Source: Trichococcus alkaliphilus
GTDB taxonomy: Bacteria > Bacillota > Bacilli > Lactobacillales > Aerococcaceae
Direction: 5' to 3'
Assembly (NCBI RefSeq): GCF_003008695.1
Contig: NZ_PXZT01000006.1
Span: 1-64,000 of the forward strand
DNA length: 64,000 nucleotides
Positions 1 to 64,000 of the stretch are shown here, piece by piece (position 1 is the first letter of the stretch; every line of letters starts with the position of its first letter). Made by a program: the position numbers and the translations under genes. The notes beneath the pieces were generated by a model that saw only the letters and a program-made list of their open reading frames with translations, made no database searches and was not told where the DNA came from.

Positions 1-13
1 AGGAGGAGAAAAG

Positions 14-3000
14 ATGAGGAAAGTATTGCACAAGGTCAAATCGCAATGGGTCGTGCTTGGAGTAATGGGTGCGACGGTTGTTTCATTAGGAACAGCGAAT
101 ATTCAAAAAGTCTCGGCTGCAGAAACAGAAAATACAGGAACCATTGAAACTATTGAACAAACAGGAAGTCCCTTGGTACCGGATGAGCCAATCACGATTT
201 CAACAGAAGAGCCTAATGTTGAAGAGCTCCCATACGCTACAGCAGAAGTTGCTGACAGCAATCTTGAACAAGGGGAAACAAGCCTTACCGTGCTCAACTC
301 GGCAGTGACAACCACGCCTGCAAATGAAGAAATCATCGCAGTTGAAACAGAAGATGTTACTGCACCGGTGATTGACGTTTCTTCAATCAGCTTAGTGAAA
401 ACGACTGTAACGCAAGGTAATACCGTCAATATTTCCGTAAACATAACGGACGATGCGGGAATAGCTTCAGCCTCACTAACCTACGTTTCACCAATCACAG
501 AAAAAACAAAAACAATCGCGCTTTATAAAAATGAAATCAGCGGCTTATTCGAAGGGGCGTTCACGGTTTCCGACTCCACAGAATTAGGCGTTTGGAAATG
601 CAGCAACATAGAAGCCTACGATACCCAAGGAAATTCAGTCTTATTATCCGGCTCTGATGCTGATCTTTCTAGAGCAGTTTTCACTGTCAATGAAACACCG
701 GCAACAACTGATACAAAATCAGTAACGGAAGCTACCTCTGTTGACATGCTCCAAGCATCGGCTGCCTCAGAAGAAGTAACTGCACTTTCTGCTGCAGTAA
801 TCTCTCCTTTGGAAGTGCAGGAACCACCGGTTGTCAATCTGGCAACTGAAGGAACCGTCAGCACATCTGTTCCTTTCGATAATATCGCGTACGCTACCAA
901 TGCGCAGACGGGAAATACAGCCGAGTATGCGCGTGGCGCGTCCGGCTTGCAGTGGGTCCAGGTGGATCTGGGAGCTTCCTATGACCTCCGCGAAATCAAA
1001 TTATGGCATTATTTTGGGGAAGGCAGAATCTACAAAGATGTTGTAGCCCAGCTTTCGAATGACGCTACTTTTTCTAGCGGAGCCGTGACCGTCTTCAACA
1101 ATGACAAGGACGGCAGCGCCGGTTTGGGCGTAGGCGCGGACAGCGAATACAGCGAAACGAGCGCCGGCAAGACGATTGTTTTCGACACTTTGAATGCCCG
1201 TTACGCAAGGTTCTACTCCAACGGGAGCACCGTGAATGGCGCGAATCACTATGTCGAAATCGAAGTCTATGGTGTTGAACCACAAACAGTATCCACAACA
1301 AATCTGATACCGGAAGGCACACTCAGCAGTTCTGTCCCATTCGACAACCTCACCTACGCTGCCAATACGCAGGCAGATAATACAGCTGAATATGCGCGAG
1401 GAACCTCTGGACTGCAGTGGGTGCAGGCGGATTTGGGCGCATCTTATGACATCAATGAAATCAATTTATGGCATTATTTTGGGGATGGCAGAAGCTACCA
1501 CGATGTGGTCGTGCAGCTTTCGAATGACGCAACCTTCTCCAATGGTGCCGTGACCATCTTCAACAACGACAAAGACGGCAGTGCCGGATTGGGCGTCGGA
1601 ACGGACGGTGAATACAGCGAAACGAGCGCCGGTAAGAAGATCCTCTTCGATACCGTCACTGCCCGTTATGCAAGGTTCTACTCCAATGGGAGCACGGTGA
1701 ATGGCGCGAACCACTATGTTGAAATCGAAGTCTTCGGTGCTGAGCCGCAAGCAGCACCAACCGTTAACCTTGCGCCGGCAGGAACAATCACCAGTTCTGT
1801 CCCATTTGACAATAGCCCGTTAGCCACCGATTTACAAGCAGACAGTACAACAGCTTATGCGCGAGGCACTTCCGGCCTACAGTGGATGCAAGTGGATCTG
1901 GGCGCTTCCTACGACCTCGACGCTATCAAATTGTGGCATTATTTTGGTGACGGCAGAAGCTACCACGATGTGGTCGTGCAACTTTCGGATGACGCAACCT
2001 TCGCGAGCGGAACTTTGACCGTCTTCAATAACGACAAGGACGGCAGCTCCAACTTGGGAGTGGGTACGGACCGCGAATACAGCGAAACGAGTGCCGGCAA
2101 GACAATCAGCTTCAACACCATAAGCGCCCGCTATGCTAGATTCTACTCCAACGGGAGCACGGTGAACGGTGCGAATCACTACGTCGAAATCGAAGTCTAT
2201 GGCAACGCATCAACAAAAACGGAGTACAAAACAGAGGCTGTGATCCAAAATGTAGTCCACTACACAACAATCGAGCTATTGGATAATACGCTCCTGACTG
2301 GCGAAACGCAACTGATCCAAACCGGTTTGGACGGGTATGACACGTTAACGTATGAAGTAATTTACACAAACGGAGTAGAAACAAGCCGTGCGGAAATAAG
2401 CCGTGAAACGACGGATGTTGTGAATGAAATCATAAGAAAGGGAACAAAGGTTGTTGAGACAAAAACGGAAACAGCAACCGAAAATAATGTAGCTTATACG
2501 ATAGTGGAACAACAAGATGACACGATTCCGGCAGGCGAAAGAAAAATCGTTCAAAAAGGCTCCAATGGTTATGACACGGTATCCTATGCGGTAACGTATA
2601 CCAATGGGGTAGAAACAAACCGATTGGAAACAAGCCGTCAAACGATCCAGTTAGTGGATGAAATCGTGAAAGTCGGCACACAAGTCATAGAAACGAAATC
2701 AGAAATAGCTACGGAAAATGTAGTGAATGCTAAGACAATCGAAATATCAGACAGCACCTTACCGATTGGCGAAAGGAAAGTAATCCAGTCCGGCAGAAAT
2801 GGTTATGACAAGGTAACCTATACAGTGACGTATACCAATGGAAGCGAAACAAGCCGTACGGAAGTGAATCGCAAAACCATAACAGTCCTGAATGAAGTCG
2901 TGAAAGTCGGCACGCAAGTTGTTGAAACGAAGAACCAAGTGGTAACTGAAAATGAAGTGGCCTATCAAACTGTGGAACAATTGGATAACACCCTTCAACG

Positions 3001-6000
3001 CGGGAAACGCGAAGTCATTCAAACAGGTTCCAACGGCTTTGATAAAGTGACATATGCAATCACTTATACAAACGGATTGGAAACCGGACGCATCAAATTG
3101 GCTAGTGTGACGACTGCCACGGTGAATGAAGTGGTCAAAGTCGGTACAAAAGTCGTCGAAAAGAAGGTTGAAACGGTTGAGGTGACAAATGGAACAGCGC
3201 CTGAAATCATCGAAATAACGGACAGCACTTTGTTGGCCGGAGAAAGAATCGTCATCCAAAAAGGCGAAAGTGGCTATGATCTGATTACGTTTGAAGTCAT
3301 CTATACAAACGGAGCGGAAACGGGACGCACCGAAGTCAACAGAGAGACCATCGCCTCCGTGAACGAATTCGTCAAAGTCGGTACGAAAATCGTCGGAACG
3401 AAGATGGAAACGGTAACCGAAAATATTGTCGGCTACACAACTACAGTCCAAGATGATGATACGCTGCCAACCGGTGAAACGGAGTATGCTTTGGTAGGGG
3501 CCAATGGCTATGATACGGTAACGTATGAAGTCACCTATATCAATGGTCTGGCCGCAAGCCGCAAAGAAATTAGCCGCGTAACAACATCGCCGGTGAATGA
3601 AACGATTAGAGTCGGTACACAAGTCATCGAAAATAAGACTGAAACAGCCACCGAAAATGAATTGGCGTTCACAACAATTGAACTTGAGGATGACACCATT
3701 CCAGCGGGGACGAGAGAAATCCTCCAAGCAGGTTCGACCGGATATGATGTGGTGACGTATGACGTGACTTACACGAACGGTTTTCCGACCAATTATCGGG
3801 AATTGAGCCGCGAAACAGTGGCTTCAGTGAACGAAATAGTCAAAGTCGGCACACAAGTCATTGAAACGGTTAACGAAGTAACAAATGAAAATATCATCGG
3901 CTATACAACCTTAGTTGAAGAAGATGTCACTTTGTCAGCTGATGAGAGTGTCGTTTTCCAGACAGGTGCTAACGGATTTGACGCAGTGACGTATGAAGTC
4001 ACCTACACAAACGGCGTGGAAACCAGCCGCGTAGAGGTAAGCCGTCAGACGACAGCACCACTGAATCAAATCGTCAAAGTCGGTACAAAAATTTCTGTAA
4101 CCAATATTTCCGTGACATCAGAAGATGCAGATTCCATCATATTGAACGGCAGCACGTTGCAGATGGCAGCCAGTATCTCGCCAGATGATGCGACTGCGAC
4201 AGAAGTGACTTGGTCTATCGAAGCGGGTACAGGTACAGCAACCATAGACAACACAGGATTGTTGACTGCGATGAGTGCGGGAACAGTAACGGTTAAGGCG
4301 ATCGCCAATGATGGGTCGGGCATTGTGGGCAGCCAGATCATAGAAATAGCGGCGCCAATATCAATTATTAGGTACAATGGCTCTAATTCAGATGTAGTGA
4401 TTCCAGAATTGCTTGATGGAAGTTTGGCACAATCTAGCTACGGTTATATAAATAACTACGGCTATACCTACTATAGTAGATATAACGAGTATGATGTATT
4501 AGGCGAACTAGCATATGGAAATAAAGGGATTGTAACAAGTGTAGATTACTATACATTTGGTTGGAAACAACTGACAAGTGTTGTGATTCCAGATAGTGTG
4601 ACAAGTATAGGTCAAGGGGCATTTACTGGTAACCAACTAACAAGTGTAACCATTCCTATTAGCTTGATCAGCATAGGGGATAATGCATTTAGCCAAAATC
4701 AATTAACAAGCATAGATATCCCCAATAGTGTAGTCAGTATTGGAAGTAGTGCATTTTATGGTAATCAGCTGAATAGTGTAAATTTACCCGATAGATTAGT
4801 AAGTATAGGTGGAAATGCATTTGGCAACAATCAATTAACAAGCATAGATATCCCCAATAGTGTAATAAGTATCGGGGAGAGTGCATTTTCCATTAACCAA
4901 CTAACCAGCGTAACCATTCCGGACAGCATAACTTCTATTCAAGATGGTGTATTTTCTAATAATCAGTTGGTAAGTGTGGATATACCAGACGGGGTTACCA
5001 GCATTGGAGCTTATGCATTTCGTTATAATCAATTGGTAAGTGTGGGTATACCAGATGGAGTTACCAGCATAGGCGCTTATGCATTTTATAACAATCAGTT
5101 GGTAAGTATGGATATGCCAGATGGAGTTACCAACATTGGAGATTATGCATTTTATGAAAATCAGTTGGTCAGTATAGATATACCGAATGGGGTTGCAAGC
5201 ATTGGAGCAGGTGCGTTTTATAATAATCATTTGATAAGTGTGAACATGCCGGAAGGCTTGACGAACATAGGTGAATCTGCGTTCGGTAGCAAATATGGCA
5301 CGAATCAATTAACAAGTGTGACTATTCCTAGTACTGTGACAAAGATTGGGGCATACGCATTTAATAACAACAGGCTGACAAGTATAGTGATCCCTAATGG
5401 CGTAATTAATATAGCTCCATATGCATTTAACGGAAATCAACTGACCAGTGTGATAATACCGGAGAGCGTAACAAGCATTGGGTCATACGCATTTAATGGC
5501 AATAGATTGACTGATGTGACCATTCCATCTGGTGTCACAAGCATAGGAGATTTTGCATTTTATGGTAATCAAATAACAAAAGTGGCTATTCCAAACAGTG
5601 TGAAAACTATTGGAAAAAATGCATTCTATGCTAATGGATTGAAGAATGTGGATATTCCGGATGGTGTGACCAGTATTGGCGAGTACGCATTTAGCTCGAA
5701 TCAACTAACTAATGTGGTCATTCCAACAACTATAAAAATTATAGGTGATTTTGCATTTTATGCTAATCAACTGAAAGAAGTTTTCGTTCCAGTTGGAGTA
5801 ACCAGAATTGAAGATTATGCATTTGGAGCTAACCGATTAACAAGAGTAGTTATTCCAGGTAGTGTGACTAGTATTGGAAACGGCGCATTTAGTGGTAACC
5901 AACTTACAAGCATTTCGATACCGAAAAGTGTGACAGTAATTGGTAATGATGCGTTCAGTTACAATCAATTTACAAGTATCGTTATTCCAGATAGTGTAAA

Positions 6001-9000
6001 AGTTATCGGATCAACTGCATTTATGGGCAACCAAGTTTCCTGCATAACGCTAGGGGCAGGAGTACAAATTGGAGAGAATGCATTAACATACGATAACAAG
6101 TTCCGCGAGGCTTACAAAATTGGAGGAGCCGGAACCTATATTCTTACTTCAAATGGGGAGTGGAAGAAAGTAGAGGTTACAAAAGAAACTGAAACAGCAA
6201 CCGAAAACTTGGTTGATTATGTAACGAATATTGAAGAGGATTTAACCTTGGCAACCGATGAAAGCACAATCTATCAAGTAGGTGTAGCCGGTTATGATAC
6301 AGTCACATATGAAGTGATGTACAGCGAAGGTACTGAAATCAGTCGAGTTGAAGTAAATCGTCAAACCACCTCAGCTGTGACACAAATCATCAAAGTAGGG
6401 AAAAAAGTTGAAGTAAGCAACATAACTGTAACTGCAGCAGGAGAAAAATCAGTAATCTTGAACGGTGACACTCTGCAAATGAGTGCTGCTGTTTTACCGG
6501 AAGATGCGAATATGCAGTCAGTCATCTGGTCGGTAGAAAATGGAACAGGTGCGGCAGCTATAGACCGTAATGGGCTATTGACTGCTGCTAGCGCAGGAAC
6601 AGTGACTGTTAAAGCGACAGCTAACGATGGCTCCAATGTGGTAGGAAGCAAGGTCATAGAAATTGCAGTACCATTAACCGTGATCAAGTACAATGGATCT
6701 GACTCAGCTGTAGTTATTCCAGAAATTTTTGATGGGAGTCAGGCAGAATATAAATATGGCTATATTGAAGGCTATGGCTACACAAACTATTACACTTACA
6801 TCTCTTTCGATCTATTGGGTGCCTTAGAAAATGGACATAAGGGTATAGTAACGGGTATTGATAACTCTGCGTTTGGATGGAAACAACTGACAAGCGTAGT
6901 GATACCAGATAGTGTAACAAATATAGGTAAATATGCATTTAACGGCAATCAACTGACCAGTGTGGTAATACCGGAGAATGTAACGAGTATTGGGGAGTAT
7001 GCATTTAATTCAAATCAATTTATAAAAGTGGTGATTCCGGACAGTGTGACGAGCATAGGAGTCAGCGCATTCAGCAATAACCAACTCACTAATATTGTGA
7101 TTCCAAAAAATGTTACTGCTATCGGCGATAATGCGTTCAGTTACAATCAACTAAAAAGTATCATTATTCCAGACAGTGTAAAAACCATCGGATCAATTGC
7201 ATTTTATGGCAATCAGATTTCCTGCATAACGCTTGGTGGAGGAGTGCAAATAGGGGAAACGGTTCTGAACTATGATAACAAGTTCCGTGAAGTCTATAAT
7301 GTTGGAGGAGCTGGCACCTATATCCTTACTCAAAATGGAGAGTGGATTAAAGTTGAGGCAACAATAGAAGCTGAAACGGTTGCCGAAAACATAGTCGATT
7401 ATGTAACTATCATTGAAGAGGATTTATCTTTAGCAGCCGATGAAAGCACAATCTACCAAGCGGGTATAGCCGGTTATGACACGGTAATGTATGAAGTAAT
7501 ATACAACGAGGGTGCAGAAATCGGTCGAGTGGAAGTAAGTCGTCAAACGACTGCGCCGGTAAAACAAATCATCAAAGTAGGGAATAGAGTTGAAGTAACC
7601 AGCATAACTGTAACCGCAGCAGGAGAAAAGTCAGTAATCTTGAACGGTGATACACTTCAAATGAGTGCTGCCGTTTTGCCTGAAGATGCGAATATGCTGT
7701 CGGTAATCTGGTCGATAGAAAACGGAACAGGTGCGGCAACTATAGACCGTGACGGGTTGTTGACTGCTACTAACGCAGGAACAGTGACTGTTAATGCGAC
7801 AGCTAACGATGGCTCCAATTTCGTGGGAAGCAAGGTTATAGAAATTGCAGTACCATTAACAGTGATCAATTATAATGGATCTGATTTAGATGTAGTAATC
7901 CCGGAAATCTTCGATGGAAGTCAGGTAGAATCTACCTACGGATATATAGATGGTCGCGGCTATACAAACTATTACACTTACAATGGTTTCGGTCTATGGG
8001 GTGGTTTAGAATATGAGCATAAGGGGATTGTGACAAGTGTAGACAACTCTGCATTTGCTTGGAAGCAACTGACAAGTATAGTGATTCCAGATAGCGTAAC
8101 AAGCATTGGAAATGCTGCATTTTATTATAACCAACTCACAAGCGTAAATTTACCTGTTAACTTAATAAGCATAGGTGAAAATGCCTTCGGCTCCAATCAG
8201 TTAACAAGCTTAGACATCCCGGATAGTGTAACAAGTATCGGAAATAGTGCCTTTTACGGTAATCAACTGACAGATGTAGTTATTCCTTCTAATGTAGCAA
8301 GTATTGGGAGTGGCGTTTTTTCTGGCAACCAATTAACGAGTGTAACCATTGCAGATGGCATAACAAGTATCGGGGATGCGGCATTTTCCAATAACCAATT
8401 AACAAATTTAACCATTCCCGATAGTGTAACGAGCATAGGCGGTTCTTCGTTTAGCAACAACCAATTAACAAGCATAATTATTCCAGAAGGAGTAACAAAC
8501 ATTGGTGATTCTGCATTTAGTAATAACCAATTAATGAGTGTAACTATTCCGACAAGCGTAACAAGTATCGGAAACAATGCATTCCAAAGTAATCACCTTC
8601 TAAGCGTAGTTATCCCAGTAGGTGTGACAAGCATCGGCTCATATGCATTTTATGATAATCAATTGACAATCGTTGAAATCCCAGAAGGGGTAACAAATAT
8701 TGGTTCGTATGCATTCGGCGCTAATCCATACTGGGACGCTACGAATGGTTACGGCAATCAACTGACGAATGTGATCATACCCTCTAGCGTAACGAATATT
8801 GGAGACAATGCATTTATCAGAAACAAACTAACCGGTATAGTGATTCCGGAAGGCGTATTGACTATTGGCTCATATGCATTCTACAACAACCAGTTAACGA
8901 GTGTGGTCATTCCAACAAGCGCAACAAGTATCGGTGATTCCGCATTTGAATATAACCAACTAACCAGCGTGGTTATCCCGGAAGGTGTGACCACTATTGG

Positions 9001-9700
9001 TAATCGCGCATTCTCTAGTAACCAGTTAACGAGTGTGGATATTCCAACCAGCGTAACAAGCATTGGTTCGTATGCGTTTTATAATAACCAATTGACAAAT
9101 GTTACAATCCCGGAAGGTGTGACAAGTATTGGGGAATATGCATTCTATGCTAACCGGTTAACGAGTGTGGATATTCCGGACACTGTTACGACGATAGAAA
9201 ATAATGCATTTGAATATAATCAGTTGACGAGTGTAGAAATTTCTAATAGTGTGACCAGTATTGGCACCCAAGCATTTAACAGCAACCAACTGACAAGTGT
9301 TGTCATTCCGGAAGGGGTAACCAGTATCGGTAACAATGCATTCAGCAACAATCTGTTGAGTAGTGTAGAAATTCCGAGTACTGTTTCGATCATCGGAACG
9401 AGCGCATTCTACAATAATCAATTGACTGAAATTGTTATTCCGGATAGTGTAACGACTATTGGAAGTTATGCCTTCCAAGGCAACCAATTGACAAACGTAG
9501 TCATACCAGAAGGTGTGACATTCATAGGTAACGGTGCATTCAGTCAAAATCAGTTTTCTAGCATCACGATCGGTGAAGGTGTACAAGTTGGGGACAGCTT
9601 ATTAGGAACGAATAATAATTTCCGCTCTGCTTACACAACCGGCGGCGCTGGAACTTATACCGGCACCCAAGATGGAGAATGGATAAGAATACTCGTATAA
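14..9700 (+). CDS. giant secreted BspA-type LRR / G5 / F5/8C surface protein (3228 aa)
   Basis: Very large exported modular protein, probably an adhesin or glycan-binding surface protein. An N-terminal signal (KVKSQW motif then a hydrophobic core, probable cleavage near residues 35-36) resembles the extended KxYKxGKxW-type signals of Gram-positive secreted proteins. Then come an Ig-like stretch (about 110-225), three F5/8 type C (discoidin-like) domains (about 273-421, 428-577, 582-730), eight G5 domains (about 735-1359), a BIG2 domain (about 1360-1449), and a BspA-type LRR block of 22-residue units (about 1515-2022). A G5-BIG2-LRR set then recurs twice (LRR at about 2285-2409 and 2675-3192). 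LRR units follow the pattern NQLTSVVIPDSVTSIGxxAF. No LPXTG motif or other anchor is visible at the C-terminus. The start is fixed by AGGAGG at 1-6, seven bases before the ATG. A paralogue lies directly downstream. The ligand is unknown. Confidence 0.93.
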   Translation: MRKVLHKVKSQWVVLGVMGATVVSLGTANIQKVSAAETENTGTIETIEQTGSPLVPDEPITISTEEPNVEELPYATAEVADSNLEQGETSLTVLNSAVTTTPANEEIIAVETEDVTAPVIDVSSISLVKTTVTQGNTVNISVNITDDAGIASASLTYVSPITEKTKTIALYKNEISGLFEGAFTVSDSTELGVWKCSNIEAYDTQGNSVLLSGSDADLSRAVFTVNETPATTDTKSVTEATSVDMLQASAASEEVTALSAAVISPLEVQEPPVVNLATEGTVSTSVPFDNIAYATNAQTGNTAEYARGASGLQWVQVDLGASYDLREIKLWHYFGEGRIYKDVVAQLSNDATFSSGAVTVFNNDKDGSAGLGVGADSEYSETSAGKTIVFDTLNARYARFYSNGSTVNGANHYVEIEVYGVEPQTVSTTNLIPEGTLSSSVPFDNLTYAANTQADNTAEYARGTSGLQWVQADLGASYDINEINLWHYFGDGRSYHDVVVQLSNDATFSNGAVTIFNNDKDGSAGLGVGTDGEYSETSAGKKILFDTVTARYARFYSNGSTVNGANHYVEIEVFGAEPQAAPTVNLAPAGTITSSVPFDNSPLATDLQADSTTAYARGTSGLQWMQVDLGASYDLDAIKLWHYFGDGRSYHDVVVQLSDDATFASGTLTVFNNDKDGSSNLGVGTDREYSETSAGKTISFNTISARYARFYSNGSTVNGANHYVEIEVYGNASTKTEYKTEAVIQNVVHYTTIELLDNTLLTGETQLIQTGLDGYDTLTYEVIYTNGVETSRAEISRETTDVVNEIIRKGTKVVETKTETATENNVAYTIVEQQDDTIPAGERKIVQKGSNGYDTVSYAVTYTNGVETNRLETSRQTIQLVDEIVKVGTQVIETKSEIATENVVNAKTIEISDSTLPIGERKVIQSGRNGYDKVTYTVTYTNGSETSRTEVNRKTITVLNEVVKVGTQVVETKNQVVTENEVAYQTVEQLDNTLQRGKREVIQTGSNGFDKVTYAITYTNGLETGRIKLASVTTATVNEVVKVGTKVVEKKVETVEVTNGTAPEIIEITDSTLLAGERIVIQKGESGYDLITFEVIYTNGAETGRTEVNRETIASVNEFVKVGTKIVGTKMETVTENIVGYTTTVQDDDTLPTGETEYALVGANGYDTVTYEVTYINGLAASRKEISRVTTSPVNETIRVGTQVIENKTETATENELAFTTIELEDDTIPAGTREILQAGSTGYDVVTYDVTYTNGFPTNYRELSRETVASVNEIVKVGTQVIETVNEVTNENIIGYTTLVEEDVTLSADESVVFQTGANGFDAVTYEVTYTNGVETSRVEVSRQTTAPLNQIVKVGTKISVTNISVTSEDADSIILNGSTLQMAASISPDDATATEVTWSIEAGTGTATIDNTGLLTAMSAGTVTVKAIANDGSGIVGSQIIEIAAPISIIRYNGSNSDVVIPELLDGSLAQSSYGYINNYGYTYYSRYNEYDVLGELAYGNKGIVTSVDYYTFGWKQLTSVVIPDSVTSIGQGAFTGNQLTSVTIPISLISIGDNAFSQNQLTSIDIPNSVVSIGSSAFYGNQLNSVNLPDRLVSIGGNAFGNNQLTSIDIPNSVISIGESAFSINQLTSVTIPDSITSIQDGVFSNNQLVSVDIPDGVTSIGAYAFRYNQLVSVGIPDGVTSIGAYAFYNNQLVSMDMPDGVTNIGDYAFYENQLVSIDIPNGVASIGAGAFYNNHLISVNMPEGLTNIGESAFGSKYGTNQLTSVTIPSTVTKIGAYAFNNNRLTSIVIPNGVINIAPYAFNGNQLTSVIIPESVTSIGSYAFNGNRLTDVTIPSGVTSIGDFAFYGNQITKVAIPNSVKTIGKNAFYANGLKNVDIPDGVTSIGEYAFSSNQLTNVVIPTTIKIIGDFAFYANQLKEVFVPVGVTRIEDYAFGANRLTRVVIPGSVTSIGNGAFSGNQLTSISIPKSVTVIGNDAFSYNQFTSIVIPDSVKVIGSTAFMGNQVSCITLGAGVQIGENALTYDNKFREAYKIGGAGTYILTSNGEWKKVEVTKETETATENLVDYVTNIEEDLTLATDESTIYQVGVAGYDTVTYEVMYSEGTEISRVEVNRQTTSAVTQIIKVGKKVEVSNITVTAAGEKSVILNGDTLQMSAAVLPEDANMQSVIWSVENGTGAAAIDRNGLLTAASAGTVTVKATANDGSNVVGSKVIEIAVPLTVIKYNGSDSAVVIPEIFDGSQAEYKYGYIEGYGYTNYYTYISFDLLGALENGHKGIVTGIDNSAFGWKQLTSVVIPDSVTNIGKYAFNGNQLTSVVIPENVTSIGEYAFNSNQFIKVVIPDSVTSIGVSAFSNNQLTNIVIPKNVTAIGDNAFSYNQLKSIIIPDSVKTIGSIAFYGNQISCITLGGGVQIGETVLNYDNKFREVYNVGGAGTYILTQNGEWIKVEATIEAETVAENIVDYVTIIEEDLSLAADESTIYQAGIAGYDTVMYEVIYNEGAEIGRVEVSRQTTAPVKQIIKVGNRVEVTSITVTAAGEKSVILNGDTLQMSAAVLPEDANMLSVIWSIENGTGAATIDRDGLLTATNAGTVTVNATANDGSNFVGSKVIEIAVPLTVINYNGSDLDVVIPEIFDGSQVESTYGYIDGRGYTNYYTYNGFGLWGGLEYEHKGIVTSVDNSAFAWKQLTSIVIPDSVTSIGNAAFYYNQLTSVNLPVNLISIGENAFGSNQLTSLDIPDSVTSIGNSAFYGNQLTDVVIPSNVASIGSGVFSGNQLTSVTIADGITSIGDAAFSNNQLTNLTIPDSVTSIGGSSFSNNQLTSIIIPEGVTNIGDSAFSNNQLMSVTIPTSVTSIGNNAFQSNHLLSVVIPVGVTSIGSYAFYDNQLTIVEIPEGVTNIGSYAFGANPYWDATNGYGNQLTNVIIPSSVTNIGDNAFIRNKLTGIVIPEGVLTIGSYAFYNNQLTSVVIPTSATSIGDSAFEYNQLTSVVIPEGVTTIGNRAFSSNQLTSVDIPTSVTSIGSYAFYNNQLTNVTIPEGVTSIGEYAFYANRLTSVDIPDTVTTIENNAFEYNQLTSVEISNSVTSIGTQAFNSNQLTSVVIPEGVTSIGNNAFSNNLLSSVEIPSTVSIIGTSAFYNNQLTEIVIPDSVTTIGSYAFQGNQLTNVVIPEGVTFIGNGAFSQNQFSSITIGEGVQVGDSLLGTNNNFRSAYTTGGAGTYTGTQDGEWIRILV

Positions 9701-9768
9701 TAAGTACGTTGAATAGCAACATTCAACTCTCATTCGATGTAAAAGCAATCACGTAGCATATGATAAAA

Positions 9769-9826
9769 AATAACGGTCGGCATTTCATTTCTCATCAGAG
9801 AAGGAATGGCGACCGTTATTTATTTT
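9769..9826 (+). terminator. rho-independent terminator after the giant LRR gene
   Basis: Long imperfect hairpin with arms ATAACGGTCG and CGACCGTTAT and an inner pairing TTTCTC/GAGAA, followed by TTATTTTT. It lies about 70 nt after the stop. A closely similar hairpin follows the paralogous gene at 13.88 kb, so the terminators were duplicated along with the genes. Confidence 0.85.
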
Positions 9827-10020
9827 TATCCACGGTAGATAAGGTTTTGTGTTGCCATGATTGATATATGCAAAATTAATTAAAATTGTTTTGATCAATA
9901 ATTCCATTAAATTTTTTTAAAATATAAAAAATGACAAAAGTTTATATCTCTTTATATTAGGTAGTGATAAAATTATAGTTGTAAGTTGATTAAAAATACA
10001 TCAATGTTCTAGTTGCATTC
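9827..10020 (+). promoter_or_regulatory. AT-rich upstream region of the second LRR gene
   Basis: This gene-free stretch is strongly AT-rich and must hold the promoter of the gene at 10034. A GATAAAAT element near 9966-9973 is a possible -10, but I see no convincing -35. The Shine-Dalgarno and first codons downstream are nearly identical to those at the left edge of the window. Confidence 0.35.
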
Positions 10021-10033
10021 AGGAGGAGAAAAG

Positions 10034-13000
10034 ATGAGGAAAGTATTGCGCAAGGTCAAATCGCAATGGGTAGTGTTAGGGGTAATGGGTGCGACAGTTG
10101 TTTCATTAGGAACAGCGAATATTCAAAAAGTTTCGGCAGCAGAAACAGAAGGCGCAGGAACCATTGAAACTATTGAACAAACGGGAAATACAGTGGTTCC
10201 AGATGAGCCAATCACAATTTTAGAGGAAGAAACTATCACAGAAGAAGTTGTTGAAAGCAATCTGGACGAAGAGGAAACAACCACGCCTACAGGTGAAATC
10301 ATCGCAGTTGGGACGAAAGATCTTACCGCACCGGTGATTGAAGGTTCTTCTATCTTCACTGTCAATGAAACAACGGCAACAGCTGATACAAAATCAGTAA
10401 TGCAAGCAGCTTCTGTTGAGGTGCTTCAAGCGTCGGCTGCCTCACCAGAAGTAACCGGACTTTCTGCTGCAGTAGTAGCTGCGATTGAAGTGCAGGAATC
10501 ACCGGTTGTCAATCTGGCAGCTGAAGGAACTATCAGCACATCTGTCCCATTCGACAATATCGCGTATGCTACTAATACGCAGACCGGAAATACAGCCGAA
10601 TATGCGCGAGGCACATCAGGAGTGCAGTGGGTACAGGTGGATCTGGGAGCTTCCTATGATCTGAACGAAATCCAGTTGTGGCATTATTATGGTGACGGCA
10701 GAAGCTACCGCGATGTGATTGTGCAGCTTTCAAATGACGCAACCTTCGCAAACGGAGCTGTGACCGTCTTCAATAACGATACAAACGGCAGCGCAGGTTT
10801 GGGTGTGGGCACGGACAGTGAATACAGCGAAACGAGCGCCGGCAAGACGATTGCTTTCGATACCCTCAATGCCCGCTATGCCAGATTCTACTCCAACGGT
10901 AGCACGGTGAATGGCGCAAACCACTATGTGGAAATCGAAGTCTACGGCATGGAGCCACAAACCTTACCAACTACTAACCTAGTGCCGGGAGGCACGATTA
11001 GCAGTTCCGTATCATTTGACAACCTCCCCTACGCTGCTAATACGAAGGCGGATAATACAGCTGAATATGCGCGAGGGACTTCTGGACTGCAGTGGGTGCA
11101 GGCGGATTTGGGCGCTTACTATGAACTGAATGAAATCCAGTTATGGCACTACTTTGGTGATGGCAGAAGCTACCACGATGTGGTTGTGCAGCTTTCGGAT
11201 GACGCAACTTTCTCAAACGGTATCGTGACCGTCTTCAATAATGACAAGGATGGCAGCACCGGCTTAGGCTTGGGTACGGACAGCGAATACAGCGAAACGA
11301 GTACCGGGAAGAATATCCTCTTCGATACCGTCACTGCCCGTTACGCAAGATTTTACTCCAACGGTAGTACGGTAAACGGTGCAAACCACTATGTGGAAAT
11401 CGAAGTCTACGGTGTCGAACCGCAAACAGTTCCAACCGTAAACTTGGCGCCAGAAGGCACACTCAGCAGTTCCGTCCCATTCGACAACAGCGCATTCGCA
11501 ACTGATACGCAGGCAGATGATACAGCCGAATACGCGCGAAGCACCTCCGGTCTTCAGTGGATGCAAGTTGATCTGGGCGCTGCCTATGACCTGAATGAAA
11601 TCCAGTTGTGGCATTACTTTGGTGACGGCAGAAGCTACCGCGATGTGGTTGTACAGCTTTCGGATGACGCAACCTTCTCCAATGGAGCCGTGACCGTCTT
11701 CAACAATGACAAGGACGGCAGCGCCGGCTTGGGCGTGGGCACGGATAGCGAATACAGCGAAACCAGTGCCGGCAAGACGATTGTCTTTGATACCGTCACT
11801 GCCCGTTATGCAAGATTTTATTCCAACGGTAGCACGGTGAATGGCGCGAATCACTATGTGGAAATAGAAGTCTACGGCGTCGAACCGCAAAGAGTTCCCA
11901 CCGTAAACTTGGCGCCGGAAGGCACACTCAGCAGCTCCGTCCCATTCGACAACAGCGCATTCGTAACCGATAAGCTGGCGGACGATACAGCCGACTATGC
12001 GCGAGGGACGTCCGGACTACAGTGGATGCAAGTTGATTTGGGATCTTCCTATGACCTGAATGAAATCCAGTTGTGGCATTACTTTGGTGACGGCAGAAGC
12101 TACCGCGATGTGGTCGTGCAGCTTTCAAATGACGCAACCTTCGCAAACGGAGCTGTGACCGTCTTCAACAACGATACAAACGGCAGCGCCGGCTTGGGTG
12201 TGGGCACGGATAGCGAATACAAAGAAACGAGTGCTGGCAAGGCAATCGCTTTCGATACCGTCACTGCCCGCTACGCAAGATTTTACTCCAACGGTAGCAC
12301 GGTGAATGGCGCAAACCACTATGTCGAAATCGAAGTCTATGGTACCCAAGGAACAATGAAGAGCTTGACGGTAACAGCAACAGGAGATACTTCGATTGTG
12401 TTAAACGGTAAAACACTACAAATGAGTGCAACCGCAGCATTGGAAGATACAACTGAAGCATCCGTAATTTGGGCAGTGGAAGATGGCACTGGTACAGCAA
12501 CTATTGATGATTATGGCTTATTGACAGCTACTGCTTCTGGTAGAGTGACCGTTAAGGCAACAGCTAAAGACGGATCGGGTATTTTTGGGATTAAAGAAAT
12601 AACTGTGGCCGTGCCAGTAATGGTAACTGGTTACACAGGTACTGGCACGGATTTAGTAATTCCTGAAATGATAATGGGAACTCAAAAAAGTGAATCTGGA
12701 AATTACGATGGATTTAATATTGCAGAGAGTTTAGATTCCGATGAGGTAGGGATAGTTACGGGCATAGATTCTAGAGCGTTTTTTGATAAGCAACTAACTA
12801 GCATAGTAATCCCGAACAGTGTGATAACCATTGGTTCTTATGCACTTGGAGTTAATCAATTAACTAGCGTAGTGATTCCAGACAAAGTGATAAACATTGG
12901 AGATGGTGCATTTGCTGGTAACCAACTAATCAGTGTAGTAATCCCGAACAGCGTTATAAGTATTGGGAGGGTTGCATTTGCAAGTAACCAATTAGCTAGC

Positions 13001-13807
13001 GTACTAATCCCGGATAGCGTGACAAGCATTGGCGAAGCCGCATTCATCAGCAACCAACTGACCAGCATAGTGATTTCAGAAGGTATGATAGGATTTGGAA
13101 AGTATGCATTTGCAAATAATCAACTTACAAGTGTTGTGATTTCAGAAGGCGTTAAATGGATTTCTGAGTCGATGTTTGCAAATAACCAACTAACTAGTAT
13201 TGTGATTCCGGGAAGCGTGGAATGGATTGGAAATGCAGCATTTGAAGGTAACAAACTAACCAGCGTAGTGATTTCAGAAGGTATGATAGGAATCATGGAT
13301 GATGCATTTAGAAATAACCAACTAACTAGCATAGTGATCCCGGACAGCGTGACAATCATCGGACAGAGTGCATTTGCAGTAAACCAACTAACTAGTGTAG
13401 TAATCCCGAATGGCGTGACAAGCATGGGCATGGCTGCATTCAGTGACAACCAACTAACGAGCGTAACGATCTCAGACGGTGTGACAAGTATCATTTCATA
13501 TTTGTTTTATAATAACCAATTAACAAGTGTCACGATCCCGGACGGTGTGATAAGTATTGGAGAAAGTGCATTTGAAGGTAACCAACTGACTAGTGTAGTA
13601 ATCCCTGACAGTGTGACAAGCATTGAGTCTTGTGCGTTTAGTAATAATCAAATATCTAGCATTACAATCGGTGAGGGTGTAGATGTAGATGTTAATGTAC
13701 TTGGTATGTTTTTAATGAGTAGTAATAATTTCCACTCTGCTTATGCAAACGGGGGGGCAGGTACGTATACTGAAACCCAAGATGGAAAATGGATAAAAAT
13801 ATCCTAA
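10034..13807 (+). CDS. secreted F5/8C-BIG2-BspA LRR protein, paralogue of the preceding gene (1257 aa)
   Basis: Smaller tandem paralogue of the giant protein with a nearly identical signal peptide. Domain order is signal, a short acidic linker, four F5/8C discoidin-like domains (about 158-307, 312-462, 468-615, 622-770), one BIG2 domain (about 774-862), and one block of 22-residue BspA-type LRRs (about 917-1215) with a short C-terminal cap ending in a GAGTYTETQDGKW-like segment. It has no G5 domains. An in-frame ATG seven codons upstream (10013) is rejected because AGGAGG at 10021-10026 sits seven bases before the ATG at 10034, exactly as in the paralogue. The F5/8C modules are highly alike within and between the two genes, which points to duplication and recombination. 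No cell-wall sorting signal is visible. A carbohydrate- or host-binding surface role is inferred from domain content. Confidence 0.92.
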   Translation: MRKVLRKVKSQWVVLGVMGATVVSLGTANIQKVSAAETEGAGTIETIEQTGNTVVPDEPITILEEETITEEVVESNLDEEETTTPTGEIIAVGTKDLTAPVIEGSSIFTVNETTATADTKSVMQAASVEVLQASAASPEVTGLSAAVVAAIEVQESPVVNLAAEGTISTSVPFDNIAYATNTQTGNTAEYARGTSGVQWVQVDLGASYDLNEIQLWHYYGDGRSYRDVIVQLSNDATFANGAVTVFNNDTNGSAGLGVGTDSEYSETSAGKTIAFDTLNARYARFYSNGSTVNGANHYVEIEVYGMEPQTLPTTNLVPGGTISSSVSFDNLPYAANTKADNTAEYARGTSGLQWVQADLGAYYELNEIQLWHYFGDGRSYHDVVVQLSDDATFSNGIVTVFNNDKDGSTGLGLGTDSEYSETSTGKNILFDTVTARYARFYSNGSTVNGANHYVEIEVYGVEPQTVPTVNLAPEGTLSSSVPFDNSAFATDTQADDTAEYARSTSGLQWMQVDLGAAYDLNEIQLWHYFGDGRSYRDVVVQLSDDATFSNGAVTVFNNDKDGSAGLGVGTDSEYSETSAGKTIVFDTVTARYARFYSNGSTVNGANHYVEIEVYGVEPQRVPTVNLAPEGTLSSSVPFDNSAFVTDKLADDTADYARGTSGLQWMQVDLGSSYDLNEIQLWHYFGDGRSYRDVVVQLSNDATFANGAVTVFNNDTNGSAGLGVGTDSEYKETSAGKAIAFDTVTARYARFYSNGSTVNGANHYVEIEVYGTQGTMKSLTVTATGDTSIVLNGKTLQMSATAALEDTTEASVIWAVEDGTGTATIDDYGLLTATASGRVTVKATAKDGSGIFGIKEITVAVPVMVTGYTGTGTDLVIPEMIMGTQKSESGNYDGFNIAESLDSDEVGIVTGIDSRAFFDKQLTSIVIPNSVITIGSYALGVNQLTSVVIPDKVINIGDGAFAGNQLISVVIPNSVISIGRVAFASNQLASVLIPDSVTSIGEAAFISNQLTSIVISEGMIGFGKYAFANNQLTSVVISEGVKWISESMFANNQLTSIVIPGSVEWIGNAAFEGNKLTSVVISEGMIGIMDDAFRNNQLTSIVIPDSVTIIGQSAFAVNQLTSVVIPNGVTSMGMAAFSDNQLTSVTISDGVTSIISYLFYNNQLTSVTIPDGVISIGESAFEGNQLTSVVIPDSVTSIESCAFSNNQISSITIGEGVDVDVNVLGMFLMSSNNFHSAYANGGAGTYTETQDGKWIKIS

Positions 13808-13875
13808 TAACAACTTTTAACAGAGATGTTTCGTCCTCGTTTAAAGTCATTACTTCCATGTAGCATTTGACAATA

Positions 13876-13927
13876 AATGACGGTCTCTATTCCTTCTCAT
13901 TTGAGAAAAGAAATGGAGACCGTTATT
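13876..13927. terminator. terminator between convergent genes
   Basis: Hairpin with arms ACGGTCTC and GAGACCGT, an inner TTCTC/GAGAA pairing, and TTATT on the plus side. It ends the second LRR gene and lies 8 nt from the stop of the convergent yeiH-like gene, so it may serve both. Confidence 0.75.
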
Positions 13928-13934
13928 CGTGCTG

Positions 13935-14975
13935 TTATCCGAAAAAAACCCGTATCAACACCATGGCCATCACAACCTGCACCGCACCAACAGTCAACCC
14001 ATACAGCATGGCTTTGGGGCCTTCTTTGATGATGTCGGCGAATTTGACGCGCATGCCGATTGCCGCGAGGGCGGCGACTTCGAATTGGGTGCTGATCGCT
14101 TTTGATCCGATCAGCACGCTGTCTGGAACACCGATGAAGCTGCGAATTAGGAAGAAGACGACAAATCCGGTCAGGAACCAAGGGACGCCGTAGGATACGG
14201 AGGCCGATTCGTCATCCGCCACCGCGCGCTTTTTGCGCGAGAACAAAGGCTCGCCTTCATTCATATTCATCCGCCCGTACAATACGGCGACGCCGATGAT
14301 CAAGAGCACGCGCATCAGCTTGAAGACGGTTGCCAGGGTGACGACATCGTCATTGACGAGCTTGGCGGCGGCGACGACTTGGCCGACGGATTGGACGGTG
14401 CCGCCGATCAGGGCGGAAGTGCGCAGGGTGTCGCTCCCGTATAGGACGGCGCCCAGAACGGGCAGTAGGATCATCAGCGCGGTCCCGGTCAGGTTGACGA
14501 TCGTGATCGAGATGCCTTTGTCCTTGTTATCGGCTTGGACGATCGGCGAGACGGTGCCAATGGCAGAAGAACCGCAGACTGCGTTGCCGGCACCCATCAG
14601 CAGAGAGAAGCGTTTGCCGAAACCGAAGAATTTGCCCAACCGGTAGGTGACGAAAATAGTCAGCGACATCTGCAGCATGATGAAGACGAAGCCCTTGATT
14701 CCGGCCGACTTCAGCACTTGGAAATCAAGGATCAGCCCGTTCAGGACGATGGCGTACTCCAACAGCCGCTTCTCGGAAAATTTCGTTCCTTGACTCAATC
14801 CAGGTCGATTCAACAGCGTGTTGCCCAGCAGCATCCCCAGCAGGATGGCGATGAGCGCGGCGCCGAGCGTCGGCAGGAAGCGAGCCAAAAACTGGCTGAC
14901 CAGCGAGATGAGAATGCTGACGGCAAGGCCGGGTAGCACCCCGTTCAGCTCTTTTTTGAGTGCATTTATTTTCAT
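13935..14975 (-). CDS. yeiH: YeiH / UPF0324 family membrane protein (putative sulfate exporter family)
   Basis: A 346-residue polytopic membrane protein with about ten hydrophobic segments. It shows hallmarks of the UPF0324/YeiH (PSE) family: LGMLLGN near the N-terminus, a GAGNAVCGSSAI signature mid-protein, and GGTVQSVGQVVAAA. The family is annotated as putative sulfate exporters, but the substrate is not firmly established. A LysR regulator is transcribed divergently from about 120 nt away, the same arrangement as yeiH and its LysR gene in enterobacteria, so regulator and transporter probably form one unit. A short cytosolic basic/acidic insert (about residues 235-265) separates the last helices. 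An alternative would be another small-anion or amino-acid-derived exporter. Confidence 0.85.
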   Translation of the reverse strand: MKINALKKELNGVLPGLAVSILISLVSQFLARFLPTLGAALIAILLGMLLGNTLLNRPGLSQGTKFSEKRLLEYAIVLNGLILDFQVLKSAGIKGFVFIMLQMSLTIFVTYRLGKFFGFGKRFSLLMGAGNAVCGSSAIGTVSPIVQADNKDKGISITIVNLTGTALMILLPVLGAVLYGSDTLRTSALIGGTVQSVGQVVAAAKLVNDDVVTLATVFKLMRVLLIIGVAVLYGRMNMNEGEPLFSRKKRAVADDESASVSYGVPWFLTGFVVFFLIRSFIGVPDSVLIGSKAISTQFEVAALAAIGMRVKFADIIKEGPKAMLYGLTVGAVQVVMAMVLIRVFFG

Positions 14976-15093
14976 GAAACTTGAAACCTCCTAAACGTTA
15001 CTTTACAGTAACTCATTTTACCCGACTTTTTGCATAAATAAAAATAATGATTTATTATGCAGGTATAAGCAAAACTAATAGGAGGCGCCGAAT
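14976..15093. promoter_or_regulatory. divergent yeiH-lysR control region
   Basis: A 118-nt region between two divergent starts. It contains an AT-rich imperfect dyad around 15033-15058 (CATAAATAA ... TTTATTATG), the kind of site a LysR regulator would bind. The LysR gene has GGAGG at 15081-15085. Operator assignment is inference. Confidence 0.45.
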
Positions 15094-15966
15094 ATGCTGG
15101 ATAACCGCTATAAAACATTTCTCACGCTGATCGAGGAGGGCAGCTACACGAAAGCCGCGAAAAAATTGAACATCACCCAACCGGCCGTCACCCAGCACAT
15201 CCAGCATCTGCAGGAGGAACTGGGCGTCCAGCTGTTCCGCTATGAAGGCAAGCAGTTGCTTGTCACGGAAAAGGGGCACTATCTAGAGGAACAGTTGTCG
15301 TTGCTGAATCGCGATGTGGCGCGGATCCGCACACAATTGCTGCAGCAGGATGATGCGCCGACGCTGTCGTTCGGGGCGACGCTGACGATCGGCGAGTACG
15401 TCATGCCGGGGCTGATCGGGCGCTATCTGGAGCAGCATCCAAACCATCATTTGTCGATGATTGTTGACAATACGGCCACGCTGACCGTTTTGATCCAGAA
15501 AGGGAAAATCGATTTCGCGCTGATCGAAGGCGACTTCAACCAGAGTCGGTTCAGCTTCGCAAAGCTGTCCGATGAGCCGTTCATCGGTGTCTGTGCGGCT
15601 GTCAGCCCGTTGTGGCGCAGCGAACAGAACTTGTCGGCGCTCTTCAGCGAGCACCTGTTTGTCCGCGAGGAAGGTTCCGGTTCGCGGCGGATACTGGAAA
15701 ATGCCCTCCTGAAAGAAGGGGCGAACCTCAGCAGCTTCGGGCGGGCGACTGTAGTGGGCGGCATTGGCCCAATCAAGCAGTTGGTGGCGGAGAACCGCGG
15801 CATCACCTTCCTCTACCGCATCTCGGTCGAAAAGGAGCTGGAGGAGGGGACGCTGAAGGAGATTCCAATCCGGGGTTTCGCTGTGGCGCATCCGTTCCAT
15901 GTTGTCAATCTGAAGGATTTCCGTGATCGCGGACCGCTCCAGGAACAGTTGTCTTTTTATCATTGA
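15094..15966 (+). CDS. LysR-family transcriptional regulator
   Basis: A 290-residue protein of standard LysR length. The N-terminal winged helix-turn-helix (about 1-60) contains the typical sequence SYTKAAKKLNITQPAVTQHI, followed by the substrate-binding effector domain (about 90-285) with LSFGATLTIGEYVMPGLI at its start. It is divergent from the yeiH-like gene and most likely controls it in response to a small effector. GGAGG lies nine bases before the ATG. LysR proteins next to yeiH homologues are often annotated YeiE- or CysB-like; the effector cannot be told from sequence. Confidence 0.9.
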   Translation: MLDNRYKTFLTLIEEGSYTKAAKKLNITQPAVTQHIQHLQEELGVQLFRYEGKQLLVTEKGHYLEEQLSLLNRDVARIRTQLLQQDDAPTLSFGATLTIGEYVMPGLIGRYLEQHPNHHLSMIVDNTATLTVLIQKGKIDFALIEGDFNQSRFSFAKLSDEPFIGVCAAVSPLWRSEQNLSALFSEHLFVREEGSGSRRILENALLKEGANLSSFGRATVVGGIGPIKQLVAENRGITFLYRISVEKELEEGTLKEIPIRGFAVAHPFHVVNLKDFRDRGPLQEQLSFYH

Positions 15967-16057
15967 TGGGGATGCAGGGAACTTTGCTGGGATGCGCCAT
16001 TTCTCGGCCTTTCGTGACGCTGATAAGAAATCCGAACTTTTCATCACAAATAAATCT

Positions 16058-16191
16058 TTGACAAACCTGTGGCAGTAGTGTAACTTACTATAGGGACTTT
16101 ACGATAGAAGACATTTTTTGCCTTCACGTCCGTGTCTGTGTAAAGCGATTCCCGCAAGGAAAAGTGCACTAACAGAAAGAGGGAAATAGAA
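16058..16191 (+). promoter_or_regulatory. guaC promoter and leader
   Basis: A consensus TTGACA lies at 16058-16063, with TAACTT 17 nt downstream and TACTAT a little further as -10 candidates. The leader of about 100 nt can form a stem pairing CTTTAC with GTAAAG and AGACA with TGTCT (about 16097-16148). I do not see the conserved core of a purine riboswitch, so any regulatory role of this fold is inference. Confidence 0.5.
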
Positions 16192-17223
16192 ATGAAAATT
16201 TTTGACTATGAAGACGTACAATTAATTCCGAACAAGAGCGTTGTTCAAAGCCGTTCTGAATGCGACACGACTGTCGTACTTGGTGGCCGCACGTTCAAAT
16301 TGCCGGTGGTGCCTGCGAATATGCAGACGATCCTGGACGAGGAACTTGCAGAAAAGTTAGCCAGAGAAGGTTATTTCTACATCATGCACCGTTTTGATGA
16401 AGCGAGCCGTTTGCCGTTCATCCAACACATGCATGAAAAAGGTTTGTTTGCTTCCATCAGTTTGGGGATCAAAGAAGCAGAATTCGATTTCGTAAATGAA
16501 TTGGCGGCTAAAAAGGCCGTTCCTGAATATACAACAATCGACGTGGCGCATGGTCATTCCGACGAAGTCATCCGCATGATCAAACACGTCAAAGAAGTTA
16601 TGCCGGAAACATTCCTGATTGCCGGTAACGTGGGCACTCCTGAAGGCGTCCGTGAATTGGAAAATGCCGGAGCCGATGCTACAAAAGTGGGAATCGGACC
16701 TGGTAAAGTTTGCACGACCAAAATCAAGACCGGTTTCGGTACAGGCGGCTGGCAATTGGCGGCGGTTAGCTGGTGCTCAAAAGCAGCAAGCAAACCGATC
16801 ATCGCTGACGGCGGCGTCCGCACAAACGGAGACATCGCCAAATCGATCCGTTTCGGCGCGACAATGGTTATGGTAGGTTCATTATTGGCAGGCCACGACG
16901 AGTCACCGGGCGAAACGAAGGAAATCAACGGCCGCTTGTACAAAGAGTACTTCGGCAGTGCTTCCGAATATCAAAAAGGCCAACGTAAAAACGTTGAAGG
17001 CAAAAAGATCTTGACGCCTTACCGCGGCACGATTGCAGATACCTTGAACGAAATGCGCGAAGACCTGCAGTCATCCATCTCTTACGCAGGTGGAAAAGAC
17101 ATCACAGCAATCCGCAAATGCGACTACGTGTTGGTTAAGAACTCGATTTACAACGGCGACAGCAACCAAGGCATCATCGAAGCCGGCCGCAGCTCATACG
17201 GCGAAGGCGATACGATTCTTTAA
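16192..17223 (+). CDS. guaC: GMP reductase
   Basis: Catalyses NADPH-dependent reductive deamination of GMP to IMP and ammonia in purine salvage. The 343-residue protein has the IMPDH/GMPR TIM-barrel fold. The catalytic loop reads [15 protein letters not shown] with its nucleophilic Cys near residue 175. The phosphate-binding segment [20 protein letters not shown] and the [12 protein letters not shown] segment also fit the family. There are no CBS domains, which separates it from IMP dehydrogenase. The ribosome binding site is AGAGGGAAATAGAAATG. The gene is monocistronic, with its own promoter and terminator. Confidence 0.96.
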
Positions 17224-17269
17224 GCTATCACGTTTGTTAATATAATATTTTTAAGTAAATAAAACAACA

Positions 17270-17307
17270 AAAAAGGTTCCTGTGTACATGCTCAGGAACC
17301 TTTTTTT
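17270..17307 (+). terminator. guaC terminator
   Basis: Stem AAAGGTTCCTG/CAGGAACCTTT with a short loop, followed by a run of seven T. Classical intrinsic terminator. Confidence 0.93.
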
Positions 17308-17463
17308 AAACTGAAGATTATTTTTAAACAAATATACATTTTGCGTTTGCTAGCTGCAAATAGGAAAAGGGCAGAAGGTTTATAAAGGCATCTGATTAGG
17401 TCGAAATAAAAAGAGATATTGTGAATAAATGCGCTTATGAAGCCAAGGAGACAAAGAAAGGCG

Positions 17464-17481
17464 AAGTACAATTTTGTACTT
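17464..17481. repeat. short perfect inverted repeat in a gene-free region
   Basis: AAGTACAA and TTGTACTT form a dyad with a two-base centre. It lies in the gene-free stretch after guaC. It could be an operator, but no adjacent gene start supports this. Nothing else convincing is seen from 17308 to about 17735. Confidence 0.35.
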
Positions 17482-17735
17482 TATTTGCAATTCCCATGCT
17501 AAATTAACCGCTTTTAAGGTTGGATGTCAATATAGAATGTTGTTATTAATATGAAAAAAGCATTAGAATTCATTATGGGCAACAAGAAAAAACGTGATTT
17601 AAAAGACTTTTTATCGTTTTATAGTTTTAAACGAGGTATACATACTACAAAAAAAAGCTGTTTCTTTCATTTTACTTATAGATGGAAATATAAAAAGAAG
17701 GATGGTATACTAACTTTAACAAAGGGGAATCTTTG

Positions 17736-18091
17736 TTGACAATACGACGAATGTTTGTTAAATGATGAAGATGGAGCGCTCGCAACGCTCGCCATTATCA
17801 AAACACATTTGTTGGGGGTTGATTGTATCGATCGATTAACTATGAGGCAGTCACATGCGTGTTCTCTGGTTCACCCATAGGTAATGTACCTTTACTCCGC
17901 TTTATCAACCTTCCTACTAAATGAAGTATTTTTCTTGAAAAATGATTCATCCTCAATCAATAATGAAATTCCTCGCTCCAAATGAATAAGGTAATCTATT
18001 TTATGGGTTTGTCGGGAAAACAAGTAGATGAAATTACTGCTTCAGGTAGTCTGCAGGTTAGGGCATCAGTCCTAGCCTGTTTTTCCTTTTT
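17736..18091 (+). ncRNA. candidate untranslated transcript with promoter and terminator
   Basis: A perfect TTGACA (17736-17741) with TAAATG 17 nt later could start a transcript near 17770. A strong hairpin at 18054-18079 (CAGGTTAGG/CCTAGCCTG, one G-U pair) followed by TTTTTCCTTTTT would end it, giving an RNA of about 320 nt. Inside is a GAGCG/CGCTC hairpin near 17776-17792. No reading frame inside has a ribosome binding site. It is adjacent to the Rgg/peptide pair. No known RNA family is recognised. Confidence 0.35.
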
Positions 18092-18135
18092 CCGGGAATT
18101 TCTAAGATATCTGTTTGGATTAACAAACATTGTAT

Positions 18136-18306
18136 TTAATTTATAAACCAAATGATATTAGGGGAATATTTTTCAGGTGCTTTTGCCACTTGTTCATACT
18201 GAATTTCCTTTTTGGACAGGTTGGTATCAGTAGCTAATTTATTTAAAATAAAACCATTAGTGCCCAGTACTCCTATGGCTATAGACAAAACAATAAACTT
18301 TTTCAT
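18136..18306 (-). CDS. small exported peptide, candidate signalling pheromone precursor (56 aa)
   Basis: Short gene, easily missed, read from an ATG at 18304-18306 to a TAA at 18136-18138. AAAGAGGT lies about seven bases upstream as ribosome binding site. The peptide starts MKKFIVLSIAIGVLG, a basic residue pair followed by a hydrophobic export segment. A polar middle (KKEIQYEQVAKAPEK) follows, and it ends in the hydrophobic, aromatic tail YSPNIIWFIN. That layout (export signal, polar spacer, short hydrophobic C-terminal tail) matches precursors of intracellularly sensed peptides such as PapR and resembles the Rgg-cognate SHP peptides, though it is longer than SHPs. It is transcribed divergently from an Rgg-type regulator 113 nt away and has its own TATAAT (18349-18354 on the minus strand). 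Function is inferred from architecture and neighbourhood. Confidence 0.65.
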   Translation of the reverse strand: MKKFIVLSIAIGVLGTNGFILNKLATDTNLSKKEIQYEQVAKAPEKYSPNIIWFIN

Positions 18307-18419
18307 GACAGTTACCTCTTTTCTAAAAAATATTTTCCTGATAATTACATTATAAAGTAGAGAAATGCAATTTGATCCATTTAGTCGTATAATACTATTA
18401 AAAAAAGAAGGTGAAGCAT
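18307..18419. promoter_or_regulatory. divergent promoters and possible Rgg operator
   Basis: Two perfect TATAAT hexamers face away from each other: 18388-18393 on the plus strand for the regulator and 18349-18354 on the minus strand for the peptide. Neither has a good -35, as is common for activator-dependent promoters. Between them is an inverted repeat AAATG-N10-CATTT (18363-18367 and 18378-18382), placed where an Rgg dimer could act on both. The operator role is inference. Confidence 0.5.
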
Positions 18420-19283
18420 ATGAATAAAGAATTTGGAGATGTTCTTAAAGATATCAGGATAGACAGGGGTTATTCTCAACAATATGTAGCAGAAGGCATT
18501 ATGGGTCAATCAGCGTATTCTAAAATAGAGAGAAGCGAAATGGAACCTTCTTTTCGAAAATGGTTGGCAATCCTGGAGAAACTGAATATTTCAGTAGATG
18601 AGTTCCGTTACATATTAAACAAAGAAAAGTTGACCACAAAAGAGAAGATAATCAATGAGTTTTTCTCGTTGAATTATAACCACCTCGATGATTTAAAATT
18701 GCTTAAAGATGAGATAGTTGCGTATTTAAAAGAAGAGGAAGATTACTTGCTAAGAGACATTTTCTACGCCTGCGAAAGTTTAATCGTTTTAAATGCAACT
18801 CAAAACGTAGAAAAAGCACAATTCTTTGCAAAAAAGATTTGGGGGCGTATGGAGAAATTTGATAAATGGTATTTGTTGGACATCCGATTAATAAACACCA
18901 TTTTGTTCATTTTCCCCATTGATGTAGCCGTGCATATCGGGGAAAGGGTAACTGCACAATTGGTCCCGTATCATAATCTGAAGGAAGCTGAAATTCTACT
19001 ATTCAATATAGAGGTTAATTTGGCTGTTTTGCTGATCGATGATAAAAAATATCCTAAAGCCCTTGCCTACTTGGAAAGAGTGATTCCCTTATGCAAGAAA
19101 TATCAGAAATATAATCAATTATCCATTGCCTATGCCAGAAAAGGGATCATATTGCAAAAAACAGGAAAAATTGATGAAGGCTCGGAGTATATTGAGAAGG
19201 CTTATGCAATCTTAAATGCTATAGAAGACAGGAAACTAATAGAGGGTTTAGAACAAGAGGTTTCGCATTACTTGAGTATGTGA
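18420..19283 (+). CDS. Rgg/GadR/MutR-family peptide-responsive regulator
   Basis: A 287-residue cytosolic regulator. The N-terminal XRE-type helix-turn-helix (about 1-62) contains LKDIRIDRGYSQQYVAEGI and SAYSKIERSEMEPS. A long alpha-helical repeat domain (about 70-285) follows, with the Rgg-type block WYLLDIRLINTILFIFPIDV and a later tetratricopeptide-like stretch (AYLERVIPLCKKYQKYNQLS). Rgg proteins bind short imported peptides through this domain. The start is placed at ATG 18420 rather than GTG 18411 because AGAAGGTG at 18406-18413 gives proper spacing only to the ATG. The 56-codon exported peptide gene lies divergently upstream, which suggests a cognate pair. A PlcR-like assignment is possible but less good, because the C-terminal block is Rgg-like. 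Confidence 0.88.
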   Translation: MNKEFGDVLKDIRIDRGYSQQYVAEGIMGQSAYSKIERSEMEPSFRKWLAILEKLNISVDEFRYILNKEKLTTKEKIINEFFSLNYNHLDDLKLLKDEIVAYLKEEEDYLLRDIFYACESLIVLNATQNVEKAQFFAKKIWGRMEKFDKWYLLDIRLINTILFIFPIDVAVHIGERVTAQLVPYHNLKEAEILLFNIEVNLAVLLIDDKKYPKALAYLERVIPLCKKYQKYNQLSIAYARKGIILQKTGKIDEGSEYIEKAYAILNAIEDRKLIEGLEQEVSHYLSM

Positions 19284-19393
19284 TGGGAATGTTCTTTGAG
19301 CGTATGCCCGGTGGGGGATAAGTTGCTGGCGAAAGTCCACTATCTAAGATAATCAAAAAGTGTTCTAACATCTGCTCAAAAAATACAAAAAAT

Positions 19394-19430
19394 CGGCTAT
19401 CCAGATCAAATGGATAGGCGTATTTTTTTA
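19394..19430 (+). terminator. terminator downstream of the Rgg gene
   Basis: Stem CTATCC/GGATAG with a nine-base loop followed by TATTTTTTTA. It lies about 110 nt after the stop. Confidence 0.7.
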
Positions 19431-19559
19431 CGCTCGATTCGCCTGCACCGGCCAAGAGCAAAAGTTTTCTTTCCGTCCGGCAAGTAGCTATAATAAGGAT
19501 GTAAGTGTTTACGAAAAGTCAGTACGCAACGTTTCGACATCCAGAAGGAGGAATGGAAT

Positions 19560-20135
19560 ATGGCTGAAATCAGTATTTTTGGTAAAGGCAACATGGGAAG
19601 TGCAATCGGGGGAAATTTTGAGGCCGCCGGGAATCAGGTAACGTACATCACTAAGGATACAGCCATTGAGAAATTTGGGGATATCGTGGTTTTGTCGGTT
19701 CCGTATCCGGCTATTGCCGGTATATTGGCGGCCCATCGCGACTTGTTTGCCGGAAAGATCGTCATCGATATCACCAATCCATTGAATTTTGAGACATTCG
19801 ACAGCCTCGTTGTGCCAGCCGACAGCTCAGCAGCAGCGGAAATCGCCAAGGAACTGCCGGATTCGTATGTCATAAAAGCCTTCAACACGAATTTCGCCAC
19901 TACCTTAGCAAGCAAGAAAGTGGCGGGTGCCCACCCAACGACAGTGCTGCTGGCGTCCGACGACAAGGAAGCCAAAGACAAATTGGTTGCCGCTTTGGAA
20001 GGCAGCGGCCTGGCCTTCATGGATGCCGGCTTGCTGAAACGGGCCCGTGAGCTCGAAGCAATGGGCTTCCTGCAGATTTCGCTCGCTGCCGCCGATAAGA
20101 TCAGCTGGACGGGCGGCTTCGGCATCTTCAAATAA
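19560..20135 (+). CDS. NADPH-dependent F420 reductase-like oxidoreductase
   Basis: A 191-residue Rossmann-fold protein with the dinucleotide-binding start ISIFGKGNMGSAIGGNFEAAG and the family features VIDITNPLNF and VIKAFNTNFATTLA. This is the short NADP oxidoreductase/F420-dependent family also found in bacteria lacking F420, where the true acceptor is usually unknown. A strong AGAAGGAGG precedes the ATG. It is a single gene with its own terminator. The substrate cannot be inferred from context. Confidence 0.85.
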   Translation: MAEISIFGKGNMGSAIGGNFEAAGNQVTYITKDTAIEKFGDIVVLSVPYPAIAGILAAHRDLFAGKIVIDITNPLNFETFDSLVVPADSSAAAEIAKELPDSYVIKAFNTNFATTLASKKVAGAHPTTVLLASDDKEAKDKLVAALEGSGLAFMDAGLLKRARELEAMGFLQISLAAADKISWTGGFGIFK

Positions 20136-20197
20136 ATATTTATACAACACTGATAATGTTTTTTTTACTGATTGGTGTTGGTCGAACGCAAAGACAA

Positions 20198-20246
20198 ACA
20201 AAACTTCCGACAAATTAATAAAATTGTCGGAAGTTTGTTTTTTTTG
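20198..20246. terminator. bidirectional terminator between the oxidoreductase and tRNA-Arg
   Basis: Perfect 11-bp stem ACTTCCGACAA/TTGTCGGAAGT with an AT-rich loop. A T run follows on the plus side (TTTGTTTTTTTTG) and a shorter one on the minus side. The arm TGTCGGAAGTT is shared with the T-arm of the adjacent tRNA. Confidence 0.85.
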
Positions 20247-20255
20247 TTTATATGA

Positions 20256-20328
20256 CGGCCCTAAGAAGAATTGAACTTCCGACACCTCGTTTAGGAAACG
20301 AGTGCTCTATCCGCTGAGCTATAGGACC
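20256..20328 (-). tRNA. tRNA-Arg (anticodon CCU)
   Basis: Cloverleaf on the minus strand. The acceptor stem is GGTCCTA paired with TAGGGCC (one wobble), the D-arm is GCTCAGCGGATAGAGC, the anticodon stem is CTCGT/ACGAG around loop TTCCTAA (anticodon CCT), and the T-arm contains GTTCAAT. The discriminator base is G and CCA is not encoded. An extended -10, TGATACAAT, lies just upstream on the minus strand. Confidence 0.95.
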
Positions 20329-20404
20329 AACAGAACACTAATCATTGTATCACTTATTGCGTGCAATTTCCACATTCATTTGAAAAAAATTCCTGGGAGT
20401 CTGC

Positions 20405-20437
20405 GAAAAGTATAATAGGGCAACCAAATGGCTGCCC
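20405..20437 (-). terminator. terminator of the small membrane protein gene
   Basis: On the minus strand GGGCAGCC and GGTTGCCC pair around an ATTT loop, followed by TATTATACTTTT. It starts only a few bases after the stop at 20443. Confidence 0.75.
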
Positions 20438-20442
20438 GAAAA

Positions 20443-20709
20443 TCATTCATTTTCCAAGTCGTCAATGCGCGCTTCCAGATCGGAAATGGCACCTTTCAAC
20501 TCATTGACTTCCGCCTGAAGGCTCTCGATGTCGGCGGGCCGGACTTCGCCATTCGATGTGCCGCTCATCTGTTGGAAGATAAAGGTGAGGCCAAAAATCA
20601 ATATGACTGCCCCGAATATATACAACCAACTCTTGCTGGACGGTTTTTCCGGTTCCACCGCCTGCGAAACCTCCTCGAACTGTTCCATCCTTTTCTTTCG
20701 ATCGATCAC
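20443..20709 (-). CDS. small single-pass membrane protein with C-terminal coiled coil
   Basis: An 88-residue protein of unrecognised family. It has a charged N-terminus, one membrane helix (about 30-50, WLYIFGAVILIFGLTFIF), and a heptad-patterned acidic tail (ESLQAEVNELKGAISDLEAR) predicted to form a coiled coil. The start is uncertain. A GTG at 20707-20709 has AGGG at a good distance, while an ATG seven codons later has its purine run directly abutting the codon. The open frame extends far upstream, but that part lies in the GC-rich hairpin repeat and is not coding. The layout recalls small division- or envelope-associated proteins, but no function is claimed. Confidence 0.6.
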   Translation of the reverse strand: MIDRKKRMEQFEEVSQAVEPEKPSSKSWLYIFGAVILIFGLTFIFQQMSGTSNGEVRPADIESLQAEVNELKGAISDLEARIDDLENE

Positions 20710-20825
20710 GGTAAACACCCTGCTTTCGTAAAGACTTGTCTGACTATCTACCCACATTATAGCCCATCCAAAATCAGAACTAAAGTAATGTACCGCTGCG
20801 CTAGGAAAACTTAAGAAACCGCTTG

Positions 20826-21030
20826 CGGTTACGGCGTCGCGACCTCCGACGAAAGTATCGCTCGCCGGAGTAGGGGTTTCCGGTAATAGTTCTTCTCCTG
20901 TGAGCGAATGTTGGCCGGAGGTGAGGGCTAGGCAGCTCGCTCTTCTCCGGGGAGCGGGTCCTCGTCGGAGTTGACGAACCCTCATGAAAGCCACCTCCGG
21001 CGCACGTACCCTCGGTCGGAGATACGGAAA
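20826..21030 (-). repeat. multi-hairpin GC-rich repeat module, minus orientation
   Basis: Read on the minus strand this contains the same succession of CTCCGRCGAG...CGGAG hairpins and spacers found at 22.7, 24.7 and 26.0 kb, including CTCCGGCCAACATTCGCTC and TTACCGGAA. It fills most of the 412-nt gap between the small membrane protein and pepS and is the clearest inverted copy in the window. Confidence 0.75.
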
Positions 21031-21075
21031 ACCCCTAGGAAAAACCCCCGGCGGCCTCCAGCCACCCCCACAACA

Positions 21076-21102
21076 CAAAAAGCCTCCCGTCCCCAGGAGG
21101 CC
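21076..21102 (-). terminator. pepS terminator
   Basis: On the minus strand GCCTCC pairs with GGAGGC around a short loop, followed directly by TTTTTGTG. It lies 21 nt past the pepS stop. Confidence 0.85.
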
Positions 21103-21122
21103 AACCAAACTAACAAACTATA

Positions 21123-22367
21123 TTAAAACGCCCAATCCCCATTGCGGAAGATCGGCATAACGGATCCGTCCTTACGGATCCCATCGATATTCATATCAGC
21201 AGAACCAATCATGAAGTCCACGTGCGTAGTCGAACGGTTCAAGCCGGCTGCAGCCAGCTCTTCTTGGCTCATTTCAGTGCCACCCACAACACTTGATGCG
21301 TAAGCGGAGCCCAGCGCCAGGTGGTTGGAGGCATTTTCGTCGAACAGGGTGTTGAAGAAGACGATACCGGATTGAGAGATCGGAGACGGATCCGGAACCA
21401 GGGCGACTTCGCCCAGGCTTCTGCCGCCATCGTTTTCTTCGACCAAGCGGCGGATCGTTTCTTCGCCTTTTTCAGCAGAGACTTCGGTCACTTGGCCGTT
21501 CTCGAAGCGGAACGTCATGCCATCGATGATGTTGCCGGCGTAGCTCAACGGTTTGGTCGATTTCACGACACCGTCGATGCGGCGGAAATCAGGCGCGCTG
21601 AACACTTCCTCGGTCGGCATGTTGGCGATGAACTTCTCGTTCTGCGCGTTCACGCTGCCGGCGCTTTCCCAGACGTGGTTTTCCGGCATGCCGACCGTCA
21701 AATCGGTTCCGTTCGGCGCTGTGTAATGCAGCGTGTCGAATTGCTCCGCGTTCAGCACATCGGCTTTCGACAGAAGGCGGGCTTCATGCGCATCCCAGGC
21801 AGCAACCGGGTCGGCTTCGTAGACGCGGCACGTCTTGAAGATTTCGTTCCACAACGCGTCGATTTGTTCCTCTTCGGTCGCCAGATCAGGGAAGACTTTC
21901 GCCGCCCATTTCGCGCCGGCAGCGGCAGCGACGGTCCAGCTGACTTTGTTGGCTTGGGTCGCGATGCGTTGCGCCTCGAAAGCCACGTTATTAGCTTTTT
22001 GGACAGCGGCCAATTTCTTGCCTTCGATGCCGTTCAAGGCATCCGGATCAGCAGAGCGGACAGAAAGGCGGCTCGCTTTCTTTTCGATCATGTCGAGACT
22101 TTCGTCCACTTTGTATTGCGGGATATTCGTCATTCTCTCCTCGGACGTATGCAGATACGTTTCGCGGGTGACGAAATCGTCGGTCCATTTGACGATGACT
22201 TCCTCGGCGCCCAATGTGTAGGCTTCCTTCGTCAACAGGCGCGCGAAAGGGGCCTGCTCGACGTCGATGTTGATGACGATCGTGTGGCCTTTTTGAACGT
22301 TGATCCCTTTCGAAACCAACAATTTGGCGTATTTTTGCAGATTTTCTTCAAAATTCGGTAATACCAT
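21123..22367 (-). CDS. pepS: M29-family aminopeptidase PepS
   Basis: A 414-residue cytosolic metallo-aminopeptidase of family M29 (AmpS/AmpT/PepS), releasing N-terminal residues from peptides. The metal-binding signatures of the family are present in order near the C-terminus: GGRSLGEVALVP (Glu), ASNHLALGSAYASS (His and Tyr) and STTHVDFMIGS (His and Asp). The length is normal for M29. GGGAGTG lies about nine bases before the ATG. The gene stands alone and has its own terminator. Confidence 0.94.
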   Translation of the reverse strand: MVLPNFEENLQKYAKLLVSKGINVQKGHTIVINIDVEQAPFARLLTKEAYTLGAEEVIVKWTDDFVTRETYLHTSEERMTNIPQYKVDESLDMIEKKASRLSVRSADPDALNGIEGKKLAAVQKANNVAFEAQRIATQANKVSWTVAAAAGAKWAAKVFPDLATEEEQIDALWNEIFKTCRVYEADPVAAWDAHEARLLSKADVLNAEQFDTLHYTAPNGTDLTVGMPENHVWESAGSVNAQNEKFIANMPTEEVFSAPDFRRIDGVVKSTKPLSYAGNIIDGMTFRFENGQVTEVSAEKGEETIRRLVEENDGGRSLGEVALVPDPSPISQSGIVFFNTLFDENASNHLALGSAYASSVVGGTEMSQEELAAAGLNRSTTHVDFMIGSADMNIDGIRKDGSVMPIFRNGDWAF

Positions 22368-22473
22368 TGTGTATTCACTCCCATGCTTATATACGTAATA
22401 GCACTATCATAGCACAACTTATCTCTAGAGAATAGATAAGTCTCCCATGGAATTGTACGAAATTGACCCAAAA

Positions 22474-22500
22474 ACGCAAAAAAACTCAGCCTAAGCTGAG
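22474..22500 (-). terminator. minus-strand terminator upstream of pepS
   Basis: CTCAGC/GCTGAG stem with a short loop; on the minus strand it is followed by TTTTTTTGCG. It stops minus-strand transcripts from the 22.5-24 kb region before pepS. The stretch 22501-22659 contains nothing I recognise. Confidence 0.75.
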
Positions 22501-22659
22501 CTTTGTCTATTTAACCTTGGGGGGATTAAACAGAAGCTGGAACCACAAGGGCTCCTGTAATTGATATAAAATCGATTACATGTACTATATTCTCATATGC
22601 TATACAAGAATGCAATAGATTTTTTGTGATAATGAACAAATTGGTTAAGGAAATAGAGG

Positions 22660-23060
22660 GCGCCGGCGAGGAGATTATAGACCCTCGCTCCTCCGATGAG
22701 AGTTGGCTTCGCCGGATCTGACACGGCCCCACATACGCTTCTCCGACGAGACCTCGCTCGACGGAGGTCAGCCTGCGTTCCCACTATCAGCTCCGGCCAA
22801 CACTCTCCCGCAGGAGGAGAGCAGATTACCGGAACCGCAACTCCGTTGAGAAGGGCGCTCACCGGAGGGAAGCACCAGCTCCTATGAGGGTTGTCCTTGC
22901 CGGACCAGGCGAATGTACGATATTGCCACCTCCGACGAGCCCTCGTTCGTCGGAGGACAGCCGCCGCACCTACACCCAGCTCCGGCCAACACTCTCCCGC
23001 AGGAGGAGAGCAGATTACCGGAACCGCAACTCCGTTGAGAAGGGCGCTCACCGGAGGAGA
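22660..23060 (+). repeat. multi-hairpin GC-rich repeat array, about two 190-nt units
   Basis: Two consecutive higher-order units, each with four hairpins built on CTCCGNNGAG...CNCGGAGG. The block CAGCTCCGGCCAACACTCTCC...GAGAAGGGCGCTCACCGGAGG occurs almost identically in both (about 22790-22870 and 22979-23056, offset about 190). It lies within the 750-nt gap between pepS and the coiled-coil gene. Confidence 0.85.
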
Positions 23061-23064
23061 GCGT

Positions 23065-23103
23065 GAAAAAAAGGAACCGAGGGTCCTCAGACCACTCGGT
23101 TCT
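23065..23103 (-). terminator. terminator of the coiled-coil gene
   Basis: GAACCGAG/CTCGGTTC stem; on the minus strand it is followed by CTTTTTTTC. It sits between the coiled-coil gene and the hairpin repeat array. Confidence 0.88.
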
Positions 23104-23120
23104 TCGCATTCATATACCCA

Positions 23121-24020
23121 TCAAACTACTTTATCATCCTCAACCGCCAACACTTCCAGAGTCGTTTCCAATTCGCGTTTTTTCTCGGACAAACTCTCCA
23201 TAACATCCTCAGTGCTGTCCTGCAGCTTCTTCAGGTTCTCGATGTTCTTCTCAATGATAGCTTTCGTTCCCCAATCGGAAAAAAGGTTGTCGAAGAAGAT
23301 GTCCAAGGCGCGTTGGGTGGAGGAGATGGTCTCGAGGTCGCTCTCGAAGACAAAATCCAAGTCGCGCAGTTCGCGCGCAAAAGTATAGACGGTCTGTTCC
23401 AGATGCAAAAGCGAGGCTTCGGCGGCATCCAGTTTGTCGTGCTTGAGGAAATCCAGGATGAGGCTGCTGTCGGTGATCAGGTCCCAAGTCGAAATGGCAT
23501 CGGCGGCATCGAGACCGCTGATGATATCCGATAGGGATTCCAACACCGCGATTCCGGCTTGTTCGGCTTCGTTCGTTTCGCGCCATTCGTGCTGCAGTGC
23601 TAGGATTTGTTGCTGGCGTTCGCTGACGACTTGGTTCATGTCCGGATTCTTGCGCAGCACATCTTCTTTGATGTTGCGAAGGCGCAGTTTCTTTTCTTCG
23701 ATGTCCGCTTCGACTTCCTTGACTCTGCGGGCCGCGGCGATCTTCATCGCATAGGCCTTGTCGAACTCGACTTTGGCGCCGATGATCTCGCGGTACTCTT
23801 TGTCATAGCGGCGGTCAAAGTTGCCAAATAGCTTCAGGAGAGTGTTCGAGAAACTGTCATTGCGCAGCCGTTCGAGGTCGCGGTTTTCCTTTTCCAGAGT
23901 CGCAGTAGCCTTTTCCAGCGCTTCCTGATATTTCGTAAGATTTTCTTCGGCATTGAACAGCTTGCGGGCCAACGACCCCAGCTGGAGCATCAAAATTTCA
24001 TATTCCATTCCGACATCCAT
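23121..24020 (-). CDS. coiled-coil protein of unknown function
   Basis: A 299-residue, highly charged, almost wholly alpha-helical protein with long heptad stretches (about 15-60, 95-150, 255-295). No signal peptide, membrane segment or catalytic motif is visible. I do not recognise the family. AAGGAGG lies six bases before the chosen ATG; an ATG one codon earlier (24023) is too close to it. The flavodoxin gene lies upstream on the same strand, separated by a terminator, so the two are probably independent. A structural or scaffolding role is possible but unsupported. Confidence 0.8.
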   Translation of the reverse strand: MDVGMEYEILMLQLGSLARKLFNAEENLTKYQEALEKATATLEKENRDLERLRNDSFSNTLLKLFGNFDRRYDKEYREIIGAKVEFDKAYAMKIAAARRVKEVEADIEEKKLRLRNIKEDVLRKNPDMNQVVSERQQQILALQHEWRETNEAEQAGIAVLESLSDIISGLDAADAISTWDLITDSSLILDFLKHDKLDAAEASLLHLEQTVYTFARELRDLDFVFESDLETISSTQRALDIFFDNLFSDWGTKAIIEKNIENLKKLQDSTEDVMESLSEKKRELETTLEVLAVEDDKVV

Positions 24021-24051
24021 CATAAGCCTCCTTCCAAGAAAAATGATTTTG

Positions 24052-24096
24052 CAAAAAAGAAGAGCTAGACGCAGGTATTCCCGAATGCTAACTCTT
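24052..24096 (-). terminator. flavodoxin terminator
   Basis: Minus-strand stem AAGAGTTAG/CTAGCTCTT followed by CTTTTTTGC. It separates the flavodoxin gene from the coiled-coil gene. Confidence 0.7.
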
Positions 24097-24111
24097 CCTT
24101 TTGTGTATTGC

Positions 24112-24561
24112 TTATTTGTTCAGCGCCGCTACCATCGCTTCAGAGAATTTCTGCAGGTTCGCGATATCCTCTTCTTCGGCGTTCAAGTCGATCTTGACAT
24201 TTTCTGCGCCGATTGTTGCGCCGAATTTTTTGAATTGAACTTCGAAATCATCGACTGCTTTGCAGTAATATTCATAGAACGTATCCCCAGATCCGACAAC
24301 ACCAGCGATTTTGCCTGTGAAGTCGACGTCTTCCATCTCTTCATAGAAGTCCATGAATTCGTCCGGCAGGTCGCCGTCCGTACCGTATGTGTAGGTCGCA
24401 ATGATGTTCATGTCATAGGCCAAGAAGTCCTCCGGTGCAACTTGCGTACATTCTTTTACTTCCACGTCCACGCCCAATGCTTCCAGTTGGTCTGCGACGA
24501 TATCGGCGATTTCTTCGGTATTCCCTGTTAAACTTGCGTATACGATCAATGCTGATGCCAT
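24112..24561 (-). CDS. flavodoxin
   Basis: A 149-residue FMN-binding electron carrier of short-chain flavodoxin size. The phosphate-binding loop reads YASLTGNTEEIAD near the N-terminus. The isoalloxazine-contacting loops are represented by ATYTYGTDGDLPDEF and GSGDTFYEYYCKAVDDF. The protein is strongly acidic, as usual. Its partner enzyme is not evident nearby. AGAAAGAGGGAAATACAATG carries the ribosome binding site. Confidence 0.95.
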   Translation of the reverse strand: MASALIVYASLTGNTEEIADIVADQLEALGVDVEVKECTQVAPEDFLAYDMNIIATYTYGTDGDLPDEFMDFYEEMEDVDFTGKIAGVVGSGDTFYEYYCKAVDDFEVQFKKFGATIGAENVKIDLNAEEEDIANLQKFSEAMVAALNK

Positions 24562-24654
24562 TGTATTTCCCTCTTTCTTCTTACGATTGCTATCTAATCA
24601 AAGTATACCAAAGTTCCATCCGGTTGGCATCAAATAATCGCAGAATTGCGACAG

Positions 24655-24860
24655 GGTGTTCCACGGTCGCGCAGCCCCGACGAGCGCGGCCTTCGCCGGA
24701 GCTGGTGTGAGGTGGATGGCTTGTCCTCCGATTAGGATCGGTTCGTCGGAGGACAGGGTGCGAATCCGTGCCAGCTCCGGCCAACATTCGCTCGCAGGAG
24801 AAGGGCCGGTTACCGGCACCGCACCTCCGGCGAAAGGATACCTCAACGGAAGTCGTGGTA
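24655..24860 (+). repeat. multi-hairpin GC-rich repeat module
   Basis: One higher-order unit between the divergent flavodoxin and NERD genes: hairpins at about 24678-24702, 24715-24760, 24778-24805 and 24822-24852, with the same spacer words seen elsewhere (CAGCTCCGGCCAACATTCGCTCG, GTTACCGGCACCGCACC). Because it lies between two divergent starts it would be upstream of both genes. The remaining gap holds the NERD gene ribosome binding site AGAAGGAGG. Confidence 0.82.
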
Positions 24861-24932
24861 GTAAAAAAAGCGCAAATAATGATGGGATGCAGATATTACA
24901 GGTGATGATTCAATTTAGAAGGAGGAAAAATA

Positions 24933-25832
24933 ATGGCATATAAGGAACGCCAAAAGCCGCGGATACTCTGCATTTATGAAGCATTGGCCAAACGGATAAA
25001 ATTGGGGCCGGGGGATCAGTATTATTTGTTGCATATGGATGGGGGATTTGGGGGCGAATGCGGGCTGGATGGGCATACGGAAGCACTGGATTCGCGCTGT
25101 TTGGTGCTGAATGATCTGCAGTTACGGCACAATCGCATTTCGATTCAGATCGATACCCTGGTGATTTGTCCGGATAAGCTGCGGGTATATGAAACGAAAA
25201 ACTACAAGGGGGACCATCAGTGGGGACCGTTGACACTCCGGAAACCAAGCGGCGCCACGATGGAGAATCCTTCTGTCCAGCTGAATCGGACGATGGCAAG
25301 ATTGGGTGTGCTGCTTGCGGATCTGAATATCGAGATGCCGATTGAAGGTTTTGTCGTCTTCATCAACCCGGAGTTCAACTTGCTGAGTACTCGTAAAATT
25401 GAGGAATACCTGCTTCCCGGGCAGATTCCGCGTCATTTTCAGAATTTCCGGGTGAAGGGAGCAATTGGGCCGGAGCAACAGCGGCTGGCGGATTCGTTGA
25501 TCCGGATGCACAATCCGCGGCATTTTGCCGAGGAACTGCCGGAAATCGACTACGCGAAGTTGCGAAAAGAACTGTTCTGCTTGGATTGCAGTTCGGCGGT
25601 GCGCCTTGATGGGATCAAGTCGGTCTATTGTCCGGTCTGCAAAAAAAGGAGGCGGACGACGAAAACGATTCTGCACAATATCGAGGAGTTTAGGCTGCTT
25701 TTTCCGGATGCGAAAGTGACGATGCCGCGGATGGCCGAGTGGTGTGGGATGGACAATAAGGATTGTATTTATCGGGTTCTCCGCAAGAACTATAAAGCTG
25801 TGGGAAAATGCCACGGGCGCCATTACGTATAA
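24933..25832 (+). CDS. NERD-domain protein with zinc ribbon
   Basis: A 299-residue protein. The N-terminal part (about 45-150) has the nuclease-related NERD pattern: RISIQIDTLVICPDKLRVYE followed by TKNYKG, where the Asp and the Glu-X-Lys core resemble PD-(D/E)XK-type nucleases. A four-cysteine zinc ribbon follows (CLDC...CPVC, about 213-236), and then a C-terminal helical segment (PRMAEWCGMDNKDCIYRVLR). NERD proteins are predicted DNA-processing enzymes of largely unknown role. AGAAGGAGG lies just before the ATG. Many genomes carry close relatives as single genes. Confidence 0.85.
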   Translation: MAYKERQKPRILCIYEALAKRIKLGPGDQYYLLHMDGGFGGECGLDGHTEALDSRCLVLNDLQLRHNRISIQIDTLVICPDKLRVYETKNYKGDHQWGPLTLRKPSGATMENPSVQLNRTMARLGVLLADLNIEMPIEGFVVFINPEFNLLSTRKIEEYLLPGQIPRHFQNFRVKGAIGPEQQRLADSLIRMHNPRHFAEELPEIDYAKLRKELFCLDCSSAVRLDGIKSVYCPVCKKRRRTTKTILHNIEEFRLLFPDAKVTMPRMAEWCGMDNKDCIYRVLRKNYKAVGKCHGRHYV

Positions 25833-25884
25833 GGGCAAGAACTCCGACGAAGCTGCGGCTCGTCGGAGTTCTTGCCTGTTTGCT
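25833..25884 (+). terminator. NERD gene terminator with repeat-like stem
   Basis: Long stem GGCAAGAACTCCGACGA/TCGTCGGAGTTCTTGCC followed by TGTTTGCTTTT. Its core CTCCGACGA/TCGTCGGAG is the same as that of the intergenic hairpin repeats nearby. Confidence 0.85.
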
Positions 25885-25904
25885 TTTCTGAGGGATTGTA
25901 TAGC

Positions 25905-26635
25905 GGCAGGACACTGATCTCCGATTAGGGTCTGCTTCGCCTGAGCTGGATCGAGGTGGGGATTCGTACCTCCTGCGAGCCCTCGTTCGTCGGAGGACAG
26001 AGTGCGATTACGCGCCCAGCTCCGGCTAGGTTCCGGTAACAGGAGGACAGCAGATTGTTGGAACCGCACCTCCGTTGAAAAAGGCGCTCACCGGAGGAAG
26101 GCACCAGCTCCTGTTAGGGTTTGATTCGCCGGAGCAGGCCCGAGTGCGATTACGCGCCCAGCTCCGGCTAGGTTCCAGTAACAGGAGGACAGTAGATTGT
26201 TGGAACCGCACCTCCGTTGAGAAAGGCGCTCACCGGAGGAAGGCACCAGCTCCTGTTAGGGTTTGTTTCGCCGGAGGTGGGCGAGTGCGAAATTCGTACC
26301 TCCGACGAGCCCTTGTTCGTCGGAGGACAGCATCCGAATCCTCGCTCAGCTCCGGCTGGGTTCCGGTAACAGGAGGAAGATGAATACCGAAGAGCCTTCC
26401 TCCGTTGAGAAGGGCGTTCATCGGAGGAAAGCACCAGTTCCGATGAGGGGTGTCTTCGCCGGAGGTGGGGCGAGCGCAAATCTCTCACCTCCGGGGAGCC
26501 CTCGCTCGACGGAGGACAGCATCCGCCCGCTCGCTCAGCTCCGGCCAGAGTCCGGTAACAGGAGAACAGCATATCGCCGGAACCCCACCTCCTACGAGGG
26601 GGCTTTTCGTCGGAGGTGGGCGGTCGCCCTTGGGG
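25905..26635 (+). repeat. large multi-hairpin GC-rich repeat array, about four units
   Basis: Tandem higher-order units begin near 25914, 26101, 26243 and 26431. The spacings are about 187, 142 and 188 nt; the short unit lacks one hairpin (the CTCCGACGAGCC...TTCGTCGGAGG element). Each full unit carries four imperfect hairpins separated by conserved 15-25 nt spacers, with GCACCAGCTCC/TTCC at the unit start. Nothing coding is supported in this 920-nt gap. Confidence 0.9.
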
Positions 26636-26674
26636 CTTGTGCAAAAGTTTTTTAACATATCGGACACATTTCCC

Positions 26675-26703
26675 TTTACAAATTATACCTACCGGGGTAT
26701 TAT
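26675..26703 (+). promoter_or_regulatory. promoter with overlapping CsoR/CstR-like operator
   Basis: The -35 TTTACA (26675-26680) and -10 TATTAT (26698-26703) are 17 nt apart. The spacer contains the dyad ATACCTACCGGGGTAT (26685-26700), of the ATACC...GGTAT type bound by CsoR/CstR-family repressors. Because the downstream protein handles persulfides, a CstR-type persulfide sensor is the likely ligand of this site. No such regulator gene is in the window. Confidence 0.75.
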
Positions 26704-26755
26704 TATCTGCATACAACCGAAACCTAAAAACTTTGTGAAATGAGGATTAATATAA

Positions 26756-29251
26756 ATGAAACGTAAAATTGTGATCATCGGCGGCGTAGCCGGCGGAGCG
26801 ACTGCAGCGGCACGCTTGAGAAGATTGAATGAAGAGGACGAAATCGTCATCTTCGAAAAGGGTGAATACATCTCTTTCGCGAACTGCGGCTTGCCTTACC
26901 ACATCGGTGGCGTAATCCAGGAGCGCGATAACTTGTTGTTGGAGACAGTCGGTGGCATGGCGAAGAAATTCAACATCGGCATCAAGAACTTCAGCGAAGT
27001 AGTGAAGATCAACCGCGGCAAAAAGACAATCACAGTGAAACACGTAATAACAGGCGCTATGACTGAAGAAAGCTATGACAAGCTGATCATCTCTACAGGC
27101 GCTAAACCGATCAAACCGGCAATCGAAGGCATCGAGGACGCACAAAATGTCTTCACTTTGCGCAACATTCCGGATATGGACAAGATCAAAGCTTACATCA
27201 CTGAGCACCAAGTCAAACGCGCTACAGTCATCGGCGGCGGCTTCATCGGATTGGAAATGATGGAAAACCTATGGGAATTGGGCATTCACGTATCCTTGGT
27301 GGAAATGAGCGACCAGGTCATGGCGCCGATCGACTTCGAAATGGCACAATCCGTGCATGCGCATATCGATATGCATAACGTACAATTGATCCTTTCCGAC
27401 GGTGTCAAAGCCTTCGAAGAGAACGGCATGAAAGTCCGCTTGAACAGCGGCAAAATCTTGGATACAGATATGACAATCCTATCCATCGGCGTGACACCTG
27501 AAAACGATTTGGCTATCGAATCTAACTTGGAAACAGGCTTCAGAGGCGCAATCGTCGTGAACGACCAACTGCAGACATCCGATCCGGATATCTTTGCGGT
27601 AGGGGACGTCATCGAAGTGACTGACTTCGTCAACGGCAGCCCAACAGTTGTGCCATTGGCTTGGCCAGCGAACCGTCAAGGCCGCTTGGTGGCTGACCAC
27701 CTGAACGGCATGGATGTCCGCTACAAAGGCACGATGGGAACATCCGTCGCGAAAGTCTTCGAATTGACAGTGGCGGCAGCCGGAAACAACGAGAAAACCT
27801 TGGAACGTCTCAGCACCGACTATAAAGTTGTCCACATTCATCCTAACTCCCATGCTGGTTATTACCCAGGGGCTTCCCCGTTGGACATCAAATTGTTGTT
27901 TGGCTTGGACGGCAAAATCTTGGGTGTGCAGGCAGTCGGTATGGAAGGCGTCGAAAAACGCGTCGATGTCATCGCGACAGCCATGAAATTGGGCGCGACC
28001 GTCTACGATTTGCCGGATTTGGAATTGGCATACGCACCACCGTATTCATCCGCAAAAGATCCAGCCAACATCGCCGGCTATGTGGCTTCCAACATCTTGG
28101 AAGGTACGATTGATACTTTCCAATGGTATGAAGTCGACGGCCTGATCGCAGGCGGCGCATTCCTGTTGGACGTCCGTGAAGACTTCGAATTGGCGACCGG
28201 CGTATTGGGCAATGCCTATACAATCCCATTGGGCGATGTCCGTGCCCGCATGAGCGAATTGCCGAAAGACCAAACGATTTATGTGTTCTGCCAAGTCGGA
28301 CACCGCGGCTATAACGCAGCCCGCATCCTGATGCAGAACGGCTTCACCGTCAAGAACTTGGACGGCGGCTACAAAACTTACAAACAAGCGAACACAACGT
28401 TGAATTATAAAGAGGAAGCGCCGGAAGAGGCAGTGCATGTGGAACCGACACACGCGAAGCCAGCCCAACCGGCAGCCAACACGATCCAAGTCGATGCCTG
28501 CGGATTGCAGTGCCCGGGTCCGATCCTGAAAGTGAAAGAGAACATCGACAAGATGGTTGACGGTCAGGAACTGATCATCGAAGCATCCGACTTCGGCTTC
28601 CTGGCGGATATCGCTGCCTGGACGAAGAACACCGGCAACACTCTGATCTCCAAAGAAATCGACGGCAAGATCGTCCGCGCCCACGTGGCGAAAGGCAAAG
28701 CGGGCGCAGCGGCACCAACCGGCTTCAACCAAGCAGCATTGGCAGCCCAAGCGGCGCAAGCACCTGTCCTGCAGGAAACGAAAGATGGCGCAACGATGGT
28801 TGTCTTCAGTGGGGACTTGGACAAAGCCTTGGCTTCCTTCATCATCGCCAACGGAGCAGCGGCTTACGGCAAGCCAGTGACAATGTTCTTTACCTTCTGG
28901 GGCTTGAACGTCATCAAGCGTCCGGAAAAAGTCAGCGTAGCGAAACGCGGCATGGAAAAAATGTTCGACATCATGTTGCCGAACCACGCAGGAAAATTGC
29001 CGATCTCCAAAATGAACATGGGCGGCATGGGCTCGAAGATGATCCAAGCCGTCATGAAACAGAAGAATGTCGATCCATTGCCGGTCATGATCGCCCAAGC
29101 GCAAAAAATGGGCGTCAAGATGGTAGCCTGCACAATGTCAATGGACATCATGGGCATCAAAGAAGAAGAAATCATCGCAGGCGTGGACTTCGGCGGTGTA
29201 GCAGCTTACATCGGCGACACGATGGATGCCAACTTGAACCTGTTCATCTAA
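26756..29251 (+). CDS. four-domain CoA-disulfide/persulfide reductase-rhodanese-TusA-DsrE fusion
   Basis: An 831-residue cytosolic sulfur-handling enzyme. Residues about 1-450 form an FAD/NAD(P)H-dependent CoA-disulfide reductase, with GGVAGGATAAARLRR for FAD and active Cys in SFANCGLPYHIGG. A rhodanese domain (about 455-550) has Cys in the loop VFCQVGHRGY. A TusA domain (about 575-650) has the CGLQCPGP motif. A DsrE/DsrE2-like domain (about 680-831) ends the protein. Such fusions reduce CoA-persulfides or polysulfides and relay sulfane sulfur. The start is ATG 26756 with GAGG about ten bases upstream. The upstream operator suggests induction by persulfide or sulfide stress. Confidence 0.94.
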   Translation: MKRKIVIIGGVAGGATAAARLRRLNEEDEIVIFEKGEYISFANCGLPYHIGGVIQERDNLLLETVGGMAKKFNIGIKNFSEVVKINRGKKTITVKHVITGAMTEESYDKLIISTGAKPIKPAIEGIEDAQNVFTLRNIPDMDKIKAYITEHQVKRATVIGGGFIGLEMMENLWELGIHVSLVEMSDQVMAPIDFEMAQSVHAHIDMHNVQLILSDGVKAFEENGMKVRLNSGKILDTDMTILSIGVTPENDLAIESNLETGFRGAIVVNDQLQTSDPDIFAVGDVIEVTDFVNGSPTVVPLAWPANRQGRLVADHLNGMDVRYKGTMGTSVAKVFELTVAAAGNNEKTLERLSTDYKVVHIHPNSHAGYYPGASPLDIKLLFGLDGKILGVQAVGMEGVEKRVDVIATAMKLGATVYDLPDLELAYAPPYSSAKDPANIAGYVASNILEGTIDTFQWYEVDGLIAGGAFLLDVREDFELATGVLGNAYTIPLGDVRARMSELPKDQTIYVFCQVGHRGYNAARILMQNGFTVKNLDGGYKTYKQANTTLNYKEEAPEEAVHVEPTHAKPAQPAANTIQVDACGLQCPGPILKVKENIDKMVDGQELIIEASDFGFLADIAAWTKNTGNTLISKEIDGKIVRAHVAKGKAGAAAPTGFNQAALAAQAAQAPVLQETKDGATMVVFSGDLDKALASFIIANGAAAYGKPVTMFFTFWGLNVIKRPEKVSVAKRGMEKMFDIMLPNHAGKLPISKMNMGGMGSKMIQAVMKQKNVDPLPVMIAQAQKMGVKMVACTMSMDIMGIKEEEIIAGVDFGGVAAYIGDTMDANLNLFI

Positions 29252-29266
29252 TACAACAACACAAAT

Positions 29267-29297
29267 ACGGCTCCCGCTACGGCGGGAGCTTTTTCTG
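29267..29297 (+). terminator. terminator of the sulfur-enzyme gene
   Basis: GCTCCCGC/GCGGGAGC stem followed by TTTTTCTG. It lies 17 nt after the stop. Confidence 0.92.
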
Positions 29298-29320
29298 TTG
29301 ACATTCAGTTGTTTTGGAAG

Positions 29321-29470
29321 GTTGGTTCAGCCGACGAAACGCGAGGTCGTCGGCTGAATGACTTGCGAAGAATACCGAACAGTCAACACAAGCTAAATCC
29401 GTCGACTGAACGAAGAACGAAGGATATCGAACAGTCAACGTAAGGCGGTTATGTCGGGCGAATGCCCAGG
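29321..29470. repeat. hairpin plus short direct repeats
   Basis: A perfect 12-bp hairpin (TTCAGCCGACGA/TCGTCGGCTGAA, about 29326-29358) is followed by two copies of CGAACAGTCAAC (near 29376 and 29430). It is a different repeat type from the CTCCGACGAG modules. The rest of this 380-nt gap shows no gene. Confidence 0.55.
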
Positions 29471-29561
29471 ACGGTACCACGAACAGCCGAGACTCCCATC
29501 CGAAAAATAGAATCCAAAACTGCGGCCATCGGGCCTTCGAGTAACCATCCCCCTAAGACAA

Positions 29562-29619
29562 CAAAAAAAGAAGCTGAAGCAGGCTTGGATGATGATCCAG
29601 CACCTGTTTCAGCTTCTTA
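29562..29619 (-). terminator. terminator of the YhcH-family gene
   Basis: Long stem AAGAAGCTGAA...TTCAGCTTCTT with inner pairing TGGAT/ATCCA; on the minus strand it is followed by TTTTTTTGTTG. Confidence 0.9.
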
Positions 29620-29630
29620 TTTTGAATCGG

Positions 29631-30077
29631 CTATAAGGCTACTTTGATGACAACTTTCTTGATATGTTTCGGTTCAGCGATGGCGATTCCCGGCATATGC
29701 GCGTCTTGCGGTGTGAAAATCGCGAAAAAGCCCGTTTTTACCTGGAATTGATCTCCATCAGCGTCCAAGAAGTAGACATCATCCGCGGGTCTTTCTTCCG
29801 TTTTCGACGTTCCTGCGATATTCGTGTAGCCCATCTTTTCTCCGCCCATAACGACATACTGGATATCGGTGTACTTGTAGTGGGCTTCCCAACGGCATTG
29901 ATCTAACGGTTTTGTCTCATATTCTTGGACCAAAGCATAAATATTATCCCCATCGATGTCATATCTTCCGACAGGGAGGGCCGCAACATCGGTTTCCTTC
30001 AGGAAGGTAAGTCCCTTGTAGATTTTTTCGTTGAAATCCTGGTACAGGTCCATATTTGCAAGTGTATCCATAATCAT
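29631..30077 (-). CDS. YhcH/YjgK/YiaL-family protein
   Basis: A 148-residue cupin-fold protein of the family that includes EbgC and YiaL. Family marks are HYKYTDIQYVVMG and the C-terminal FAIFTPQDAHMPG...KKVVIKV. Members often accompany sugar or sialic-acid catabolism and are thought to act on sugar anomers or derivatives, but activity is poorly defined. The start is placed at the second in-frame ATG (30077) because GGAGG is only one base from the first ATG (30086). The divergent neighbour is a Gfo/Idh sugar-type oxidoreductase, consistent with carbohydrate metabolism. Confidence 0.85.
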   Translation of the reverse strand: MIMDTLANMDLYQDFNEKIYKGLTFLKETDVAALPVGRYDIDGDNIYALVQEYETKPLDQCRWEAHYKYTDIQYVVMGGEKMGYTNIAGTSKTEERPADDVYFLDADGDQFQVKTGFFAIFTPQDAHMPGIAIAEPKHIKKVVIKVAL

Positions 30078-30162
30078 AATAAGCATTCCTCCATATTAGT
30101 CAGATCAAACGAATCCTTAAATTATAGTTGACTTTTCCTGCTTTGGATAGGGCTTACAGCGT

Positions 30163-30253
30163 CTCAAAAGTGAACGTTTTGTGCCGTTTGATCATTTTAA
30201 CTTTTGAGCAACTGAGCGCGTTAAAAGTGTTGGCAGTGCCTAAATGATATAAT
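30163..30253 (+). promoter_or_regulatory. promoter with upstream inverted repeat
   Basis: CTCAAAAGT (30163-30171) and ACTTTTGAG (30200-30208) form a 9-bp inverted repeat with a 28-nt spacer. Downstream an extended -10, TGATATAAT, ends at 30253. This serves the Gfo/Idh gene. Binding of a regulator to the dyad is inference. Confidence 0.5.
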
Positions 30254-30290
30254 CGAATCAAGAATTCGCTAAGAAAAGGGAGAGTCATTT

Positions 30291-31280
30291 ATGAAAGAGA
30301 CAGTATGGGGAATGATCGGCTGCGGCGACGTAACCGAGAAGAAAAGTGGGCCAGGGCTCTATAAAGCGAATGGTTCCCGATTGAAAGGGGTATACAACCG
30401 CACGGAAGCCAAAGCGCATGATTGGGTGAAACGCCATGGGCACGGTCGAGTTTATGCTACGGTCGAGGAGCTATTGGCAGACGAAGAAATCACTGCCGTC
30501 TACATCGCCACACCGCCGGCCACCCATTTCGACTACGCCATGCAAGTTATCGCGGCGAAGAAGGTGCCGTTGATCGAGAAACCGATGGCGCGCACATTCG
30601 AGGAGTGCCAGGCGATATTGGATGCAGCCGAGGAAAAAGACTTGCCGGTATTCGTCAGCTTCTATAGGCGGGCGCTCGGAAAATTCCAGAAAATAAAGGA
30701 ACTGCTGGATGAAGGAGCCATCGGGCAACCGCAATTGGTGGAAATACGCCAATACCAACGACCAGCACCCGAAGACTTGGACAAGGACAACCTGCCTTGG
30801 CGTCTGCTGCCGGCTGCAGGAGGCGGGAAGGACTTGGATATCCAAGTACACGTGCTCGATTACTTGGCCTATTACTTCGGTGACATCACCGCGATGACCG
30901 GCATCGTCGAGAACCGGGCCGGTCTCTATGAAGTGGAGGACACCGTCTCCGCATCCTTCCGCTTCGCGAACGGTGTCGTCGGATCGGCCGCCTGGTGCTA
31001 TGTCGCGGATTTCGACTTGGATGAGGTGACGATCATCGGTTCGGAAGGGAGCTTGGTCTTTGAGGGAACGAGCTTCGAATGGATCCACCTGATCAAGCAC
31101 GGAGAAACAACGACCTACACCGTCGAAACACCGGAGCATGTAGCCATACCGTTCATCCAGACCGTCGTCGACGAATTGAACGGAAAAACGAAAAGTCCCG
31201 CCGATGCCGCCAGCGCAGCCAACGGCATCCGCATGTTCGATGTGCTGTTAAAGGAGTACCGCGAAAGATACGAGCGCTGA
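30291..31280 (+). CDS. Gfo/Idh/MocA-family oxidoreductase
   Basis: A 329-residue NAD(P)-dependent dehydrogenase of sugars or inositol-like substrates. The N-terminal Rossmann domain begins WGMIGCGDVTEKKSGPGLYK and carries the family motif LIEKPMAR (Glu-Lys-Pro, near residue 97). The C-terminal alpha/beta domain includes GGGKDLDIQVHVLDYLAYYF, with the catalytic Asp/His region. AGGGAGAG lies nine bases before the ATG. The divergent YhcH-family gene suggests a shared carbohydrate context. The exact substrate is not deducible. Confidence 0.9.
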   Translation: MKETVWGMIGCGDVTEKKSGPGLYKANGSRLKGVYNRTEAKAHDWVKRHGHGRVYATVEELLADEEITAVYIATPPATHFDYAMQVIAAKKVPLIEKPMARTFEECQAILDAAEEKDLPVFVSFYRRALGKFQKIKELLDEGAIGQPQLVEIRQYQRPAPEDLDKDNLPWRLLPAAGGGKDLDIQVHVLDYLAYYFGDITAMTGIVENRAGLYEVEDTVSASFRFANGVVGSAAWCYVADFDLDEVTIIGSEGSLVFEGTSFEWIHLIKHGETTTYTVETPEHVAIPFIQTVVDELNGKTKSPADAASAANGIRMFDVLLKEYRERYER

Positions 31281-31328
31281 TTCCAAGAAACCAAAACCAT
31301 CAAATAGAAATCCTAAAGGAGGCCCGCT

Positions 31329-32585
31329 ATGAGCATCGGTTATGCCTGTCTGAACATCGGCACACCCAACACAAACATCCGCAGCGTCATGCAACGGAAC
31401 GCGACCCCGGAGAAACTGACGGAGGTGACCGCGCACAATCTGGAGGCGCTATCGAAGATGGTCGACTACAACATCGCCAACGACATCCGCCTCTACCGCA
31501 TCAGTTCGGACCTGATCCCATTCGGTTCGAGTCCAGTCAACACACTCGACTGGCCGGAAATCCACAAGGAAGCCTTCGAACGCATAGGTGCCAAAATCCG
31601 CAAAAGCAACATGCGCGTCTCCCTGCACCCGGGCCAATACACCGTCCTGAACTCTCCGACGGAAGACGTGGTGGAGCGAGCTATCGAGGACCTGATCTAC
31701 CACGACAAAATCCTGACCGCGCTCGGAACCGATACGATCAACAAAATCATCCTGCATGTCGGCGGTATCTACGGGGACAAAGAAGCTGCACTAAATCGCT
31801 TCGCCGAGAACTTCCAACGCCTGCTGGAAAGCGTCCAAAAACGCCTTATCATTGAAAATGACGACCGGCTCTACAACATCGAAGAGGTGCTCGGACTGGC
31901 GAACAGACTCCAGATCCCGGCCGTCTACGATAACATGCACCATGCCATCAACCCGCCACCTTCAGGGGGGAATGACCAATATTGGATCGCCGAAGCCAAC
32001 AAGACCTGGAAGGAAGCGGATGGTAATCAAAAGATTCATTACTCCCAAGAGACAACAGGAAAACTTCCAGGAGCCCACACCGACACCACCAATCTGGAAA
32101 CATTCCTGCAGTTCTACGGACAACTGGACGACCCAACAATCGATATAATGCTGGAAGTGAAGGATAAAAATCTATCCGCCATCAAATGCCAAAACGCAAT
32201 AACCGAAAACAAACGGATGACACTTCTGGAAAAGGAGTGGGGCCGCTACAAATACACTATCCTCGAAAAATCGGCAGCCGATTACCAAGCCATCCGTACG
32301 CTGCTGAAGGACAAATCTGCCTATCCGGTCCAAGAGTTTTACCGCATTGTCGAAGATGCTCTCGCCAAAGAAACAAAACCTGGCGCCGCCGAGAATGCCG
32401 CCCAACATGTCTGGGGATATTTCAAGAATAAAGCTACTCCGCAGGAGCGCAAGGATTTCGAGAAAAATATGGAGAATTACCGCAACGGTACAGGTAGCTT
32501 GGCTACGGTAAAACGTCAGCTATACAAGTTGGCGACGAAGTATGAAGAAAAATATTTGATTCAATCGTTGTATTTTTATATTTAG
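31329..32585 (+). CDS. uvsE: UV damage endonuclease UvsE with C-terminal extension
   Basis: A 418-residue DNA repair endonuclease that nicks 5' to UV photoproducts. The TIM-barrel UvdE/UvsE domain (about 1-295) shows IGYACLNIG at the N-terminus, RVSLHPGQYTVLNSP, IILHVGGIYGDK, LIIENDD and VYDNMHHAINPP, which contribute metal-binding His/Glu/Asp residues. The protein is about 100 residues longer than typical UvsE. The extension (about 300-418), ending GSLATVKRQLYKLATKYEEK, resembles the DUF1722/YbgA type. AAAGGAGG lies seven bases before the ATG. It is 48 nt after the oxidoreductase gene and may be co-transcribed. Confidence 0.92.
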   Translation: MSIGYACLNIGTPNTNIRSVMQRNATPEKLTEVTAHNLEALSKMVDYNIANDIRLYRISSDLIPFGSSPVNTLDWPEIHKEAFERIGAKIRKSNMRVSLHPGQYTVLNSPTEDVVERAIEDLIYHDKILTALGTDTINKIILHVGGIYGDKEAALNRFAENFQRLLESVQKRLIIENDDRLYNIEEVLGLANRLQIPAVYDNMHHAINPPPSGGNDQYWIAEANKTWKEADGNQKIHYSQETTGKLPGAHTDTTNLETFLQFYGQLDDPTIDIMLEVKDKNLSAIKCQNAITENKRMTLLEKEWGRYKYTILEKSAADYQAIRTLLKDKSAYPVQEFYRIVEDALAKETKPGAAENAAQHVWGYFKNKATPQERKDFEKNMENYRNGTGSLATVKRQLYKLATKYEEKYLIQSLYFYI

Positions 32586-32594
32586 AAAAACCGA

Positions 32595-32637
32595 AAGAGG
32601 CCTGGGAAGGTGAATTTTTGCCAGGCCTCTTTGTTCA
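32595..32637 (+). terminator. uvsE terminator
   Basis: AGAGGCCTGG/CCAGGCCTCT stem followed by TTGTT. It lies 10 nt after the stop. Confidence 0.85.
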
Positions 32638-32689
32638 GTTTTGATTTTCAGAGAAGATAGGTTGTGCCAATTAGAGACTGCTTGAAAGT

Positions 32690-32811
32690 ATGATGATATG
32701 AATAAAAATATAAAACCTGCCAGAAACGGGCTATATTAGAGTGTGGTTTGTATATATAATACAATTAACTTACTTTTCAGAATTATTCATTTCAGTCACA
32801 GTTTGGCTTAG
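32690..32811 (+). repeat. left copy of an imperfect direct repeat flanking the wzy segment
   Basis: The stretch from GGGCTATATTAGAGTGTGG to TTACTTTTCAGAATTATTC recurs at 35624-35700 in the same orientation (GGGCTATAATAGAATGTGG to TTACTTTTCAGAATTGTTC), with roughly four of five bases shared over about 75 nt by eye. The two copies bracket the minus-strand wzy, the transposase remnant and the broken secreted gene. Confidence 0.7.
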
Positions 32812-34161
32812 CTATGACAAGTTGTTTTTCTTTTTTAACTTTAAAAATAAAGCTGTGAAAATCATAACGGGTATCAGATTGGAAAAGCTTGACAATAAAT
32901 CTCCTCTTAACAAAAAGAATTGATAGAACGAATAAAAAGGAACAAACAATTGGTAGAAATTCATTTTACCTTTTGTAGCTATGTACTCATTTTGCATTAC
33001 AGCAGTAATATATCCATAGAGAAAGAACATGATTATTATCCCAACTATGCTGAAGTTAACATAAAATTCAGACCAAAGAGGAGCGGATATATTTTTATTT
33101 ACATAATTTAAATCCAAACCTATATTAAAACCTGTTCCTAGAGGTTTGTTTAGCCAAATAGATCTAGGTACAAAAAATAAAATCGCCCCCAGCAACTGTC
33201 CACCAAAGCTATAACCGTTTATTTTAACATAACTCAACGTATTCATTATTTGCTGAAATGCATCAAAATCGCCAACCTTCAAGTTGTTTAAAATCGCATC
33301 TAGACTTAATAGAAATTCACCATCACTCCTTGAAACATCAGCGTATGGGAATAGAACTAAAAAGCCAAACATTGTTGACAAAATGATAGTACTAGTTGTT
33401 GATTTTTTCCATTTTAGAAAAATTAAACAACAACTAATAAATATGGCCCCAAACCAATATCTGGATGTGTAATACGGATTGCTAGCTATAATATTTAAAA
33501 TAAATAGTATCCCCAAAGTGATTTTTCCTAGTCCAGTCATTCTTTCGTTGTTGTCTCTCTTGTCCCTATATTGAATCAGATTTAACACAAGAGCAATATA
33601 AATCGGGGCGCGCAACAGACTGTTCATTATTAACGATACTGTTGAGTCCATTGCTGATCTGTCGCCTCCTAAGTTAGTTATTCCACCAAACTTCTGAGCC
33701 GCTAGTAGCATAAAGAATAAAGCTAACGCATTAATAACATGAAGGTTTAACTTGGCATTACTTGGTTCCGACACTATTACTCTTTGGTCCCCTTTTTTTA
33801 TCCCTAATTCATAGAACGCAATCCCGATTGTAATGACTAAAATTGTTAAAACTACCTCGGTTTCCGTGTATAAAAACCCTCCTCCCAAAGGAAATCGTCC
33901 ACTGGCAATTTGTACAATCGGAGCAATAACTAAAAAAAGATAAACAAAACTGTGATAAGTTAACTCTAATAACCTTATTTTTGTAGATATCATTATTCTC
34001 ATTAATTTATAAACCTCATACAACGCTAAAAACGTTAAGAGCACTAATGAGATACTAATTTTTCTATAAAATAAAGTTATAAATATTGGCATGAAAATCC
34101 CGAAAGACACGAAAAACAGAGATGATACCATACTGATTTTAAATTTCGAAAAATTATTCAT
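32812..34161 (-). CDS. Wzy-like O-antigen/oligosaccharide repeat-unit polymerase
   Basis: A 449-residue integral membrane protein with about twelve hydrophobic segments and a larger extracytoplasmic loop (about 275-345) that includes SYGQLL-like glycine-rich sequence and FFVPRSIWLNKPLGTG. This layout and the motif set fit oligosaccharide repeat-unit polymerases (Wzy), which join undecaprenyl-linked repeat units outside the membrane. GAGGAGG lies six bases before the ATG. It is on the strand opposite to the polysaccharide operon and is strongly AT-rich. Its position at the edge of that locus supports the assignment. Sequence alone does not give linkage specificity. Confidence 0.8.
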   Translation of the reverse strand: MNNFSKFKISMVSSLFFVSFGIFMPIFITLFYRKISISLVLLTFLALYEVYKLMRIMISTKIRLLELTYHSFVYLFLVIAPIVQIASGRFPLGGGFLYTETEVVLTILVITIGIAFYELGIKKGDQRVIVSEPSNAKLNLHVINALALFFMLLAAQKFGGITNLGGDRSAMDSTVSLIMNSLLRAPIYIALVLNLIQYRDKRDNNERMTGLGKITLGILFILNIIASNPYYTSRYWFGAIFISCCLIFLKWKKSTTSTIILSTMFGFLVLFPYADVSRSDGEFLLSLDAILNNLKVGDFDAFQQIMNTLSYVKINGYSFGGQLLGAILFFVPRSIWLNKPLGTGFNIGLDLNYVNKNISAPLWSEFYVNFSIVGIIIMFFLYGYITAVMQNEYIATKGKMNFYQLFVPFYSFYQFFLLRGDLLSSFSNLIPVMIFTALFLKLKKKNNLS

Positions 34162-34269
34162 TTAAACCTCCTCTTTATATGCAATTAATAATTAGTATAG
34201 TTTATTCATTTCTATTTTTCTATGTTTTATTATTATCATTTGTAAAATACAATGATATTGCCAACACCA

Positions 34270-34473
34270 TTACCAGTAGCACCCATTCCAATCCAACGTA
34301 ATCAAGCCATTTGTCATAGATGTGGTGGTTGCTTTTTTTAGATTTGACAGACCATCTTGCGATATTTCTATCACTTTTCCATTATTTGAATATTTTTTAG
34401 ATGTAGTTGTCTCTTTATAATCGACATTTGCGAGACCTTTACGATAATATCCATCCGAAAATACATATTTCAC
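34270..34473 (-). pseudogene. fragment, possible C-terminus of a disrupted secreted protein
   Basis: A short minus-strand frame with a plausible C-terminal sequence (GKVIEISQDGLSNLKKATT) but no ribosome binding site at its first ATG and no family I recognise. It lies just beyond the decayed transposase from the secreted beta-helix N-terminus at 35.3-35.6 kb, so it may be the severed 3' part of that gene or of another one. That link is inference. Confidence 0.3.
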
Positions 34474-34639
34474 CCATCTATATTGATTTTTATTAATAGC
34501 ATGTCCATTTCGCTCGTCTCATCATATGCTATGGTTTGGTTAACAATAAAGGTTAGATCACCATTTAAAAGAAATCAATCCATTATTGCTTAAAAATCAT
34601 GTGACTGATGCGTTTAATTTTGCGCGGTTAGTCTAATTT

Positions 34640-35143
34640 ACGGTCTTGGGAAATGAACATTTTCCGTGCGCCCTACGAATGCTGAGTTTTTTTGCCAAGA
34701 TGCACCAGTATTTTTTGTGAGGTCGCAACTCGTTTTTTTAGCTCTTCCGATGGAGTCTTTACTGTCTGGAATTTCCAATTCAACTTTTGCTTTTTCTTAA
34801 AGAAGGCGAAGTGTCCATCTTTAATGGCCTTCGAGAGTTAGCCCACAGGGCAATTCAATTAGCTTCAGCGCGTCCATCGAGTTTTCGTCGGGCATTGTCC
34901 GAGTGTACGCTTCTGTCAACGGGTCGATACCACCATTGAGTAGTATTCGATCACATTGTAAATAGTCGCGTAACAAACACTGATAGATTTGACGCATTGT
35001 TGTTGAGTAAATGCTTTTCCATGTGCTTCGTCTAGATCTAATAAAATTTGGCATACATATTTTATGATCCGATTAGTCGTTTTCTTATGCAGAACACTCT
35101 TTAATATGAGTACTTCATCATCTGATAATGAGATGACGTACAT
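34640..35143 (-). pseudogene. decayed IS630-family transposase
   Basis: Starting at an ATG near 35143 the minus strand encodes the IS630-type N-terminus (YVISLSDDEVLILKSVLHKK, then LDLDEAHGKAFTQQQC). A frameshift near 34940 moves the frame to one encoding LIELPCGLTLEGH. Two in-frame stops interrupt the conserved RWTLRLL block and the following EKAKVELEIPDSKDSIGRA (down to about 34640). The catalytic DDE half is missing. The element is therefore dead and truncated. Confidence 0.85.
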
Positions 35144-35275
35144 CTTATTTCTACCAATTTTAAGCCACCGATGTTTATTTTTATTATATTCCACAGTGAC
35201 AGTATCTTTCACAGATTCAAACTCAACAGCTTACTCAATTGTCAATGATACACTACACTAGCAATAATCATATCT

Positions 35276-35634
35276 TCAAAAATCAGTTCTGTACCTCCGG
35301 GGCCTTCTTAACATTGTGCGTAGGGATATTAGTGCTGGATTCGCTGACTCAAAACGTGATCCATTTTCCATGACCCCGAAAAGTGATATAATTTCCAGCG
35401 CTCCCACGATAAATTCCCTATAGGTTCCCGGAAATATATAGATGATAGCCAGTTCTGATTTTAAATCTAATACCCACTGGTCATAAGCAGTTTTGATAGT
35501 TTTATATTTTTGATTTCTTCCAACATGATAAATAGCCGGTTCGTTAATTTGAGCATCAGCTTGCGGCAACAAGATACTGCCTGGAAATATGATTATAAGA
35601 ATAAAAAAAAGAATCTGTCATAAAAGGGCTATAA
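35276..35634 (-). pseudogene. 5'-truncated secreted beta-helix (pectinesterase-like) gene fragment
   Basis: The minus strand encodes an uninterrupted hydrophobic export segment (ILFFILIIIFPGSILLPQ) and the start of a mature protein with VGRNQKYKTIKTAYDQW and AIIYIFPGTYREFIV, the typical first strands of right-handed beta-helix proteins of the pectinesterase/pectate-lyase type. The initiation codon is absent: the frame is cut by a stop exactly where the right direct-repeat copy begins. It also ends prematurely at 35276 next to the transposase remnant. It may once have been a glycan-active secreted protein. Confidence 0.65.
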
Positions 35635-35710
35635 TAGAATGTGGTATGTATATGTAATTCAATAAGATTACTTTTCAGAATTGTTCATTTTCAATCATAG
35701 TTAGATTTGA
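35612..35710 (+). repeat. right copy of the imperfect direct repeat
   Basis: Counterpart of the copy at 32690-32811. Its left edge coincides with loss of the start codon of the secreted beta-helix gene, which suggests that the repeat end marks a rearrangement junction. Confidence 0.65.
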
Positions 35711-36054
35711 ACAAGTAATTATGTAGTAATAAGTGAATTCCTTGAATTACGTAATTGTATGGAGATCTAACGTAGATTATTCTCAAATCGTAATCAATTC
35801 TTTTTCCTATCTTTTTGTGATCAAAATAAGAAGTTTAAAAGCGTAAGTTCACAATTCCTTCGCAATGTATCCGTTCTCGTTCTTATCATTCGGTTTTGAA
35901 AGTAAATTTTAAGTAAAACTTCAAAAAAACTTCGATTTTTGTGCAAAAATGGTTGTAAAAATGTTATCATGAAAAATACTGAAAGATATTTTCTTTATAT
36001 GATAATATCTTAGACGCAATTATAAGAAGAAAAAAATAGTTATAGGGGTGCTTC
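35711..36054 (+). promoter_or_regulatory. upstream region of the polysaccharide operon
   Basis: A gene-free AT-rich stretch ahead of the initiating sugar transferase. An extended -10, TGTTATCAT, ends at 35970 and is the best promoter candidate; a matching -35 is poor. A leader of about 80 nt would follow. No riboswitch or terminator-antiterminator pair is evident. Confidence 0.45.
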
Positions 36055-36660
36055 ATGTTGTATTTAAAAGTAAAAAGAGTGATTGATCTTGTTCTTTCGG
36101 TATTGGCCGCAGTCATTTTATCGCCAGTTTTCTTAATTTTATTTATTGCAATAAAATTGGACACACCAGGACCTATCTTCTTCAAACAAAAGAGAGTCGG
36201 CATCAATAAAACACATTTTAATATTTTGAAGTTCCGTACAATGCGCATCGATACGCCCAAGGACACACCAACGCATTTATTAGGAAATCCTGATCAGTAC
36301 ATCACAAAAATCGGCAAATTTCTAAGAAAAACAAGCCTGGATGAATTGCCTCAAATCTTCAATATCATTAAAGGCGAAATGGCCATCATCGGACCGCGCC
36401 CTGCATTGTGGAATCAATATGATTTGATTGCTGAAAGAGATAAATATAATGCAAATGATGTGCGTCCTGGCTTGACCGGTTGGGCTCAAATCAATGGCCG
36501 CGATGAGCTGCCAATAACTGTCAAATCCGAGTTAGATGGCGAATACATTCAAAAAATGAACTTCACTTTTGACGCGAAGTGCTTTGTCGGAACGATTACC
36601 AGCGTTTTGAAGAGCGAAGGCGTCTTGGAGGGTGGAACTGGTACATTAGGACAAGAATAG
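36055..36660 (+). CDS. initiating sugar transferase (undecaprenyl-phosphate glycosyl-1-phosphate transferase)
   Basis: A 201-residue short-form member of the bacterial sugar transferase family. One N-terminal membrane hairpin (about 10-35) is followed by the catalytic domain with PGPIFFKQKRVG, ILKFRTM, RKTSLDELPQIFNIIKGEM and IIGPRP, and the conserved RPGLTGWAQINGRD. It transfers a sugar-1-phosphate to undecaprenyl phosphate at the inner membrane face and so begins repeat-unit assembly. It is the first gene of the plus-strand operon and 30 nt from the next. The sugar is likely a GlcNAc- or related HexNAc-type residue, but sequence does not decide. Confidence 0.92.
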   Translation: MLYLKVKRVIDLVLSVLAAVILSPVFLILFIAIKLDTPGPIFFKQKRVGINKTHFNILKFRTMRIDTPKDTPTHLLGNPDQYITKIGKFLRKTSLDELPQIFNIIKGEMAIIGPRPALWNQYDLIAERDKYNANDVRPGLTGWAQINGRDELPITVKSELDGEYIQKMNFTFDAKCFVGTITSVLKSEGVLEGGTGTLGQE

Positions 36661-36690
36661 TATCCAAAGTAGTAAGGAGAAAATATTAGT

Positions 36691-37938
36691 ATGAAAATAT
36701 TAGTTGTTTGTCAGTATTATTACCCAGAGCCTTTCCGAATTTCAGATATATGTGAGAATCTTGTGCGTAACGGGCATGAAGTAACTGTGCTTACGGGACT
36801 TCCTAATTATCCGGAGGGGCGTATCCTCGACAATTACCGACATGGTAAAAATAAACAAGAAACAATTAATGGCGTTAAAGTAATCCGCTGCTATGAAATA
36901 GGCAGAGGTAATAGTAAAGTAACGCTATTTTTAAATTATTTCAGTTTTGCTTTTTCGGGATCTTTTCAAGCAATGACTAGTAAGGAAAAGTTCGATGTGA
37001 TATTTGTGAATCAATTGTCGCCTGTAATGATGGGGATTCCAGCTATAATATATAAGAAAAAACATCATAAAAAATTACTGCTGTACTGTCTTGATTTATG
37101 GCCGGATAGTTTAGCTGCGGGTGGAATTAAAGAAGGATCACTTATTTATAAGGTGTTTTTGAGGATTTCCAAGTGGATATATGAGAATTCCGATTTGACG
37201 TTGGTTACTTCAAGCATGTTCAAAGATTATTTTGAGAATATACTTGGAATAAAAACAGAACACGTAAGGCATTTACCACAATATGCCGAGGATATATTTT
37301 CTCAAGGAATCAGTATAAAATCTCCAGGTGAAAGATTCAATTTTGTATTTGCAGGCAATATAGGTGATATGCAGAGTGTAGAAACTATAATAAGAGCTGC
37401 TGGAGAATTACGTGGTCACTCCAACATATTCTTCCATATTGTTGGAGATGGTTCAAAACTTGATGAATGCAAACAGCTGGCTGAAGAGTCAAATCTTGAC
37501 AATGTGGTTTTTTATGGCAGGAAACCAATTGAGGAGATGCCCAACTTTTATGGGATAGCAGACGCCATGTTGATTACTTTGAAGGATAACAAGACCCTAT
37601 CATATACATTACCCGGTAAGACCCAATCATATATGGCTGCGGGGAAACCGATAATTGGAGCAATTAACGGTGAAACACAGCGTATTATTGAGCAAGCAAA
37701 TTGTGGCTTCTGTTGTAATGCCGAAGACTACAAAGGGCTTGCTAATTTGCTTATACAGTTTTGTAAAAGCGAGAAAAAAGACGAGATGGCTAGTAATGCT
37801 CAACAATATTACTTGGAAAATTATAGTAAAGAGCGATTTATAACAAGTTTGGAAGATGCATTGAATAGTTTAACGGAAGAAGAGTCAGAAAAGGAACTTA
37901 GAGGAGGAACAATATGTTTAAAGAAAAAACTTTATTAA
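36691..37938 (+). CDS. WbuB-like glycosyltransferase (GT4)
   Basis: A 415-residue GT-B glycosyltransferase. The start has CQYYYPEPFRISDICENLVRNG and TGLPNYPEGRI, typical of the WbuB/WcaI group. The C-terminal donor-binding half includes FVFAGNIGDMQSVETIIRAA and GDGSKLDECKQLAEES. In enterobacterial loci WbuB transfers L-FucNAc, and here the three UDP-L-FucNAc genes follow immediately, which supports that role. It overlaps the start of the next gene by 25 nt, implying translational coupling. Confidence 0.87.
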   Translation: MKILVVCQYYYPEPFRISDICENLVRNGHEVTVLTGLPNYPEGRILDNYRHGKNKQETINGVKVIRCYEIGRGNSKVTLFLNYFSFAFSGSFQAMTSKEKFDVIFVNQLSPVMMGIPAIIYKKKHHKKLLLYCLDLWPDSLAAGGIKEGSLIYKVFLRISKWIYENSDLTLVTSSMFKDYFENILGIKTEHVRHLPQYAEDIFSQGISIKSPGERFNFVFAGNIGDMQSVETIIRAAGELRGHSNIFFHIVGDGSKLDECKQLAEESNLDNVVFYGRKPIEEMPNFYGIADAMLITLKDNKTLSYTLPGKTQSYMAAGKPIIGAINGETQRIIEQANCGFCCNAEDYKGLANLLIQFCKSEKKDEMASNAQQYYLENYSKERFITSLEDALNSLTEEESEKELRGGTICLKKKLY

Positions 37939-38933
37939 TAACAGGTGGTACAGGTTCGTTCGGAAATGCGGTATTAAAGAAATTCTTGGATACAGATTTA
38001 AAAGAAATCCGTATCTTTTCACGTGATGAGAAAAAACAGGATGATATGCGTAAAAAATATAATAATCAAAAAATAAAATTCTACATCGGAGACGTTCGCG
38101 ACGTGAACAGTGTTCGAAATGCAATGTATGGCGTAGATTATATATTCCATGCAGCTGCACTAAAACAAGTACCTTCTTGTGAGTTCTTTCCGATGGAAGC
38201 TGTAAAGACAAATGTCTTAGGAACAGATAATGTTTTAACTGCTGCTATTGAAGCAGGAGTCAAAAAAGTGATCTGCTTATCAACAGATAAAGCAGCTTAT
38301 CCAATCAATGCCATGGGCACTTCTAAAGCAATGATGGAAAAAGTATTTGTGGCAAAATCACGCAATGTGGATCCGGAAAAAACATTGATTTGTGGCACAC
38401 GTTATGGCAACGTTATGGCTTCACGTGGAAGTGTTATCCCTTTATTCGTAGAACAGTTGAAAAAAGAAAAACCATTGACCGTAACGGAAGGATCAATGAC
38501 TCGTTTTATGATGAGTTTAGAAGAAGCTGTTGACTTAGTTATGTTCGCATTTGAGAATGCAGAACAAGGCGATATCATGGTGCAAAAGGCACCAGCTGCC
38601 ACTATCAATACATTAGTTGAAGCTGTCCAAAAAGTATTCGGCACGAATCTACCAGTTGAGAGCATGGGCATTCGTCATGGTGAAAAAATGTATGAATCTT
38701 TGCTAACAAAAGAAGAAGCAGCTCATGCAATCGATATGGGTGGATTTTACCGTGTACCGTCAGACAAACGTGACTTGAACTATGGTAAATTCTTTGAAGA
38801 GGGAAGCCAGGAAGCTGTTCATTTAGATGAATATAACTCAGATAATACAGAACAATTGACCGTTGAAAGTATGTTAAAAAAATTGTTGAAACTTGATTAT
38901 ATACAAAAAGAATTAAAAGGATGGAATGCTTAA
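37914..38933 (+). CDS. fnlA: UDP-GlcNAc 4,6-dehydratase/5-epimerase (FnlA/CapE type)
   Basis: A 339-residue extended short-chain dehydrogenase. It carries LITGGTGSFGNAVLKKFL for NAD(P), DYIFHAAALKQVPSCEFFPM, and the altered catalytic region LSTDKAAYPINAMGTSKAMM that typifies inverting 4,6-dehydratases. It converts UDP-GlcNAc to UDP-2-acetamido-2,6-dideoxy-L-hexos-4-ulose, the first step towards UDP-L-FucNAc. GAGGAGG lies within the end of the upstream gene, seven bases before the ATG. The fnlB and fnlC homologues follow without gaps. Confidence 0.93.
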   Translation: MFKEKTLLITGGTGSFGNAVLKKFLDTDLKEIRIFSRDEKKQDDMRKKYNNQKIKFYIGDVRDVNSVRNAMYGVDYIFHAAALKQVPSCEFFPMEAVKTNVLGTDNVLTAAIEAGVKKVICLSTDKAAYPINAMGTSKAMMEKVFVAKSRNVDPEKTLICGTRYGNVMASRGSVIPLFVEQLKKEKPLTVTEGSMTRFMMSLEEAVDLVMFAFENAEQGDIMVQKAPAATINTLVEAVQKVFGTNLPVESMGIRHGEKMYESLLTKEEAAHAIDMGGFYRVPSDKRDLNYGKFFEEGSQEAVHLDEYNSDNTEQLTVESMLKKLLKLDYIQKELKGWNA

Positions 38934-40042
38934 TGAAGGTTTTAGTTACTGGATCTAACGGCTTTATCGGTAAAAATCTAATTGCTGAATTAGAAGCAAC
39001 GACAAATCATGAAATTTTATCCTATGATAGAGATACAGGTGAATCCTTATTGGATTCTTATTGTGAGAAAGCGGACTTTGTTTTCCATTTGGCAGGGGTG
39101 AACCGCCCAGAAACCGAATTAGAGTTTATGATGGGAAACTTTGGCTTCACATCAACCTTGTTGGATACGTTAAAAAAACATAACAATACCTGCCCGATAA
39201 TGATTTCATCATCAATTCAAGCTGCGTTAAGCAATCCGTATGGTGAAAGTAAAAAAGCAGGCGAAGATTTATTGAAAGCTTATAGCAATGAAACTGGTAC
39301 TGACGTTTTGATTTATCGTTTTCCAAATGTATTCGGTAAATGGTGCCGACCTAACTACAACAGTGCCGTAGCAACCTTTTGTCATAACATCGCACATGAT
39401 CTTCCGGTTACTGTAAATGATCCTGAAGTTATTTTGAATTTAGTCTATATTGATGATGTCGTAAAAGAATTGGTACGTGTATTGGATGGAAAAGAAAATC
39501 GCCAAGGTGATATCTGCGAAGTACCCACGGTACACACCGTAAAATTGGGGGACATTGTTAGCCTATTAGAATCTTTTAAAGCAAGCCGTGAAGAACGTTC
39601 GATTCCGAATATGGCGGATGCTTTTACGAAGAAATTATACAGCACTTACTTAAGTTATTTACCAGAAGACCAGTTCTCTTATCCATTAAAAATGAATGTG
39701 GACCAAAGGGGTTCATTTACAGAAATTATTCGAACTCCCGATCGTGGTCAAGTGTCCGTTAATATTTCTAAACCGAATATTACCAAAGGCAATCACTGGC
39801 ATCACACAAAAAATGAAAAGTTTTTGGTTGTCAGCGGAACAGGTGTAATCCGCTTCCGCAACTTAAATTCAGATGAAGTGATTGAGTACTTCGTGAGCGG
39901 CGATAAAATGGAAGTTGTGGATATTCCTGTAGGATATACGCATAATATTGAGAATATCGGAGAGACCGATATGGTCACCGTCATGTGGGTTAATGAAGCA
40001 TTTAATCCAGAGATGCCCGATACATATTACTTGGAGGTTTAA
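38933..40042 (+). CDS. fnlB: bifunctional reductase/epimerase FnlB/CapF for UDP-L-FucNAc
   Basis: A 369-residue two-domain enzyme. The N-terminal short-chain dehydrogenase domain (about 1-245) starts MKVLVTGSNGFIGKNLIAEL and carries NPYGESKKAGEDLL. The C-terminal cupin (about 255-369) has GNHWHHTKNEKFLVVSGTGV, whose His residues bind zinc. It performs C3 epimerisation and reduction in the FucNAc pathway. The ATG at 38933 overlaps the upstream stop (TAATG) and is preferred over one four codons earlier because alignment with the Rossmann start requires no extension. Confidence 0.93.
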   Translation: MKVLVTGSNGFIGKNLIAELEATTNHEILSYDRDTGESLLDSYCEKADFVFHLAGVNRPETELEFMMGNFGFTSTLLDTLKKHNNTCPIMISSSIQAALSNPYGESKKAGEDLLKAYSNETGTDVLIYRFPNVFGKWCRPNYNSAVATFCHNIAHDLPVTVNDPEVILNLVYIDDVVKELVRVLDGKENRQGDICEVPTVHTVKLGDIVSLLESFKASREERSIPNMADAFTKKLYSTYLSYLPEDQFSYPLKMNVDQRGSFTEIIRTPDRGQVSVNISKPNITKGNHWHHTKNEKFLVVSGTGVIRFRNLNSDEVIEYFVSGDKMEVVDIPVGYTHNIENIGETDMVTVMWVNEAFNPEMPDTYYLEV

Positions 40043-40048
40043 GTATAG

Positions 40049-41173
40049 ATGAAAAAATTAAAAGTGATGACCGTCGTAGGGACGCGTCCTGAAATTATCC
40101 GTTTGTCTGCAGTTATGAACCGTTTGGAAGAATCTGAGGCGATCGAACATATTGTCGTGCATACTGGGCAAAATTACGATTATGAATTGAATGAAGTCTT
40201 TTTCCAAGACTTCCATTTGAAAAAACCAGATTATTTCTTAAATGCGGCAACTGGAACAGCGGTTGAAACCATAGGAAATATCTTGGTGAAAATCGATCCG
40301 ATTTTAGCAGAAGTTGAACCAGATGCTTTATTAGTTCTAGGGGATACAAACAGCTGCTTATGCGCGATTGCAGCAAAACGCAGACATATCCCTATCTTCC
40401 ATATGGAAGCAGGTAATCGTTGTTTCGATCAACGCGTTCCAGAAGAAACAAATCGTAAAATCGTCGACCATACGGCAGACATTAATTTAACATACAGTGA
40501 TATTGCAAGAGAGTATCTTCTACGAGAAGGTTTGCCTGCAGATAGAGTCATAAAAACAGGTAGCCCAATGTTTGAAGTATTAGCTTCACGTAAAGAAGAT
40601 ATTGAGCAGTCTGACGTATTAGCTCGTTTAGGATTGAAAGAGAGCAATTACTTCTTAATTTCAGCTCACCGAGAGGAAAATATCAATTCCGATAAAAATT
40701 TTATGGGATTGGTGAATAATCTGAATATTATTGCGGAAAAATATGACATACCGGTCATTGTCAGCACTCACCCGCGTACGCGTAAAAAGGTAGAAGAAAA
40801 AGGTATCATTTTCCATCCACAAGTACAATTGATGAAGCCACTTGGATTCAATGATTACAATCACTTACAAATACATTCCAAAGCAGTATTAAGTGACAGC
40901 GGTACAATCAGCGAAGAATCATCCATACTAGGTTTCAAAGCTTTAAATATACGTGAAGCACATGAACGCCCAGAAGCTATGGAAGAAGCAAGTGTAATGA
41001 TGGTAGGGTTGAATGAAGAACGTATTATGCAAGGCATAGCAATTTTAGAAACACAGGAAAAAGAAACATTACGTCAAGTAGGAGACTATACCATGCCAAA
41101 TGTTTCTGATAAGGTATTACGGATTATTCTATCGTATACGGACTATATCAATAGAGTAGTTTGGAGGAAGTAA
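40049..41173 (+). CDS. fnlC: UDP-N-acetylglucosamine 2-epimerase family enzyme (FnlC/CapG)
   Basis: A 374-residue non-hydrolysing 2-epimerase of GT-B-like fold. It shows VVGTRPEIIRLSAVMNRL, HTGQNYDYELNEVFF, HMEAGNRCFDQRVPEETNRK and SAHREENI, all hallmarks of the family. Directly after fnlA and fnlB it completes UDP-L-FucNAc synthesis from UDP-GlcNAc by C2 epimerisation. GGAGG lies about eleven bases before the ATG. Confidence 0.93.
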   Translation: MKKLKVMTVVGTRPEIIRLSAVMNRLEESEAIEHIVVHTGQNYDYELNEVFFQDFHLKKPDYFLNAATGTAVETIGNILVKIDPILAEVEPDALLVLGDTNSCLCAIAAKRRHIPIFHMEAGNRCFDQRVPEETNRKIVDHTADINLTYSDIAREYLLREGLPADRVIKTGSPMFEVLASRKEDIEQSDVLARLGLKESNYFLISAHREENINSDKNFMGLVNNLNIIAEKYDIPVIVSTHPRTRKKVEEKGIIFHPQVQLMKPLGFNDYNHLQIHSKAVLSDSGTISEESSILGFKALNIREAHERPEAMEEASVMMVGLNEERIMQGIAILETQEKETLRQVGDYTMPNVSDKVLRIILSYTDYINRVVWRK

Positions 41174-41174
41174 G

Positions 41175-42386
41175 ATGAGGGTCCTACAAATTAACAGTGT
41201 TTGTGGATATGGAAGTACTGGAAGAATTGCAACGGATCTGTATGACGTTCTTGAAGAAGAAGGGCATGAATGTTGCATTGCTTATGGAAGAGGAATTGCT
41301 CCTGAAGGATATAATACTAAAAAAATAGGCAATAAATTTGATTTTTATTCGCATGTACTCAAAACTAGGATATTCGATTTGCATGGATTTGGATCGAATA
41401 GAGAAACAAAAAAATTAATAAAAACAATCGAAGAATATAATCCAGATGTTATTCACTTACACAATATTCATGGCTATTATCTGAATATTGAAGCATTGTT
41501 TGGGTATTTATCCGCTATTAAGACACCAGTAGTGTGGTTACTCCATGACCAATGGTCATTTTCTGGTCATAGTGCATATTTTGATGTTGATAGAGATGGC
41601 AATGTTCCAACTAAAAACCTTTCTAAGATTCAAAAGAATGATTACCCTCGGTCATGGTTAAAAGATAATTCAGAAAAAAATTATCAGGTAAAGAAAAAAC
41701 TCTTCACAAAGATTGAGAATATGACGATTGTAACGCCGTCAAACTGGTTATTAGAATTGACAGAAAAATCTTTTTTATCAATATATTCGGGTAGACTAAT
41801 ATATAATGGAATAGATTTGGATGTTTTTAAACCAACCAAGAGTTGCTTTAAAGAAAAAAATAATTTATTGAATAAAAAGATTATTTTAGGTATTGCAAAT
41901 GTTTGGGAAGAAAGAAAAGGGATACACTATTTTGAAATGCTGGCAGAAAAATTAAATGATGAATATCAAGTAGTTCTTATTGGAGTAGATAACAAGACAA
42001 AAAAAACTTTAAATAAAAAAATAATGTCCATACAACGGACATCCAATACTCAGGAACTAGCTGAAATATATAGCAGTGCAGACATTTTCGTTAATCCAAC
42101 TTTAGAAGACAATTTTCCTACTACAAATATTGAGGCTTTGGCTTGTGGAACGCCAGTTATTACTTTTAATACTGGAGGAAGTCCTGAAGCGGTGGATGAA
42201 AGAACAGGGATTGTTATTGAAAAAGGTGATGGTGAAGAGTTGTATAGGGCTATACTAAAAATTAGCGATAATAACTTTTCTGGAACTGATTGTGTTAATC
42301 GTGCAAAAAAATTTGATAAAAAAAGTGTATATAGACAATATATAAACTTATATAGTGAATTATTTGTTCAAGATTTGAATGATTAA
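41175..42386 (+). CDS. glycosyltransferase family 4
   Basis: A 403-residue GT-B transferase. The N-terminal domain has QINSVCGYGSTGRIATDLYD and DVIHLHNIHGYYLN. The C-terminal domain carries LGIANVWEERKGIHYF and the acidic nucleotide-sugar loop PTLEDNFPTTNIEALACGTP followed by TGGSPEAVD. It adds one sugar to the lipid-linked repeat unit; donor and acceptor are unknown. It follows fnlC by one base with GGAGG upstream. The AT-rich composition is stronger than in the fnl genes, which suggests a boundary between conserved and serotype-specific parts. Confidence 0.87.
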   Translation: MRVLQINSVCGYGSTGRIATDLYDVLEEEGHECCIAYGRGIAPEGYNTKKIGNKFDFYSHVLKTRIFDLHGFGSNRETKKLIKTIEEYNPDVIHLHNIHGYYLNIEALFGYLSAIKTPVVWLLHDQWSFSGHSAYFDVDRDGNVPTKNLSKIQKNDYPRSWLKDNSEKNYQVKKKLFTKIENMTIVTPSNWLLELTEKSFLSIYSGRLIYNGIDLDVFKPTKSCFKEKNNLLNKKIILGIANVWEERKGIHYFEMLAEKLNDEYQVVLIGVDNKTKKTLNKKIMSIQRTSNTQELAEIYSSADIFVNPTLEDNFPTTNIEALACGTPVITFNTGGSPEAVDERTGIVIEKGDGEELYRAILKISDNNFSGTDCVNRAKKFDKKSVYRQYINLYSELFVQDLND

Positions 42387-42604
42387 CTTCACTTAATAAT
42401 TTTTTTGTGCACTTCTGTTCGAAAATATTCAAATAACTATGAGTTAGTAAAATGAACCAATTTTAACAAGTCAGAAAAATTTGAACTGAAATATTGGGCT
42501 AGTGATTATTTCGTGATCAACGAAATAATAGAAATATTTTCCAAAAATTAAAAAAATTGATATAAAATCGCTATGCTTTAATATTAGGAGAAAGAAGGTG
42601 AAGT

Positions 42605-43147
42605 ATGGCATCAAAAAAAATAAATAAGTTTATGTTTACTGTACAAAAAAAAATAATAACAAAAGTAATATATTTTAATAATGAAATGTATATGAGGTTA
42701 TTTACTAATTATTTAAGAAGAATAGGTATATCAATAAATGGAAAACCAAAATTTATCAATAATGATGTTTATTTTGACGGAAATGACTATAGCAAAATAA
42801 TATTAGGTGATAATATTACAATTTCGAGAGAAGTTATGTTTCTTACTCATGACTATTCTATAACAACAGCAGTAGAAGGAACTCAGATGAGTGGGAGTCA
42901 CCTTAAAGAAGAACTATATTTTTCTAAGGCCATAACGATTGGGAATAATAGTTTCATTGGAGCACGAGCATCAATACTACCCGGAACGAATATTGGTAAT
43001 AATGTCATTATTGGTGCAGGAAGCGTTGTCAAAGGTATTATTCCGGACAATTCAATCGTAGTAGGAAATCCTCATCAAGTCATAGGTAAGACTGACGAGT
43101 GGGCGTTAAGTAAGATGGAAGAGAACGATTTTTTTTCAGAAAAATAA
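42605..43147 (+). CDS. left-handed beta-helix O-acetyltransferase
   Basis: A 180-residue hexapeptide-repeat acyltransferase of the LacA/NodL/WbbJ type. Its C-terminal half has repeating [LIV]-G-X4 turns (KIILGDNITISREVMFLTHD, ITIGNNSFIGARASILPG, NVIIGAGSVVKG). The His in FLTHDYS is a candidate catalytic residue. It probably O-acetylates a residue of the glycan. It begins after a 218-nt AT-rich gap without visible genes, and GAAGGTGA precedes the ATG. Confidence 0.87.
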   Translation: MASKKINKFMFTVQKKIITKVIYFNNEMYMRLFTNYLRRIGISINGKPKFINNDVYFDGNDYSKIILGDNITISREVMFLTHDYSITTAVEGTQMSGSHLKEELYFSKAITIGNNSFIGARASILPGTNIGNNVIIGAGSVVKGIIPDNSIVVGNPHQVIGKTDEWALSKMEENDFFSEK

Positions 43148-43241
43148 TAGTATCCAGAATAATTCATACAATTTCAAGTTGTAGCTATTCCTATTTTCAA
43201 ATTGATTGACTTTTAAATCTAATTATGTGGTGGAGGTATAA

Positions 43242-44594
43242 ATGAAAATATATATTATATATGAGTTAAGAAGTAGAGAGTATGATACTGCATTACTCCT
43301 AAAAAGTGAATTAGAGGCAAGAGGATATTTTGTAAAGATAATAAATAAACAGATGATGTTTAAATGGTTTTATAATGATTCCATTATAATAATACCGAAT
43401 TGTTATAACACTCTTAATTATGACTATTATAATTATAGTTTGAATGCGAAGAACAATTTTTTTGTAAACCTTCAGATTGAACAGGTATTATCTGAAAAAA
43501 ATGAGGAGAACGGATTTTGTAATCCGAAAGGGAAAGCAACGTTGCCAGTTCATTGTTGCTGGGGAGAAAATACATATAATAGATTACTGAATAATGGAGT
43601 TGAAGATAGTAATTTAAGGATTACAGGTGCAATCCATCTAGATTTTTTAAGGGAAGAATTTCGAGATTTTTGGTATTCTAGAAATGATATTGCAAAAATG
43701 TATAATATTCCACCTGATAAGAAATGGGTACTATATATTTCTAGCTTCTCTTATGTGAATAACGAAGAGGTAGTCAAATTAGTACAAAAAGATTTTGGTG
43801 GTGAAAAGGCTAGTTATATCAAGGAATTTGAAAAAGTATCTACAGAGTCTCACAAAATCACATTGGATTGGCTAGAAAAATTAGTAAGTGAAAATGAAGA
43901 TATTATAGTGATCTATAGACCGCATCCCGCCGAAAAACAACACAGTAGGCTTGAAAATATTCAAAATGAATATCAAGGAAAGTTTTACAGTATTTCAGAG
44001 TTAAATATAAAGCAATGGTTATTGGTATCTAATCAAGTAATTACATGGTTCAGCACATCAATTGTAGAGAGTTATGCTGCAAAAAAAATGTGTCATATAT
44101 TACGACCAATATCGATTCCAAAAGAAATAGATGCAAAAATATATCACGAGGCAAAAAATATAATAAATTCTTATGAAGAATTAAACGAACTAGTTAGTGA
44201 GCAAATAACCAAGACTGAATTTGATGAGAAAAATTTTCCCATTAACAAAGATGATATGATTAATTATTATTTGATGGATAACAGAGCGGCATTGAAAAAA
44301 ACACTAGATCTTATAGATGAGTTATCAAATAAAAATAAGAACAAAATAGAAGATAATTATAATTTTAACCGTATGAAATATATCTTAAAGAACAATATCG
44401 CTTTGAAGTATTACATGAAGAGGATTTACTCACTATGTTATAAGCGTTTCGGTTTTACAATTAAGAGTGAGACTTTACGAAAACGTTGGGCTTTTGAAAA
44501 CTTAGAATATGAAGTTGATAATGATATTTTCAATAGACAGGATGAGAATAGAAAACTGAGTTTATTAAGTAGTATTATAGTGAATTTAAAATGA
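43242..44594 (+). CDS. putative surface-carbohydrate glycosyltransferase (GT-B-like)
   Basis: A 450-residue cytosolic protein of the loosely defined surface-carbohydrate biosynthesis group related in fold to CDP-glycerol glycerophosphotransferases. Supporting segments are LRITGAIHLDFLREEF, WVLYISSFSYVN, IIVIYRPHPAEKQHSR and ITWFSTSIVESYAAKKMCHI, which together give the C-terminal nucleotide-sugar site. In several loci such genes sit beside nonulosonic-acid genes, as here, so transfer of a legionaminic acid residue is an attractive but unproven role. The stop overlaps the flippase start (ATGA). Confidence 0.65.
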   Translation: MKIYIIYELRSREYDTALLLKSELEARGYFVKIINKQMMFKWFYNDSIIIIPNCYNTLNYDYYNYSLNAKNNFFVNLQIEQVLSEKNEENGFCNPKGKATLPVHCCWGENTYNRLLNNGVEDSNLRITGAIHLDFLREEFRDFWYSRNDIAKMYNIPPDKKWVLYISSFSYVNNEEVVKLVQKDFGGEKASYIKEFEKVSTESHKITLDWLEKLVSENEDIIVIYRPHPAEKQHSRLENIQNEYQGKFYSISELNIKQWLLVSNQVITWFSTSIVESYAAKKMCHILRPISIPKEIDAKIYHEAKNIINSYEELNELVSEQITKTEFDEKNFPINKDDMINYYLMDNRAALKKTLDLIDELSNKNKNKIEDNYNFNRMKYILKNNIALKYYMKRIYSLCYKRFGFTIKSETLRKRWAFENLEYEVDNDIFNRQDENRKLSLLSSIIVNLK

Positions 44595-46093
44595 AAGAAT
44601 CGTACACACAAAAAAATCTAATATTTAGCATCATAAGCTTAATGGTATCTATATTGCAGACTTTATGGTTTATTCCATTTATCTCACAAAAAATTGGTAC
44701 TGAAGCATATGGTTATATAGCAGTTATTATGACTATTGTTAACCTTTCAACTGTCATATCAATAGCAATTACGTCTATGAGTTCTAGATATATTGCCATT
44801 GAGATGCAGAAAAATGATTTTGATGAAGCAAATCGGTATTTTAACTCAATTCTAACAGCTGTATGTTTTGTGGCGTTGTTATTGCTTAGTATATTTATTT
44901 TGCTCACTGTTAACTTAAATAAAATAATGATCATCTCAAGTGAATATTTAATTGATGTAAAATTATTAATGCTCATTTCTGGAATTTCACTGATATTTTC
45001 AGTGCTAAACACTCCATTTTTAGCGGGACTTTTTTATACAAACAAACTGTACGTCATGTATAGTTTTTCTACAATAAATTATTTAAGTAAGATAATTGTT
45101 CCAATAATTTTATTTAAACTTGGTTTTATACCTCTATGGGGTATGAGTATTGGAGGATTGGTAGTTGATTTAGTATCTTTTATATTTTATACAACTCACT
45201 ATAAGGTGTACTTACCTAATATTCAAATAAAATTTTCACTTTCAGAAAAAAGTTACATTTTCCGAGTTTTGAATTCAGGAATATGGATTTCAATTACAAA
45301 AACGGGTAATATATTAAATTCTAACATTGGAACATATTTATCGAATATTCTTTTAGGAGCATATTTAAGTGGTATTTATGCAACAATTCTACAATTACAA
45401 ACACTTATAACTGTAATGGTGACTGCAATAGTTTCAATATTTGTACCCAAAATGATAAAGTTACATGCTAATGAAAATAAGGATAATTTAATTCAATATA
45501 TAAAAGATTCAATTAGATTTTTAAGCTTTCCTCTAGGTATAGTCTCCGGTGGGATTTTGGTTTTTGGCCCCATGTTTATGACGTTTTGGATCGGACAGAC
45601 ATATAATCAATATTGGGTGTTAATCATTTTGATGATTGTAGGTTTACCGTTATCATTACCAGCTGAAATTTTAAATCAAGTTAATATAACTACTAATAAA
45701 GTTAAAATTCCAGCTATAGCTACTCTTATATTTGGGTTCATAAATATTATATTAATATATATTTTCTGTTTTCTGTTGGAATTTGGAGTTATCGGTATTG
45801 CATTGAGTCAATTAATTACATCAGTAGTTAGAGGTTTTTTCTTTTTTACAATATATACATCTTACCAGATTGGAAATTCCACACACTTGTTCATTCTAGA
45901 TGTTCTATTTTGTCCTTTTATTACATTAATTACGACAGTTATCTCTCTAATAATCTCTCAATTATTCTATCCAAGTACTATGCTTGATTTAATCATCGAG
46001 GCCGTACTTACAACTATTATTGTTATATATATAAGTTATTTGTTTATATTTAATAGGAAAGAAAAAGAATACGTGAAAAATATTTTGAAGTAA
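44591..46093 (+). CDS. Wzx-like oligosaccharide flippase
   Basis: A 500-residue membrane protein with about fourteen hydrophobic helices, of the MOP/PST exporter superfamily. The N-terminal LQTLWFIPFISQKIGTEAYG motif is typical of Wzx proteins. It moves the completed undecaprenyl-linked repeat unit across the membrane for the polymerase. It is translationally coupled to the preceding glycosyltransferase by a 4-base overlap. Composition is very AT-rich, as usual for wzx. Confidence 0.9.
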   Translation: MKESYTQKNLIFSIISLMVSILQTLWFIPFISQKIGTEAYGYIAVIMTIVNLSTVISIAITSMSSRYIAIEMQKNDFDEANRYFNSILTAVCFVALLLLSIFILLTVNLNKIMIISSEYLIDVKLLMLISGISLIFSVLNTPFLAGLFYTNKLYVMYSFSTINYLSKIIVPIILFKLGFIPLWGMSIGGLVVDLVSFIFYTTHYKVYLPNIQIKFSLSEKSYIFRVLNSGIWISITKTGNILNSNIGTYLSNILLGAYLSGIYATILQLQTLITVMVTAIVSIFVPKMIKLHANENKDNLIQYIKDSIRFLSFPLGIVSGGILVFGPMFMTFWIGQTYNQYWVLIILMIVGLPLSLPAEILNQVNITTNKVKIPAIATLIFGFINIILIYIFCFLLEFGVIGIALSQLITSVVRGFFFFTIYTSYQIGNSTHLFILDVLFCPFITLITTVISLIISQLFYPSTMLDLIIEAVLTTIIVIYISYLFIFNRKEKEYVKNILK

Positions 46094-46281
46094 GTGAGGG
46101 GGAAAAGCTATACAAAGGTAAAATTTTAGTATAAAAGATATAAGAGTAATATATCTTTATTTAGAACGACAGTATTTATTGTTTTTATAAAATATATTAA
46201 GTTAACTTAATATAACAGCAACAAAAATTTCTTTTTGCAATGTTTATATAAATTTTTATTATGAAGAATGGAGTAGAGACA

Positions 46282-47259
46282 ATGACAGTATTAGTAACAG
46301 GAGCAGATGGCTTCATCGGTAGTCACTTAACTGAAGAATTAGTAAAAAGAGGTGAAAAAGTTAGAGCATTTGCTTATTACAATTCTTTCAATACATGGGG
46401 ATGGCTAGATACTTTGCCGAAAGAAATTCTTTCTGAAATTGAAGTATTCACCGGTGATATCCGTGATCCGAATGGTGTACGAGAAGCAATGAAAGGTATA
46501 GATACGGTTTACCATCTAGCAGCCTTAATCGCGATTCCATTCAGCTACCATTCACCAGATTCATACGTAGATACAAATATCAAAGGAACTCTAAATGTAC
46601 TTCAAGCAGCGCGGGATTTGGATACACGCCGTGTATTGTGCACATCAACTTCTGAAGTTTACGGTACTGCGCAATATGTACCTATCGATGAAAATCACCC
46701 ATTCCAAGGTCAAAGTCCATATTCAGCTACAAAAATCGGAAGCGACAGAATGGCTGAAAGCTTCTATCGTAGTTTTGAAACACCTGTTACGATTGTTCGT
46801 CCATTCAATACCTATGGACCAAGACAATCTGCACGTGCGGTTATCCCGACAATCATTACACAATTGCTAGCTGGAAAAGAAGAAATTAAATTGGGTTCAA
46901 TATCTCCAACACGTGATTTTAATTACGTAAAAGATACTGCTAATGGGTTTATTACTTTGGCAAAGGCAGACAACGTGATTGGGGAAGAAATCAACATAGC
47001 TACACAAGATGAAATTTCCATTGGTCAATTGGCGGAAGAACTGATTCGTCAAATTAATCCAGATGCAAAAATCATAACAGAAGAAGAAAGATTACGTCCT
47101 GAGAAAAGTGAAGTGAACCGTTTGTTGGGTTCAAATGAAAAAATCATGCGTTTAACAGATTGGAAGCCACAATACACCTTTGAACAAGGACTTGCTGAAA
47201 CGATCGAATTCTTTAAACACAATTTGGATAAATATAAAACAGACATTTACAACATCTAG
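46282..47259 (+). CDS. legB: NAD-dependent 4,6-dehydratase LegB
   Basis: A 325-residue extended short-chain dehydrogenase with VLVTGADGFIGSHLTEELVK, TSTSEVYGTAQYVPI and the YSATK active-site motif. It dehydrates an NDP-GlcNAc (GDP-GlcNAc in the Campylobacter legionaminate route) to the 4-keto-6-deoxy sugar. It begins a run of seven genes matching the legionaminic acid pathway. The start is ATG 46282, with GGAG eight bases upstream; an ATG seven codons earlier lacks a site. A 188-nt AT-rich gap before it could contain a promoter. Confidence 0.9.
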   Translation: MTVLVTGADGFIGSHLTEELVKRGEKVRAFAYYNSFNTWGWLDTLPKEILSEIEVFTGDIRDPNGVREAMKGIDTVYHLAALIAIPFSYHSPDSYVDTNIKGTLNVLQAARDLDTRRVLCTSTSEVYGTAQYVPIDENHPFQGQSPYSATKIGSDRMAESFYRSFETPVTIVRPFNTYGPRQSARAVIPTIITQLLAGKEEIKLGSISPTRDFNYVKDTANGFITLAKADNVIGEEINIATQDEISIGQLAEELIRQINPDAKIITEEERLRPEKSEVNRLLGSNEKIMRLTDWKPQYTFEQGLAETIEFFKHNLDKYKTDIYNI

Positions 47260-47270
47260 GAGGTGAGATT

Positions 47271-48434
47271 ATGACAAGAGAGTTCATACCATTATCAGTC
47301 CCAAATTTGAAAGGCAGAGAGTTAGAGTATGTAATTGATGCTGTTGAAACTGAATGGGTTTCTACTGGAGGAAGTTATATCAACGATTTCGAAAGTGAAC
47401 TAGCGAAATTCGTCAAGGTAGATAAGGCAGTAGCTGTACAGAGTGGTACAGCTGCGCTACATTTATCTTTGATGGAAATTGGAGTATCAGCCGGAGAAGA
47501 AGTGATCGCACCTACTTTAACTTTTATTGCTGCAGTTAATCCAATTCGTTATTGTGGAGCAGAACCTGTATTTATGGACTGCGACGACTCTCTGTGCATG
47601 GATCCAGTTAAGCTAGAAGCATTTCTTACAAACGAATGTAACTTTGAAAATGACATTGTTACAAATAAGATAACTAAAAAGAGGATTAGAGCAATTATAG
47701 TTGTTCATGTCTTTGGCAACTTGGCAGACATGGAAGCTATTTTGGATATCGCTAAAAAATTCAAATTACAAGTTGTAGAAGATGCAACTGAAGCCTTAGG
47801 ATCTTACTATACCTCCGGTAAGTTTGCCGGGAAACACGCTGGAACGTTGGGAGATTTCGGTGCATACTCTTTTAATGGCAACAAAATCATCACAACGGGC
47901 GGAGGAGGAATGATTGTTGGTAAGGATGATGATAAATTAGAACATATCCGATATATTTCTACTCAAGCGAAGGATGATCCGATAAATTTTGTGCATGGCG
48001 AGGTTGGTTACAACTATCGTATGACAAATTTACAAGGAGCTTTAGGATTAGGGCAAATTGAGCAATTGCTTAAATTTATAGAAACCAAAGAAAGCAATTA
48101 TAAAATCTATAATGAGTTGTTTAGGGACAACAAGGGAGTTAATTTACTGCCTTTTCGTGAAAATACTAAATCCAATCATTGGTTCTATGCGTTATTTATT
48201 GAAAATCCATCAGCTTTACAATCTTTAATGGATGAATTACAACAGAAACAAATTCAAACTCGACCTATTTGGGGATTAATTCATGAACAGAAACCATATA
48301 CGGGATCCCAGAGTTATAATATTGAAAAAGCTACTTTCTATGCGAAACATATTATTAACATTCCTTGCAGTACAAATTTAAGTGGAAATGATGTTCGTTA
48401 TGTGGCAGAATGCATTAATAGTTTAGTGTATTAG
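47271..48434 (+). CDS. legC: PLP-dependent aminotransferase LegC
   Basis: A 387-residue DegT/DnrJ/EryC1-family aminotransferase. Marks are VAVQSGTAALHLSL, EEVIAPTLTFIAAVNPIRYC, VEDATEALGSYY and the PLP-lysine segment YSFNGNKIITTGGGGM. It aminates the 4-keto sugar made by LegB. AGGAGGTGA precedes the ATG eight bases away. The gene lies 11 nt after legB. Confidence 0.92.
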   Translation: MTREFIPLSVPNLKGRELEYVIDAVETEWVSTGGSYINDFESELAKFVKVDKAVAVQSGTAALHLSLMEIGVSAGEEVIAPTLTFIAAVNPIRYCGAEPVFMDCDDSLCMDPVKLEAFLTNECNFENDIVTNKITKKRIRAIIVVHVFGNLADMEAILDIAKKFKLQVVEDATEALGSYYTSGKFAGKHAGTLGDFGAYSFNGNKIITTGGGGMIVGKDDDKLEHIRYISTQAKDDPINFVHGEVGYNYRMTNLQGALGLGQIEQLLKFIETKESNYKIYNELFRDNKGVNLLPFRENTKSNHWFYALFIENPSALQSLMDELQQKQIQTRPIWGLIHEQKPYTGSQSYNIEKATFYAKHIINIPCSTNLSGNDVRYVAECINSLVY

Positions 48435-48450
48435 AATTGGGGGATCACTT

Positions 48451-49491
48451 TTGGAAATCAATGATTTTATTGTAAATAGTAACGTCAGCGTCAAATTTGC
48501 CATGGAACAGATGGATAGGAATGCTCGAAAAATTATCTATGTATCAAAAGACTCAAAATTAATTGGCGTACTGTCTGACGGAGATATCCGAAGGTATATA
48601 TTGAGAGATAATTCCATTCAAGATATTGTTGAAAGAGCTATGAATCCTAATCCAATTCATATTTTGAATAATCAAATAGAAATAGCGCATGATTTGATGA
48701 ATGAAAAACAGGTTGAATCTATTCCTGTGTTAAACGAGGACTTTTCGATTCGTAACATCATGTTTAAATCTTTCGATTTAATCAGTAGAGATAAACTAAA
48801 TAATGCAGTAGTAATTATGGCAGGTGGAAAAGGCACACGTCTTTATCCGTACACAAAAATACTTCCCAAGCCTTTGATTCCAATTGGGGACACACCTATT
48901 ATGGAACGAATTATTAATAAATTTCATGATTTTGGCTGTACTAATTATTTAGTAAGTGTAAATTATAAAAAAAATATGATACGTAGCTATTTTGATGATA
49001 TTGAACGTCCGTATGATATGACCTATATAGAAGAAGATAAGCCATTGGGTACTGGTGGTAGTTTATCCTTAATGAAGTCATTGCTGCAAGAGACATTTTT
49101 TGTTTCAAATTGTGATATTCTCGTGGATGCTGACTATACGAATATTGTAGATTTTCATAAAGTGAATAAACACGATGTGACGATTGTAGCTTCCATTAAG
49201 AATAATCAAATACCATACGGAGTATTGAAATTAGATGAAGATGGTTTGCTAGAAGATACAGAAGAGAAACCGGAATTCAGCTATTTGATTAACACCGGCA
49301 TGTATTTAATTGAACCTGCAATTTTAGATTTAGTACCTGAAAATGAGTTTTCTGACCTCCCTACAATAATAATGTTGGCGAAACAAAAAGGCCTTAAAAT
49401 TGGTGTATATCCAGTCAGTGAAAACTCGTGGCTCGACATGGGACAAATTAAAGAGATGGAACAAATGATCGATAGCCTAGGAGTTAATTAA
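48451..49491 (+). CDS. ptmE: CBS-domain nucleotidyltransferase, PtmE-like (GDP-GlcN forming)
   Basis: A 346-residue protein with two N-terminal CBS motifs (about 1-115; RKIIYVSKDSKLIGVLSDGD is the first) fused to a sugar-1-phosphate nucleotidyltransferase (about 120-346) with VIMAGGKGTRLYPYTKILPK and LGTGGSLSLM. In Campylobacter PtmE of this architecture makes GDP-glucosamine, feeding legionaminate synthesis. The start is TTG with GGGGG about seven bases upstream; no ATG occurs before the first CBS domain. Confidence 0.85.
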   Translation: MEINDFIVNSNVSVKFAMEQMDRNARKIIYVSKDSKLIGVLSDGDIRRYILRDNSIQDIVERAMNPNPIHILNNQIEIAHDLMNEKQVESIPVLNEDFSIRNIMFKSFDLISRDKLNNAVVIMAGGKGTRLYPYTKILPKPLIPIGDTPIMERIINKFHDFGCTNYLVSVNYKKNMIRSYFDDIERPYDMTYIEEDKPLGTGGSLSLMKSLLQETFFVSNCDILVDADYTNIVDFHKVNKHDVTIVASIKNNQIPYGVLKLDEDGLLEDTEEKPEFSYLINTGMYLIEPAILDLVPENEFSDLPTIIMLAKQKGLKIGVYPVSENSWLDMGQIKEMEQMIDSLGVN

Positions 49492-50130
49492 ATGGAGAAA
49501 ATCATTTTAATAGGCGGCGGCGGTCATTGTGCCAGTGTAATCGATAGCATGAGAAAGCAGGCTCTTTATGAGCCTGTTGGCATTTTTGACGTACCTGAAA
49601 AACTAGGACAGTCGACTTTAGGGGTACCATTTGTTGGAACTGATGAGGAAATAAAAAATTGGAAGCAAAAAGGAATAACACATGCCTTTATTACTATGGG
49701 CAGTGTCGGGAATACTAAGCTAAGAGAAAAACTCGTTAGAAATGCAGTGGAACTCGGGTTTTTGTTTCCTATAGTAATAGATCCATCTGCTATCATTGGT
49801 GAAAATGTAGAAATAACAAGTGGAACATACGTCGGAAAAGGAGCCATAATTAATACCAATTCAATTATTGCTGAGCATGCAATAATCAACTCAGGTGTAA
49901 TAGTTGAGCATGACTGTCGAATTGGTAAATTCGTGCATTTGGCTCCCGGAACGACATTAAGTGGCGGTGTTTCAATCGGAAATTATTCCCATATTGGAAC
50001 TAATAGCACCATAATTCAAGGGGCTAAAATAGGCAGTCGAACATTAATAGGTGCCGGTTCGGTTGTTCTACGTCCAATTGGAGATGGACAGACAGCATAT
50101 GGCAATCCTTGCAAGGAGGTTAAAGGATGA
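49492..50130 (+). CDS. legH: acetyltransferase LegH/NeuD/PglD type
   Basis: A 212-residue acetyltransferase. The N-terminal Rossmann-like subdomain starts IILIGGGGHCASVIDSM. The left-handed beta-helix (about 90-205) has the catalytic His in NSGVIVEHDCRIGKFVHLAP and coils such as IGTNSTIIQGAKIGSRTLIG. It N-acetylates the 4-amino group made by LegC, as PglD does in a sister pathway. It starts immediately after the ptmE-like stop, with AGGAG inside that gene, so expression is coupled. Confidence 0.87.
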   Translation: MEKIILIGGGGHCASVIDSMRKQALYEPVGIFDVPEKLGQSTLGVPFVGTDEEIKNWKQKGITHAFITMGSVGNTKLREKLVRNAVELGFLFPIVIDPSAIIGENVEITSGTYVGKGAIINTNSIIAEHAIINSGVIVEHDCRIGKFVHLAPGTTLSGGVSIGNYSHIGTNSTIIQGAKIGSRTLIGAGSVVLRPIGDGQTAYGNPCKEVKG

Positions 50131-51125
50131 AAGATGTTTTAGTTATTGCAGAGGCTGGAGTAAATCATAACGGCAGCATTGAATTAGCAAAAAAATTAAT
50201 TAAAGAGGCTTCGATAGCTGGAGCAGATGTAGTTAAGTTTCAAACTTTTAAAGCAGAAACCTTAGTATCTAAATCAGCAAAAAAAGCCAATTATCAAAAA
50301 GCCTCTACAGATGTGGAAGAGAGTCAATTTGATATGCTGAAGAAGCTAGAATTAGATTATGCAATACATGAAGAATTGATGCAGTATTCTAACGAACAGG
50401 GCATTAAGTTCTTATCTTCAGCATTCGATCTTGAAAGCATAGATCTATTAAATGAGTTAGGCATTGATATCTTTAAGATACCTTCTGGTGAAATCACCAA
50501 TTTGCCTTACTTACGTAAAATAGCTCAAACTGGAAAACAAATAATTTTATCAACTGGTATGAGTACAATATCTGATATTGAAGCTGCTTTGGACGTATTA
50601 CGCCAAAATGGTGCCACAGATATTATTGTATTGCACTGTAATACTGAATATCCTACTCCTATGGAGGATGTAAATCTTCTGGCGATGAATACCATCCAAA
50701 ATACTTTTAAAGTCAGAGTCGGTTATTCAGATCACACCGTAGGAATTGAAGTACCAATAGCAGCTGTTGCATTGGGTGCAGAAGTGATTGAAAAACATTT
50801 TACCTTGGATAAAACGATGGAAGGCCCCGATCATAAGGCAAGTTTAGAGCCTAAAGAATTGAAAGCGATGGTAGATGCTATTCGAAATATCCAAGCAGCT
50901 TTGGGAGACGGTTTGAAAAGTCCTTCTGAATCTGAAATAAAAAATATGCCGATTGCGCGTAAAAGTTTGGTCGCCAAAGCAAACATACAAACAGGAGAAA
51001 TGTTTTCAGAGGATAATTTGACAATTAAGCGCCCTGGAACCGGATTGTCTCCTATGCTCTGGGATGACATAATTGGATCTATCGCCAGAAAAGATTATGA
51101 AGTAGATGAAGTGATAACATTATGA
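50127..51125 (+). CDS. legI: legionaminic acid synthase (NeuB family)
   Basis: A 332-residue enzyme condensing a 6-carbon amino sugar with phosphoenolpyruvate to make the nonulosonic acid. The TIM barrel (about 1-270) has VIAEAGVNHNGSIELAKKLI, VVKFQTFKAETLVSKSAKKA, LSTGMSTISDIEAAL and HCNTEYPTP. The C-terminal SAF/antifreeze-like domain (about 275-332) contains RKSLVAKANIQTGEMF. It overlaps legH by four bases. The family also includes sialate and pseudaminate synthases; flanking legB/legC/ptmE favour legionaminate. Confidence 0.93.
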   Translation: MKDVLVIAEAGVNHNGSIELAKKLIKEASIAGADVVKFQTFKAETLVSKSAKKANYQKASTDVEESQFDMLKKLELDYAIHEELMQYSNEQGIKFLSSAFDLESIDLLNELGIDIFKIPSGEITNLPYLRKIAQTGKQIILSTGMSTISDIEAALDVLRQNGATDIIVLHCNTEYPTPMEDVNLLAMNTIQNTFKVRVGYSDHTVGIEVPIAAVALGAEVIEKHFTLDKTMEGPDHKASLEPKELKAMVDAIRNIQAALGDGLKSPSESEIKNMPIARKSLVAKANIQTGEMFSEDNLTIKRPGTGLSPMLWDDIIGSIARKDYEVDEVITL

Positions 51126-52282
51126 AAAAAATATGCGTAGTTACAGGTACACGAGCTGAATATGGACTGCTTACTCCATTAATCAATAAGATTCAGGATG
51201 ACAGTGATTTAGTTTTACAATTGGTAGTAACTGGTATGCACATGTCACCTGAATTTGGAATGACAGTTAATTCGATTGAAAATGATGGATATGAAATAGC
51301 AGAACGCATAGAAATACTGCTCAGTTCAGACTCTCCTGTTGGAATCAGTAAGTCAATGGGATTAGCATTAATCAGTTTTTCGGAAGCATTTGAACGATTG
51401 CAACCAGATATGGTCGTTGTTTTAGGGGACAGATCTGAAATTTTTGCTGTTGCTGCAGCAGCTTCTGTTGCAAGAATTCCAATTGCTCATCTGCACGGCG
51501 GAGAAACTACTGAAGGTGCTGTGGATGAAGCATTTCGACATAGTATCACGAAACTAAGTTGGCTCCATTTCACAAGTACGGAAGATTATCGTAAAAGAGT
51601 CATTCAACTTGGTGAGAATCCAGAGCGCGTATTTAATGTAGGAGCAATAGGTATTGAAAATATAGTCCAGAGCCCATTAATGACTAAAAATGAATTAGAA
51701 CAGAGTCTGAATGTTGAATTGAAACATCCTTTACTACTTGTTACCTTCCATCCAGTAACTTTGGAGAATAAAACGTCATCAACACAATTTCAGGAATTAC
51801 TAGGTGCTTTAGATCAATACACTGAGGGAACGATTATTTTTACAAAAGCTAACTCTGATACCGACGGACGTGTTATCAATCACATGATTGACGAATATGT
51901 CAAAACACATGAAAATAATTGTTTAGCATACACTTCTATGGGCCAGAAGCGTTATTTGAGTGCTATGAAAATTGCTGATGCTGTTGTCGGAAATTCATCC
52001 AGTGGAATTATTGAGGCGCCGTCTTTCAATATTCCAACGGTAAATATTGGGGATCGACAAAAAGGAAGAATACAAGCTGTTTCAGTGATTAATTGTGAAC
52101 CAAATAGAATTGATATTGAAAAAAGTTTGTCAGAAGCATTGTCACTGAGCTTCCAAAGTAAAATACAAGGCTTCAAAAACCCATATGGTGAAGGAAATGT
52201 AAGCTCAAAAATATTAAAAGAGATTAAAAGTGAACTGATGAAAGATATTTCATTGAAGAAAAAATTTTATGACATAGGATGA
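51122..52282 (+). CDS. legG: NDP-sugar hydrolysing 2-epimerase LegG (NeuC family)
   Basis: A 386-residue hydrolysing 2-epimerase. The start VVTGTRAEYGLLTPLINKI, the segment VVVLGDRSEIFAVAAAASVA, HLHGGETTEGAVDEAFRHSI and VGNSSSGIIEAPSFNIPTVN are family hallmarks. It releases the nucleotide and inverts C2 to give the free substrate for the synthase. It overlaps legI by four bases. Confidence 0.92.
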   Translation: MKKICVVTGTRAEYGLLTPLINKIQDDSDLVLQLVVTGMHMSPEFGMTVNSIENDGYEIAERIEILLSSDSPVGISKSMGLALISFSEAFERLQPDMVVVLGDRSEIFAVAAAASVARIPIAHLHGGETTEGAVDEAFRHSITKLSWLHFTSTEDYRKRVIQLGENPERVFNVGAIGIENIVQSPLMTKNELEQSLNVELKHPLLLVTFHPVTLENKTSSTQFQELLGALDQYTEGTIIFTKANSDTDGRVINHMIDEYVKTHENNCLAYTSMGQKRYLSAMKIADAVVGNSSSGIIEAPSFNIPTVNIGDRQKGRIQAVSVINCEPNRIDIEKSLSEALSLSFQSKIQGFKNPYGEGNVSSKILKEIKSELMKDISLKKKFYDIG

Positions 52283-52294
52283 TGGTGAAATAAA

Positions 52295-52990
52295 ATGTAT
52301 AAGGATAATACCTTTATTGCAATTATACCTGCTAGAAGCGGATCCAAAGGCCTAGTTGATAAAAATATAAAAATAATGGCAGACAAGCACCTTATTGGAT
52401 ACACTATTGAAGCTGCTGTAAAATCAGGGGTTTTCGATAAAATTATTGTTTCTACGGATTCTGAAGAATATGCTGCTATTTCAAGAGAATATGGTGCGGA
52501 ATGCCCCTATTTAAGGCCAAAACAGATTTCAAAAGATGAAAGTTCTACTGCCGATGTTATTGAGTATATACTTCAAAAAGAACTTGAATCGGGAAATAAT
52601 TATGATTATTTCTGTTTGCTACAACCAACATCTCCACTTAGGGATGAAGTTAACATTATCGAGGCTGCAGATTTATTAATTGATAAGGATGCCAAAAGTG
52701 TTATATCCGTGTGTGAAGTAGAGCACTCACCAGCACTAATGAATTGTCTACCGGAATCTCTAAATATGAATAATTTCATAAGTGTTCAAAATAATAAACG
52801 ACGTCAGGAATTAGGAAAGTACTATAGGTTGAATGGTGCTATTTATATTTGTAATTCGAAGTTTTTTTTAGAGGAAAAGAATTTTTATGGCACAGACAGT
52901 TATGCATATATCATGGACAAAAAGAACTCAGTCGATATAGATGATATATATGATTTTAAGTATGCCGAGATGCTGATTAAAGAAATCTGA
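52295..52990 (+). CDS. legF: CMP-legionaminic acid synthetase (NeuA family)
   Basis: A 231-residue cytidylyltransferase activating the nonulosonic acid with CTP. The N-terminal IIPARSGSKGLVDKNIKIM motif is the CTP-binding P-loop, KIIVSTDSEEYAAISREYG and LLQPTSPLRDE complete the site. It is the last gene of the operon, 12 nt after legG, and is followed by a terminator. Confidence 0.92.
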   Translation: MYKDNTFIAIIPARSGSKGLVDKNIKIMADKHLIGYTIEAAVKSGVFDKIIVSTDSEEYAAISREYGAECPYLRPKQISKDESSTADVIEYILQKELESGNNYDYFCLLQPTSPLRDEVNIIEAADLLIDKDAKSVISVCEVEHSPALMNCLPESLNMNNFISVQNNKRRQELGKYYRLNGAIYICNSKFFLEEKNFYGTDSYAYIMDKKNSVDIDDIYDFKYAEMLIKEI

Positions 52991-53017
52991 GATAAATCAT
53001 CTAAGTTAGAAATTAAA

Positions 53018-53058
53018 AACCAGAATAAGTTATTGTCTATTACTTGTTCTGGTTTCTA
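53018..53058 (+). terminator. terminator of the polysaccharide operon
   Basis: Stem AACCAGAATAAGT/ACTTGTTCTGGTT with one mismatch, followed by TCT. The T tract is short, so it may be leaky. Confidence 0.65.
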
Positions 53059-53132
53059 ACTAGAAGTAAGCGCTCAATTAATTTGGTTATCAACTGAAAA
53101 ATTTACTATATTTCGAAGGAGTAATCGTTCAT

Positions 53133-54059
53133 ATGCAGAAAGTCAGAAAAGCAGTCATTCCAGCTGCCGGTTTCGGCACGCGTTTTTTACCGGCTACGAA
53201 GGCCATGGCGAAAGAAATGTTGCCGATCGTCGATAAGCCGACGATTCAATTCATCGTCGAAGAAGCCATCGCATCTGGCATCGAAGAAATCCTGATTGTC
53301 ACAGGCAAAAGCAAGCGCGCCATCGAGGACCATTTCGACTCCAATGTTGAGTTGGAGATGAACTTGCGTGAAAAAGGCAAACAGGAGCTATTGGCTTTGG
53401 TTCAGGAGTCGACTGGTGTCCGCATCCACTTTGTGCGCCAAGCATATCCGTTGGGACTGGGCCATGCTGTCCTGCAGGCGAAAGCCTTTGTAGGTGATGA
53501 GCCATTTGTAGTCATGCTTGGTGATGACCTGATGGAGGATGAAGTGCCATTGGCGAAACAACTGATCAACGCCTATGAACGCACACATGCATCGAATATC
53601 GCAGTTATGGAGGTACCTCAGGAAGAAACATCCAAGTACGGCATCATCGACATCGCTTCCGAATTGGAACCAGGCTTGTACAATGTCAGCCGTTTCGTTG
53701 AGAAACCGAAAGCGGAAGAAGCGCCAAGCAACTTGGCAATCATCGGCCGTTATCTGTTGACGCCGGAAATCTTCGAAATCTTGGAGAACCAGACTCCTGG
53801 AGCAGGCGGAGAGATCCAACTAACCGATGCCATCGATACCCTGAACCAAACGCAACGCGTCTTCGCGAAACGTTTCGAGGGAACCCGCTACGACGTCGGC
53901 GACAAGTTCGGCTTCATGACCACCAGCATCAACTACGGTCTAACCCATCCGGAAGTTAAAGACAAACTGAAGGACTTTATTATTGCGCTTGGGAAAGAGT
54001 TGTCTGGGGAGAGCGAAAATGATAGCACAGTGGCTGGGACAACCGTTTCAGTAATGTAG
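53133..54059 (+). CDS. galU: UTP-glucose-1-phosphate uridylyltransferase
   Basis: A 308-residue enzyme making UDP-glucose from UTP and glucose-1-phosphate. It has [56 protein letters not shown] and [20 protein letters not shown], all typical of GalU. Codon use and GC are those of the chromosomal flank rather than of the AT-rich locus, which marks the right edge of the acquired segment. UDP-glucose would feed wall polysaccharide and glycolipid synthesis. AAGGAG lies about twelve bases upstream of the ATG. Confidence 0.96.
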
Positions 54060-54189
54060 AAGTGCCCGAAAAAAAGAAAAACGCCGTTTTTCGAGTGTGT
54101 GCCATTTTTAGGCGGTCGGCAAGTATTTGCAGGAAGTCCAGATTTTCAGGGGTGGTACTGCAATCATATATTCCAGCATGATCTCGAGA

Positions 54190-54226
54190 CAACGACCGGA
54201 TTTTAATCCCGGTCGTTGCCTTATTA
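54190..54226 (+). terminator. galU-side terminator
   Basis: Perfect 10-bp stem CAACGACCGG/CCGGTCGTTG followed by CCTTATTAT. It lies 130 nt after the galU stop. Confidence 0.65.
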
Positions 54227-54254
54227 TGTTCAACAGCTAGGCACACCCGAGGGT

Positions 54255-54520
54255 GTGCCAGGGACCGTAAGCTCCGACGAGCGCTCCTCTTAAAGGGTAA
54301 AACCAGCACGTGGATGACCTAGCTCCGATAAGAATGATCTCACCTGTGTGTGCTGCAAGGTGAGCCGCTGAATGCGAGAGATACATCCGATGGTTGCTAG
54401 TGTGTGAGCCATTTAGCTACCGAGCACATAGTCGGAGAAGTGTAGCTTGAGAACATTACACATCCGATGAATTGCAGTGTAGCAGGGGTTGAAGCGCGAT
54501 AGAAATTCCTTGCTACTGCT
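54255..54520 (+). repeat. decayed hairpin-repeat material
   Basis: Partial CTCCGACGAGCGCTC and CTCCGATAAGAATG elements recall the GC-rich modules. They are followed by two related words, ACATCCGATGGTTGCTAGTGT and CACATCCGATGAATTGCAGTGT (about 54382 and 54464). The remainder of the 790-nt gap up to 54848 is AT-rich with no gene and presumably contains the promoter of the small paralogue cluster. Confidence 0.45.
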
Positions 54521-54848
54521 GCATATGGTTGCCTGTATGGATTGGAAAACGCTTGAATTAGCGATGAAAAACTAGTTTATTACGTCCGTAAAACATTTGT
54601 TTAAAATATTTTAAAAAGGGCTTTTCTTTTGAATAAGCCTGTGGTATTCTAATTAAGGGTTAGTTCATAAAAAGAATAAACTTGATTTAAAAGTTAAAAA
54701 TTGAGGCGTTAGTCATCGTTAAGCAAAAATATTGGATCTTGTCCTTAGGGATATTGCATGCTTATAAACTAACGTTTGATTTTTCGCGAATAATGAAAGC
54801 GCATACTTTTGTTGTCTTATCCTAAAAATTTGAGTTGGGAGATACAGA

Positions 54849-55139
54849 ATGGAGTTTAAAGTCATTTCACCTTATTGTGGTTTGCACATGGAAGGTGATA
54901 CGGTAAAGGTTTTTTATCTGGAGTCGGAAGACTTGGCGAGGGAGTATGTTTTTGGTAATGCGCAAGATGCGCAGGAATTCTGCAATGCAGCTAAAAATTT
55001 GGACGCGTTTATGATCAACGTACCGAAAGGGAAAGAGGAGCTGTATCATCTGGAATTTCTGGAACAAATTATCAAGGATAAAGAGTACGAATTGATCGTT
55101 CACGAGGCGACTCCTGAGGACGAGCAAGAAGCAAGCTGA
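54849..55139 (+). CDS. small protein of unknown family, paralogue A (96 aa)
   Basis: First of three tandem paralogues. It shares the pattern PYCG...(V)FYL.(S/T)E(D/N)L.REYVF near the N-terminus and LYHLEFLEQIIKDKEYEL near the C-terminus with the next two genes. It is acidic and cytosolic with no signal or membrane segment. GGGAG lies about seven bases before the ATG. The function is unknown. It is the most divergent of the three and has no Ala-rich tail. Confidence 0.75.
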   Translation: MEFKVISPYCGLHMEGDTVKVFYLESEDLAREYVFGNAQDAQEFCNAAKNLDAFMINVPKGKEELYHLEFLEQIIKDKEYELIVHEATPEDEQEAS

Positions 55140-55346
55140 TAACTACAAATTACTTGGGGGTAGATGATTAAACACTGTTTTGCCGATACAATTGACTGTG
55201 CGCAGTCATTGATTCGATGGGAACGGGTTGCGGCGAAATGCTCACTCCTGAACAACAGCAAGGGTGAATAATCGACAGCAACTATTTGTTTGAATTTAAA
55301 TAAAAGCGTTTTAATTAAATCGGAATTATTGGAGGAAAACTATTAC

Positions 55347-55679
55347 ATGTCAAACTTTAAGATGGTGGAACCATACTGTGGTGTCAGCAGATATGACAAG
55401 AATTTTTTCGTATATTACCTGAATACTGATGAGAACCTACGCCGTGAGTATGTATTCAATACGGATGCAGATGCAAATAATTTCAACAAGGCCCTCGAGA
55501 ACCTGACTGTCTTCATGGAAGGCATTCCCGTACGCAAAAAAGAAGTCTATCATCAAGCCTTCTTGGATTTGCTGCTTAAAGAAGTGGACCATAAATTGTC
55601 CGTCCGCACAAACCCAGGTGGGTCCGCAGCAGCAATCCCATCAGCGCTGTTATCAGCGATGGGAAAAAGGCTGTCATAA
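55347..55679 (+). CDS. small protein of unknown family, paralogue B (110 aa)
   Basis: Second paralogue, starting MSNFKMVEPYCGVSRYDKNF. The conserved core is REYVFNTDADANNFNKALEN followed by YHQAFLDLLLKEVDHKLSVR, ending in a short Ala/Ser tail. The start at ATG 55347 follows TTGGAGG eleven bases upstream, an arrangement repeated before paralogue C; an upstream in-frame ATG at 55290 is not supported. No known domain is recognised. Confidence 0.78.
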   Translation: MSNFKMVEPYCGVSRYDKNFFVYYLNTDENLRREYVFNTDADANNFNKALENLTVFMEGIPVRKKEVYHQAFLDLLLKEVDHKLSVRTNPGGSAAAIPSALLSAMGKRLS

Positions 55680-55885
55680 AGGAACAGAAGCAATAGGCAC
55701 GGCCGGCGGTCCGGTCTCTGCCTCTTCCTGTGCGGGGAAATGGACTATCAACACTGGGTCAAAAATATTTTTTTTCATCGGTCAATCAACAATAGAGGGA
55801 TGAGTACCAGATAACTAATTCGAATAAGAATGAAAGCGCTTTGAGTGGGATCGGGAAATATAAATTATTGGGGGAAACTTATAGC

Positions 55886-56194
55886 ATGGCAAATTTTAAA
55901 CTAGTTGCACCTTACTGTGGTGTCAGGAAATATGACAAAAGATTTTTCGTACACTACTTGGAGACAGAAGAGAACATACGCCGCGAGTATATATTCAATT
56001 CGGATGAAGACGTAAGTAATTTCAGCCATGCCCTCGAGAACCTGACCGCCTTCATGAAAAACGTTCCTGTATGCAAGAAAGAGGCTTACCATCAAGAATT
56101 TCTGGATCTGCTGCTCAGAGAAGTCGACCACAAATTGAACGTCCGCATAAATCCTGTCGAACCTGCTGCAGCTGCACTAGCAATCGAAGCGTAA
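55886..56194 (+). CDS. small protein of unknown family, paralogue C (102 aa)
   Basis: Third paralogue, starting MANFKLVAPYCGVRKYDKRF and closely similar to B (REYIFNSDEDVSNFSHALEN and YHQEFLDLLLREVDHKLNVR). GGGGGAAA about ten bases upstream serves as ribosome binding site; an in-frame ATG at 55841 is less well placed. The 3' flank also resembles that of B (CGGTCTSTGCCTCTTYCTGT), so the duplicated unit includes non-coding sequence. The function is unknown. A trypsin-like protein is encoded about 300 nt downstream. Confidence 0.78.
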   Translation: MANFKLVAPYCGVRKYDKRFFVHYLETEENIRREYIFNSDEDVSNFSHALENLTAFMKNVPVCKKEAYHQEFLDLLLREVDHKLNVRINPVEPAAAALAIEA

Positions 56195-56501
56195 GGCAAT
56201 CATAGCTTCACATAAGTAATGGGCTCAGTCCGGTTGTCTCGGTCTGTGCCTCTTTCTGTTGTGACCCATCGAAGAGCTGTCCGCCGGATAGCGGCATTCC
56301 GAACAAGCGCGGCCAGTCCGGAGCGCTGTGGCACATCATTCTTGTTCTCTGGTAAGATTTCCTTAGCTGTGGATCCGATCGATTCGGAACATGTGCCTCC
56401 GATCCCGGCGCTTTCGCGGTGATGTGCGACAGTCATCCCATTCAAACATCGCACAAAACCGATCATTTCAAAAAATAATGCATGATAAAAGGAGCAAAAA
56501 T

Positions 56502-57317
56502 GTGGAATTAACCGTAACAGAGTTACTGTCCTATGGAACCGTCAGAATCGAATGTACGGATATAAACAATCAAGAAACGGCGGGGACAGGATATGTAGTT
56601 GAATTCGAAAAGGATGGAGATACAAATATCTCCATCACGGCGCTCATCACCAATAAGAGTGTGATCAAAGGTGCCGAAAAAGGCAGGCTTGTTTTTACGC
56701 AAGAAACTGAAGATGGTGCGCCTGATGATAGAAATCACCATAAGGTATCGTTAAGCCAATTCGAAAAAAAGTGGGTGATGCATCCGGATCCCGCTGTCGA
56801 TTTGTGCGCGTTGCCGATAGACAAGCTTGTCCAGAAGGCAGAAGCCAAGGATATCCAGCTGTTTTATCCGGTGATTACGATGGACTTAATTCCAACGGAG
56901 GAACAACTCGATGAATTGGATGCAATGGAGGCAATTATCACGGCAGGTTATCCTGATGGACTATGGGACACGGTCAACAACAGACCCGTTTTAAGAAGGG
57001 GTGTGACAGCTACGCACCCTATAAAGGATTACAATGGCAAGAAAGAATTCTTGATAGATGCTCCCACCATGCTAGGCACGAGTGGTTCACCGGTTTTAAT
57101 TATCGATGAGAATGGTTATATCGATCGCGACGGAAATTACTATCCGGATGAAGACCGCATCCTGTTCTTGGGCACGCTCTCTGCAGGTCCGCATGCAGCA
57201 CCGGAAGACCTACCGAAGAAGAGTGATATTACCGCGACTGTTTCACCACACCTGCCGAGGAACCTCGGACTGGTGATCAAATCCAGCCGTATTTTGGAAC
57301 TGGCAGCATTATTTTGA
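56502..57317 (+). CDS. trypsin-like protein with apparent loss of the catalytic His
   Basis: A 271-residue protein resembling cytosolic trypsin-like peptidase domains. The serine site MLGTSGSPVLI (near 190-200) and the aspartate region HPDPAVDLCALPIDK (about 84-98) fit. At the expected histidine block the sequence is ALITNKSVIKG, where relatives usually read TNKHVI, so the catalytic His seems to be Ser. This predicts an inactive or altered protease, perhaps a binding or sensing protein. The start is GTG 56502 because AAAAGGAG lies seven bases upstream; the upstream frame to 56391 has no such site. No signal peptide is visible. It follows the three small paralogues. Confidence 0.75.
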   Translation: MELTVTELLSYGTVRIECTDINNQETAGTGYVVEFEKDGDTNISITALITNKSVIKGAEKGRLVFTQETEDGAPDDRNHHKVSLSQFEKKWVMHPDPAVDLCALPIDKLVQKAEAKDIQLFYPVITMDLIPTEEQLDELDAMEAIITAGYPDGLWDTVNNRPVLRRGVTATHPIKDYNGKKEFLIDAPTMLGTSGSPVLIIDENGYIDRDGNYYPDEDRILFLGTLSAGPHAAPEDLPKKSDITATVSPHLPRNLGLVIKSSRILELAALF

Positions 57318-57431
57318 AAAAATGGTTGATGTAAAAGAGAAGGGTGATCGCCTGTCGATGGCGGTCGGTCTTCTCTTTTTTTGATCTCAACACACGGCGC
57401 TCGGTCTTCTCTTTTTTTGATCTCAACACAC

Positions 57432-58045
57432 GGCGCTCGGGAGCCAGCAAGCTCCGATGGAGCGAGCTCTCATCGGAAGAAAGCTATGCGCCAGATAGTT
57501 CAACTCCGGAGAGTGAATGCTGACCGGAGGAGGGGGCGTTGTGGGTGGCCGAACTCCTGCGAAGCCGACTTGGTCGGAGGTGATCATCATTTGGGATGTT
57601 CTCCTCCGGCGGAAGTAAGGTTCACCGGAGGAAATCACAGCTCCGATGGAGCGAGCCCTCATCGGAAGACCGTCTTGCGTCGGCTAACTCAACTCCGGAG
57701 AGCGAATGCTGGCCGGAGGAGGATAAGTTGCGGGCGGTTGTAATCCTGCGAAGCGGCGGTGGTCGGAGGTAACCGTCATTTGGGATGTTCTCTTCCGGCG
57801 GAAATATGGTTCACCGGAGGAAATCACAGCTCCGATGAGACGGGCCCTCATCGGAAGACAGCCTTGCGTCGGCTAGCTCAACTCCGGGGAGCGAATGCTG
57901 ACCGGAGTTGAGAGCAGTGCGGGCGTCTGTACTCCTGCGAAGATGCGGTGATCGGAGGTGATCATCATTTGGGATGTTCTCCTCCGGCGGGAAGGCTCCT
58001 GCCCGGAGGAAAACGTCAGCTCCGATGAGGCGGGCCCTCATTGAA
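57432..58045 (+). repeat. 189-bp tandem array of four-hairpin units
   Basis: The word GCTCCGATG starts at 57451, 57640, 57829 and 58019, giving periods of 189, 189 and 190. Each unit holds four imperfect hairpins: GCTCCGATG...CATCGGAAG, AACTCCGGAGAG...CCGGAGG, TCCTGCGAAG...GGTCGGAGGT and TCCTCCGGCGGAA...CACCGGAGGAAA. The spacer ATCATCATTTGGGATGTTCTC is shared. Three full copies and part of a fourth are present. A separate 39-bp direct duplication (TTCTCTTTTTTTGATCTC...GCGCTCGG) precedes it near 57371-57439. Confidence 0.93.
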
Positions 58046-58440
58046 TATTGCAAATTTATAGAGCCGCCTTTGCGGATGATGGAGCCGGCGAGTGCATGAA
58101 GGAGAGCCACCAAGTGCGAACTTGGTTACCGTTCATTGAAAAATGCTAGTGCTAAACTGAATTGAACAGTTTCCAATGATTAAGATTGAACATTTTCGCC
58201 AAAGTTGAATATTGCAAATGGATAGAGCCACTTGTGCAGAGAAATGTACCAGCAAATGCAAAGCTTTTTACCACTCTCGGCAAAGAGGTTACCAGTTGGT
58301 GTATCTAAGCCACCAGTTGTACCAATCGTATAAAGTGGTAACATCAGTGGCACTCGCTGGTAATTCTCGTGTCATTGACTGGTAAGTATCCTGTCACTGA
58401 TGGTAACTGGCCTGGCGGGGGATGTTGCAGATAACAGAGC
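58042..58440 (+). repeat. direct repeats of another type
   Basis: TTGAATATTGCAAATTTATAGAGCC near 58042 recurs as TTGAATATTGCAAATGGATAGAGCC near 58205. Between about 58290 and 58410 the short words CTGGTAA, CACTGATGGTAA and ACCAGTTG recur. No gene is apparent in this stretch. Confidence 0.55.
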
Positions 58441-58469
58441 CTCGTATCTGGATGAAGGGACACTCTCCT

Positions 58470-58616
58470 CGATTACTCCACCTCCGATGAGAATGTTTTG
58501 CCCGGAGCTAGTCGATTTCCGCACTCCTGAAGTACGGTGAGGCCATGCTTACCGGAGGTAGGTATCTTTTCGGATCTCCAGCTCCGGCGAAAGAGCTGCT
58601 CGTCGGAGCTGAGCTA
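58470..58616 (+). repeat. GC-rich multi-hairpin repeat, short copy
   Basis: Three hairpins of the same family: CACCTCCGATGAGAATG...CCCGGAGC, CACTCCTGAAGTACGG...ACCGGAGGT and AGCTCCGGCGAAAGAG...CGTCGGAGC. They sit immediately at the stop of the broken EIIA gene. Confidence 0.7.
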
Positions 58617-58905
58617 TTAGGACACAACAGCCAGGTTCTCTATTACCGCCATGAAATGCTCGAAGGAAGGCTCACTCAGAATACGTTCCTGTTTCTCAGC
58701 CTGATCCATCAATTCCAGCAATAAGTCATAAATATATTCTGTATTCGCATAGTCTTGCTTCGTGATCGAGAACAGGAAGACGAATTTCACAAGGTGGCCG
58801 TCTCCCCAATCGATGCCGTTCGGAATCACAGAGAACAGGGACAACCGACTTGAATGCCATCAGCGACATCGGATGCGGGATGGCCAGGATATTGTTGAGA
58901 TTGGG
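58617..58905 (-). pseudogene. broken PTS EIIA (fructose/mannitol type) gene remnant
   Basis: The minus strand first encodes LAIPHPMSLMAFKSVV (containing the His of EIIA proteins) up to about 58845. After a frameshift it continues as SLFSVIPNGIDWGDG, then KFVFLFSITKQDY and the normal C-terminal helix region. The N-terminal half upstream of about 58905 is missing. The natural stop is intact. It is therefore the decayed C-terminal part of an EIIA domain, perhaps from a PTS-regulated transcription activator. The 250 nt to the next gene hold nothing recognisable apart from AT-rich sequence. Confidence 0.75.
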
Positions 58906-59167
58906 ATCTGATCAAACAATGAAAAACTGACAATAGGTGAAGCTGATGAAAGTGGAATGAGGATAGAGTTGTGATTTTATTATTTAATCATAGTTTAATG
59001 CGAAAGCGTGTAGTAAAATTGAAATTAGGAATTATAGAATTATTGTAAAGTTTTTCTCGGCTACGAGCGATGGCAAATACAAACTCCAGTTGGCATTGGT
59101 GAATGCTGGTTATTTTCATCAAACTTGCGTGAACTGTAGGGTAATTATTAAACAAGGAGGCTTATGG

Positions 59168-59944
59168 ATGAGTGAACGGACTGTTTGGGAAATTGATTTT
59201 GAAATGATTGGGCCCATTACAATGGATAGGCAGATTTCTTTCCAACAAGAAAAGGGCTTTCATATGAATCAATTTTACAGTGATATACAGCTGAGCAAAT
59301 CCCCATATGGCATTAATGCTACGATAACTGCCTACGCTGATAATCCAGAGGATGCCGAACGTATAGCATATGTGTATTTTGGGCGCATGAGAGATGTTCT
59401 TTCACTAAATAGCGATGTACCAATCCGATTAAATATAGGGCATGGAAATTCAGTTGGGCGAAAACCTAACATCCGCAGAAGGGTAATACGACACTCAGAA
59501 ATAAAAACGGCCTTCAATATGGCGAGAACATTTGAGAAGGAACATAAAAAAATATTAAGAGCGATAAGTTGGTATTCAAAAGGCAAATTATCACATAATA
59601 CACTGGATCAATTCTTGTCTTATTGGAGTGTAATTGAAATACTCGCAAATGAGTATCATAAACCAACACAAAGAACAAATCACGGAGTAATCAATAAAGC
59701 TTACCAGAGTTTTCTTGATTACTTTGGTGAAATAGAGCAATGGGGCCTGCCAGCAAGATGGATAAATGATACATATGAAAAGCGAAACATGATTGTTCAT
59801 GGTGCAGAGGACTTTACGATAGAAGCAATCATCAAATATTCGGATGAAATCCCATTGCTGGAAGGCACTGCTAGCAGACTGATTAAAGCGATTATACAGG
59901 CGCATTATGGTGGGATGGGCATATTTACTGAGTTTAGAAGATAA
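59168..59944 (+). CDS. HEPN-motif protein, candidate defence component (258 aa)
   Basis: A 258-residue cytosolic protein. The N-terminal half is beta-rich without recognised motifs. The C-terminal helical domain (about 120-258) carries LSYWSVIEILANEY and the motif YEKRNMIVHGAED, an R-X4-H signature of HEPN nucleases in the ApeA-like style. HEPN proteins of this type often act as RNases in abortive infection or toxin systems. AAGGAGG lies seven bases before ATG 59168, so the in-frame ATG at 59090 is rejected. A second HEPN-motif gene follows by 144 nt on the same strand. RNase activity is inferred only from the motif. Confidence 0.78.
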   Translation: MSERTVWEIDFEMIGPITMDRQISFQQEKGFHMNQFYSDIQLSKSPYGINATITAYADNPEDAERIAYVYFGRMRDVLSLNSDVPIRLNIGHGNSVGRKPNIRRRVIRHSEIKTAFNMARTFEKEHKKILRAISWYSKGKLSHNTLDQFLSYWSVIEILANEYHKPTQRTNHGVINKAYQSFLDYFGEIEQWGLPARWINDTYEKRNMIVHGAEDFTIEAIIKYSDEIPLLEGTASRLIKAIIQAHYGGMGIFTEFRR

Positions 59945-60088
59945 AAAAACATATGGAATAATAAATATTTTTATGCTCCGTATAGTCTGAAAAATTGGGT
60001 TTTGATGTACAAATATTATTACATTTCGTTGTATATTATCAATAAATTATCAACAATAGTTCATTTTGTCAAATTATGGAGGTTTAGA

Positions 60089-61288
60089 ATGTTTATTTAC
60101 AAAGCAATACGTGACTTAAATTCAAAATACGATGTAAAAATGTCTAGTTCAGGTTACAAAAAGGAAGGTCTCATTGAAACTAAGAAATACGGGGTATATA
60201 AAAGAAAGAAATTTTACACCAATTATGGTGTTTTGAAACTATCTTATAAATGGAAAATTATATTTGAGGCTGATTCGAATGCGGATATAAACTTCCAAAA
60301 TTTTTGGTACTATGATAAAGAGTTTGATGTATTAGTGTCTTTAAAAAAATTCGATAAACCTCAGGAGAAGATTTCAATAAACTTCCCATATAATTTGAAA
60401 ATCACATGTTACACATTTTCAGAAGATAATTTAAAAAACATGCATGATGATTCGAATGAGTTAATTGAAAAGTTAACGTTAATATTAATTGATAAATTTT
60501 CAATAGTCTTAAAGAGTGTTCAGCAAGTAGAAATTTATAATCCAAGCAATAATCATAGCGTTTATAGCGCACAGCGTACACTCTATAATAAGCAGACTAA
60601 AAGAGTAATCGATGATACTTATAATACATACATAAAAGGTTTAATGGATAATGCCAACTATAAAATCCCTAGCGATCAAAATCAGAATTTGAGAGCGTAT
60701 AAAGAAATTTTAAAATCAGAAAATATTGTAGGAAACTATCTAACATTGTATGGAATGATGCAAGATAATGTTCCTAAACCAACTGGAGGCTACAAGGCTC
60801 AAAAATATGTAGATGCATTTATTAGAAGAGTTTATGCGATTTTATCAAGTGATCCATCTTTTATCCAGTATGAGAAAAACCATGACAGTCGCTTTAACAA
60901 CAACGGGAGCCCGAATAGCTTTCAAATGAATGATGATTCTTTTGTAAAATGGGTGAATGAATTAATAGATAGTGAATTAAAGGTTGGAAATAATCTATTT
61001 GAGATAAACCAAAAGGGATGCTTTTCTGCAGCACACGACCAGTTTAAAGTTAAGATGGGGTTAGAAAAAATTATAGGATATCAATTAAGAACCTTAGACG
61101 ATGAGGATCTAAGAAAATTAATAGAGGTAGAGACCTCCTTAAAAAATAAAAACTATCATGAAACAATTTATAGTTCAGTGCGAAATGAAATTGGACACTT
61201 TTCGAATGAGGTTGAATATTGTTCCGTTTTACAAAGTGTCGATAAATATTACTATGGTTTGGTTATTTTAGTGAAGTTGGTGTTATAA
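60089..61288 (+). CDS. second HEPN-motif protein of unknown family (399 aa)
   Basis: A 399-residue, lysine-rich, AT-rich-coded protein. The N-terminal region (about 1-170) is mixed alpha/beta with no motif I recognise. The middle contains a helical stretch around RAYKEILKSENIVGNYLTLY. Near the C-terminus, SVRNEIGHFSNEVEY has R-X4-H (RNEIGH), the HEPN signature. GGAGG lies six bases before ATG 60089, so the frame extension to 60002 is rejected. It follows another HEPN gene on the same strand. Together they may be a two-component toxin/defence unit. Alternative: an unrelated phage-resistance or regulatory protein. Confidence 0.72.
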   Translation: MFIYKAIRDLNSKYDVKMSSSGYKKEGLIETKKYGVYKRKKFYTNYGVLKLSYKWKIIFEADSNADINFQNFWYYDKEFDVLVSLKKFDKPQEKISINFPYNLKITCYTFSEDNLKNMHDDSNELIEKLTLILIDKFSIVLKSVQQVEIYNPSNNHSVYSAQRTLYNKQTKRVIDDTYNTYIKGLMDNANYKIPSDQNQNLRAYKEILKSENIVGNYLTLYGMMQDNVPKPTGGYKAQKYVDAFIRRVYAILSSDPSFIQYEKNHDSRFNNNGSPNSFQMNDDSFVKWVNELIDSELKVGNNLFEINQKGCFSAAHDQFKVKMGLEKIIGYQLRTLDDEDLRKLIEVETSLKNKNYHETIYSSVRNEIGHFSNEVEYCSVLQSVDKYYYGLVILVKLVL

Positions 61289-61348
61289 AAAATTTCAAAT
61301 TGCAATAAATAGCAGAGGAATTGTTTTGTTGTAATTCAAAAATAAACT

Positions 61349-61579
61349 TTGTCATCTATCAAGTACTGGTGTAAGCAGGCAACTATATTCCCCCCAAAAA
61401 ATGACTTTAACAATTACTACGGAAATACAGACTTTCTGAAATATTTTGAATTATTTGACTTGAAAACTACTGAAAAACGACTGAAATTCTATGGAGGGTA
61501 TGGGTCGTTCATTGATAAAAATACAAAAGAAATTAATAACCAGACTTTTACGTTTCAAGCCTTTTATAGAATAATCTAA
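61349..61579 (+). CDS. weak small reading frame, possible gene remnant
   Basis: A 76-codon frame that could start only at a TTG with no ribosome binding site, directly after an in-frame stop. The sequence (for instance LKYFELFDLKTTEKRLKFYG) looks protein-like and its composition matches the HEPN genes upstream, so it may be the tail of a decayed third gene of the module. Confidence is low. Confidence 0.25.
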   Translation: MSSIKYWCKQATIFPPKNDFNNYYGNTDFLKYFELFDLKTTEKRLKFYGGYGSFIDKNTKEINNQTFTFQAFYRII

Positions 61580-61604
61580 CATTTAAATAAATATGAGGTG
61601 CCCC

Positions 61605-62681
61605 ATGAATAAAAAATACCTTGCATTTTACGTTTCTTCCCACGGCTTCGGCCATATGACCCGCTGCCTGGCAATCATCGAGGAACTTTTGGAAACAACG
61701 GATAATATGATTTATCTGGCGAGTGGCGCCTACCAGAACAGCTTTGCCAGAACCTACCTCGCCCGTTTCGGTGACCGCGTCGTTTACAAGGACATCCGCA
61801 CCGAAGTCGGCCTGGTCAACAGGGAGAACAGTCTGCAGGTCGACATCCCGCGCCTGGAGCACGAGCTGACCGATTTCATGGCCGGCTGGGATACGGCCGT
61901 AGTGGAGGAAGTCGTCTATCTTCAGCATATACCCGTTGCCTGCGTCGTCAGCGACATCAGCGTCATCGGCATCCAAGTGGGGGAACAATTAGGTGTGCGC
62001 AACATCGGCATCGCCAACTTCACTTGGTGCGAACAGTACGAGCACCTCGGCCTTTCCGAAATCCTTATCGCCCGATTCAGGGAAGTCTACGCCAAACTCG
62101 ACCTCCTAATCGAATACGACCTGATGCTGCCGATCCATGACCTGGATGTCCCCAGAAAGAAGATCGGCTTCCTGTCCCGCAAATTCGATCCGGACCGTAT
62201 CGCAGCCATCAAAGAACGATACGGCCCAAGCATCTTCATAACCTGCGGCAAATCCGCCAATCTGGATAATATCCAGATTCACAACTACGACGGTACCATC
62301 TTCGCCACCAGTGGCATCGACATAACCAGCACCGCCAAAATCGTCCAACTCCCCGTCGAAACCTTCGACACCCACAACTACCTCGCCGCCAGCGACATCA
62401 TCATCGCCAAAGCCGGTTGGGGCACCATCTCCGAAGCACTACTTTCCAAAAGTAACCTCGTGCTGATCGAAAGGGAAGGCGTGCTGGAAGATACCGAAAA
62501 CATCAATGAACTGAAACGCAGAGGAGTCGCAGTCTCAATCAAAGAAACCAACTTAGCGCGTATTGATATGCATGCGATCAGCGATCTGAGCGCATCGAAT
62601 ATCGTCAGAGAGAATTTGAATGCTTATAAAAATGCCGTCGAAGAGGTTGTCAGCATTCTGAAATCAAATAGTCACGCCTAA
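61605..62681 (+). CDS. GT-B-fold glycosyltransferase-like protein
   Basis: A 358-residue protein. The start YLAFYVSSHGFGHMTRCLAI is the glycine-rich acceptor loop of MurG- and UGT-like transferases, and AGWGTISEALLSKSNLVLIE is the donor-binding region of the C-terminal domain. It is likely a cytosolic nucleotide-sugar-dependent transferase, but substrates are unknown. The start is ATG 61605, because GAGGTG at 61596-61601 serves it; the ATG at 61593 overlaps that site. GC content returns to the level of the chromosomal flank here. Confidence 0.82.
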   Translation: MNKKYLAFYVSSHGFGHMTRCLAIIEELLETTDNMIYLASGAYQNSFARTYLARFGDRVVYKDIRTEVGLVNRENSLQVDIPRLEHELTDFMAGWDTAVVEEVVYLQHIPVACVVSDISVIGIQVGEQLGVRNIGIANFTWCEQYEHLGLSEILIARFREVYAKLDLLIEYDLMLPIHDLDVPRKKIGFLSRKFDPDRIAAIKERYGPSIFITCGKSANLDNIQIHNYDGTIFATSGIDITSTAKIVQLPVETFDTHNYLAASDIIIAKAGWGTISEALLSKSNLVLIEREGVLEDTENINELKRRGVAVSIKETNLARIDMHAISDLSASNIVRENLNAYKNAVEEVVSILKSNSHA

Positions 62682-62689
62682 GGTGTGAC

Positions 62690-62830
62690 TACCTCCGACA
62701 AGGCATCCCTAACAGGAGAAGAACATACATCCAGCTACACCAACTCCGATGAGAAACCTTTCATCGGAGCTGGAAACATTTTATATTGGCTCACCTTCGA
62801 CAAACACATTCCTCATCGGAGGTGAGAATC
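62690..62830 (+). repeat. GC-rich multi-hairpin repeat, degenerate copy
   Basis: Contains ACTCCGATGAG...TTCATCGGAGC (62752-62782) and CACCTTCGAC...CATCGGAGGTG, with an ACAGGAGAAGAAC spacer resembling those at 20.9 and 24.8 kb. It lies directly after the glycosyltransferase stop and could act as its terminator region. Confidence 0.65.
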
Positions 62831-62953
62831 AGTCAAGGCAATCCCATCATTTCCCGCAAAATAACAGTCCTGGTTCTAGCTCTGGTCAGCGGTGTGCTGG
62901 TGCTTTCCACACTCGTCAGTAGACGGTTTATCGATAAGAGTTAGTTGCATTTT

Positions 62954-63004
62954 AATATAGAAGAAGCTCACCGGCGAAATTCGCCGGTGAGCTTCTTCTA
63001 TATT
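62954..63004. repeat. perfect 25-bp inverted repeat with one-base centre
   Basis: The left arm AATATAGAAGAAGCTCACCG plus GCGAA is the exact reverse complement of the right arm, around a single central A at 62979. The core CACCGGCGAA resembles hairpins of the repeat modules. No T run follows on either strand. It lies between convergent genes. Confidence 0.9.
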
Positions 63005-63175
63005 GCTGGAGGTGGGCTTTCTCCGACTAGGACGGTGCTCGCCGGAGCACAGAGTGCCCTTGCTTTTAATCCACTCAACTCCGACGAGCCGATCCTCATC
63101 GGAGCTAAGATCCCGCAGGAATGCACGAACTCCGGCGAAGCCGTCGCTCACCGGAGGAGAGGGGGCTTCGCCGAA
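63005..63175 (+). repeat. GC-rich multi-hairpin repeat copy
   Basis: Hairpins GGTGGGCTTTCTCCGACTAGGACGG..., AACTCCGACGAGCC...CATCGGAGC and AACTCCGGCGAAGCC...CACCGGAGGAG follow one another with the usual spacing, ending about 35 nt before the EAL gene stop. Confidence 0.72.
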
Positions 63176-63210
63176 CAAACAGGCATTGCCAAGCGCAAAG
63201 CGATGAAAGG

Positions 63211-63915
63211 TCAATGCAATACTTGGCCTTTACCATGGTAGTAGCCTTGCTGATAAACCATGCCTAAGTTTTTAAGCTTGTTGCTGATGCATTCTGACTC
63301 GACTCCTTCAACTATCATTTTAAGATGGTAATAGTTTGACAGATTATGCCAACTAGTCAAGAAATTGAACATGATGTCTTCATTGATGTTTCTGAAATTT
63401 AACAATGAGATTTTAATAGTATGAATATTTTGAATGTTGTTTGATATTAATTCAAAGTTGTTTTGGCCACTCCCTATATCATCAATCGCTAATGAAAAAC
63501 CTTTATCCTTTAGATTTGAGATATAGGTTTGGAGGTGATTCGCTCTTTCGATTGGGTCAAATTCGCAGTAGTGCTCAGTCAATTCGATTGAGATATTTCC
63601 TTTCATCGAGGAAATATTGTCCAAAAAAGTCCAAGTTGAAGGATGTTGCAACTGTTTTGGATGCAAATTCAGCGATAGTTTGGTGTTGCAGTGGCTGGCC
63701 ATTAATTTTTTCAGTTCCCTAAAATAATAAGCCATCAACTTGGAATTGCGTTCTTCCTTCTCAATGAACCACAGGAACATTTTTTCAGGGAAAGCACACA
63801 GCTTTTTTGATCTTAACAAAATTTCGTACCCATCGATACTATTTGTGTGTGAACATAGCATGATTGGCTGACATACCAAGTATAAATCATCTAACAACTC
63901 TTGCATCTTATCCAT
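63211..63915 (-). CDS. EAL-domain protein (putative cyclic-di-GMP phosphodiesterase)
   Basis: A 234-residue stand-alone EAL domain without membrane segment or GGDEF partner. The signature is EILLR in place of EALxR. The other catalytic positions are largely present: Asn in LSLNLHPKQL, Glu in ISIELTEHY, the Asp pair in AIDDIGSG, Lys in HTIKIS, Glu in MIVEGVE, and Gln in QQGYYHGKG. Hydrolysis of cyclic-di-GMP is therefore plausible. The start is ATG 63915, eight bases after GGGGG; a GTG eight codons upstream is rejected. It is the last gene in the window; 63940-64000 holds only part of its upstream region. Confidence 0.85.
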   Translation of the reverse strand: MDKMQELLDDLYLVCQPIMLCSHTNSIDGYEILLRSKKLCAFPEKMFLWFIEKEERNSKLMAYYFRELKKLMASHCNTKLSLNLHPKQLQHPSTWTFLDNISSMKGNISIELTEHYCEFDPIERANHLQTYISNLKDKGFSLAIDDIGSGQNNFELISNNIQNIHTIKISLLNFRNINEDIMFNFLTSWHNLSNYYHLKMIVEGVESECISNKLKNLGMVYQQGYYHGKGQVLH

Positions 63916-64000
63916 TAACTTTTCCCCCTTTACGATCACTGCAAATGAACCAGTGAAAATATGTTGGACCTAATCCTACGGTTTAATAATTACAACGATT

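Follow-up and report, generated by a model that had tools for sequence, protein, structure and literature searches.

The tandem array at 57450-58041 of the window (i.e. the whole 64-kb stretch of Trichococcus alkaliphilus DNA that was analysed) is best explained, with a confidence that comes close to even, as a tandem amplification within a Trichococcus family of binding-site chains, which are extragenic and BIME-like, lie between transcription units and would be bound by a putative protein. The chains have a strict architecture, range over the whole genus, are biased towards the ends of genes and are conserved in place between species, and the half-sites of their palindromes vary largely independently of each other. 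From these features we infer that a protein, presumably a dimer, binds the chains, and that they have a topological or insulating role. The family thus constitutes an abundant, genus-wide class of intergenic element that is apparently undescribed in the open-access literature searched.

Structure of the array and of the chains

Tandem Repeats Finder (TRF) assigns the array a period of 189, 3.1 copies and 82% matches. It is made up of three complete 179-bp units and a truncated fourth, and each complete unit contains four imperfect palindromes (27, 26, 26 and 27 nt) separated by spacers of 25, 24 and 24 nt, with joints of 10, 10 and 11 nt between units (Table 1). A preliminary description had proposed a 189-bp tandem array of four-hairpin units, which TRF and the palindromes confirm, the fourth unit being truncated.

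Table 1 Palindrome elements in the 64-kb window
Feature	Position	Strand	Remarks
Single four-palindrome element	20844..21021	+	
Two tandem four-palindrome units, reverse orientation	22691..23056	-	
Degenerate four-palindrome element	24675..24851	-	Three clear palindromes
Further tandem array of this family, in reverse orientation	25919..26615	-	TRF periods 142 and 189
Complete four-palindrome unit 1 of the array	57452..57630	+	Palindromes 57452-57478, 57504-57529, 57554-57579, 57604-57630
Complete four-palindrome unit 2 of the array	57641..57819	+	
Complete four-palindrome unit 3 of the array	57830..58008	+	
Truncated fourth copy of the array	58020..58041	+	Ends inside first palindrome (~58041); from sequence and TRF array end
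Degenerate partial element 3' of the array	58441..58608	+	Clear palindromes at 58482 and 58582
Two-palindrome element	62693..62769	.	3' of glycosyltransferase-like gene 61593-62681
Three-palindrome element	63021..63156	.	Adjoins EAL-domain gene

Several other features of the window were recorded alongside. Just 5' of the array (57360-57440) TRF finds a 36-bp unit (GGCGCTCGGTCTTCTCTTTTTTTGATCTCAACACAC) repeated 2.2 times at 97%, which includes a T run. The short direct repeat TTGAATATTGCAAAT..ATAGAGCC at 58041-58067, present again about 164 bp further (58205-58231), starts at the break point of the fourth array copy, and this break may be the mark of another element. The two long ORFs at 14-9700 (3228 aa) and 10013-13807 (1264 aa) contain internal tandem repeats of 66 bp and 465 bp, and their 22-residue period presumably points to leucine-rich surface proteins. 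A few kb upstream of the array, genes for a UDP-GlcNAc 2-epimerase, a cytidylyltransferase and a nucleotidyl transferase (Pfam) stand in a row at 51122-54059, in what is apparently a sugar-nucleotide cluster.

In the stretches around pattern matches in the T. alkaliphilus genome, 73 loci with at least two palindromes were found, holding 244 palindromes in total; chains of fewer than two were left out, as were, in later analyses, the window chains 5' of position 8000, which lie within a long coding ORF, locus L121 (coding) and the stretch of L128 shared with the window. The palindromes repeat at a distance of 50-51 bp. Of the 178 gaps between them, 108 measure exactly 24 nt, 149 fall within 23-25 nt and 11 are joints of 10/11 nt; weak palindromes were let in by their spacing in this count, and a scan without the spacing rule gives the same steps of 50-52. 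The four-palindrome unit, from which the tandem arrays of the window are built, is not the sole form of the family, as 38 of the 73 loci consist of a clean chain of three palindromes, 126-129 bp long. Chains commonly have three or four palindromes and are amplified in places to 12 or more (one run, in the complete genome G001, has 29 pattern matches), with periods elsewhere that differ from those of the window (~169 bp at L019 and L023). The end modules are often 27-nt palindromes and the inner ones mostly 26-nt palindromes in variable number. The spacers are directional, and neighbouring spacers agree in 42 of the 54 cases scored.

Range of the family

The loose pattern CTCCGN{15,28}CGGAG has 198 matches per strand in the T. 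alkaliphilus genome against 28 for the same pattern read backward, which is not a product of chance. The same pattern gives 56-521 matches per strand in 13 Trichococcus genomes (backward control 9-55) and 0-15 in 47 genomes from elsewhere in the family and order (control 0-68). The strict pattern CTCCGRYGAN{8,9}TCRYCGGAG has 19-232 matches in 11 of 11 Trichococcus genomes and a single match in one of 384 genomes from the rest of the order, and none at all when read backward. A covariance model built from the four-palindrome unit likewise has matches in all 13 Trichococcus genomes; at most 150 candidates were scored per genome in these searches, so that the counts are lower bounds. Within the searches done, the family is confined to Trichococcus. 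The expectation of a repeat family with many intergenic copies, to be recovered from related genomes with a covariance model, was therefore borne out, both by the 13 genomes and by the 73 loci sampled in T. alkaliphilus itself.

Ten named loci hold a relative of a neighbouring gene; nine of them are filed under Trichococcus and one under Sedimentibacter. On the latter contig (MUZD01000009.1, deposited as Sedimentibacter sp. SX930) there are chains of the Trichococcus type, one of them with five palindromes, together with a relative of the window protein that is 81% identical; the assembly is probably mislabelled or mixed. The strict pattern occurs once in each of 30 viral contigs, none of which has two palindromes less than 110 bp apart. 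In Rfam, only a tRNA of the window reaches its gathering threshold, and the best sub-threshold match over 57300-58700 has 13.7 bits (E 0.98) at a cut-off of 48; the preliminary description, which knew of no named element with such an architecture, is borne out by this search over the array.

Half-sites of the palindromes

The halves of the palindromes share the core consensus CTCCK-RYGAR and vary independently of each other. The half-site reads roughly S-W-N-CTCC-K-R-Y-G-A-R, i.e. the dyad comprises the 26/27-bp palindrome and a few bases on each side. Within the 139 palindromes of 26 nt, the pair 8-19 is GC in 73, GG in 25, CC in 18 and CG in 4, and the pair 7-20 is CG in 49, CA in 31, TG in 25 and TA in 11. 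Two bases out from the core, A or T occupies both sides in 134 of these 139 palindromes and in 98 of the 100 of 27 nt, and AA, TT, AT and TA are all common.

The same picture is obtained from the comparison with the genome of another species (G005). Of the 304 comparisons at core positions 1-4 (76 half-sites), 16 show a change, compared to 158 of 608 for the spacer positions 5 to 12 out (Fisher 7e-16). Changes at the W position were A-T exchanges in 10 of 13 cases, compared to 21 of 158 in the spacers (p 2e-6), while those at position 5 were G-T exchanges in 11 of 12 cases, compared to 29 of 158 (p 4e-7). An A-T exchange preserves the features that a protein can contact in the minor groove, and a major-groove acceptor is common to G and T; exchanges limited to base classes in this way can mark a DNA site. 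Since the halves vary independently within base classes (W, K, R, Y), it is likely that recognition of double-stranded DNA is conserved, rather than base pairing. Judged by its sequence, the variation is most likely that of a dyad-symmetric DNA site read by a symmetric protein and not that of an RNA stem, and the substitution pattern suggests that a putative symmetric (dimeric) protein would recognise the pairs of half-sites in double-stranded DNA.

Position relative to genes

In an initial test 33 of 74 loci fell inside ORFs, mostly short ORFs running across the element. The gaps between genes were therefore compared after removal of ORFs shorter than 250 aa that contain a palindrome, after which 17 of 193 palindromes (G005) and 7 of 166 (T. 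alkaliphilus) still lie in ORFs. Gaps between convergent genes are enriched among those with palindromes, both in T. alkaliphilus (20/57 versus 15/90 of the gaps without, p 0.016) and in G005 (20/54 versus 99/535, p 0.002), and divergent gaps are depleted (2/57 versus 28/90, p 2e-5, and 7/54 versus 136/535, p 0.045, respectively). Terminator-like hairpins facing the element occur in 29 of the 72 flanks on the left and 24 of the 72 on the right, compared to 87 of 1060 random windows, which is 4 to 5 times the background frequency; those facing away (16 and 14 of 72 flanks) also exceed the background, by two to three times. The direction of the spacers is unrelated to that of the genes (10 to 9). 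The chains thus favour the ends of genes, where terminator-like hairpins often precede them, and avoid divergent promoters, this bias being an enrichment and not a property of every element. In analogy to the BIMEs of enterobacteria, the chains most likely act as protein-loading platforms between transcription units, where they would absorb supercoils or insulate neighbours and would be held in place by selection.

Conservation in place and possible mobility

A position behind genes could also reflect mere tolerance of insertions, in which case the chains would be selfish, non-autonomous mobile repeats (MITE- or REP-like) whose palindromes form the ends for a transposase acting in trans. This explanation is possible, if somewhat unlikely. 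The copies are indeed dispersed, and those of the array type at different T. alkaliphilus loci are 70-89% alike over at least 130 bp, a similarity of up to 89% that implies some spread or conversion between loci. In addition, a bias to convergent gaps is found in BOX and RUP as well, where it is interpreted as parasitic (PMC3049150).

Where the flanks of T. alkaliphilus loci could be found in G005, at least one palindrome has been kept at 36 of 42 loci, a fraction that is biased because the G005 stretches were mostly picked near G005 elements; of the stretches picked by position, four of six are occupied. The scan finds the same number of palindromes in both genomes at 14 of the 42 loci, and no palindrome in G005 at six, which would be compatible with mobility. 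None of three such palindrome-less sites shows a clean target duplication, though: two are replaced or poorly alignable, and the cleanest (L119:7338) is a contraction, G005 being shorter by 153 bp (~three units), with a remaining spacer whose sequence looks like the two outer spacers fused. Against mobile repeats also stands that the cores are kept in place across species while the spacers, although still alignable, diverge, and that the array has no match among plasmids and phages. Mobilisation by a RAYT was considered separately and is not supported, as the Y1 transposase family PF01797 has no match in G008 (a genome that is 98% complete and has 376 loose-pattern matches), and 27 of the 30 Y1 loci retrieved are flanked by no palindrome (within ~1.5 kb or less).

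Distribution over the chromosome

The best-scoring covariance-model matches leave ~600 kb empty in G005 (2540 to 217 kb) and ~980 kb in G001 (396 to 1376 kb). With dnaA at 1.647 Mb (G005) and 2.399 Mb (G001), and the skew switching at about 0.15-0.2 Mb and 0.70-0.80 Mb, respectively, the palindrome-poor domains of both complete genomes include the skew switch opposite dnaA. Besides the best matches, the gaps rest on 21 sampled stretches: 12 of the 13 from G005 and 7 of the 8 from G001 have no palindrome, and the remaining one in each genome holds a single palindrome. Such a chromosome-wide distribution with a gap in the terminus domain recalls that of Noc and SlmA sites. The chains could, in a variant that we regard as quite doubtful, serve a genus-specific chromosome addressing, for which a putative dimeric protein would load onto the 50-bp-register chains after transcription units but hardly in the terminus domain. 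In G005 nearly the whole gap falls to one side of the terminus, whereas in G001 it extends to either side, so that younger gene content in this region may account for it rather than the terminus.

Stem pairing

The strong folding of the palindromes raises the question whether it is the hairpin itself that functions, as RNA or as single-stranded DNA (i.e. as a stabiliser of mRNA 3' ends, a terminator or a cruciform). The third complete unit (57830-58008) folds better than 200 of 200 dinucleotide shuffles (z -4.8 as RNA and -5.3 as DNA). The preliminary description had seen compensatory-looking differences between the stems of the copies, an interpretation that largely fails: across 239 T. alkaliphilus palindromes, covariation at most stem pairs stays at the level of shuffled columns, with no excess of pairing at pairs 7 to 10 (|z| ≤1.2). 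The pair of copies that had been quoted (GATGGAGC.. versus GATGAGAC..) differs by A-T to G-T and by G-C to A-C in the register of the other units, both of which are one-sided changes, and the folding program keeps the stem of the differing copy only through a one-base shift and a bulged T. Likewise, in a 13-sequence alignment one pair changed on both sides compared to 3.8 expected from shuffles, and the covariation score was 0.107 compared to 0.114. A palindrome may evidently fold well and seem compensatory on inspection, and still fail a covariation test.

The orthologues give the same result. In 38 palindromes compared between T. alkaliphilus and G005, the inner pairs 5-10 show 22 one-sided changes from pair to mismatch and 13 from mismatch to pair, 11 changes between Watson-Crick and G-T, and two both-sided compensatory changes. 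One-sided changes between pair and mismatch (35) thus far outnumber compensatory ones (2), which is the kind of outcome that the earlier proposal had named as evidence against itself. These counts concern one species pair and 23 matched loci hand-picked for comparable length, where 38 of 64 palindromes of 26/27 nt passed the filters for no gaps and 50% identity. The palindromes were partly detected by their complementarity, which biases the set towards pairing, and the lack of covariation is therefore conservative.

Some pairs do covary. Pair 6 does so in the whole set (z 2.6 and 3.6 in the two length classes), pair 1 to a small extent (paired z 2.8, 26 nt), and within 43 distinct four-palindrome units, which include tandem and orthologous copies and are hence not independent, pairs 6, 7 and 8 of palindrome A (z 4.2, 4.2 and 4.7) and pair 11 of palindromes C and D (z 2.3 and 2.5). 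There is also a subset of palindromes with extended outer stems: all five outer bases per side are paired in 10 of 139 (1.8 in shuffles) and 5 of 100 (1.1), and all three outer pairs in 19 of 139 (10.6) and 12 of 100 (8.0), despite which single outer positions do not covary. On the gene-sense strand G-T exceeds A-C (71 versus 47, p 0.034), an excess that is weak and shrinks to 36 versus 28 (p 0.38) without the large arrays. Pairing across the spacers, i.e. of a 3' arm with the next 5' arm, was examined as well and rejected: position 1 alone exceeds expectation (z 2.4), position 6 falls short of it (z -3.7), and in the spacer the second position and its mirror are anti-complementary (z -4.6).

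Maintenance of the stems by compensatory change thus largely fails, with pair 6 and palindrome A as the exceptions. The subset with paired flanks and the sense-strand excess are what a functional hairpin would predict, but the independence of the two sides at the W position, the location of many elements behind terminator-like hairpins and an orientation unrelated to the genes are not, and a hairpin function is accordingly very doubtful.

Hardly probable at all is that the palindromes are core sites of a site-specific recombinase whose exchanges add or remove units: their arms and centres fit the 10-bp arms and 6/7-bp centre of tyrosine-recombinase core sites, and the length at orthologous sites sometimes differs by one or three units (77 versus 127 bp at L085:4129, and L119:7338), but the L133 site differs by 39, 93, 254 and 711 bp (155 versus 194, 143 versus 236, 151 versus 405 and 143 versus 854 bp between matching anchors), the centres vary highly between neighbouring palindromes although tyrosine recombinases need matching ones, and unequal recombination or slippage explains the change in copy number equally well.

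Comparison with known systems

For the preferred reading, that of binding-site chains between transcription units, DNA gyrase would be a candidate reader only, suggested by the place of the chains and by the length of the three-palindrome chain (126-129 bp), which matches that of the E. coli gyrase motif. This motif spans 130 bp with a 36-bp centre, and is degenerate with a 10.75-bp GC phasing (PMC6379681). The Trichococcus arrays resemble strong gyrase sites and BIME-2 in lying between transcription units, and BIME-2 in being palindromic arrays at the 3' ends of these units (as an enrichment). Unlike the gyrase motif, their core is sequence-specific. As to a helical phasing that could suggest wrapping, the mean profile has a 10.0-bp peak above control windows, which is not significant (p 0.25) once the null model retains the 50-bp periodicity. 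The strict architecture, together with the conservation in place, makes the putative reader protein directly searchable by pull-down.

REP and BIME elements are located near gene ends. They are 20-40 bp palindromic repeats of high copy number, often in dimers or in clusters 20-100 bp apart (PMC3733652). The Trichococcus palindromes are similarly small, abundant and clustered, but they differ from REPs in having no GTAG or CGTC foot (the flanking triplets being mixed, e.g. CAG, CTC, CAA, CAC and GTC), in forming chains of 3-4 with spacers of 24±1 nt, in having no tie to a Y1 (RAYT-type) transposase, and in half-sites that vary independently in a family confined, in our searches, to Trichococcus. 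The BOX elements of Streptococcus pneumoniae are described as modular, with end modules around variable inner ones, and enriched between convergent genes (PMC3049150). By that description the Trichococcus chains are alike in their modularity and their enrichment in convergent gaps, and set apart by the fact that all their modules are variants of one palindrome. With CRISPR arrays they share palindromic repeats and near-constant spacers, but their repeats differ from one another where those of CRISPR are nearly identical, their spacers can be aligned between species, and the chains are dispersed over 73 loci. The family therefore lies outside the tagged REPs, the compared Rfam families and CRISPR, and resembles BIMEs and BOX in its place and modularity.
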